A stretch of DNA of 32,798 nucleotides from Gemmatimonadota bacterium (GTDB lineage Bacteria; Gemmatimonadota; Gemmatimonadetes; Gemmatimonadales; Gemmatimonadaceae), in contig CANHTA010000015.1 of the NCBI GenBank assembly GCA_947463135.1, positions 1 through 32,798 of the forward strand, written 5' to 3'. A model generated the notes under the pieces. It made no database searches. It saw only the letters and a list, made by a program, of their open reading frames with translations, and was not told the origin of the DNA. Of the stretch, positions 1 through 32,798 are shown piece after piece (position 1 is the stretch's first letter; each line of letters begins with the position of its first letter). The position numbers and the translations under genes were made by a program.

Positions 1-2606
1 GCGAGGCGAATGGTGGCCCCTCCGGTATTCCGTTCGACGCCATCCGCGAGGTCGAGGTGAACACCGCGCTGTTCGACGTCACGCAGGGACGCCAGGGCGG
101 CGGACAGATCGCGTCCGCCACGCGCGCAGGTACCAACACCGCCGAGGCGCGCGCGTTCGTGGCCGTGCGCAACGCGCAGATGTCGGCGCCGTTCGATTAT
201 CAGGGGCGCTCGCGCGCTGCGCGAACGGCCGCGCTCATGCAGAGTGCGCTGTCGTTCAGCGGGCCGCTGGTACGCGATAAGGCGCACTACCTGCTCGCGT
301 ACGAGCGGCACGATGCGAGCGAGCCGCTCATTACGGGCGACGTAAGCACCCCGCAGGCGCAGGTGGCCGCGGGGATCGCGCGTGATTCGCTGGCGCGGGT
401 GCTCGACGTGCTGGCACGGCACTACGGCACCGATGTCGCCGCCGGGCAACTCGGTCGCCTCTCGCGGCGACCGGTGTCGCAGGCGCTCTTCGCGCGCCTG
501 GACTGGCAAGTGAGCCCGGCGCACCGTGCGATGGCCCGCGTGACCGCGAGCGATTGGACCAACCCGCTCAGCGGCGGCGTGGACCAGCCGATCGCGTTGC
601 GTGAGGCGCGCTCAGGCTTTTCGTCGCGCGAGGGGCAGCTGCTAGCGTCGCTCACGTCGCAGATCGGTGGGCACGCGCTCAACGAGCTGCAGGTGGTGGT
701 CGGGGGGTCGCGCCGCGCGCTCGAGCCAGAGAGCCCGGGGGTGCCGCGCGGGTTTGTGCAGGTGCGTTCGCTGTTGCCCGATGGCACCACCGGCAACTCC
801 ACCGTCCAGTTCGGCGGCAATCGGCTGGCCCCCGACCAGAGCCGCGAGTGGCAGCTCGCGCTCACCGATCGCTTCGTGGTACAACGGGGCGCCGTGCTGT
901 GGACCGTGGGTACCGACAACACACTCGTGGGCACCCGCACGCTGATCGCGGAGGCGCAGCGCGGCCTGTTCGTGTTCCCGTCTATCGCCGCGCTCGAGGC
1001 CCGTGAGCCCAACCGCTTCACGCGCACCGTGCCGCTGTTGGGCACCGCCCCCGTGACCCGGCAGCGCGTGCTCGAACTGGGCGCCTTCGCGCAAATAGAG
1101 TGGCAGGTCACGCAGTCGCTCACCTGGACGAACGGACTCCGGTGGGATGGCACCGCGTTCCTCGACGCGCCCGCCGCGAACCGCGCCGTCGATGCGGCCT
1201 TCGATGTACGCACGGCGCGCGCGCCGCACGATTGGATGCAGCTGCAGCCGCGCACGCAGCTCCTGTGGCGCGTGCAGCGCGATGGCCGGGATGTGGTCCG
1301 CGTTGGGGCCGGTACGTTTGCCGCGCAGTTGCCGTACTACGTGGGGCACAACCAACTGCTGTATACCGGCAGTACCCTCGCCGACATCGACCTGCGCGAC
1401 GCGGCCACGCCGGTGCCCGACTTCGCCGGCTATCGCGCGGCGCCGCAGAGCGTGCCGGGTATGCCATCGGGCACCGCGCTGCCGCCGTCGTTCGTCAACG
1501 TGGCCGGCCATGTACGCGCTCCGCGCACGATCAAGGGCTCCGCGGCCTGGTCACATCGCGTGGTCAACGGACTCACCACCACGCTGGCGGCGCAGGCGTC
1601 GCGCCTGCACGATGGCTATCACTACGTCGATCGCAATCTCCGTAACGTGCCGGCGTTCCGGTTGGCGGCCGAGGGCGGGCGGGCCGTGTGGGTGCCGTCG
1701 AACAGTATTGCGGCCGCCACCGGCATCACCGATGTGCGGAACGCCTCGCGCGATCCACGCTTCGCCCGCGTACTGTCGCTGGAATCGGGGGCGCGCGCCG
1801 AGCAGATCGCCTTCACCGGTGAGGTCGCGTACGAGCGTGCGGAGCGCGTGTCCGGTACGCTGGGCTACGCATGGTCACGGGCCCGCGACAATTCCACCTT
1901 CGGATGCTGTCTCGCGCGCACGGCCACCACCTTCACGCCGGTGCTCGATGATCCCCGGGATTTGCGTCAGGCGTGGGCGGCGTCCGACGTGAACGCCCGT
2001 CATCGGATTGTGGGGACGGTACAGCTCCGCGCCCCCTTCGGGGTGACCATCAGCGCGCAGTACGTGGGCACGAGCGGGCGTCCGTTTTCGCTGGTGGTGG
2101 ACGGCGACATCAACGGCGACGAGGCTAACGGTAACGACCGCGCGTTCCTGTTCGATCCGGACGACCCGAATACGCCGGCAGATGTCGCGGCCTCGATGCG
2201 TCGTGTGCTGGCTCATCCCGACAACGTGGCCCGTCGCTACATCGCCGCGCATCTCGGCGAGATCGCAGGGCGCAATACGCTCACCACCCCGTGGACCAAC
2301 CGTATTGATGCCCGCGTGGCGCGGACGTTTACGGTGCGTCGCTCGGGGCGCCTACAACGCGCCGAGCTGCTGGTTGACCTCTTCAATCTTGGCCACCTCC
2401 TGAACCGACGGTGGGGCGCGCAGTACCTGTTGCCGGTTGGCATCTCGTCGCAGAATCCGGTGGTGAATCGGGTGCCGTTGCTGCGAGTGATCGGCTTCGA
2501 CCCGGCCACGAAGCGGTACCGCTACAGCGTGAACGAATCAGCCGGTGTGCTCCCCCGCGGCGGGGATCCGTTTCAGCTGCAGGTGGGGGTGCGGTTCGCC
2601 CCATGA
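1..2606 (+). CDS. TonB-dependent receptor, Oar-like, 5'-truncated
   Basis: The reading frame is open from the left edge (codons begin at base 3), so the gene starts outside the window and lacks its signal peptide, any N-terminal carboxypeptidase-regulatory-like domain and most of the plug. The first visible residues include PFDAIREVEVNT followed by FDVTQGRQGGG, the pattern seen at the plug/barrel junction of Oar-type TonB-dependent receptors. The remaining roughly 850 residues look like a large outer-membrane beta-barrel, with alternating aromatic strands, a DGDINGDEANGNDR acidic loop typical of this family and a C-terminal strand ending QVGVRFAP. Such receptors import large substrates across the outer membrane using TonB energy. 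The substrate cannot be inferred. The first internal start codon, at 57, is not the real start. Confidence 0.85.
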   Translation, partial: EANGGPSGIPFDAIREVEVNTALFDVTQGRQGGGQIASATRAGTNTAEARAFVAVRNAQMSAPFDYQGRSRAARTAALMQSALSFSGPLVRDKAHYLLAYERHDASEPLITGDVSTPQAQVAAGIARDSLARVLDVLARHYGTDVAAGQLGRLSRRPVSQALFARLDWQVSPAHRAMARVTASDWTNPLSGGVDQPIALREARSGFSSREGQLLASLTSQIGGHALNELQVVVGGSRRALEPESPGVPRGFVQVRSLLPDGTTGNSTVQFGGNRLAPDQSREWQLALTDRFVVQRGAVLWTVGTDNTLVGTRTLIAEAQRGLFVFPSIAALEAREPNRFTRTVPLLGTAPVTRQRVLELGAFAQIEWQVTQSLTWTNGLRWDGTAFLDAPAANRAVDAAFDVRTARAPHDWMQLQPRTQLLWRVQRDGRDVVRVGAGTFAAQLPYYVGHNQLLYTGSTLADIDLRDAATPVPDFAGYRAAPQSVPGMPSGTALPPSFVNVAGHVRAPRTIKGSAAWSHRVVNGLTTTLAAQASRLHDGYHYVDRNLRNVPAFRLAAEGGRAVWVPSNSIAAATGITDVRNASRDPRFARVLSLESGARAEQIAFTGEVAYERAERVSGTLGYAWSRARDNSTFGCCLARTATTFTPVLDDPRDLRQAWAASDVNARHRIVGTVQLRAPFGVTISAQYVGTSGRPFSLVVDGDINGDEANGNDRAFLFDPDDPNTPADVAASMRRVLAHPDNVARRYIAAHLGEIAGRNTLTTPWTNRIDARVARTFTVRRSGRLQRAELLVDLFNLGHLLNRRWGAQYLLPVGISSQNPVVNRVPLLRVIGFDPATKRYRYSVNESAGVLPRGGDPFQLQVGVRFAP

Positions 2607-3407
2607 CCGCAGCGGGCTGGCGTCGCGATATGGCGCCGATCCACTAGCTGGTATTTCCGCGCCCGTCCACCCACGACACGATCCGCCTGCACGCCGTTGG
2701 GTCCCGCGATGGTGCGATGTCGAGGCACCGCTGTTACCCGCCACGCTTCTGAGGACGCCGGCGACGCCATCGCGCTGACGCTGAAGACGCCGGAGACGCC
2801 ATCGCGCTGACGCTCAGTGGCGCATCCGCTGACGATGCGCTGACGCACCTGCCGTAGGTTGTGCGAGCGACGGGAACCGGGAGTCGCCACGATGATCACC
2901 GTTTTGGGCTGGTGGCTGCATGGTGAACGCAACAGGCTCGTGTTGCTGTTGGTGGGCGTCCGTCTTCTCGCCGAGAAGTCGACCCACCCCGATTGGCATT
3001 CCTATCTCGATTGCGTATCACCGAACTGCTCGCAACATCCACGCAGCAAGAAGCAAATACATCCCCATCATCGCCATGATCAGTCAATCCCTTATCTCGA
3101 TTGACACTTGGGTCCCACTTGGTTGCGATACAGCTCAGGACGTAAGGCGACATAGGATGCATATCACCTGCCTATCTCGCGCTTGCAGGTGCAGGCTTGC
3201 GCGAGGGCCTCCAGGTCAAAATCTGTGTTCACTGCGAGCTGCATCATGCCGCAGCGGGAACAGCGACTTCCAGACGCAGCTTGATTGCGGTTCGAATGCG
3301 CCGTTTCGTAACGTGTCGCGACAACTCGCCATCCAGCACAAAACAGTGTTGGATCAGGATTAATGGAGAGCTAACGGGCCTCCTTCCACTTAACACAAGA
3401 GATCACG
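2607..3407. other. Gene-poor, A/T-richer interval
   Basis: About 800 bases without a convincing gene. Open frames on both strands (for example 2920-3363 plus and 2896-3162 minus) have no recognisable domain, no good ribosome binding site and unnatural composition. The stretch holds a two-copy 32-bp tandem repeat (2751-2814) and a 7-bp inverted repeat (arms 3176-3182 and 3199-3205). The phrase TATCTCGATTG occurs twice, near 3003 and near 3092. Composition becomes visibly richer in A and T than in the flanking receptor gene, which may mark the edge of an acquired segment. Confidence 0.5.
2751..2814. repeat. Two-copy 32-bp tandem repeat
   Basis: Bases 2751-2782 and 2783-2814 are direct copies differing at two positions. 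Each contains GACGCCATCGCGCTGACGCT. They lie about 145 bp after the receptor stop codon. No function is apparent; a decayed minisatellite is possible. Confidence 0.8.
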
Positions 3408-3698
3408 ATGAAGGCTTTTCCGATTATGTGCGCTGTAATTCTGTCGCTCAGCGGTGGCGCGCTGCTCACGCCAGTATACGCCAACGAGGACCCGATCCTG
3501 CTTGAAGACGGATCAACGCCTACCTGTAGCAGCGGCACCGCGAACGTGTGTTGGCAGAGAACTACCGATACATGCACGGCTTATCAATGGGTCGGCTACG
3601 ACGGTTCCGTCACTGTGCCGCGTGGGGGCAGTGTCGGCGTCAAGCTTGAGTGCAAGACCAAGGAGGTCGAAACGCAAACGAAGTACTACAGCAACTAA
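3408..3698 (+). CDS. Small secreted four-cysteine protein, copy 1
   Basis: A 96-residue protein with a clear Sec signal peptide: MKAF, a hydrophobic stretch, then cleavage probably after PVYA at about residue 25. The mature part is about 70 residues and acidic at its N-terminus (NEDPILLEDGS). It has four cysteines in the order CSSG, VCW, TCTAY, ECKTK. A purine-rich AAGAGA lies 5 bases before the ATG. The protein matches the next gene (3948-4235) through the signal peptide, the DPI-x-x-EDGS segment, all four cysteines and the tyrosine-rich C-terminus, so the two are tandem paralogs. The family is not one I recognise with certainty. In size and neighbourhood it resembles the short secreted NVEALA-type proteins found beside 6-bladed propeller genes in Bacteroidetes, but the NVEALA motif itself is absent. 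Confidence 0.75.
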   Translation: MKAFPIMCAVILSLSGGALLTPVYANEDPILLEDGSTPTCSSGTANVCWQRTTDTCTAYQWVGYDGSVTVPRGGSVGVKLECKTKEVETQTKYYSN

Positions 3699-3947
3699 AA
3701 GGCTGGTGGTGTCTCTGGCCGATCTAAGTGGCCGACAGTATCAGCAAAGTGCTCTTGTGACGCAGAAAACCACCGAACGATTCAGTTATGACATCATGCT
3801 GCATCCAAGGGCTGCTTTGCCACATTGCTCGGTCTTCGCTTGACACAACGTGCACAATTGCGCGGTCAGGATCAGCGCTAATGCTGCGATCTCCAGATGA
3901 ACTGTCAGCAGGCAATTATCCCCCTCACTCTCACTCGGAAGGGTCCC

Positions 3948-4235
3948 TTGAAATTACTCTTTATCGCATGTGCCGTAGCCCTCTCGATCAGCGGCGCGGC
4001 TTCGCTAACGCCAGCCTACGCCATCGACGACCCGATATTCCCCGAAGATGGTTCCATGCCGTCGTGTTCGTCCGGCACCCCGAGACCGTGCAGTCATTCA
4101 GAAAAGAAGAACTGCATTGAGTATCACGTGGTCGACATTAATGGGAAGATCTCTCCGACTGGCGCCGGCGTTGGCGTGCAGACGATGTGCAAAACTATGG
4201 AAACAGTGCATACTTTCCAATACTATAGCCACTAA
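3948..4235 (+). CDS. Small secreted four-cysteine protein, copy 2 (TTG start)
   Basis: Paralog of 3408-3698. An in-frame ATG at 3897 would add 17 residues before the signal peptide. I prefer the TTG at 3948 because GGAAGG lies 5 bases upstream and the resulting 95-residue protein is colinear with the 96-residue paralog. The signal peptide (LKLLFIACAVALSISG, cleavage probably after PAYA) is followed by a mature part beginning IDDPIFPEDGS, with four conserved cysteines (CSSG, PCS, NCI, MCKT) and ending in FQYYSH. It presumably acts outside the inner membrane, possibly with two disulfide bonds. The two genes are 249 bases apart, so they may be transcribed separately. Function is unknown. Confidence 0.7.
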   Translation: MKLLFIACAVALSISGAASLTPAYAIDDPIFPEDGSMPSCSSGTPRPCSHSEKKNCIEYHVVDINGKISPTGAGVGVQTMCKTMETVHTFQYYSH

Positions 4236-4248
4236 ACACGTAGCGTGT
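4236..4248 (+). terminator. Weak hairpin just after the peptide-2 stop
   Basis: A 5-bp stem (ACACG/CGTGT) with a TAG loop starts at the base after the stop codon and is followed by CTTTCC. It could be a weak terminator. The stem is short, so this is tentative. Confidence 0.25.
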
Positions 4249-4311
4249 CTTTCCGCTAAAGCACATCGCTACGAAAACCAGCGGACGGGCGAAACCGTAG
4301 AATGAGGACAC

Positions 4312-4364
4312 CGAGTGCGACGGTCCACCCATTTCGTGGCTTACCGGTGACACCGTCGCACTCG
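4312..4364. other. Perfect 13-bp inverted repeat, compound stem-loop
   Basis: CGAGTGCGACGGT at 4312-4324 is the exact reverse complement of 4352-4364. The 27-base loop holds a further 4-bp stem (CCAC 4325-4328 with GTGG 4336-4339). There is no T-run after either arm, so it is not a canonical intrinsic terminator. It lies between the peptide pair and the promoter proposed for the next gene. It could be a terminator, an RNA structure or a protein-binding dyad. Confidence 0.55.
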
Positions 4365-4369
4365 TACCA

Positions 4370-4397
4370 TCGACCTAAACGGGCCATCATGTATAAC
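4370..4397 (+). promoter_or_regulatory. Candidate sigma-70-type promoter
   Basis: A TATAAC hexamer at 4392-4397 (5 of 6 to consensus) is preceded after 16 bases by TCGACC at 4370-4375 (4 of 6). It would start transcription near 4404, leaving a leader of about 48 bases before the ATG at 4452. Confidence 0.4.
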
Positions 4398-4451
4398 TGA
4401 GCGCCGGCGTATCCACGTGTCGCCGCTCTCTACTTCAGTTACGCATTCATC

Positions 4452-4937
4452 ATGTCAAACTCAAAAACGTCCTTGCTCAGTCTCGTCGCTCTTTGGATGG
4501 GCGGGCTTTTCGTTGGGGGCATGCTTGCCACACGTGTGCTGTCTGCTGCACCGCTGGCGGACGAAAACAATGGCAAAGCGTCGCTCCTGCTTGTCGTATC
4601 ACCGGAGAGTTGTCTTTCCCTATCGACAAGTTTTGAGGGCATGAGTGACGCTCTCGACGTAGAAGCCTTTCAGCCTTTACGTGGTATTCGGGTGATCGGT
4701 TCCGAGGCTACTGCGTCGCGTCTGAGTGCACTCGTAGCCAGTAGAGGGCTCAATGTTTCGGTCAAGAGTATGAAGCCACTTCAACGCCTACGGCTTCGCC
4801 TCACGCCGAAAAAGCACCAATCGTTCATTCTTCTTGTGGATAGCTTGGGAAGTCCAGTATTTCGGCAAGAGTTTCCGAAGACCAAAGATCAACAGGCTGC
4901 GTTGGTCAAATACCTCCTCGAGATGTCCCATGAATAG
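4452..4937 (+). CDS. Membrane-anchored thioredoxin-fold-like protein, single cysteine
   Basis: A 161-residue protein with one N-terminal hydrophobic segment (about residues 8-32), acting as uncleaved anchor or signal peptide. The rest is read as a degenerate thioredoxin/redoxin fold. There is a beta strand LLLVVSP, then SCLSL at about residues 53-57 where redoxins carry CxxC, followed by a helix, a second alpha/beta unit, and FILLVDSLGSPVFRQEF resembling the strand-turn-strand near the redoxin C-terminus. Only one cysteine remains and the usual cis-proline is not evident, so disulfide exchange by a CxxC pair is unlikely. It overlaps the next gene by 8 bases, suggesting translational coupling with the propeller lipoprotein. 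The fold assignment is inference; a plain membrane-anchored protein of unknown function is the alternative. Confidence 0.7.
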   Translation: MSNSKTSLLSLVALWMGGLFVGGMLATRVLSAAPLADENNGKASLLLVVSPESCLSLSTSFEGMSDALDVEAFQPLRGIRVIGSEATASRLSALVASRGLNVSVKSMKPLQRLRLRLTPKKHQSFILLVDSLGSPVFRQEFPKTKDQQAALVKYLLEMSHE

Positions 4938-5964
4938 CCATTCCAATCGAGACACGTGGCGCATGCATGGCGGCGGCTCGCGTTTGCCAATCCGCCGCAT
5001 CATTGGGGGAATGCTGTGTGTCTTGGCTGCATGCAGCCCTCCGAAGGCAGATTCAGCCACCGATGAAGCAGGCGCACGCGAAAGGCTCCCCCTTCGGTTC
5101 GTTCGCACCAATGTGATACGCGTCGATCGGCGTGCCCCCTTCAGCATGTTCCAACCCAGGTTCATCGCCAAGGTGGGATCGCGTGTCCTTGTCGCCGAAG
5201 GTGATCTGTCGCGCGTCTTCTCGGTGAACCCTGACGGCTCTCTTGTTGAAGAACAGGAACGACGTGTTCCGCGGGCACTGCAAAAGGACGCTGGTGCGAA
5301 CAATAGCGCGCAGAACCTTTCCGCTAAGACGAGGCGGTCCATTGAGCAGATAACCGATCAAACCCGAGGCGCGTGTCTGCTTTCGGATTCGATCATGCTG
5401 ACGTACGGGAACGCGCCCTCGGGGACGGTGATGACCCGCACCGAATACCGCGATGATGGCGCGGCCACTGCGACGCATATAGAAGTGCCGTTTTTCCGTC
5501 ACCACCCTGCAAGTTGGATGCTCCGGGAGGCGGTGTGGGCCGGGGACGGCCGCCAGACATGTGTTGCCGCGAGCCTCTACAGCTACGGAATCAGTGTATA
5601 TGATGGAAAGGAGATCACTCCGCGTGCCATCGATTACATCGAGCAGGTTGGTGAGGCAACGGTGTTCACCGCGGTGGATACCGTTGGTCCATCCATCACG
5701 AAAACTGAGAGCGTGCGTGCACCAGGGTATGGCGCTCGCGATATTGCAATCCGCAACGATTCGATCTATGTGCTTTTTGTTGGTAAAGCGCTTCGCGCAA
5801 GCCGAAGTATTGACGTATACTCGGCGTCTCAATTGCGATATCTGGGAACGTACGAGCATTACGCAAGAGTCGAGGCTATTGCGACATCACTCGACGAGAT
5901 CGTGCTGCTGACAAAGGACAGAAAGGGATACTTGATCGAGACAGGACAGTTTCTTTCACGATAG
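4930..5964 (+). CDS. 6-bladed beta-propeller-like lipoprotein
   Basis: From the ATG at 4930, which overlaps the previous stop codon, the protein has 344 residues. It begins with a basic region (RLPIRR), a hydrophobic stretch and a lipobox LAAC at about residues 32-35, so it is probably lipid-anchored. An alternative ATG at 4963 gives a more typical lipoprotein signal length; neither start has a strong ribosome binding site. The mature part has repeated strand patterns such as VLVAEGDLSRVFSVNPDGS and TSLDEIVLLTKDRKG. These resemble the 6-bladed (TolB/NHL-like) propeller proteins common in Bacteroidetes and Gemmatimonadota. These folds bind ligands or proteins, and no catalytic residues can be named. 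It sits between the thioredoxin-like protein and a second propeller gene in the same direction. Confidence 0.75.
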   Translation: MNSHSNRDTWRMHGGGSRLPIRRIIGGMLCVLAACSPPKADSATDEAGARERLPLRFVRTNVIRVDRRAPFSMFQPRFIAKVGSRVLVAEGDLSRVFSVNPDGSLVEEQERRVPRALQKDAGANNSAQNLSAKTRRSIEQITDQTRGACLLSDSIMLTYGNAPSGTVMTRTEYRDDGAATATHIEVPFFRHHPASWMLREAVWAGDGRQTCVAASLYSYGISVYDGKEITPRAIDYIEQVGEATVFTAVDTVGPSITKTESVRAPGYGARDIAIRNDSIYVLFVGKALRASRSIDVYSASQLRYLGTYEHYARVEAIATSLDEIVLLTKDRKGYLIETGQFLSR

Positions 5965-6002
5965 ACTTTCAATCATTCACGTCACTTTTTGGACCATACG
6001 CT

Positions 6003-7121
6003 ATGAGACAAATCCTGCTCTTCCTTTTGTTTAGTGTCACCTCACCGCTTGCTGGGCGAGTAGATGCGCAACGCGTGGTCGGACAGACTGTCTGGTCTCT
6101 TCGGGAACACCCGGACTATATTCTGTCGGCGACAGGCCGTCCGGTTATCGATGAAGCGGGGCGGTTGTATTTGGCTGAGCCGCAGGACTTCGGCATCAAC
6201 GTGTTCACGGCCGATGGGCTCTTCGAAGGGCGTCTTGGCAGGAAGGGCGGCGGACCGGCAGAGTTTGAGCAGCTCTGCTGCATCTTTGGGGACCCCAAGG
6301 GGCGGATCTGGGCGCGTGATGCAGCGCTTCGCCGTTACCAGGTTTTCGCGCCTCTTCAGCGTGAGCGGAAAATGGGGTATCTCTTCACCGCTCCACTCAG
6401 TCATTCGAGTCCTAACTTCACGCCTGGGCTTGGTTTTGGCGGTGGCAAGCTATACGAAATTGCGTTCCCATCCAAATCTCCCTCCGTTGGGCAGAGCATG
6501 GTGCGGCTTGTGGCGGATTCAAACGGTCGGGTGATCAGCTCGTTTCCGTTGCCCTCGGTGAAGGTGGACTCGGTCCCAGCGGCGGTGCTTCGTTACAAGT
6601 TGCCCGATGGTGACGGTATGAGGTTCTTCCCCGCCCCATTTGGCGATCGACCACTACTCGCGCAGGCATCCAATGGCGCGTTGGTCGTGGCGTCAAGCGG
6701 ACGTTACGAGATCCATTGGTACGACCACCGAGGGACGCTCCTACGCGTCATTCGCCGTAAGGCAGAGCGGGTCCCGCTGTCCGCGGGGGAACGGCAACGT
6801 GCGAAGGACTACGTTTCCGATGTGGTGCAGAAGTTGAAGGCCTCCGGCGGCAGCGTCAGTTGGCCGGAAGTGACCACGAAACCTCCGCTCCGCGACCTTG
6901 AGTTCGATCAGGAAGGTCGCCTGTGGGTTCAGCGCACGACGCTGGCCGATAAGCCGATGGAGTCGGATGTGTTTCGACCGGATGGAACCTTTGCCTTCAC
7001 CGCGGTGTGGCCAACGCTGCGCGGATTGAGATTCTCTGGGGCAGCCAGAGGTTCCGCCGCGTGGGCGTACTACGCTGGCGATGATGATGTCGCGCAACTG
7101 GCGAAGGTGGTATTCAAGTAA
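6003..7121 (+). CDS. Secreted 6-bladed beta-propeller protein
   Basis: A 372-residue protein with a signal peptide (MRQILLFLLFSVTSPLAG, cleavage near VDA at about residue 22). The family signature GRKGGGPAEFE lies near residues 80-90 and matches the (I/L)GR-x-G-x-GPGEF motif of 6-bladed beta-propeller proteins. Further blade-like strands follow (DPKGRIWARD, DSNGRVISSFPLP, DQEGRLWVQR). It is predicted to act in the periplasm or at the surface as a binding protein. It begins 38 bases after the lipoprotein propeller and is the last gene of the cassette. A weak upstream ribosome binding site and short spacing suggest cotranscription. The ligand is unknown. The alternative name NHL-repeat or TolB-like protein describes the same fold. 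Confidence 0.85.
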   Translation: MRQILLFLLFSVTSPLAGRVDAQRVVGQTVWSLREHPDYILSATGRPVIDEAGRLYLAEPQDFGINVFTADGLFEGRLGRKGGGPAEFEQLCCIFGDPKGRIWARDAALRRYQVFAPLQRERKMGYLFTAPLSHSSPNFTPGLGFGGGKLYEIAFPSKSPSVGQSMVRLVADSNGRVISSFPLPSVKVDSVPAAVLRYKLPDGDGMRFFPAPFGDRPLLAQASNGALVVASSGRYEIHWYDHRGTLLRVIRRKAERVPLSAGERQRAKDYVSDVVQKLKASGGSVSWPEVTTKPPLRDLEFDQEGRLWVQRTTLADKPMESDVFRPDGTFAFTAVWPTLRGLRFSGAARGSAAWAYYAGDDDVAQLAKVVFK

Positions 7122-7151
7122 CGCAGTATTGCTCGTACGCTGAAAACGCAT

Positions 7152-7189
7152 GCTCGCCGAAGTGCCTGATGCATGCCGCTGCGGCGAGC
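7152..7189. terminator. Inverted repeat between convergent genes
   Basis: GCTCGCCG (7152-7159) pairs exactly with CGGCGAGC (7182-7189) around a 22-base loop. It lies between the propeller gene and the convergent uppS gene, where a bidirectional terminator would be expected. There is no T-run. Confidence 0.35.
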
Positions 7190-7198
7190 GGCAAGACG

Positions 7199-7870
7199 CT
7201 ACCCGGTGACCTGCACCGGCACCGCACCATAGCGCCGCTCGCGTGAGGCGTAGTCCGCAAAGACCGCGTCCAGATCGGCGATGGAGAGGTCGGGAAAATT
7301 GACATCGAGAAAGGCCAGTTCGGCGTACGCACTTTCCCAGAGAAGGAAGTCCGACAAGCGGCGCTCTCCCCCGGTGCGCACCACCAGATCCACTGGGGGC
7401 AGGATGTTGGTACCGGGCCGCGTGCTCCCCATGCCTTCCCCCAGCGCGAACGCTTCATGAATGGCCGCGCGACTGGAGTAGTCGACCGCCACCCGCAGAT
7501 GCAGACGCGTGCCGCCGGCGGTACGGGCTTCCGTGGCGGCAATGGCCTCACAGAGCGCGTGCGGCAGCCGGTCGCGTCGCCCGATCACCGACAGACGGAC
7601 GCCGTGTTCGAGAAACCGGTCCATCTGGCGTTCCAGATGCGACGCAAAGAGGTCGAAGAGAAACCCCACTTCGTCGGCCGGTCGCTTCCAGTTGTCGCTG
7701 GAGAAGGCATAGAGCGTGAGTTGGCCGACACCGTGCTGCGCACAATAGGTCACCACCTCGCGCGCCGTGTGAGCGCCACGCACATGTCCCATCCATCGTG
7801 GACGCCCCTTACTGGTTGCCCACCGGCCATTGCCATCCATAATCACGGCCACATGCTGCGGGACACCCAT
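7199..7870 (-). CDS. uppS: Undecaprenyl diphosphate synthase (isoprenyl transferase)
   Basis: A 223-residue cis-prenyltransferase. It would condense isopentenyl diphosphate onto farnesyl diphosphate to give the C55 lipid carrier for peptidoglycan and O-antigen, in the cytosol at the membrane. Visible signatures are VAVIMDGNGRWA near the N-terminus (catalytic Asp), LYAFSSDNWKRP, and the C-terminal VVRTGGERRLSDFLLWESAY block. The usual tryptophan in the final WPD motif is phenylalanine here (NFPDL). It is slightly shorter than typical members (about 230-250). Its start overlaps the stop of the regulator upstream by one base (TAATG), so it is translationally coupled. The usual neighbours cdsA, dxr and frr are absent, so it may be a second, regulated paralog; that is inference. 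Confidence 0.93.
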   Translation of the reverse strand: MGVPQHVAVIMDGNGRWATSKGRPRWMGHVRGAHTAREVVTYCAQHGVGQLTLYAFSSDNWKRPADEVGFLFDLFASHLERQMDRFLEHGVRLSVIGRRDRLPHALCEAIAATEARTAGGTRLHLRVAVDYSSRAAIHEAFALGEGMGSTRPGTNILPPVDLVVRTGGERRLSDFLLWESAYAELAFLDVNFPDLSIADLDAVFADYASRERRYGAVPVQVTG

Positions 7871-8280
7871 TACACGCCTCCTACGCGCCGAATCAGCGCT
7901 TCCATATGTGAAAGATACCGTTCGAGCGCCGTCCGGCCGGCGGCCGCGAGTCGATACTCGGTGCGCGGAATGCGCCCGTCAAACCCTTTCGTGCAGGTGA
8001 TGTAGCTGGCTGCTTCCAGCTTCCGCGCATGCACGGAGACGTTGCCATCGGACGTGTCGAGCAATGCCTTGAGTTCCGTGAAGGTGAGGGACTCGTGTAC
8101 GGCGAGGGCACTCACGATGGCCAGACGGACCCGCTCATGAATGAGACGATCCAAGGCCATCGGCGTTGCCGTGTCACCCGCCACGGCTTTCAACGGTGCG
8201 CCCGGTGCGCCCGCTTCAGCCGGTACAACCGGTACACGCGCCACCGCCCGTGCGGCACTCCCATCGCGACTATCCCCCAT
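7870..8280 (-). CDS. Winged-helix transcriptional regulator (HTH_34-like)
   Basis: Starting at the ATG complementary to 8278-8280, the protein has 136 residues. A low-complexity Ala/Pro-rich N-terminus leads into a winged-helix domain: LDRLIHERVRLAIVSAL, ESLTFTELKALLDTSDGN (helix-turn-helix) and the wing DGRIPRTEYRLAAAGRTALE. This matches the MarR/PadR-related winged-helix family PF13601. It lies between a membrane protein (11-base overlap) and uppS (1-base overlap). Regulators of this family are commonly encoded with such membrane proteins and probably control their own operon. A longer open frame begins at 8331, but the overlap-coupled start is preferred. The true start could also be at the later MALDR. 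Confidence 0.82.
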   Translation of the reverse strand: MGDSRDGSAARAVARVPVVPAEAGAPGAPLKAVAGDTATPMALDRLIHERVRLAIVSALAVHESLTFTELKALLDTSDGNVSVHARKLEAASYITCTKGFDGRIPRTEYRLAAAGRTALERYLSHMEALIRRVGGV

Positions 8281-8902
8281 GACGCTGTGCAATTCGAAAG
8301 CCACACACCACCTGCCACACGCCGAATCCAAGGGCCATCATGAGATCGCCATTGAGCGTGGGCATAAAGAGGGCCACGATGCCGAGCATCAGGAATCCAA
8401 ACCCCATGAGCGGTACAGCGCGGATGGAGAAGATCCCCGCCGTGGTCACGCCCAGACCATAGAGCAGCAGCCAGAGCCCCGGAAACACCCGCGCGAGGAG
8501 ATGCGGGGGGATGCCTGGGGTATACGGATCGATCAGTGCCACCGTCAGCACGGCACCGACCAGCATGGCGGGCCAAAACCCGAACAGGAACTTCCGGGCC
8601 GGCACACTGAGCCGGAGCGAACCGCCGTGGCCCACCCGTCGACGCATTTTCGCGAGCATGGTGGCGCCACCAAGCGAGGCGCCCACCACGGCGGCGACCA
8701 TCCACACCAAGAGCCAGCGTTCCGGGGCAGCTTGGCGGTACGCCACGGGAGCAGCCACCAGTGCCGTCACGCCAACGCCCACCAGCCCCCAACCGGGGAC
8801 ATCGGTAAACGCCGCCGCCCCCTCCATGGTGCGCCGAATGTACGACAGATCCTGAACGGCTCGGTCATGGAGCGTGGGCGGGTCGAGCCGGCGGGTAGCC
8901 AT
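8270..8902 (-). CDS. Multi-pass membrane protein of the regulator operon
   Basis: A 210-residue protein. A soluble N-terminal segment (LHDRAVQDLSYIRRTMEGAA) is followed by about six hydrophobic segments, including VPGWGLVGVGVTALVAA, LLVWMVAAVVGASLGG, FGFWPAMLVGAVLTVAL, ARVFPGLWLLLYGLGV and GFGFLMLGIVALF. I recognise this as the uncharacterised membrane protein often encoded directly upstream of HTH_34-type regulators; no enzymatic motif is visible. It is the first gene of a three-gene coupled operon with the regulator and uppS. A near-consensus promoter ends 6 bases before its ATG, so its transcript is probably leaderless. Role unknown; a membrane sensor or lipid-related function is only a guess. 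Confidence 0.8.
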   Translation of the reverse strand: MATRRLDPPTLHDRAVQDLSYIRRTMEGAAAFTDVPGWGLVGVGVTALVAAPVAYRQAAPERWLLVWMVAAVVGASLGGATMLAKMRRRVGHGGSLRLSVPARKFLFGFWPAMLVGAVLTVALIDPYTPGIPPHLLARVFPGLWLLLYGLGVTTAGIFSIRAVPLMGFGFLMLGIVALFMPTLNGDLMMALGFGVWQVVCGFRIAQRHGG

Positions 8903-8908
8903 CTCCGA

Positions 8909-8937
8909 AGTATTGGCGTATTAGCAACTACTGTCAA
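8909..8937 (-). promoter_or_regulatory. Near-consensus promoter for the membrane protein-regulator-uppS operon
   Basis: On the minus strand a perfect TTGACA (8932-8937) is followed after 17 bases by AATACT (8909-8914, 4 of 6). The -10 box ends 6 bases before the ATG (8900-8902), so the transcript would start at or next to the start codon. Confidence 0.65.
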
Positions 8938-8940
8938 GTA

Positions 8941-8955
8941 CTTTGCGCTGCAAAG
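8941..8955. promoter_or_regulatory. Palindromic candidate operator
   Basis: CTTTGC-GCT-GCAAAG is a perfect 6-bp inverted repeat lying 3 bases upstream of the -35 box of the operon that encodes a winged-helix regulator. It is a plausible binding site for that regulator. The opposite side faces hldD. Confidence 0.45.
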
Positions 8956-9058
8956 CAGAGCAGGGAGAACAGCCGGTGGTGCCCTGTGCCCTGTTCATCC
9001 ATACTTCCCAACCCCGCTGCTGCTGTCCGACTCCATTCCGTGAAGGACGAAGTCCCCG

Positions 9059-10057
9059 ATGAAAGTGGTCGTTACCGGCGCTGCCGGCATGGTCGGCAGC
9101 AACCTTGTGCACGGACTGAACGCGATCGGCATTGACGACGTGATCGCGGTGGACGACCTCACCGATGGGCAGAAGTACCGGAACCTCGCCGGTGCCGCCA
9201 TCAGCGACTACTTCGACAAAACGGAGTTCTACCCCCGGTTCGTGCGCGGGGACTTCGGCCACATCGATGCCGTGCTCCATCAAGGCGCCTGCTCCGATAC
9301 CATGGAGCACAACGGTCGCTTCATGCTCGACAATAACTTTCGGCAGTCGAAGGACCTGCTCGACGCCTGTCAGGCACAGGGCACGCGCCTGCTGTACGCG
9401 TCTTCGGCGGCCACGTACGGCGGCAGCGCCGCGTTCCGCGAGGTGCCCGAGTTTGAGCAGCCCCTCAATGTGTACGGCTATTCCAAGCTGCTCTTTGACA
9501 ACATCGTACGCCGCATGCTCCCATCGGCGCGCTCCCAGGTGGTGGGCTTCCGGTATTTCAATGTGTACGGGCCGCGCGAGCAGCACAAAGCCCGCATGGC
9601 TTCGGTAGCGTTCCACCACTTTATGCAATTCCGCGATACCGGCACGGTACGTCTGTTCGGCGAGTACGGCGGCTATGCGCCGGGCGAGCAGTCGCGTGAC
9701 TTCGTGTTCGTGAACGACGTGGTGGCCGTGAACCTCTGGTTCCTCGAGCATCCCGACCAGAGCGGCATTTTCAACCTGGGCACCGGTCGCGCGCAGCCGT
9801 TCAACGACGTGGCGGTCGCCACGGTGAACGCGGTGCGTGCCCTCCGCGGTGAAGCAGTGCTGCCCATCAACCAGTTGGTGGCGCTCGGTTTGCTGGAATA
9901 CATCCCGTTCCCCGATGCGCTCAGGGGCAAGTATCAGTGCTTCACGCAGGCCGATCTCACGGAGCTGCGCCGCACCGGCTGCAATCACGTATTTGCCGAC
10001 GTGGCCACGGGGATCGCCAGCTACGTCTCGTGGCTGGCAGCACAAAAGACGGCATAA
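9059..10057 (+). CDS. hldD: ADP-L-glycero-D-manno-heptose 6-epimerase
   Basis: A 332-residue short-chain dehydrogenase/reductase-type epimerase. It converts ADP-D-glycero-D-manno-heptose into the L-glycero form used for the LPS inner core. The NAD(P)-binding glycine motif GAAGMVGSN is at residues 7-15. The heptose-epimerase signatures HQGACSDT and [13 protein letters not shown] follow, then SSAATYG and the catalytic YGYSK at about residues 139-143. Family blocks [10 protein letters not shown] and [13 protein letters not shown] are also present. Length is close to the roughly 310-330 of known members. The start is preceded by GAAGGA, somewhat far upstream (about 11 bases). It stands alone, divergent from the uppS operon. 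The base after its stop codon begins a tandem repeat array, which is unusual. Confidence 0.95.
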
Positions 10058-10099
10058 GCACAAATGCGCGCGTGAATCACAGGCGCAGGGATAGAAAAC

Positions 10100-10317
10100 G
10101 GAAACAGACGGTTCCTGCCTGACACGGATACGAGCGGAGAAGAACGGATAACAACGGATCTGCTCCGTTGCGCGACCAACGCCGTGGCGTGCCGGCAGTT
10201 CAATAAAGAAAATAAATCGCGCAGCCCCGCAAGGATCATCGTCGCCGCCACGGAGCAGATCCGTTCGCAGCCGTTTCTATCTGTTCGTATCCGTTCAAGC
10301 AGGAACCGTCTGTTTCC
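10100..10317. repeat. Hairpin of repeat copy 1
   Basis: The left arm 10100-10168 begins GGAAACAGACGGTTCCTGC and ends GGATCTGCTCCGT. The right arm 10250-10317 is its imperfect reverse complement, identical over the outer 19 and inner 15 or so bases. The loop is 10169-10249 and contains a small GCCGTGGC hairpin and an A/T-rich AATAAAGAAAATAAAT stretch. Confidence 0.85.
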
Positions 10318-10394
10318 ATCTGTTTCCGTCTGTTTCCGTTGTTTCCCATCCGCACAACGCGCGCGTGTGAATCCACAGCGCAGGGATAGAAAAC

Positions 10395-10612
10395 GGAAAC
10401 ACACGGTTCCCGCCTGACACGGATACGAGCGGAGAGAAACAGATAACAACCGATCCGCCTCGTTGCGCGACCAGCGCGGTGGCGTGCCGGCAGTTCAATA
10501 AAGAGAATAAATCGCGCAGCCCCGCAAGGATCGTCGTCGCTGCCACGGAGCAGATCCGTTCTTCTCCGTTGCTATCCGTTGTTATCCGTTCAAGCAGGAA
10601 CCGTCTGTTTCC
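10395..10612. repeat. Hairpin of repeat copy 2
   Basis: Left arm 10395-10463, right arm 10545-10612. This is the most diverged copy: the left arm carries AACCGATCCGCCTCGT where copies 1 and 3 have ACGGATCTGCTCCGT, so the inner stem is weakened while the right arm is unchanged. Confidence 0.8.
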
Positions 10613-10679
10613 ATCTGTTTCCGTTGTTCCACATCCGCACAACGCGCGCGCGTGATTCCAATGCGCAGGGATAGAAAAC

Positions 10680-10897
10680 GGAAACACACGGTTCCCGCCT
10701 GACACGGATACGAGCGGAGAAGAACGGATAACACCGGATCTGCTCCGTTGCGCGACCAACGCCGTGGCGTGCCGGCAGTTCAATCAGGAAAATAAATCGC
10801 GCAGCCCCGCAAGGATCGTCGTCGCCGCCACGGAGCAGATCCGTTCTTCTCCGTTGCTATCCGTTGTTATCCGTTCAAGCAGGAACCGTCTGTTTCC
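10680..10897. repeat. Hairpin of repeat copy 3
   Basis: Left arm 10680-10748, right arm 10830-10897. Its loop is nearly identical to that of copy 1 and its right arm to that of copy 2, suggesting exchange between copies. It is followed by decamer-like TCTGTTTCCG repeats to about 10920, then the partial fourth copy. Confidence 0.82.
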
Positions 10898-10961
10898 ATC
10901 TGTTTCTGTCTGTTTCCGTTCCCCCTCGTGGCGCGACCAACGCCGTGGCGTGCCGGCAGTT

Positions 10962-11306
10962 TACGAAAAACACTGCATCGCGCTCATCCGCTCCTTATGG
11001 CGCCATACCCCTCCTGTAGTCGGAACCGGGCCTACACAACCCGCGCGAGGCCAGGATGACGGGGGGAGCGTGGCGCCGACCGCCACCGACAGCGCGCCCT
11101 GTCGGCGCACCGAACCCAGCCAAGCCGCAGCCCCGGAGAAAGCAGAGTATTTCCCTCTGCTTACCATCCGTGTGCGGCCAGCTTGCCGCGGCGCCATGGC
11201 GCACCCGTTCCCCGTGGCGCATACTCTGCATACGACGTTCAAAGTTCGTTCGCCGAGCCGGAGGCTTCCTCCGTCCCGGCACAGACTTGCAACGAGGCGA
11301 CGCCCC
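10962..11306. other. Leader region of the 2-oxoacid oxidoreductase operon with hairpins
   Basis: About 345 bases between the repeat array and the flavoprotein gene. No gene is supported. It contains an 8-bp perfect stem AAGCAGAG/CTCTGCTT (11140-11147 with 11155-11162). It also holds two mutually exclusive stems that share 11101-11105: 11073-11080 with 11101-11108, and 11086-11092 with 11099-11105. Mutually exclusive hairpins would be compatible with an attenuator-like leader, but no leader peptide or T-run was found. No clear promoter hexamers were identified. Confidence 0.4.
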
Positions 11307-13115
11307 ATGTCTTTGCACACGGATGTCAGTACGCCCGACCACTACCACAAAGTGGTAGACTGCCAGTGGGCCTGTCCCGCACACACCAATGTCCCGGAGT
11401 ACCTCCGGCTCATTGCCCAGGGACGGTACACCGAGTCCTATCTGCTCAACCGCGAGTCCAACGTGTTTCCCGGCATTCTGGGGAGGACCTGCGATCGCCC
11501 CTGCGAGCCAGCATGTCGGCGCGGGCGCGTGGACGGCAAGCCCGTTGCCATCTGCCGCCTCAAGCGCGTGGCCGCCGATTTGCGCGACGACATCGGCGCC
11601 TATCTCCCCAAGCCAGTCACCAATCGGAACGGCAAACGCGTCGCCCTCATTGGCGCCGGTCCCTCGTCGCTCACCGTGGCCAACGACCTCCTGCCACTCG
11701 GCTACGAGGTGGTGATTTACGAGAAGAATGCGCAAGCAGGCGGACTCATGCGCGTCAACATCCCGTCGTTCCGCCTCCCGGAGCAGGTGCTCAACGAAGA
11801 GACACAGTGCATCATCGACATGGGCGCGGAGGTGCGGTACAACACCCCCGTGGCCAGCCTGCGTGCTCTGCTCGATGAACAGTACGACGCCGTGTTCGTG
11901 GGAAGCGGTGCTCCCAAAGGGAAAGAACTCGATATTCCGGGACGATGGGATCCCGCCGCACGCGACCAGATCCACATCGGTATCGAGTGGCTCAGCTCCG
12001 TACACTTCGGACACATCGAGTCCGTCGGCGAGAACGTCCTCATCATTGGCGTGGGCAATACCGCCATGGATTGCTGTCGCACCTCGCGACGGCTGGGCGG
12101 CACCAATACCCATGTCATCGCACGCCGCAGCCGCCAGTTCTTCAAAGCGTCGACGTGGGAACTGGAAGACGCGGAAGAAGAAGGCATTCACATCATTGAA
12201 AATCACGCGCCCAAGCGCTTCGTGATTGAAGATGGCAAACTCGTTGGTATGGAGTTCGAGCGGCTGGCGTGGAGCGAGGTAAACGGACGGCAAACCAGCA
12301 GCGTTATTGATACCGTCATCATGCCCTGCGATACGGTGATCCTCGCCATCGGTCAGGACAACGCCTTCCCGTGGATTGAGCGCGACATCGGGATCACGTT
12401 CGACCAGTGGGACATGCCGGTGGTCAACAAAGCCTCGTTCCAGTCGTCACGCCCCGACGTGTTCTTTGGCGGCGACGCCGCGTGGGGACCGCAGAACATT
12501 ATCTGGGCCGTGGAACATGGGCATCAGGCCGCCATCTCCATCCACAAGCACTGCCTCGGCGAAGACGTCACCAACCGTCCCGCCCAAGGCATGCACCTGA
12601 GCAGCACCAAGATGGGGATGCACGCGTGGATGTACAGCAACGAGTTCAATCCATCGCCGCGCGCGCAGATGTCGCACGCCGAACTCGTGAAGCGATTTGC
12701 CAGCGTGAGCGAAGAGGTTGAACTCGGATACACCCCCGAGCAAACCGCCACCGAAGTGCAGCGGTGTCTCAACTGCGATATCGAAACCCACTTTACCGCG
12801 AAGCTGTGCATCGAGTGCGACGCCTGTATCGACGTGTGCCCGGTGAACTGTCTCACCATTGCCCCCGTGGCCGACACGGAAGCGGAACTCCGCACACGCC
12901 TCAAGGCGCCTGCAGAGAATCTCACGCAGGACCTGTACGTGTCCGAAGCGCTGCCGCAGACACAGCGCATCATGGTGAAAGACGAAGACATCTGCCTGCA
13001 TTGCGGGCTCTGCGCTGAACGTTGCCCCACCGCAGCGTGGGACATGCAGAAATTCTCCCTCGTGTTGCCCTATGCCTTCAGCGCATCGGGCACCGTCGTT
13101 CCGGTGAACGTATGA
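11307..13115 (+). CDS. Iron-sulfur flavoprotein, GltD-like, electron-transfer partner of the 2-oxoacid oxidoreductase
   Basis: A 602-residue protein from the ATG at 11307. A longer in-frame GTG at 10764 would translate the DNA repeats, so it is rejected. Domains in order: an N-terminal cysteine-rich Fer4_20-type domain (C19, C23, C62, C66, C70); an FAD-binding Rossmann fold (GAGPSS near 116); an NAD(P)-binding fold (GVGNTAMDCC near 250); and a C-terminal pair of 4Fe-4S ferredoxin motifs (CIECDACIDVCP near 500 and CLHCGLCAERCP near 563). This layout resembles the glutamate synthase small subunit plus a bacterial ferredoxin. The stop overlaps the next start (ATGA), so it is coupled to the oxidoreductase subunits. 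It probably passes electrons between the oxidoreductase and NAD(P). Glutamate synthase function is unlikely because no large subunit is nearby. Confidence 0.9.
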   Translation: MSLHTDVSTPDHYHKVVDCQWACPAHTNVPEYLRLIAQGRYTESYLLNRESNVFPGILGRTCDRPCEPACRRGRVDGKPVAICRLKRVAADLRDDIGAYLPKPVTNRNGKRVALIGAGPSSLTVANDLLPLGYEVVIYEKNAQAGGLMRVNIPSFRLPEQVLNEETQCIIDMGAEVRYNTPVASLRALLDEQYDAVFVGSGAPKGKELDIPGRWDPAARDQIHIGIEWLSSVHFGHIESVGENVLIIGVGNTAMDCCRTSRRLGGTNTHVIARRSRQFFKASTWELEDAEEEGIHIIENHAPKRFVIEDGKLVGMEFERLAWSEVNGRQTSSVIDTVIMPCDTVILAIGQDNAFPWIERDIGITFDQWDMPVVNKASFQSSRPDVFFGGDAAWGPQNIIWAVEHGHQAAISIHKHCLGEDVTNRPAQGMHLSSTKMGMHAWMYSNEFNPSPRAQMSHAELVKRFASVSEEVELGYTPEQTATEVQRCLNCDIETHFTAKLCIECDACIDVCPVNCLTIAPVADTEAELRTRLKAPAENLTQDLYVSEALPQTQRIMVKDEDICLHCGLCAERCPTAAWDMQKFSLVLPYAFSASGTVVPVNV

Positions 13116-14911
13116 GCGGCATCAACGACTTCGCCTTCAAAATGGCGACCGTCAACGGCACCGGCTCGGCCAGCGCAAACAGCTTGCTGATGCAGGCCAT
13201 CTTCCGCATGGGCATCCCGGTCACCGGCAAAAACATCTTTCCGTCGAACATTCAAGGGCTCCCCACCTTCTACGAGGTACGGGTAAGCAAAGACGGGTAC
13301 ACCGCACGTCCGCAGTATGTGGATCTGGTGGTAGCACTCAACCCGGCCACCTACGCCAAAGACGTTGCCACCGTACGACCGGGTGGATATCTGGTGTACG
13401 ACTCCTCGTGGCCGCTGGAGAAAGAGCTGGAACGTGAGGGCATCACCATCATCGGGATTCCCTTCGGCCAGATGTGCGTGGACACCTTCGTTGGCGATCG
13501 CGACCGCACCTTGTTGCGCAACATCGTCTACGCCGGTGCCCTCGCAGCGCTGCTTGAAATTGATATGGACATCGTCGGGCAGATGCTGGTTGAAAAGTTC
13601 TCCAAAAAGAAGAAGCTGCTCGAGGCCAACAACACCGCCATCCGCCTCGGCTACGACTACGCGAAAGCGCATTTCACCTGTCCCCTTCCCTTCCATCTGG
13701 AAACGATGGACGCCACGGGCGACTCCATTCTCATTGATGGCAACACCGCCGCCGGGCTGGGCGCGGTATATGCCGGCGCCACGGTCGGTGCCTGGTATCC
13801 CATCACGCCATCCACCTCGCTCATGGAAGCGTTTCGCAGCTTCTGCGAGCGGTTCCGGGTTGATCCGGATACCGGGTTGCATAAGTACTGCATCATTCAA
13901 GCCGAAGACGAACTGGCCGCCGCTGGTATCGTCATCGGTGCCGGTTGGGCGGGGGCGAGGGCCTTCACCAATACATCGGGCCCCGGCATCTCACTCATGC
14001 AGGAGTTCATCGGCCTCGCGTACTATACGGAAATTCCCGCCGTCTTCTATGATGTGCAGCGTACCGGCCCGGCCACCGGCATGCCAACCCGCACGCAGCA
14101 ATGCGACCTGCTTTCGCTGGCCTATGCGTCGCATGGGGATACCAAACACATCGTGTTGTTCCCCTGCAGTCCCGAAGAGTGCTTTTACGTAGGCGCTACG
14201 GCGTTTGACCTGGCCGAACGGTTCCAGACGCCCGTCTTTGTGGCGAGCGACCTTGATATCGGGATGAACGATTGGATGTGCAAGCGACTGGTGTGGGATG
14301 ACGGCTATCTGCCCGATCGCGGCAAGGTGCTCGATGCCGCCGCACTGGAACAGGTGAAGAAGTTCTCGCGCTACCTCGATGTAGACGGCGACGGCATCGC
14401 GGCGCGCACACTCCCCGGCGTGCATCCCAACGGGGCATACTTCGTGCGCGGCTCGGGGCACGACAAGCATGGCGCCTACACCGAAGACTCCGACGCCTAT
14501 CAAGAGGTGGTCGATCGACTCACGCGCAAGTTTGCCACCGCCGCGACGGTGGTGCCGGCGCCGGAGTTCCACAGGCAGCCCTATGCGCACGTGGGGATTG
14601 TGTCGCTGGGGAGCTGCCACGCCGCCGTCCTGGAAGCCATCGACCGCTTGCGCGAGCAAGGCATCGTGGCCGATTACATGCGAATCAAGGCGTTCCCGTT
14701 TAACCAGAGCGTCCGTGAGTTCATCGACGCCCACGACGCGGTGTTCGTGGTAGAGCAAAACCGCGACGCGCAGCTGCGTTCGCTGCTGGCCATTGAAACC
14801 GGTGTGCCTCGCGACCACATGACGCCGGTACTCGACTACGGCGGCATGCCGCTCACCGCTCACGTCGTCGTCTCTGCCATTGCAAACCATTTTGCCGGGG
14901 TGTCCGCATGA
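13112..14911 (+). CDS. korA: 2-oxoacid:acceptor oxidoreductase, fused gamma-alpha subunit
   Basis: A 599-residue subunit of a CoA-dependent 2-oxoacid (probably 2-oxoglutarate) oxidoreductase, which decarboxylates a 2-oxoacid to acyl-CoA and gives low-potential electrons. The N-terminal gamma domain covers about residues 1-190 (VNGTGSASANSLLMQAIFRMG). The alpha pyrimidine-binding domain follows, with WYPITPSTSLMEAF near 228 and QAEDELAAAGIVIGAGWAGA. After it come the TSGPGISLMQEFIGLAYY block and a transketolase C-terminal-like domain ending EQNRDAQLRSLL. It overlaps both neighbours by 4 bases (ATGA). Substrate specificity cannot be read reliably; kor is used because gamma-alpha fusion plus a separate beta subunit is the usual KorAB layout. 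It could also serve pyruvate or branched-chain 2-oxoacids. Confidence 0.9.
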   Translation: MSGINDFAFKMATVNGTGSASANSLLMQAIFRMGIPVTGKNIFPSNIQGLPTFYEVRVSKDGYTARPQYVDLVVALNPATYAKDVATVRPGGYLVYDSSWPLEKELEREGITIIGIPFGQMCVDTFVGDRDRTLLRNIVYAGALAALLEIDMDIVGQMLVEKFSKKKKLLEANNTAIRLGYDYAKAHFTCPLPFHLETMDATGDSILIDGNTAAGLGAVYAGATVGAWYPITPSTSLMEAFRSFCERFRVDPDTGLHKYCIIQAEDELAAAGIVIGAGWAGARAFTNTSGPGISLMQEFIGLAYYTEIPAVFYDVQRTGPATGMPTRTQQCDLLSLAYASHGDTKHIVLFPCSPEECFYVGATAFDLAERFQTPVFVASDLDIGMNDWMCKRLVWDDGYLPDRGKVLDAAALEQVKKFSRYLDVDGDGIAARTLPGVHPNGAYFVRGSGHDKHGAYTEDSDAYQEVVDRLTRKFATAATVVPAPEFHRQPYAHVGIVSLGSCHAAVLEAIDRLREQGIVADYMRIKAFPFNQSVREFIDAHDAVFVVEQNRDAQLRSLLAIETGVPRDHMTPVLDYGGMPLTAHVVVSAIANHFAGVSA

Positions 14912-15963
14912 CGTCCATTGCCAAACCGCCGGTACGACATCCGGGGCTGCAGCGCAACGCGCTGGGCTTCACCATCCGCGACTACGAAGGCGCCATGTCC
15001 ACGCTGTGCGCCGGCTGTGGACACGATTCGGTCACCGCAGCGCTCGTGCAGTCGTTCTGGGAACTGTCGCTCCCGCCGCATCGCGCCGCCAAGATGAGTG
15101 GCATTGGCTGTTCGTCCAAAACCACGGCGTATTTCATGAAGCAGTCGCACGGCTTCAATAGCGTGCACGGGCGCATGCCCTCGGTCACGTCGGGGGCCAG
15201 TGCCGCCAACCGCGACCTCACCTACATCGGCATCTCCGGCGACGGGGACTCGCTCAGCATTGGCTTGGGGCAGCTGTCGCACGCCATCCGGCGCAACGTG
15301 CGCATGCTGTACGTGATCGACAACAACGGCGTGTACGGACTCACCAAGGGGCAGTTTTCGGCCTCGGCGGATGTCGGCTCCACCTCGAAGAAGGGCGAAG
15401 CCAACATCCAGCAGCCCATCGATCCCGTGTTGCTGGCGCTTACGCTGGGGGCCACCTTTGTGGCGCGAAGCTTCTCCGGCGACAAGGCGCAGCTGGTACC
15501 CATTCTCAAAGCGGGGCTCTCGCACAACGGACTCGCCCTGATTGATGTGATCTCGCCCTGTGTCACCTTCAACGACCACGAAGGCTCCACCAAGAGCTAT
15601 AAGTTCACGCGCGAGCACGAGGTGGAAATCGCGGCTGCGGATTTCGTGCCCCTGCGCCGGGAGATCACGGCGCCGGACACCGAGGAGGAGCTGTCGGTGG
15701 TGGCCATGCACGACGGCAGCACGGTACGCTTCCGCAAGACCGCCGACGGCTATGATCCAACCAACCGTGAGCAAGCGTACGCCCACGTGCGGGCCTGCCA
15801 GCTTCGTCACGAGGTCGCCACGGGACTGCTGTTCATCGATGAAAGCGGACAGGATATGCATGCGATGGCCCGAACCGTCGCACAGCCGCTGGCTGAGGTC
15901 CCCTTTGCCGAGCTCTGCCCGGGCAATGCGGCCTTACAGCAGCTGATGGAGCGGTATCGATAG
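14908..15963 (+). CDS. korB: 2-oxoacid:acceptor oxidoreductase, beta subunit
   Basis: A 351-residue thiamine-diphosphate subunit. The cluster ligands of oxoacid:ferredoxin oxidoreductase beta subunits are all visible: C34 and C37 in CAGCGH, C68 in GIGCSSK and C218 in SPCVTF. This predicts one 4Fe-4S cluster. Thiamine-diphosphate/Mg binding is shown by GISGDGDSLSIG (about 108-119) and DNNGVYGLTKGQ (138-149). It works with the upstream alpha/gamma subunit; with the flavoprotein it forms a three-gene coupled operon. Carbon flow would be the 2-oxoglutarate/succinyl-CoA step if the 2-oxoglutarate assignment is right. Confidence 0.92.
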   Translation: MTSIAKPPVRHPGLQRNALGFTIRDYEGAMSTLCAGCGHDSVTAALVQSFWELSLPPHRAAKMSGIGCSSKTTAYFMKQSHGFNSVHGRMPSVTSGASAANRDLTYIGISGDGDSLSIGLGQLSHAIRRNVRMLYVIDNNGVYGLTKGQFSASADVGSTSKKGEANIQQPIDPVLLALTLGATFVARSFSGDKAQLVPILKAGLSHNGLALIDVISPCVTFNDHEGSTKSYKFTREHEVEIAAADFVPLRREITAPDTEEELSVVAMHDGSTVRFRKTADGYDPTNREQAYAHVRACQLRHEVATGLLFIDESGQDMHAMARTVAQPLAEVPFAELCPGNAALQQLMERYR

Positions 15964-16089
15964 GAGGGGGCTGCATGGGCACGCGCCGCCGTGGGTGGGC
16001 GGCGGTGCCGGAATGGGGGGTTAAGTAGACGCCGAAGCCGGTCGATACTCTGCCGGAGAGGTGCCCTTTTGCCGAGCCCAATCCGTCCA

Positions 16090-18129
16090 ATGCAAACATC
16101 GAGTACTGCCAGCGCCCCTGTGCGGGCCTCTGTCGTCACGCCGATAGCCCCGTTGCGAGCCGCCGCCGTCGCGTTCCTGGCGGTGGTGTTGCTGTGCGTG
16201 GTCTACGACGCGCTCGCGCCGGAACCACGGGGTGGGGCGGCGTTCGGGCCGTGGTCGGCCGTCACGATGATCCTAGGCGCCGTCGTAGCCGCTGTCGCGG
16301 CGTTCGTCGCCAGCGCCCGCTACGCCGCGCTACAGGCGGCGTTGGCCGTGGCCGTGGCACAGCGAGCGGCGCTCGATGTGCAACATGAGGCGCTCGCGGA
16401 AAGCGAAGGCCGGTATCGGGCCCTGGTGGAGGCCTCGCCGGAAGCGATTGCGGTGCATCGGCAGGACACGTTGGTGTACGTGAACGCCGCCGGGGCCACG
16501 CTCATTGGCGCCTCAAGCCCGGAGGAACTCATTGGCCGACGGGCCTCGGACTTCGTGCACGCCGATGACCATGTGCTGTTGCAGCAGCGAGGAAACGCCG
16601 AGTCGTCGCGCATCCAATACCGCCTCGCGCGCATCGATGGGTCGGTGCGCGAAGTGGACGCCGCGTCGGCGCGCATTGTGTACGAACAGACCGCTGCCAC
16701 GCAGACGGTGTTTCGTGATATCACCGAGTACAAGGCGCTGGAAAGCAAGCTCCTGCATGAGGCCTATCACGACTCACTGACCACCTTGGCGAACCGCGCA
16801 CGGTTCCGTGATCGCGTTGAGCATTCGCTGGCACTGGTTGGTCGCGACCGGCAAACCGGGGTCGCGGTGCTGTTTCTCGACCTTGATGACTTCAAGGGTA
16901 TTAACGATACGCTGGGTCATGATGCGGGCGATCAGGTGCTCCGTACGGTGAGTGAGCGGCTGATCGCGGAAACGCGCGCCTGTGACACCGTCGCGCGCTT
17001 CGGTGGCGACGAATTTGCCGTACTGCTGGAACGCGTGGCGAGCCACAGCGAAGCACTGGCCATTGTGAATCGTATTAAGGTGGCGCTGCGTCGCCCCATG
17101 ATGCTCGAGGGGCGTCTGGTCTCGATCTCTGCCAGCGTGGGCGTCGCGTTCGCGGAACCTGGCGATGAAGTGGACACGCTGCTGCGCAATGCGGATGTGG
17201 CGATGTATGAAGCGAAGGAGGCCGGAAAGGCGCGGCATGCCGTCTTCGAGCCCGCCATGCATCAGGCCATTGTGCAACGGCTGCAGCTCGAGTCCGACTT
17301 ACGTGGCGCCATCGATGATCCCACGGCGGCCGGCTTGCGGCTGGTGTATCAGCCCATCGTGAAGTTGGACAGCGGCGACATCAGCAGCATGGAGGCGCTG
17401 CTACGCTGGCAGCATCCATCGCGTGGCGCTATTTCACCCTCCGTGTTCGTTCCGCTGGCCGAACAGACCGGTACCATTGTACCCCTTGGCTGGTGGATTC
17501 TCGAGCAGGCCTGCCGTCAGCTGGTGGATTGGCGCACCACGTGGTGCCTGGAACATCGGCCTCCCGGCACCCTGCCCACCATCGGGGTGAACATCTCCGG
17601 CCGCCAAATGGCCGAACCGAACTTCGTGGAGCGCGTGAAGGAAATTCTGGTGGGCACCGGTGCCCCGCCGGAGAGCCTGACCATTGAGATTACGGAATCC
17701 GTGATCATGCGGAACACCGAGCGCTCCCTCACCACATTGCACGCGCTCAAGTCGCTCGGTGTGCGGCTGGCCATCGACGATTTCGGCACGGGATACTCGA
17801 GCCTGAGCTATCTCCAGAAGTTCCCCGTCGATGTGCTCAAAATCGATCGCGCGTTTGTGGAAGGGGTCCAGCACGGCGCCTCCGACACCGCCCTCGCCCG
17901 CACCATCGTGGCCCTGGGGCAGACGCTCGGCTTGCAGACGGTCGCCGAGGGGGTCGAGCTGGAATCCCAACGCAAGGTGCTCCATTCGATGGGGTGCATG
18001 TTGGGCCAAGGCTATCTCTTCTCCCACCCACGCGAAGTGGAGGAGCTCACCTCCTGGCTCAACCTCGACCACGTTCGACGGTTCAGCCCCGTTGCCACCA
18101 TGCTGGCCGTCGCGGAGACCTCCGCCTAA
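16090..18129 (+). CDS. PAS-GGDEF-EAL cyclic-di-GMP signalling protein
   Basis: A 679-residue inner-membrane protein from the ATG at 16090; an upstream frame to 15991 is Arg-rich and unlikely. Two hydrophobic segments (about residues 17-40 and 56-80) are followed by a short helix and a PAS domain (EGRYRALVEASPEAIAV, FRDITEYKALE). Then come a GGDEF diguanylate cyclase domain with intact GGDEF at 305-309 and an RACD inhibitory I-site five residues before it. The EAL phosphodiesterase domain has EALLR at 435-439, EITES, DDFGTGYSSL, KIDRAF and AEGVE. Both catalytic signatures look intact, so it could make and degrade c-di-GMP, with the balance set by PAS input and product inhibition. Its stop codon overlaps that of the convergent PEP-CTERM gene by two bases. 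Nearby pilus genes are possible outputs, by inference only. Confidence 0.93.
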   Translation: MQTSSTASAPVRASVVTPIAPLRAAAVAFLAVVLLCVVYDALAPEPRGGAAFGPWSAVTMILGAVVAAVAAFVASARYAALQAALAVAVAQRAALDVQHEALAESEGRYRALVEASPEAIAVHRQDTLVYVNAAGATLIGASSPEELIGRRASDFVHADDHVLLQQRGNAESSRIQYRLARIDGSVREVDAASARIVYEQTAATQTVFRDITEYKALESKLLHEAYHDSLTTLANRARFRDRVEHSLALVGRDRQTGVAVLFLDLDDFKGINDTLGHDAGDQVLRTVSERLIAETRACDTVARFGGDEFAVLLERVASHSEALAIVNRIKVALRRPMMLEGRLVSISASVGVAFAEPGDEVDTLLRNADVAMYEAKEAGKARHAVFEPAMHQAIVQRLQLESDLRGAIDDPTAAGLRLVYQPIVKLDSGDISSMEALLRWQHPSRGAISPSVFVPLAEQTGTIVPLGWWILEQACRQLVDWRTTWCLEHRPPGTLPTIGVNISGRQMAEPNFVERVKEILVGTGAPPESLTIEITESVIMRNTERSLTTLHALKSLGVRLAIDDFGTGYSSLSYLQKFPVDVLKIDRAFVEGVQHGASDTALARTIVALGQTLGLQTVAEGVELESQRKVLHSMGCMLGQGYLFSHPREVEELTSWLNLDHVRRFSPVATMLAVAETSA

Positions 18130-18806
18130 CGGGCGTCCCCACGGCGACGTGCGACACCCAGCAGGCCAACGAACCCGGTAGCCAGGAGCGCCAGGGTGCC
18201 GGGCTCCGGGACCGCGCGGCGCACCACGCTGACGTCATCGAGGTGGTTTCCGTAGCTGGTGGGCCCGGGATTGTTCTTGCCCCGGAACTCCAGTTTGGTC
18301 TGGGTACCGGCTGCCACAAAGGTCGCGTTGAAATTGAACCAGGTTTTTGACGGGCTGCTGAGCGTGTTGCCGAACTGACCGGTGGTGAACAGGAACGTGT
18401 CGTTGATGAAGACCTCAATCAGACTGAAGCTGTTCCCGCCGCCCGGGCGATGCAGACCGAAAAAGGACAGGTCATAGGTTGCGCCGGTCACGGTACTCAG
18501 GTGCTGCCACAGGCTGGTGGGTGCGTTGACATTGAGTTCGATGTGCGCACTGCCGTCCTTCGACGAAATCCCCTCGTATGGTCCAACCCACCGCTCCACG
18601 TTATCCGTGGGGTTGGCGGTCCATCCAGTAAACGGGGCGTTTGGGTAGTAGGGATAGTTGCCGGGTTGCGATGGCAACGTTGGGCTTTCGAAGCTGCAGT
18701 TTGCCACGATGTTGCCGGTGGTGGTGGCACACTGGGCGCTTGAGACCGACGGCAGCAGCGCGAGAGACGCCAGCGCAGCCAGCGAAGCGAAAGACGTGAG
18801 TCGCAT
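18126..18806 (-). CDS. PEP-CTERM sorting-domain exported protein
   Basis: A 226-residue protein from the ATG complementary to 18804-18806. It has an N-terminal signal peptide ending SVSSAQC. The body begins GNIVANCSFESPTLP and has GSAHIELN, then LWQHLSTVTGATYDLSFF, resembling choice-of-anchor C or DUF642-type carbohydrate-binding-like folds. The C-terminus is a clear PEP-CTERM signal: VPEPG, a hydrophobic segment, then ARRRGDAR. Such proteins are processed by an exosortase and exported to the surface or matrix; no exosortase gene is in this window. No ribosome binding site is evident, and a longer frame from 18866 is less likely. It is convergent with the c-di-GMP protein, with stop codons interleaved. 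Confidence 0.88.
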   Translation of the reverse strand: MRLTSFASLAALASLALLPSVSSAQCATTTGNIVANCSFESPTLPSQPGNYPYYPNAPFTGWTANPTDNVERWVGPYEGISSKDGSAHIELNVNAPTSLWQHLSTVTGATYDLSFFGLHRPGGGNSFSLIEVFINDTFLFTTGQFGNTLSSPSKTWFNFNATFVAAGTQTKLEFRGKNNPGPTSYGNHLDDVSVVRRAVPEPGTLALLATGFVGLLGVARRRGDAR

Positions 18807-18906
18807 GGACGGGAGACAGAGAGGGGACACGACGAGCGAGCGGGGCGTGCCAGCGATCGTCTGCAAGCAAGCTCAGCAATTCGAGTGCCACCGGTGGGCG
18901 CGGGTA

Positions 18907-18977
18907 CCTACCGAACTCTGCCGTACAGAGGGAAACGGGCGCCTACCGAGCTCTGCCGTTACTCAGGGGAACGGGGA
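18907..18977. repeat. Two-copy ~35-bp tandem repeat
   Basis: CCTACCGAACTCTGCCGT (from 18907) recurs as CCTACCGAGCTCTGCCGT (from 18942), each followed by a GGGAAACGGG-like segment. It lies in the roughly 300-bp gap upstream of the PEP-CTERM gene, which otherwise holds only the hairpin at 19028-19058. It could be a promoter-proximal binding-site pair. Confidence 0.65.
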
Positions 18978-19027
18978 GATGGGGCGCCCACGCGACAGCG
19001 CCAATACGCTGCGACTGAGCAACAGCA

Positions 19028-19058
19028 GTGCGGACCACCTGCAACAGGTGGTCCGCAC
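19028..19058 (-). terminator. Perfect 14-bp hairpin downstream of the aminotransferase gene
   Basis: GTGCGGACCACCTG (19028-19041) and its exact reverse complement (19045-19058) enclose a CAA loop. It lies about 50 bases beyond the aminotransferase stop and before the next minus-strand gene. This placement suits termination, though no T-run follows. Confidence 0.55.
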
Positions 19059-19109
19059 GCTCGTGGCCGTGGCGCTGCCGATGCACCGCTGGTGCGCGGT
19101 GCCGGGGGC

Positions 19110-20342
19110 TTACGCCCCGGAACCACCCAGGGATTTCGGCGCCCCACCAATCACGTCGGGGAGCGCGGCCGCGACGGCCCGCATTTCATCAGGCGTGCCG
19201 ATGGAAATGCGCGCCCAATCGTTGTACGGCGGGAACGCGCGCCCAATCATGAATCCCTTGGCGAGCATCGCTTTCTGCACCTGCTCCACGGGCATGCCGG
19301 TGTGGAAGAACACAAAGTTGGTTTGCGACTCGGTCATCTTGCGCCCCAGCTTCGTGATGGCCGCCTTCATGATGTCGCGCCCTTCGATGTTGCGCTGTTT
19401 GCACATGGCCTGATAGGCCGTGTCCTGAATGGAGGCCACAGCGCCGAGTGCCCCAAATGCCCCGGGGGCGCTGGTGCTCAGCGGCTGCAGGCGCGCAATG
19501 ATATCGGGACGCGCAATCACAAAGGCCGTACGCAACGCCGCGAGGCCGTGAATCTTCGAACCGGTGCGCGAGATAATCACATTCTCGCCGGCCTTTACCA
19601 TGTCAATGCACGACGAGTACGACGGATCGCTCACAAAGTCGTGATAGGCTTCGTCCACCAGCACCATGGCGCGACGCGACGCGTTGGAGACGAAGCTGCG
19701 CAGCGCGCGGTTTTCCGTGAGGTTCGCCGTGGGGTTATTCGGGTTACACACAAACACGAGATCGACGGCTTGTGTCAGCCGCTTATCCATCGTCTGCAAA
19801 TCGTGCGAGAAGTCGGGCGTGAGCGGCACTTTGTGTACCTTGATACCCAGCGACTCGGCGTAGCGCGGCAATCCTTCGTACGTGGGCCACGGCGTGAGCA
19901 CTTCACCCTTCATCCCGTAGGCGAGATTCACAATGCTCAGCAGCTCGCTTGAGCCCGCCACGATCATGATGTGGTCTTCCGGGACCCCCACCGACTGCGC
20001 GTAGACCTTTTTGAGCGTGGTGATCCCCGGCGCACCATACCACGCATGCTGCTTCCAGCCCTCCTCGATGGCTTTGCGGGCACTCGGCGCCATCCCATAG
20101 GGATTTTCGTTTGACGCCAGCCGAATCGGGCCGTCGGCCCGACGCATGGCCTCAATCATCCGCTCATGTGCGGCAAAGCCCACCGCGGTGGTTTGTCCGT
20201 GCTCCACATGCGGGACGTCGGACTCCATCGCCTGCGCGAGGGAGGGAGTGAGCGAGCCCGTGGCGATGGCCCCACCAGCAACCAGCCCAGACGATCTGAG
20301 CCACTGGCGACGGGAGACAGCAGAGGGCGTGAACGGCGTCAT
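19110..20342 (-). CDS. Tat-exported HisC-like aminotransferase (class I/II, PLP)
   Basis: A 410-residue protein from the ATG complementary to 20340-20342, chosen because GAGAGGAA lies just upstream. The N-terminus has a twin-arginine signal: SRRQWLR at residues 10-16, a hydrophobic stretch SGLVAGGAIATGSL and an SLAQA cleavage site. This predicts folded export to the periplasm with cofactor bound. The rest is a fold-type I PLP aminotransferase of the histidinol-phosphate aminotransferase group. It shows RLASNENPYGMAP, VFVCNPNNPT, LVDEAYHDF, the PLP-binding lysine K263 in RTGSKIHGLAALR, and a C-terminal RISIGTPDEM. Cytosolic histidine biosynthesis is unlikely given the signal. The substrate is unknown; a periplasmic aromatic or imidazole amino acid transaminase is possible. 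It is divergent from a secreted hydrolase gene across 146 bases. Confidence 0.9.
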   Translation of the reverse strand: MTPFTPSAVSRRQWLRSSGLVAGGAIATGSLTPSLAQAMESDVPHVEHGQTTAVGFAAHERMIEAMRRADGPIRLASNENPYGMAPSARKAIEEGWKQHAWYGAPGITTLKKVYAQSVGVPEDHIMIVAGSSELLSIVNLAYGMKGEVLTPWPTYEGLPRYAESLGIKVHKVPLTPDFSHDLQTMDKRLTQAVDLVFVCNPNNPTANLTENRALRSFVSNASRRAMVLVDEAYHDFVSDPSYSSCIDMVKAGENVIISRTGSKIHGLAALRTAFVIARPDIIARLQPLSTSAPGAFGALGAVASIQDTAYQAMCKQRNIEGRDIMKAAITKLGRKMTESQTNFVFFHTGMPVEQVQKAMLAKGFMIGRAFPPYNDWARISIGTPDEMRAVAAALPDVIGGAPKSLGGSGA

Positions 20343-20488
20343 GGCGGTTCCTCTCGGGGAGTCGGGGGGGCACGTCACCTGCCATGGCGGACAACGCCCA
20401 TGGGCAGCGGATGGTCGCGCAAAACATACGATATGTCCCAGCCGTCCGCAGGGGTATCCGTCACAGGGCGGCGGCCCCAGATTAGCGC

Positions 20489-22405
20489 ATGCGATCCTTA
20501 TTCCGCTGCACCGTCGCGGTCGTTCTGTGGGGCGCCCCGCTCGCCGCTCAGGTCGCCACCACGCCCGATCCCTCCCGGATGCCCCCCCCGGGCTGGGTGT
20601 CGTCGCCCAAGCAGTTTGACGCCATCAAGGTCTCCACCGACCTCCTCATCCCCACGCGCGACGGGAAGCGGATGGCCACCGACCTTTATCGCCCGGCGCG
20701 CAATGGCGTCCCCGTGGCGGACCGGTTCCCGGTGCTGCTCAACCGCACCCCCTACAACAAAACATCGCTGGCCGATCTGGCGGTGTTTTTCGCCGAACGG
20801 GGATACGTGGTGGCGTTGCAGGATACGCGTGGGCGATACAAGTCCGAGGGGACCTTCTCCAAGGTGCAACCCATCGACGCAACCGATGGGTACGACGTGA
20901 TCGAGTGGCTGGCGAAGCAACCCTACAGCAACGGCAAAGTCGGCATGTGGGGCACCTCGTTTGCCGCGCACATGGAAGCCGGTGCCGCGCAATACAATCC
21001 GCCGTCGCTCAAATCGCTGGTGCTCAACATGGGCGGGATGGCGAATGGATGGGATCATGGCGTGCGCTATCGCGGCACGTATGAAATGGGTCGGCAGCTC
21101 ACGTGGGCGTGGTCGCAACTGCTGGCCGATGCGCGCACCGACGACGTGAAAGCGCTGCTCACCCGGGAGAAAGCCGAAGACTGGTACCGCGTGCAGCCGA
21201 TGCGCCGTGGGCTCAACCCGCTCTCGGTGAATGCGCAATACGAAGGCTGGTACTTCGACTTCTTTGAACACGCCGATTACGACGCCTTCTGGAAGGATCC
21301 CATGCTGGCGTGGGACGAGCACTATCCACAGACGGCTGACATTCCCATGCTGCAGGTGGGCGGCTGGTACGACATTTTTCTGGCCGGCACCGTGAAGAAC
21401 TTCACGGAGCTCCGTCGTCTCAAAACATCGCCGCAATACCTGCTGGTGGGCCCGTGGAAGCATGGGGGCAACAATCTGCCGTACGCCGGTGATGTGGCCT
21501 TCGGCGACAGTGCCGCCATCCCGGACTTCCTCACCGATTTTCACGTGCGGTGGTTTGATACCCATCTCAAGGGATCACCGGGCGCAGCCGAGGCGATGGC
21601 GCCGGTACGACTCTTTGTCATGGGCACCGGCGACGGGCGCAAAGACAAGAACGGGCGCTTGATGCACGGGGGCTACTGGCGGAACGCCACCACGTGGCCG
21701 CTCACCGGCACCAAGCTGGTCCCGTACTACTTTCACGGCGACGGGTCGTTGTCGCCACGGAAGCCGGCGCGCACGACCGCCACCGCGTCCACCACGTACA
21801 CCTTTGATCCGCGTCATCCCGTGCCCACGATCGGCGGTGGCGCATCGGCCCGGTTGAAAGATGGCGCGTTCAACCAGCGTGAAGATCCGCGCTTTCCCCC
21901 CTCACAGGCGCCGTGGCTGCCGCTGCGATCGCGCCCCGATGTGGTCGTGTTTCAGACCGAACCCCTCACCGAAGATGTGACCGTCATTGGCCCCATCACG
22001 GTGACACTCTTTGCGTCCGCCACCACCGTAGATGCCGACTTCACCGCGAAGCTGGTGGACGTGTATCCCTCCAGCAGTGACTGGCCGGGTGGTTTTGACA
22101 TGAACCTCACCGATGCCATCGTACGCGGCCGGTACCGGGCCACGCGCGACCATGCGGTGCTCCTCACGCCACGCACGGTCTACGAGTTCACCATTACCCC
22201 ATTCCCCACCGCCAACGTCTTCAAAAAGGGGCATCGTATCCGCGTGGATATTTCCAGCAGCAACTTTCCGCGCTTCGATGTGAATCCCAACACGGGGGAG
22301 CCGTTGGGGAGGAATCGCCGGATGGTGACCACCGATATCACGATCCAGCATAATCTGCGCTATCCATCGCATATCGTGCTTCCGTTGGCTCCGGCACGTC
22401 CGTAA
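20489..22405 (+). CDS. Secreted CocE/NonD-family (S15-like) hydrolase
   Basis: A 638-residue alpha/beta hydrolase with a signal peptide (MRSLFRCTVAVVLWGAPLAAQ). The Xaa-Pro dipeptidyl-peptidase (S15) domain shows PTRDGKRMATDLYRP, RFPVLLNRTPYNK and QDTRGRYKSEG. The nucleophile is Ser157 in GMWGTSFAAH, and the triad is probably completed by Asp295 in GGWYDIF and His325 in VGPWKHGG. The C-terminal part is the PepX-C jelly-roll domain with VTVIGPITVTLFASATTVDADF and HRIRVDISSSNFPRFD. Members include cocaine esterase, glutaryl-7-ACA acylase and acyl-amino-acid ester hydrolases, so the actual substrate is uncertain. It is followed after 8 bases by a CitMHS-type transporter, suggesting that an anionic product is released outside and taken up. 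Confidence 0.92.
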   Translation: MRSLFRCTVAVVLWGAPLAAQVATTPDPSRMPPPGWVSSPKQFDAIKVSTDLLIPTRDGKRMATDLYRPARNGVPVADRFPVLLNRTPYNKTSLADLAVFFAERGYVVALQDTRGRYKSEGTFSKVQPIDATDGYDVIEWLAKQPYSNGKVGMWGTSFAAHMEAGAAQYNPPSLKSLVLNMGGMANGWDHGVRYRGTYEMGRQLTWAWSQLLADARTDDVKALLTREKAEDWYRVQPMRRGLNPLSVNAQYEGWYFDFFEHADYDAFWKDPMLAWDEHYPQTADIPMLQVGGWYDIFLAGTVKNFTELRRLKTSPQYLLVGPWKHGGNNLPYAGDVAFGDSAAIPDFLTDFHVRWFDTHLKGSPGAAEAMAPVRLFVMGTGDGRKDKNGRLMHGGYWRNATTWPLTGTKLVPYYFHGDGSLSPRKPARTTATASTTYTFDPRHPVPTIGGGASARLKDGAFNQREDPRFPPSQAPWLPLRSRPDVVVFQTEPLTEDVTVIGPITVTLFASATTVDADFTAKLVDVYPSSSDWPGGFDMNLTDAIVRGRYRATRDHAVLLTPRTVYEFTITPFPTANVFKKGHRIRVDISSSNFPRFDVNPNTGEPLGRNRRMVTTDITIQHNLRYPSHIVLPLAPARP

Positions 22406-22413
22406 CGCGCGCG

Positions 22414-23751
22414 ATGCTCACTCTCCTCGCGTATGCCATGGTGTGCATCTTCATGACGCTCATCATGACGAAGCGGCTGTCCCCGCTGACGGCGCTGATT
22501 CTCGTGCCAATTGCCTTCGGGATCGCCGGCGGATTTACGGCCTCGTTGGGCGACATGATGGTGAGCGGCATTGCGAAGCTGGCCCCAACGGGCGTGATGC
22601 TGATGTTCGCCATTCTGTACTTCGCCGTAATGATTGATGCCGGGTTGTTCGAGCCATTTGTCCAGCGTCTCATTGCGCTGGTGCAGGGCGATCCGGTGAA
22701 GATCGTGGTTGGGACGGCGGCGTTGGCCTTGCTGGTGTCGCTCGATGGCGATGGGTCAACCACGTACATGATCACCATCGCGGCCATGTTGCCGCTGTAC
22801 CGGGCGCTTGGCCTCCGACCGCTCATCCTGGCCTGTGTGACCATGCTCGCCGGTGGGGTGATGAACATTCTCCCGTGGGGCGGCCCAACGGCGCGCGCGG
22901 CCAGTGCCCTCTCCATTGACGTGAGCACCGTGTTTCTTCCCCTCATCCCCGCGATGGTGGGTGGTGTCGTTTGGGTGCTGTTTGTGGCCTACCGGCTTGG
23001 GCTCCATGAGCGGCAGCGCTTGTTGGAGGCGGGGCACACGATGGATCCCGGCGCAGCGCACCGGGCCGTACTCAATGAGGAACAAGCCAACCCGCAATAC
23101 CGTGACGACACGGCACACCGGCGGCCCGATCGACTGCGTCTCAATGCCCTCCTCACCGCCACCTTACTGGTGGCGCTCATGCTGGGCGTGCTCCCGCTTC
23201 CCGTGTTGTTCATGATCGGATTCGCCATCGCGCTGCTGCTGAACTATCCCGGCATTGAGCAACAGAAAGCGTTGCTGGCCCGCCACGCAGGCAATGTGAT
23301 GTCCGTGGTCGGACTCATTTTCGCAGCCGGCATCTTTACCGGCATTCTGTCGGGAACCAAGATGGTTGATGCGATGGCCAACAGCGTGATTCAATTGGTC
23401 CCGGATGCGCTCGGACCATACCTCGCCGTTGCCACCGGCGTGCTCAGTGTCCCCTTCACATTTCTCATTTCCAACGACGCGTTCTATTTCGGGGTGCTCC
23501 CGATTCTTGCCAAAGCGGGCGAGGCGTACGGCATTTCTGCAGCGGAAATGGCGCGCGCCTCTCTGGTTGGGCAGCCGGTGCATTTACTCAGCCCGCTGGT
23601 TCCCTCCACCTTTCTGCTCGTTGGACTGGCGGGGGTCGACTTCGATGATCACCAGCGCTTCACGATGAAGTGGGCCCTTGGCTCAACGCTCGTCCTGCTG
23701 GCCATGGCACTCGTCACCATGGTGGTTCCCATGGTGGGACGCGCTGCCTGA
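22414..23751 (+). CDS. CitMHS-family carboxylate transporter
   Basis: A 445-residue membrane protein with about 11-12 hydrophobic segments. It matches the CitMHS (citrate-Mg2+/Ca2+:H+ symporter) family within the ion transporter superfamily. Recognisable blocks include LVSLDGDGSTTYMITIAAMLPLY, LAGGVMNILPWGGPTARAAS, AAGIFTGILSGTKMVDAMA and ISNDAFYFGVLPIL. Members import metal-citrate complexes or related carboxylates with protons. It begins 8 bases after the CocE-like hydrolase with only a weak ribosome binding site, so translation is probably coupled within a two-gene operon. It converges on the pilin operon across a 46-base gap with no obvious hairpin. The exact substrate cannot be read from sequence. 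Confidence 0.9.
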   Translation: MLTLLAYAMVCIFMTLIMTKRLSPLTALILVPIAFGIAGGFTASLGDMMVSGIAKLAPTGVMLMFAILYFAVMIDAGLFEPFVQRLIALVQGDPVKIVVGTAALALLVSLDGDGSTTYMITIAAMLPLYRALGLRPLILACVTMLAGGVMNILPWGGPTARAASALSIDVSTVFLPLIPAMVGGVVWVLFVAYRLGLHERQRLLEAGHTMDPGAAHRAVLNEEQANPQYRDDTAHRRPDRLRLNALLTATLLVALMLGVLPLPVLFMIGFAIALLLNYPGIEQQKALLARHAGNVMSVVGLIFAAGIFTGILSGTKMVDAMANSVIQLVPDALGPYLAVATGVLSVPFTFLISNDAFYFGVLPILAKAGEAYGISAAEMARASLVGQPVHLLSPLVPSTFLLVGLAGVDFDDHQRFTMKWALGSTLVLLAMALVTMVVPMVGRAA

Positions 23752-23797
23752 CGGCACACCACACGTCACCACCGCGGTACGCACACGGCGAACGGGC

Positions 23798-25744
23798 TTA
23801 CCGACCGGCAAACCAACTCGCGGGCGAGAAATTCAGCGGGTTGACTTCGTAGTACTGGCTGCGTGCCCAGTGCCCGGTGGTGGGAAAGTAGGGCGGCGGG
23901 TACAGCAGCATGCATCGGTTGAAGGAACGGTCTCCCATAAACCCATGCAAGTTGTTGCCGCTGAAGGTGCCCGACTGTCCCGTGCGATTCTGGACGATGC
24001 CACCGATCACGCGCAGCGTCCCCCGATTGACGTATCGATTCGGGGTAAGCCCACCTGGTGGGAGCGCCGAGTTCTCAGCCGCCACCGACTGCAATCCCAT
24101 CAGGGCCGCATGAACCGCTAAATCCGGACGGTTGTCTGCGGGGTCAAAGTCCTTGCGGGGCCACATCCAGTCCCCGCCGTTGGCTGTGGTGCGTCGCGAC
24201 TGCGGTGACGTCAGGGTGTTGTCGGCGTACATCACGTAGCCACCACCAATGAGCCCGACGGCATCATCGGTAGCACGGCAGGCGCCCGTGGTCACACTCG
24301 GACTCGTCGCCTGAATCAGATTATGGACGATCACCATGGTGTTTCGCGAAGCCAACGTGAGCCGCCCGCGCACCGTCCCACTCACCGCCACTTTCCCCTC
24401 AACGAAGATCACGCCGCGGAAGTTGGGGTTGAGCGCCGGGCTCAAGGGCCAGAGGTAGGCACCGTCGGCGCGCGCCGCCACCGTGGCCGGAACGCTCCCC
24501 GATGTCCGGGGCATCCAATATCCCGCGCCATCGTTGGCACGAAACACGCCTGTTGGCGACAGCCGATCGTCGCCTCCCAGAAAGCAGCGCGCATCGTCAT
24601 CGTCGAACGCGGCGGCTTTGTCCTGCATGCGATCCGCGTACGTGCCCGCGGCACGGTGAGCAATCTGCCCGAAGGTCGTTGGGATAGCCGTGCGACCGGC
24701 CACCACCGCGGTCACTCCGCAGTTGCGGGAGTACAACACGCTATCCAGCGGCACCGCTGATCCAGACGGGACCGGTGCGCCCGACGCCGCCGATGGGGGT
24801 TCGGGTGGGCGGGCCATGGTGAAACCCGCGCCGAAGGGGAGCGCCGGCAACAGCTGGTAGACTTTGAAGTAGCCGTCGTTCGGCCCGGTGGTGTTGCCAT
24901 CGTTGTCACTGTCGATGGCCACAAACTCAATGCGCATGGTCGCCAGTGCGCTGTCTCCGGTGACGACATCCGGCGTAAAGGCATAGCCGGCACGCGACGC
25001 AATGCTTTTGAGAATGTTCAGGTCGGCGGTCGCCGGCATGGGAATGTGCGTGACCCCTTCCTTGGGCGCTCCCTTTTTGAAGTCCGCCGAGCCTTTGTTG
25101 AGCACAACGCGGGTGGTCGAGACTTCATCGCCGAATGTCGCCTGCGGACTCGGCGTCGCACCATTCCAGATGTAGATCGTATCGTTGGCGTGCACCGGGC
25201 CGTGTACCTGCGCCCCGAGGGCCCACCACAACACCGATCCATTGGTGGAACGCGCGATATTCGTGAACCACGCATAGCGCGCAAACGACTGCTGATACAC
25301 CTGCGACCGGCGAATCGCCACGTTCCCGTATCCGTCAACGGCCTTGGCCACGATTTCCGCCTGCACACCGTATTCGCCGGCATTCCCCAGCGAATCCGCA
25401 TTGCCGATCCGGGACACCCAGATGCTCCGCTTGATGTTCGTGCCCGAAATCGTCTGGTTGTCCGCCACGGTCAGATATCCCTCCAGCGGCACCGAGTCGA
25501 TGTGCGCATTGAGGCGCGACCGCTCATCTTCCAGCGCGGAAATTGCCGCGTCGTCAACGGCCGCCGATCGATCAGAGCCTGCCTGCACCAACACGGTGGA
25601 CATGGTGAGCATCGAGGTCGCCAAGGCCACCACCACCGCCACCATGGCAATCATCAGCACGGCCACTAACGCAAAGCCACGACGCGTCCGTGGCCGGTAT
25701 GCGCCATGTCGTATGCGCCCTGAGACCATCAGCCGGTTACTCAT
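23798..25744 (-). CDS. PilX-like / DUF4900-like pilus-associated protein
   Basis: A 648-residue protein starting at the ATG complementary to 25742-25744, which overlaps the upstream stop as ATGA. A prepilin-like N-terminus (RTRRGFALVAVLMIAMVAVVVALA) has the glycine cleavage site but valine instead of glutamate at +5, as in PilX/GspK-type proteins. The large remainder includes a block FRGVIFVEGKVAVSGTVRGRLTLASR, then VGLIGGGYVMYADNTL, which resembles the DUF4900 region of pilus-tip-associated proteins. An Asp-rich DSDNDGNTTGPNDG loop could bind calcium. It is the last gene of the minor-pilin operon and may form part of the tip complex with the PilW-, PilV- and FimT-like products. Function beyond pilus assembly or adhesion is inference. 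Confidence 0.78.
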   Translation of the reverse strand: MSNRLMVSGRIRHGAYRPRTRRGFALVAVLMIAMVAVVVALATSMLTMSTVLVQAGSDRSAAVDDAAISALEDERSRLNAHIDSVPLEGYLTVADNQTISGTNIKRSIWVSRIGNADSLGNAGEYGVQAEIVAKAVDGYGNVAIRRSQVYQQSFARYAWFTNIARSTNGSVLWWALGAQVHGPVHANDTIYIWNGATPSPQATFGDEVSTTRVVLNKGSADFKKGAPKEGVTHIPMPATADLNILKSIASRAGYAFTPDVVTGDSALATMRIEFVAIDSDNDGNTTGPNDGYFKVYQLLPALPFGAGFTMARPPEPPSAASGAPVPSGSAVPLDSVLYSRNCGVTAVVAGRTAIPTTFGQIAHRAAGTYADRMQDKAAAFDDDDARCFLGGDDRLSPTGVFRANDGAGYWMPRTSGSVPATVAARADGAYLWPLSPALNPNFRGVIFVEGKVAVSGTVRGRLTLASRNTMVIVHNLIQATSPSVTTGACRATDDAVGLIGGGYVMYADNTLTSPQSRRTTANGGDWMWPRKDFDPADNRPDLAVHAALMGLQSVAAENSALPPGGLTPNRYVNRGTLRVIGGIVQNRTGQSGTFSGNNLHGFMGDRSFNRCMLLYPPPYFPTTGHWARSQYYEVNPLNFSPASWFAGR

Positions 25745-26934
25745 GGCACCACCACGGAGCCAGAGGCCACCAGGCTTGAGATGTTCGGCGTGCAATCCTG
25801 CACGGCAATGCCATACTGATACATCGTGCCAACCCCCACCTGAACGCCGGAATCCTTGTAGCGGTACGAGGTGGTGCCGCCCACCACGCTGACCGAGGCG
25901 AAAGGGTTACCCCAAACCGGAGCACCGACAATGCGACGCCAGATGACATACCGCACCGCATCCTCTTCACCGTGCCCGTCGTCAACCGCTGGCGACCAAT
26001 TCAGGATCACCGCATTACTGTCGGACACCCACGCGGCGCTCGGGGTGTTCGGGACAATCGGTGGCCGCCCGCATGCCCGTGCCTGTCGTTCAACGGCGGT
26101 ATTTGGCATTGGCACCGTATACCGCACAACATTCGCCTGTCCGTTCACCGGTCGCGAGGGTTCATAGGTCACTTCAACACCGCGAACCTGATCGATACGC
26201 ATGGAGACGGCCGTTCCGGTATCCGGCGCAATGCCACGGGCCACCACCGCTTTGGTGAGAGGCAGCCAGTCGCGTGGTACGGTATCCAGGTCGGTGTTAT
26301 CGGTGTTAAAGCGCGAAGGGTCGTGCCAGTAGCGGAAAAATGGAATAGAGCCGGACTTGCGCAGCCCCGTGGCGATAATCTCCGCCCGACGTCCATTCAC
26401 TTGCCGCACGAGCATCACGTCGGCGGAATTACTCGAGGTCGTGTCTTTGGTAAACCGGAACATGATCGTTTCGGCATCACCGGTCGTACCGGCCACGGCC
26501 GAGTAATCGGCGATGGGATAAGTGAATGCCGGCGCCGAGCCGGGGATGGTGATGGCGTTGCCAAGCGTCAGCGCACCCACCTCGGCATTTGTTGCCTTCG
26601 GGTCCACATACACCGCACCGGAGAACATCGCCGAGTCCAGGCGGTTGGTAGTGAGGTCGCTGTTGAAGGCGAACACACTGTCACTGGCGTATACCAGCGT
26701 CGGTTGAATGTCGGTGACATTGGTACCGGCGGTGCGGATTTCCTGCCGCATAATGTCGCGGCCAAACCGACCGTTCTGAATCTGCGCCGTGCGGGTGGCC
26801 ATGGAGCGGAACCCGCGGCTTTGCGATACGAGAAAGCTGAATGCACCGGCCATGACGACGCTGAAGATCACCAGCGCGAGCATCACTTCGGCCAGGGTAA
26901 AGCCACGCCTGGTGTGAGGAGCAGTGGACGACAT
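25741..26934 (-). CDS. PilW-like minor pilin with C-terminal fibronectin-III-like domain
   Basis: A 397-residue prepilin. MSSTAPHTRRG precedes the class III cleavage site, followed by FTLAEVMLALVIFSVVMAG with glutamate at +5, the standard pilin signature. The segment MATRTAQIQNGRFGRDIMRQ is typical of PilW/PilJ-type proteins. The C-terminal roughly 110 residues look like a fibronectin type III fold: NTPSAAWVSDSNAVILNWSP, then VRYVIWRR and TMYQYGIAVQDC. Minor pilins normally lack such a domain, so this one may present a binding module on the pilus. Its start lies 2 bases after the stop of the PilV-like gene and its stop overlaps the next start. Confidence 0.85.
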   Translation of the reverse strand: MSSTAPHTRRGFTLAEVMLALVIFSVVMAGAFSFLVSQSRGFRSMATRTAQIQNGRFGRDIMRQEIRTAGTNVTDIQPTLVYASDSVFAFNSDLTTNRLDSAMFSGAVYVDPKATNAEVGALTLGNAITIPGSAPAFTYPIADYSAVAGTTGDAETIMFRFTKDTTSSNSADVMLVRQVNGRRAEIIATGLRKSGSIPFFRYWHDPSRFNTDNTDLDTVPRDWLPLTKAVVARGIAPDTGTAVSMRIDQVRGVEVTYEPSRPVNGQANVVRYTVPMPNTAVERQARACGRPPIVPNTPSAAWVSDSNAVILNWSPAVDDGHGEEDAVRYVIWRRIVGAPVWGNPFASVSVVGGTTSYRYKDSGVQVGVGTMYQYGIAVQDCTPNISSLVASGSVVVP

Positions 26935-26936
26935 CG

Positions 26937-27335
26937 TTATGGCGCCGCAATGATGATGGAACGCTTGATAGGAACAGGCAGATTCGCCGTGACGGCAGCC
27001 GATACGGTGACCGTCACGCGCGTGATGCTCTGCCCACCGGTGGTATCTGCGACAACCGTGGTGACACTGCTCAACCCGTCTTCCGCCGGGTTGAACCGCT
27101 CCGTGCTCAATTGCGACAGCGTGGAATACGTGGGCCAGGCGCGCGCACGACCGATTTGCATGTCTGCCACCGACTGCGCGCGGTTTCGCACATCCGAGTT
27201 ACGGATTGAGGCGGAAAACTTGGTGGTCCCCAAGGCCATGGTGAGCACAACGCCGCCCAGAATCACAAGCGCGATCATCACTTCGATGAGCGAGAAGCCA
27301 CGGCGTGGCGAGTTCGGCACGGGGGCCATGGTCAT
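26937..27335 (-). CDS. PilV-like minor prepilin
   Basis: A 132-residue prepilin. The ATG complementary to 27333-27335 overlaps the upstream stop (ATGA) and gives a leader of MTMAPVPNSPRRG, cleaved before FSLIEVMIALVILGGVVL with glutamate at +5. Nearby in-frame starts at 27350 and 27329 are possible. The body is short, with a beta-rich C-terminus (VTVTVSAAVTANLPVPIKRS) that resembles PilV-type minor pilins. It probably helps prime pilus or pseudopilus assembly with its neighbours in the inner membrane and periplasm. Confidence 0.83.
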   Translation of the reverse strand: MTMAPVPNSPRRGFSLIEVMIALVILGGVVLTMALGTTKFSASIRNSDVRNRAQSVADMQIGRARAWPTYSTLSQLSTERFNPAEDGLSSVTTVVADTTGGQSITRVTVTVSAAVTANLPVPIKRSIIIAAP

Positions 27336-27922
27336 TGGGCGCGTTTCCATGCGCTGCCGGTCCAGACATACCGGTCGGGGCGCGCGGTGGCACGAGCCAC
27401 GACCACCGCGCGCGCATCGGCCGCGCTCGCTCCGGCCATGCTTGCTAGGGTGGAGAGATACAGCGTCACGCCACGGTCCGCACTGCCGTTGCGTTGCAGC
27501 ACCAGCATGGGGCGATCGCCAAGCATCAGCATGGGTGGCACACTCTCCGTGGCCGTACCAAGCGCGGCTACGCTGGACGGACGGCCCAGGACCACGCGCT
27601 CCGGGAGCAGGAAGGGGCGCGTTTTTTCGCCGGCGTCGGCCACGTTGTTGTTGTTGGCGTCCCACACGGTCGTAATGGTGTGAGCGTTGTCATCCATCAC
27701 CAGCAGCACGTTGTGCTGACGGCTCACCGCCTCACGTTGTGCGACCATGAGCGACATCCCAAGGGTGCGTATCGCGGTATCCACCTCCGCGTTATCAACC
27801 AGAATCTTGGGCAAAGCGAGCGCGGCGAGGATACCGATCATCGCAATGACCAGCAGCAGCTCGATGAGTGAAAACCCATGGGTGCGCCTCCTGACGGGCG
27901 CGTGTGCTCGAATCACGGACAT
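27332..27922 (-). CDS. GspH/FimT-family pseudopilin
   Basis: A 196-residue prepilin, first gene of the operon. The N-terminal leader MSVIRAHAPVRRRTHG is followed by FSLIELLLVIAMIGILAALALP with glutamate at +5, the GspH/FimT hallmark. The next region (EVDTAIRTLGMSLMVAQREAVSRQHNV) matches the GspH helix that arranges residues before the globular head. The DANNNNVADAGEKTR segment is also common in these proteins. I prefer the ATG at 27922 for a leader length like its neighbours. A GTG at 27949 with GGAG four bases upstream is an alternative that adds 9 residues. It probably primes fibre assembly at the inner membrane. Confidence 0.87.
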   Translation of the reverse strand: MSVIRAHAPVRRRTHGFSLIELLLVIAMIGILAALALPKILVDNAEVDTAIRTLGMSLMVAQREAVSRQHNVLLVMDDNAHTITTVWDANNNNVADAGEKTRPFLLPERVVLGRPSSVAALGTATESVPPMLMLGDRPMLVLQRNGSADRGVTLYLSTLASMAGASAADARAVVVARATARPDRYVWTGSAWKRAQ

Positions 27923-27974
27923 ACCGGGCGCTGGCGAAGTGAAAAACACGCTTCTCCAGTACAGACGTGCGGGG

Positions 27975-28014
27975 GGCCGTTAGGTCACGGCCCCGGCCGT
28001 GAGGTCACGGCCCG
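27975..28014. promoter_or_regulatory. Two tandem palindromic sites upstream of the pilin operon
   Basis: Two abutting 20-bp direct copies (27975-27994 and 27995-28014). The second contains GGCCGTGA-GG-TCACGGCC, a perfect 8-bp dyad with a 2-base centre; the first has one mismatch in the dyad. They lie about 50-90 bases upstream of the first pilin start and look like a double operator. Confidence 0.55.
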
Positions 28015-28102
28015 GCGGTCCCGTCACCGACTTGGCACACACCGTTACCCCACGGGCTGCCCGTACGGCGCCGTTGGGGAACGGGGGACGGCGCGCGATA
28101 CC

Positions 28103-29704
28103 CTAGCTCCAGCTGGTACCAGACTCGGCGCGATGTCGGGCAAACGTTTCAACCAGCCGGTCGCGCAACAGCCCCAGCAGCTGCCTCGACGTGGGCGAGA
28201 AATCCAGCGATTCCGACTCCGTGTCAAAGTACAGGCAACCCAGCAGCCTATCCTCCAGCACCAGCGACAGGAGCGCAAAGTGCGAGGGTTTTAATTCCTT
28301 GATGACACGGTCGCGACGGTACAGCTTGGCCTCGTCCTCCGTCATTTCAACAAAGAGATCGGACCGTTCCTGCAGGGCGGCACCCAATGGCCCAAACGAC
28401 GCAGCCGGACGGAGGAGAAAAATCCGCACCGCATCGGTGCTCCCTACACCAACCCCAAGGCGACCACGTACCATTTTGAAGTCGTCCGAGCTGATGGCAA
28501 TGAGCCCGCGCGCATAGCCGGCCGTACAACCCGCTTGCAACGTGGCGCCGATCACCGCACCCAGATCGACACTGGCGCCGTCGGCCGGCGTCCCCAGCAC
28601 CAGCTGCCGCACGGTTTCGCGGAGCGCCGCTTCCACCGGGCTATCGTGGATATTCGGTGCCATCGCATTGTCCAACGCCTCGGCGGCAACCTTGGCCTGC
28701 CAGGCTTCGGGTGTCATGCCCGTTGCCGCCACATGCAGGCGGCGCTCAACAACCTCGGCCGCCGTGGCCGCGTGATTCTCAAGCCATGTGTCGAGATTGA
28801 CCCCCATACCAGAGAGCGTCGGCGAGGATTCCTGAATCGCGGCCTCGAGTGCGGAATTCATCTGGTTCACCTCCAATCCAATCATCGGGGCAAACTTCTG
28901 CCGAATCTCCTGGGCCGCGACTTCAATATCGGGGACCGAGGCATCAAAGCGGCAACGCACCAAGTCTACGCTGCACTGCGTAATGGCGTGCAACACCTCG
29001 TCCACACCGGACACGCCGCGATACTCATACATGGTGCCCACAACCGCTTTCGGCATCCCCCAACGCCTTGCCAGGGCAACGCCAACTTCTTCAAAGGTGA
29101 ATCCGAAATGCGTTAACTCGTCACCTTCCGCACGGGGCTCCCCATCCACCGCCCCTTCCTTCCACTTGCTGTACTGCTCCGCCCGATGACTCGCTACCAG
29201 CAATTCCCCGAGCCGGCGAAAGAGCGAGCACAAATAGGCCAACTCCGGCTTTCCATAGCCGGCGCCGAACGCCAACTGCATGCCGTGATTCGCGGCCAAC
29301 ATCGACTCCACGAGCAGGTCCCGCACCATCGGGGTATCCTCCTCGACCTGCTCAAACACGCTGGCGGCGACCGCCAAATGCTGCACCCGTTCAAAACCCA
29401 TGAGCATGATGGCTTGCTTCACTGAGCCAATGCCTCCTACGCTCCCTCCCCCCAGCGCGCCCATCGACACCGAATTCGCGATACGCAACACCTTGGCTGA
29501 GAGGGCCACGTCCTTCGTGATCGCCTGCTCGAGCAAGGCGACACGCACGCGCTCATCGTTGGCCACGCTGTTAATCGCGCGCACATTGCGCACAAATGCC
29601 GGGAGGTTTTTCGCTGCACCAACGGCATTCACAAACGCCGCCGCCTCTGGCGACAGCGTCTGATCCGCTCCCGGTGCGGACGAGTCACCCAATAAGGACG
29701 TCAT
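28103..29704 (-). CDS. HDOD-domain signalling protein with GAF-like C-terminus
   Basis: A 533-residue cytosolic protein. After a short tail, residues about 20-220 form an HDOD domain (LPAFVRNVRAINSVAND, TKDVALSAKVLRIANS, QAIMLMGFERVQHLAVAA, YLCSLFRRLGELL), a catalytically degenerate relative of HD hydrolases. The C-terminal half ends in a GAF-like fold (VGSTDAVRIFLLRP, HFALLSLVLEDRLLGCLYFDTES). HDOD proteins often regulate c-di-GMP-dependent behaviour, motility or stress responses through protein contacts. The gene lies directly upstream of the minor-pilin operon on the same strand, and a PAS-GGDEF-EAL gene lies in the same window, so a role in pilus control is plausible but unproven. The ATG complementary to 29702-29704 is preferred over a GTG 12 codons upstream; neither has a good ribosome binding site. 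Confidence 0.88.
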   Translation of the reverse strand: MTSLLGDSSAPGADQTLSPEAAAFVNAVGAAKNLPAFVRNVRAINSVANDERVRVALLEQAITKDVALSAKVLRIANSVSMGALGGGSVGGIGSVKQAIMLMGFERVQHLAVAASVFEQVEEDTPMVRDLLVESMLAANHGMQLAFGAGYGKPELAYLCSLFRRLGELLVASHRAEQYSKWKEGAVDGEPRAEGDELTHFGFTFEEVGVALARRWGMPKAVVGTMYEYRGVSGVDEVLHAITQCSVDLVRCRFDASVPDIEVAAQEIRQKFAPMIGLEVNQMNSALEAAIQESSPTLSGMGVNLDTWLENHAATAAEVVERRLHVAATGMTPEAWQAKVAAEALDNAMAPNIHDSPVEAALRETVRQLVLGTPADGASVDLGAVIGATLQAGCTAGYARGLIAISSDDFKMVRGRLGVGVGSTDAVRIFLLRPAASFGPLGAALQERSDLFVEMTEDEAKLYRRDRVIKELKPSHFALLSLVLEDRLLGCLYFDTESESLDFSPTSRQLLGLLRDRLVETFARHRAESGTSWS

Positions 29705-30013
29705 CACGACAACGCCAACCCGTCGTTGATGGTTGGCCACGACGGCACACCATTCCGGTACCCGCCGCTCCGATCAGCCGGATGCACGCGCGCCAAGCAC
29801 GCCGCTCGTGGGCAGGCTGGAGAGCGAGAGAACGTGGCAACGCCGATCAAGGTAACGGACACTCGGTACATGTGCTTCATCAAAGAATGGGGACGATCGC
29901 AAACGCGCTCAGCAGCTCGTCGTAGATAAACTAACCAGAAATGGTACACCACAGGCAACAGCGGGTCGCAACAGCCCGATCAGGCTTCATGACGGGACGC
30001 CGCTCATACACCG
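29705..30013. other. Non-coding gap upstream of the HDOD gene
   Basis: About 310 bases between two minus-strand genes. Short frames here have no domain or ribosome binding site. The segment 29920-29960 is A/T-richer and may hold the HDOD promoter, but no hexamer pair with proper spacing was found. Nothing else is evident. Confidence 0.4.
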
Positions 30014-31867
30014 CTACGACACCGTCTCCAACGCCTGCAGCACCGCCTCCGCGCTGGCGGCCCAGCTGTGCCGCATGGCCGTTTCAATACCCGCGTCATT
30101 CCGCAGGCCGGTCCCGGCTCGTCGCTCGGCATGCACCGCCCGTAAATGGTGCACCAGCTGCTCATGCTGGGCACCCGTCCACGACGGCCAGCTCCCCGGA
30201 TGCTGACCGCCAGCCAATCGTTCCGGCGGACCCATCTCAATGAGTCGGGCATTCGCCGAGGTGAGAAAGGCAGTGTGCGCCGTGGCGTTCGACACAATGA
30301 GTGCCTTCCCCATGGCCAGCATTTCCAACGCCTCCAGATTCCATCCCTCGGCACGCGACGGAAAGACGCCACAGTCGGCGGCAGCCATCATCGCGGCCAC
30401 ATCACGGGACGTGGCCAACTCGGTCAGGTGCAGCGTAATGTGCCGCGCCATCACCGACGTCCGAAACGGCGCAAGCGCCGCCTCGAAATGATCTTTCCGG
30501 AGAAACGGATTGTGACAGATCAACACGAGCCGCACCCGATCACCCGGCGTAAAGGCCGCCTCAAACGCGCGCAGCAGGTCGAGCTGGCCTTTGCGCGACT
30601 CCAGCTTCCCGACCTGCATAAACACCGTTTCGTCGGCCTGCCACCGCTGCCGTGGCACAACGCCGGGATGATAAATCTCCCGATCCACACCCAGTGGGAC
30701 CACGTGCACCGCCGATGGCGCAAGCCCGTTGGCCACGCAGACCTCGCGCGCCCACGGGGAGCACACCAGCACCGCATCTTGCATCCGCAAATGGTGCCGC
30801 TCGCGCGACGTAAACACATCGGTCTCAAAAATCGTAAACGCCACGCGGGCCCCGCGACCCGCATGGAGCGCCAAATCAAATTGCTGCGCCAGGCGGACGC
30901 TCGGCGCATCAACGGGGAAATTGTCCTGAGCCTGCAGCGCGGCGGGAAGCAGCGGGTTGGCGGTGAGCGTCGGATCCACCCCGCCGATTGGAAAGAAGGC
31001 CACCGGAACCCCCTTCTCTTGCAGGGCGCGCAGTAAGTTGGCCCCCGTGACACCGTAGCCCGTGCGCGAATGCGGCCCAATGAGCGAAAAGCCCGTCTTG
31101 GCCGCCTTCCACGCCACGGGACGGATGGTGGGAAATATCTCTTCGGCAACTATTGGCGTCTCGGACTGCGCCGACCCCTCTTCCGGCGAAAACAGAGCGT
31201 CCGGCAGGGCAAAGAACGCCCCCAGCGGTGCCTCCGCGAGGGGCACCAGCATCGGGCCCTCGTCGTTGGCCACCAAGCCGCACGCGCGCAAACCCGCCTC
31301 GCCCAACGCATGGGCAATCGGTGACCAATCCGTGGGCACATCCGAAGGCGACACACACAACGCCAACAGCGGCGAAGGCTGAGGGAGCGCGGCCACACCG
31401 CGGCATGCCTCGGCAACCTGATGGGTGGCGAGGTGCACGAAGAGCCGTCCGTGGGCCGGAAGCTGGTTGGCAATCACCGCGCTCAAGCTGTCCCACCGCG
31501 TTGAGGAGAGCCCGCCAAGTTCAACCCCCGCCGCGGTTGCGGCGTCCGCTAACAGCGCCAACCGGGACGCGTCGAACTCTGCCACCAGCACCGTCGCCGC
31601 GCCGTGAGGGGCCGTGGCGGCACTCAGCGCCACAAAACCAAACCCAGGCGCCAGATCGAGCACCAGATCGCCCGCCTCCAACTGCTCGTCCAGAAACACG
31701 CGAATCTCCGACTGCACGCCGTGGTCGGATTCCTGATCCGCGGCATGCGCCCACGCCGGATCGTCGAGAGCAGCAGGCACGCAAAAACGCGCCGTGCCAT
31801 CTTCGTGGCGCTGGACACTTTCGGCGGCGACGTCGGAGCGGTGGGTCGAGAGAATCATGCGGCTCAT
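30014..31867 (-). CDS. Methyltransferase-like domain fused to a GT-B glycosyltransferase
   Basis: A 617-residue protein from the ATG complementary to 31865-31867; an in-frame ATG at 31858 and a longer frame to 32002 also exist. The N-terminal half resembles an FkbM-type SAM-dependent methyltransferase: FLDEQLEAGDLVLDLAPGFGF (motif I) and TVLVAEFDASRLALL. The catalytic state is unclear because the glycine-rich loop is unusual. From about residue 270 it becomes a family-4-like GT-B glycosyltransferase with GPHSRTGYGVTGANLLRAL, HVVPLGVDREIYHPG, QVGKLESRKGQLDLL and the E-x7-E motif in AEGWNLEALEMLAMGKA. Such fusions decorate surface polysaccharides or protein glycans. It is divergently arranged with a gene that may encode another glycosyltransferase. 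Confidence 0.85.
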   Translation of the reverse strand: MSRMILSTHRSDVAAESVQRHEDGTARFCVPAALDDPAWAHAADQESDHGVQSEIRVFLDEQLEAGDLVLDLAPGFGFVALSAATAPHGAATVLVAEFDASRLALLADAATAAGVELGGLSSTRWDSLSAVIANQLPAHGRLFVHLATHQVAEACRGVAALPQPSPLLALCVSPSDVPTDWSPIAHALGEAGLRACGLVANDEGPMLVPLAEAPLGAFFALPDALFSPEEGSAQSETPIVAEEIFPTIRPVAWKAAKTGFSLIGPHSRTGYGVTGANLLRALQEKGVPVAFFPIGGVDPTLTANPLLPAALQAQDNFPVDAPSVRLAQQFDLALHAGRGARVAFTIFETDVFTSRERHHLRMQDAVLVCSPWAREVCVANGLAPSAVHVVPLGVDREIYHPGVVPRQRWQADETVFMQVGKLESRKGQLDLLRAFEAAFTPGDRVRLVLICHNPFLRKDHFEAALAPFRTSVMARHITLHLTELATSRDVAAMMAAADCGVFPSRAEGWNLEALEMLAMGKALIVSNATAHTAFLTSANARLIEMGPPERLAGGQHPGSWPSWTGAQHEQLVHHLRAVHAERRAGTGLRNDAGIETAMRHSWAASAEAVLQALETVS

Positions 31868-31929
31868 GGCAAAATGGGTCGGTGAAATGGATATTCCCGA
31901 CGGGGACATAAGCACGAAGCATGCCACAC

Positions 31930-31970
31930 CTAAGTCTATAATTGACAACAAATTACGATTTGCCTCATCC
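31930..31970. promoter_or_regulatory. A/T-rich divergent promoter region
   Basis: The only clearly A/T-rich patch between the two divergent genes. It contains TATAATTGACAACAAATTA, with a consensus TTGACA on the plus strand (31942-31947) and a TATAGA-like box on the minus strand. No well-spaced partner box was found in either direction. Confidence 0.35.
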
Positions 31971-32114
31971 GACACGGCAGAGCACAATCCTCCCAACTCC
32001 ACCTGCGCACCGGCAATTTGTGCCGCTCAGCCCCCTTCCGCAAAGGGGCCCGTATTAAGTTACCGGTCAGGATCCGGGGAACACCTTCTCCTTGTGTGAG
32101 CGGCGGTATCATCC

Positions 32115-32798
32115 ATGCGCATTGCTATCCTGAACTGGTCTGACGGCGAAAACGACCCGTTCAGCTTCTTCAATCAGCAATTCCGGCAACAGCTGGTCGA
32201 TCTGGGGCATGACGTGATCATCGTCCCCTTGAACGCGGCGCTTGGGACCACCATGCAGGCCATCCAGGGGAGTGCCCCCGTGGACTTCGTCCTGACCTGG
32301 CAGGGGCTGGGAAGCGCGAGACCCAATGCCACGGCAAGTCAGACGCTCTGGGCGCAGTTGGAGCTGCCCGTGGTGTGCCTCCACGGCGATCACCCGTGCT
32401 ACAACCCGCCGAATCATCAGCCGTCCTCGCACCACCTGTTGCACGTCTATCCCGTCGCCGCCTTTGCGCGCGACGCCAATCGCCTCATTCCCCGGGAATG
32501 GCCGGCGCTATTTGAGCCGCTCCCCAATTTCTTCCAGCCCGACCCCGCCCCAGCGGTCATTCATGGCGACTTCTTCGTCTTGCCGAAGAACCTCACCGAT
32601 CCGGTGGACATCCGTCGCGCATGGCAACAGCGCTGCGACGAGGCCACCTACCAGCTGTTGTGTGCCGGTGCGGATGCCATTGAACAGGCCTACCGGGATG
32701 GCAATACACGGGACCACCATGAGGTGATCCTGGACACGTTGCCCTCCCCCATTCCGGAGCTGGTGCGCGCCGGCCACGCGGACGCCGCCACCGCCAAC
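32115..32798 (+). CDS. Possible glycosyltransferase-like protein, 3'-truncated
   Basis: An open frame from the ATG at 32115 runs 228 residues to the right edge without a stop, so the gene is partial. It begins MRIAILNWSDGENDPFSFF, an N-terminal beta strand typical of a Rossmann-type GT-B N-domain. It continues FRQQLVDLGHDVIIVPL, DFVLTWQGLGSA, LPVVCLHGDHPCYNPP, SHHLLHVYP and FFVLPKNLTDPVDIRRAW. The pattern 'distance to the glycan donor domain, H-G-D-H-P, then cytoplasm-like helices' resembles DUF3880/CgeB-like glycosyltransferase N-domains. I cannot name the family securely, and the diagnostic C-terminal half is outside the window. It is divergent from the methyltransferase-glycosyltransferase fusion, which supports a glycan-related role by context. 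Confidence 0.7.
   Translation, partial: MRIAILNWSDGENDPFSFFNQQFRQQLVDLGHDVIIVPLNAALGTTMQAIQGSAPVDFVLTWQGLGSARPNATASQTLWAQLELPVVCLHGDHPCYNPPNHQPSSHHLLHVYPVAAFARDANRLIPREWPALFEPLPNFFQPDPAPAVIHGDFFVLPKNLTDPVDIRRAWQQRCDEATYQLLCAGADAIEQAYRDGNTRDHHEVILDTLPSPIPELVRAGHADAATAN

Follow-up and report, generated by a model that had tools for sequence, protein, structure and literature searches.

The S-R-L cassette is a little-described recurrent gene set of Gemmatimonadota, in which gene order, co-occurrence and the cysteines of the small protein and their spacing are conserved. It encodes a small secreted four-cysteine protein (S), a predicted membrane-anchored thioredoxin-like protein that mostly carries a single cysteine (R), and a putative propeller protein (L). 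We analyzed the cassette starting from one stretch of 32,798 nucleotides from a Gemmatimonadaceae genome, here called the window.

Layout and composition of the locus

Five same-strand genes span positions 3408-7121 in the order S1, S2, R, L and P (Table 1). The initial annotation had described them as consecutive genes for exported or membrane-anchored products, and all reading frames were found where it had placed them. The overlap it had seen between the thioredoxin-like and lipoprotein genes measures 8 nt. It had also judged the cassette to be richer in A/T than its flanks. GC measured along the window agrees, at 0.565 across 3408-7121 versus 0.635 once 2900-7121 is left out of the window. 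For GC3 the values are 0.54-0.68 in the five cassette genes and 0.68-0.84 in 14 other genes of the window. S-R-L cassettes in general do not share the low GC.

A promoter scan of the window stayed at shuffle level (2 found, shuffle mean 2.0), and a terminator scan found 7 sites (shuffle mean 4.0, sd 1.7). The perfect inverted repeat between S2 and R is followed by no T run and is absent from the terminator list. It is a possible site of transcript processing or attenuation.

Table 1. Features of the cassette in the window
Feature	Positions	Strand	Description
S1	3408..3698	+	Secreted four-cysteine protein, 96 aa
S2	3948..4235	+	S1 paralogue, 95 aa; start codon TTG, preceded by GGAAGGG
Inverted repeat	4313..4363		Perfect, 12-bp arms at 4313-4324 and 4352-4363, read from the sequence; between S2 and R
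R	4452..4937	+	Predicted membrane-anchored thioredoxin-fold protein, single cysteine Cys54 (AF2 model, Foldseek and family motifs)
L	4930..5964	+	Propeller lipoprotein, lipobox LAAC; NHL/DUF5128 superfamily via the family profile
P	6003..7121	+	Secreted propeller-like protein; adjacent cysteine pair Cys92-Cys93

Recurrence across Gemmatimonadota

Profile searches of 395 Gemmatimonadota genomes and fetched neighbourhoods located S-R-L cassettes in several families. A same-genus genome, G006, carries S-R-L-P in the order of the window, with identities of 43% to S1, 27% to R, 26% to L and 37% to P. A three-sequence S profile gave strong matches only for G000 and G006 among the 395 genomes, and six more at E 4.6e-4 to 0.01. 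Close S homologues alone suggested an orphan cassette, a reading that we rejected because the wider family emerged via L neighbourhoods.

One measure of linkage comes from 15 contigs outside the set used to build the S profile, which they match at E values no higher than 1e-4. R lies within 4 kb of S in 11 of them, L in 10, and either in 12. Among these 15, G218, G333 and G202 are also L-profile matches, the R of G218 is in the R profile, and G006 shares its contig with a training cassette. Two of them, G131 and G191, are near-copies, and G273:C73 and G159:C157, both with S, R and L, were excluded as near-copies of G095. Ten weaker S matches were found (E 6e-4 to 9e-3), and none of the four that were fetched has R or L. 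The proposal that the four-cysteine family travels with propellers and the single-cysteine redoxin in a consistent order is borne out for many loci but fails for others, such as L145, L147 and L152, where neither R nor L is nearby. The membrane domain is present in L147, and an ABC-2 transporter in L152.

In 20 further loci (19 fetched via R, with L229 included because of the control described below), R has L next to it in 16 and S in eight, the S calls being mainly by eye because seven of those eight had gone into the second S profile. Of 40 L neighbourhoods, chosen from 56 listed places that did not include the window and G006 cassettes, 15 are without R and 21 without S; the corresponding 25/40 with R and 19/40 with S are not independent, because the profiles of all three genes were built in part from loci to which L had led. 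The control consisted of 63 stretches collected for other purposes, namely weak S-like matches and uppS loci (205.7 kb). None of them gave an S match at an E of 1e-4 or lower, and only two, L007 and L008, had R with L. When extended as L229, L007 proved to be a complete S-R-L cassette, its S having escaped the profile. R matches occur in 69 genomes, ordinary CxxC thioredoxins included (L230, L242, L243, L247). A peptide-pattern scan of GTDB returned eight loci, all titled Gemmatimonadota, Gemmatimonadetes or Gemmatimonadales; this was one strict pattern, which cannot show absence elsewhere.

Some cassette loci also include a gene for a small membrane protein, and four separate membrane domains scanned from the loci did not match any MauE model. 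Aminotransferase genes lie near some cassettes only, and no modification enzyme, as a RiPP precursor would require, was recognised in the window cassette.

Genomic site

The genome of the window carries a second S-R-L at a site common to its family. At least eight same-genus genomes were read as having this shared-site copy, and 13 as having core-type S. One locus at the shared core site, L235, encodes a small protein with only two cysteines. The window copy occupies a place where twelve same-genus uppS loci show no cassette in the fetched flanks, and it therefore looks like an extra, accessory copy. The A/T-richness had been taken as a hint of transfer. The lower GC is real and the 12 empty uppS loci fit either acquisition or loss, but transfer is not proven. 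We rejected a known mobile element as the vehicle, given that the window holds no tRNA and no Rfam match. Upstream of S in G006 are transposase-like genes, which are suggestive only.

Small four-cysteine proteins

S1 and S2 are 48% identical, and each has four cysteines past the signal peptide, as judged by eye, plus one within it. In S1, whose signal peptide ends at about residue 25, these are Cys40, Cys48, Cys56 and Cys82, with Tyr93 beyond them. The four cysteines are invariant across 36 aligned members, and the tyrosine is also conserved (Phe once). Spacings are 6-8 residues for C1-C2, 5-8 for C2-C3, 4-25 for C3-C4 and 5-10 for C4-Tyr, the C3-C4 loop being the most variable. Core-type S proteins often have two additional cysteines. 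Tandem paralogues occur in the window, L081, L083 and L151, and the family diverges fast. S is predicted to fold as a beta hairpin: the AF2 model of S1 (mean pLDDT 73.5) has a long hairpin with strands at 47-63 and 78-94. This fold matched no PDB structure (best E 1.4), and the S sequence profile had no PDB match at E up to 10.

None of the S members scanned has a convincing match in Pfam or NCBIfam. The small proteins had been noted to lack the NVEALA motif, and indeed none of 30 distinct S proteins matches the NVEALA model that Pfam presumably contains (19 scanned at E up to 1; 10, nine of them among those 19, at E up to 5; and 10 further proteins at E up to 5). One of 19 members, that of G006, resembles DUF6520 (PF20130) at E 0.0088 over residues 10-65, from the signal peptide to the first cysteines. 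We rejected this assignment, the score being 16.8 bits versus a curated cut-off of 25.4. DUF6520 had no match in the window's own genome, and the search control likewise matched nowhere. Another resemblance, again in one of 19 members, is to the radical-SAM target family TIGR04117 (E 0.0025).

The single-cysteine thioredoxin-like protein

R is predicted to be a membrane-anchored thioredoxin fold. Its AF2 model (pLDDT 77.7) begins with a helix at residues 7-31 and continues as beta-alpha-beta-alpha-beta-beta-beta-alpha. Cys54, in the motif SPESC, lies close to where the active-site helix begins. The best Foldseek matches are of the ResA and CcmG types (E 5e-5, TM-scores about 0.45-0.5), and 1-Cys peroxiredoxins are matched too. 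By sequence, R found nothing better than E 0.44 in the PDB or E 0.0077 in Pfam (17 members), and four members had no match in NCBIfam.

The CxxC active site of Thioredoxin/TlpA oxidoreductases is absent from the window R. Among 54 distinct R motifs, 46 have a single cysteine, seven have CxxC and one has no cysteine; 33 of the 46 read QxxDC. Alignment with the seven CxxC rows matched the second cysteine in five and the first in two. The retained cysteine is most likely the second of the pair, in a register that is uncertain. We rejected R as a 1-Cys peroxiredoxin, since PxxxTxxC, the motif of that group, is missing from the R motifs.

Propeller proteins

Two 6-bladed propellers had been proposed. 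For L this stands at the level of the family profile, whereas P shows weak similarity only (DUF5128 at E 0.11, L profile at E 2e-7). The window L alone has no Pfam match. At E up to 0.01, DUF5128 matched 6 of 12 family members (best E 3e-5) and NHL 4 of 12, and PQQ_2 was also matched by two. The L profile recovers NHL propellers from the PDB at E down to 1e-39, among them Thin, TRIM71 and the PknD sensor domain (E 1e-39 to 1e-8). These profile matches show a relationship between the L family and NHL propellers. In some lineages L is fused to a membrane domain. The cysteine pair of P is conserved in its G006 homologue, and among the loci searched a close P homologue lies beside only the window and G006 cassettes.

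A possible mechanism and its alternatives

Our leading reading, which we put forward tentatively, is that S is secreted and stapled into a hairpin by disulfides, that R is a membrane-tethered partner dedicated to folding or holding it, and that L and P bind it. S would be exported by Sec and lose its signal peptide, yielding a small beta-hairpin protein of about 35-100 residues. Two disulfides, most likely C1-C2 and C3-C4, would hold it, the latter closing the hairpin, which varies in length, at its neck. The inner membrane would anchor R so that its thioredoxin fold points into the periplasm, and R would be the handling factor dedicated to S, binding it or holding it via a mixed disulfide. 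Because R keeps one cysteine of the CxxC pair, it is more likely a binder or holder of S than a general oxidoreductase. General oxidation could be supplied by the host VKOR pathway; a VKOR gene is present in the window's own genome. The lipoprotein-anchored L, joined in the window copy by P, would display, retain or sense S. We infer the disulfide pairing, the R-S and S-propeller contacts, the location of the proteins and a role in signalling or competition.

This reading draws on the recurring order in G006, the co-occurrence on S contigs, the invariant cysteines, the ResA-type fold of R, the NHL-type L and the VKOR gene. Counting against it are the S contigs without R or L, the two-cysteine protein of L235, the extra cysteine pair frequent in core-type S, the L neighbourhoods without R or S, the uncertain register of the R cysteine, the modest TM-scores of R and the TIGR04117 resemblance. 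The second cysteine of a CxxC usually lies buried, and R may therefore lack thiol chemistry altogether. The four cysteines of S could also bind metal rather than form disulfides. Rather doubtful is a bolder version, a Gemmatimonadota secretion-and-folding system in which every four-cysteine hairpin has a cognate propeller receptor and a membrane-tethered QxxDC-type thioredoxin of its own, which uses a single cysteine to trap it in a mixed disulfide.

S could instead be a narrow-spectrum bacteriocin-like antagonist or kin signal that R matures, with the propellers or nearby ABC-2 transporters giving immunity or reception. Small size, fast divergence, frequent tandem paralogues and the accessory copy in the window would fit, as would the ABC-2/DUF3526 operon that precedes S in L152 and the ABC transporter genes that follow S-R-L in L072. 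We nevertheless think this unlikely. A typical bacteriocin is not kept at a shared site across genomes as this gene set is, no toxin or immunity family matched convincingly (one S member matches Toxin_7 at E 0.095), and a transporter stands beside few loci only. Chance clustering of unrelated exported genes, in a phylum where propellers are common, could explain the L neighbourhoods without R or S. It is scarcely credible, being already contradicted by R or L beside S in 12 of the 15 contigs outside training, by R with L in just 2 of 63 control stretches, one a proven true cassette, and by the conserved order and gene overlaps.

Two further alternatives both appear improbable. In one, S carries a metal or cofactor as a redox subunit that docks on the propeller and R is its assembly factor, much as in MauA/MauD/MauB of methylamine dehydrogenase or in quinohemoprotein amine dehydrogenase with its four-Cys subunit. 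A conserved Trp is needed for TTQ or CTQ in the small subunits of quinone-cofactor amine dehydrogenases. We rejected S as such a quinone-cofactor subunit, as it has no invariant Trp and 4 of 36 members lack Trp anywhere beyond the first cysteine. The parts are the same, down to a small membrane protein in some loci, and the decRiPPter authors report candidate clusters that contain MauE homologues, in one case together with MauD, and whose precursors have at least eight cysteines (PMC7794033). Against this stand the loss of CxxC from most R proteins and the membrane domains without a MauE match. The other alternative is a stress- or envelope-sensing operon with R as a one-cysteine peroxide or thiol sensor, S as its thiol substrate and L as a signalling propeller. 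In PknD, one of the L-profile matches, the NHL domain acts as a sensor module, and the structural similarity of R to 1-Cys peroxiredoxins points the same way. However, R is without PxxxTxxC, and gene clusters common to at least three of 30 loci include no regulator or kinase.

Comparison with known systems

None of the S and R members scanned is matched convincingly in Pfam or NCBIfam, yet the two recur with L as a unit in a large phylum. R, a thioredoxin fold minus half of its CxxC beside an obvious cysteine-bearing client, is a testable case of redoxin repurposing. If R is a client-specific thiol holdase rather than an oxidoreductase, the cassette would represent a new mode of thioredoxin-fold use and a new secreted-protein family. 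Literature searches on NVEALA, on DUF6520 and on 6-bladed beta-propellers with Gemmatimonad found nothing.

In Bacteroidota, small secreted NVEALA proteins are encoded next to 6-bladed propellers. The similarity to these loci that the initial annotation had proposed extends to a propeller next to S (in the window and G006, and as an L no more than 4 kb away in 10 of the 15 further contigs with S) and to the DUF5128 match of the L family. It is a resemblance only, given the NVEALA result for S, which has an ordinary Sec-like leader, and the cassette includes the single-cysteine R. Given this resemblance, solving one system may explain both.

The R model shares an N-terminal TM helix and a thioredoxin fold with its best PDB matches, of the ResA/TlpA/CcmG kind, but R has one cysteine, mostly in an xxDC context, in place of CxxC. 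The methylamine dehydrogenase cluster, with mauB, mauE, mauD and mauA, likewise combines a propeller, a small cysteine protein and a thioredoxin-like anchor, and, as in some cassettes, includes a membrane protein. The cassette differs in the absence of a conserved Trp and a MauE match, the frequent loss of CxxC and the NHL/DUF5128 type of its propeller. The L family matches the NHL propellers of Thin, TRIM71 and PknD by its profile, yet L is a bacterial lipoprotein or membrane-fused protein encoded beside R and S.

Organization of the window cassette

The window represents contig C15, part of a draft genome totalling 3.55 Mb, and its cassette comprises the genes S1, S2, R, L and P. S1 and S2 are paralogous small proteins with putative Sec-type signal peptides that, judged by eye, end in YA, and their mature parts carry four cysteines each. 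R, a predicted thioredoxin-fold protein with a single cysteine, overlaps by 8 nt with L, a propeller protein with a lipobox, and P, a secreted propeller-like protein, begins 38 nt downstream of L. The initial annotation described this DNA as A/T-richer than its surroundings, which is borne out by a GC content of 0.565 versus 0.635 in the window minus 2900-7121. An inverted repeat between S2 and R may separate the expression of S from that of R-L-P.

Features of the window and of related stretches from other loci
Stretch	Position	Strand	Feature
Window	2749-2812		Pair of 32-nt direct repeats arranged head to tail, preceding the cassette
Window	3408-7121	+	Cassette S1, S2, R, L, P (five genes, from sequence)
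Window	4313-4324 / 4352-4363		12-bp perfect inverted repeat without T run
Window	10066-10921		Tandem array of a 285-bp unit (2.9 copies, 89% matches), flanked by epimerase-like and FeS oxidoreductase-like genes
Window	18126-18806		Secreted protein whose tail, VPEPGTLALLATGFVGLLGVARRR, is PEP-CTERM-like
Window	23798-27922	minus	Type IV pilin/pseudopilin-like gene cluster, as read from sequence
L032 (G006)	125-5105		Transposase-like genes upstream of cassette
L032 (G006)	5345-8805		Cassette S, R, L, P
L072	4459-8153		ABC-2 transporter (Pfam) in or beside S or L operon
L152	1690-5609		ABC-2 transporter (Pfam) in or beside S or L operon; DUF3526
L245	1968-5876		ABC ATPase-like gene (by sequence) downstream of L
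L230	4776-5951		CxxC thioredoxin-like gene adjoining VKOR-like gene (by sequence)
L242	3581-4955		CxxC thioredoxin-like gene adjoining VKOR-like gene (by sequence)

Features of the S and R proteins

The four cysteines are invariant in all 36 aligned proteins of the S family, with the spacing C1-x6-8-C2-x5-8-C3-x4-25-C4-x5-10-Tyr, in which Tyr is replaced by Phe once. Because the C3-C4 loop is the most variable segment and the predicted S1 model (mean pLDDT 73.5) is a long hairpin with strands 47-63 and 78-94, we infer that disulfides would link C3 to C4 at the hairpin neck and C1 to C2. The model had no match in the PDB.

The predicted R model combines a transmembrane helix with a thioredoxin fold, and Cys54 takes position four in the active-site helix. 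Its best PDB matches are of the ResA and CcmG types, followed by peroxiredoxins and TlpA. The single cysteine aligns with the second Cys of CxxC in the relatives from L106 and L098; across seven aligned CxxC rows it falls on the second Cys in five and on the first in two. Single-cysteine forms account for 46 of 54 distinct R motifs, 33 of them QxxDC, and the window R has SPESC. At three L neighbours (L106, L245, L246) R keeps CxxC and the stretch encodes small proteins with six to eight rather than four cysteines. A simple rule linking CxxC to such partners is contradicted by L237, where a single-cysteine R lies beside an eight-cysteine protein, so that partner types are not uniform, and by L098, where R has CxxC and no small cysteine protein was called nearby.

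Distribution and gene order in Gemmatimonadota

A same-genus genome (G006) encodes S, R, L and P in the identical order, and its contig carries a further S-R set with propellers about 17 kb away (L154). An S profile from three sequences of the window and G006 found no other strong match in 395 Gemmatimonadota genomes. The L profile, which strongly matches NHL propellers, matched 44 of these at E up to 1e-3, in 56 places. Around these, 40 stretches were fetched: 25 contain an R relative, 15 lack one, and 19 contain a detected small four-cysteine protein, mostly in the order S-R-L. The consistent gene order looked for in the initial annotation holds for many but not all loci. Identity of the S proteins in these stretches to S1 is low, about 15-27%, and what they have in common with it is chiefly the four cysteines with their spacing and one tyrosine. 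At several loci a membrane domain is fused to L or encoded separately. Class V aminotransferase-like genes adjoin S-R-L in L074, L079 (Pfam Aminotran_5) and L105.

With an E cutoff of 0.01, a profile built from 19 S proteins (A5) matched 38 of the 395 genomes; with a cutoff of 1e-4 it matched 29, as counted from the match table. Among 15 contigs outside its training set, three of which were also matched by the L profile and one of which contributed its R to the R profile, R lies within 4 kb of S in 11, L in 10, and either in 12. The expected co-occurrence with propellers and redoxin-like proteins is frequent but incomplete: L145, L147 and L152 have neither within 4 kb. Four of ten weaker matches were fetched, and all four lack R and L. 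A control set of 63 stretches, retrieved for unrelated reasons and totalling 205.7 kb, yielded no S, and R occurs together with L in only two of them, L007 and L008. The longer stretch around L007 (L229) holds a complete S-R-L cassette whose S escaped the profile, so S counts are lower bounds.

A shared site and an additional copy

With an E cutoff of 1e-3, the R profile found matches in 69 of the 395 genomes, and some of these matches are ordinary CxxC thioredoxins. Twenty neighbourhoods plus L094 and L102 were surveyed, and twelve loci (L228, L229, L231-L235, L239, L240, L244, L094, L102) share one site in the window's family. Here R and L, in most cases with S in front, lie between up to four neighbour genes, which we take to encode an amino-acid permease, a DHH-type phosphoesterase, an Mrp-type ATPase and a MATE-type transporter. 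A four-cysteine S is present at 10 of the 12, in L234 and L102 via the profile; L235 has a two-cysteine small protein instead, and the L231 stretch ends at R. Counted with the window type, such S proteins occur in 15 of 158 sampled family genomes, 13 of them in the window's genus.

The window's own genome holds a shared-site cassette on contig C2 (L228, GC 0.647), and the window cassette is therefore an additional copy. Queries with S1, R, L and P had no match in the fetched flanks (1.5 kb or less) of 12 uppS loci from 11 same-genus genomes (uppS identity 67-85%). Low GC is not general among these cassettes: the mean cassette-minus-flank difference across 19 loci is -0.012, and the value for G006 is -0.059.

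Putative function and relation to known systems

It is from the sequence that S is read as secreted, R and L as tethered to the membrane, and the gene order as shared. The most economical account is that S would be secreted as a two-disulfide protein, with R as its dedicated membrane-bound thioredoxin-fold partner and the propeller as its binding partner. The host can probably form disulfides, since its genome has one VKOR match; the CxxC thioredoxin-like and VKOR-like genes paired in L230 and L242 may serve general disulfide formation in these bacteria. Several points weigh against a dedicated S-R-propeller system, however. The cysteine retained in R probably occupies a normally buried position, S is at times found where R and L are absent, a few S genes adjoin ABC transporters, L-like propellers also occur without R, and the L237 partner has eight cysteines. 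The cassette may serve as a signal, in competition or in a surface function.

In Bacteroidota, NVEALA proteins are encoded beside propellers. The likeness drawn in the initial annotation is one of arrangement; no NVEALA match was found in the S proteins scanned. A literature search, with most subscription journals outside its reach, found no paper on the S-R-L cassette. The cassette is also reminiscent of mau clusters. The decRiPPter authors describe MauE homologues near Cys-rich precursors, in one case together with MauD (PMC7794033).
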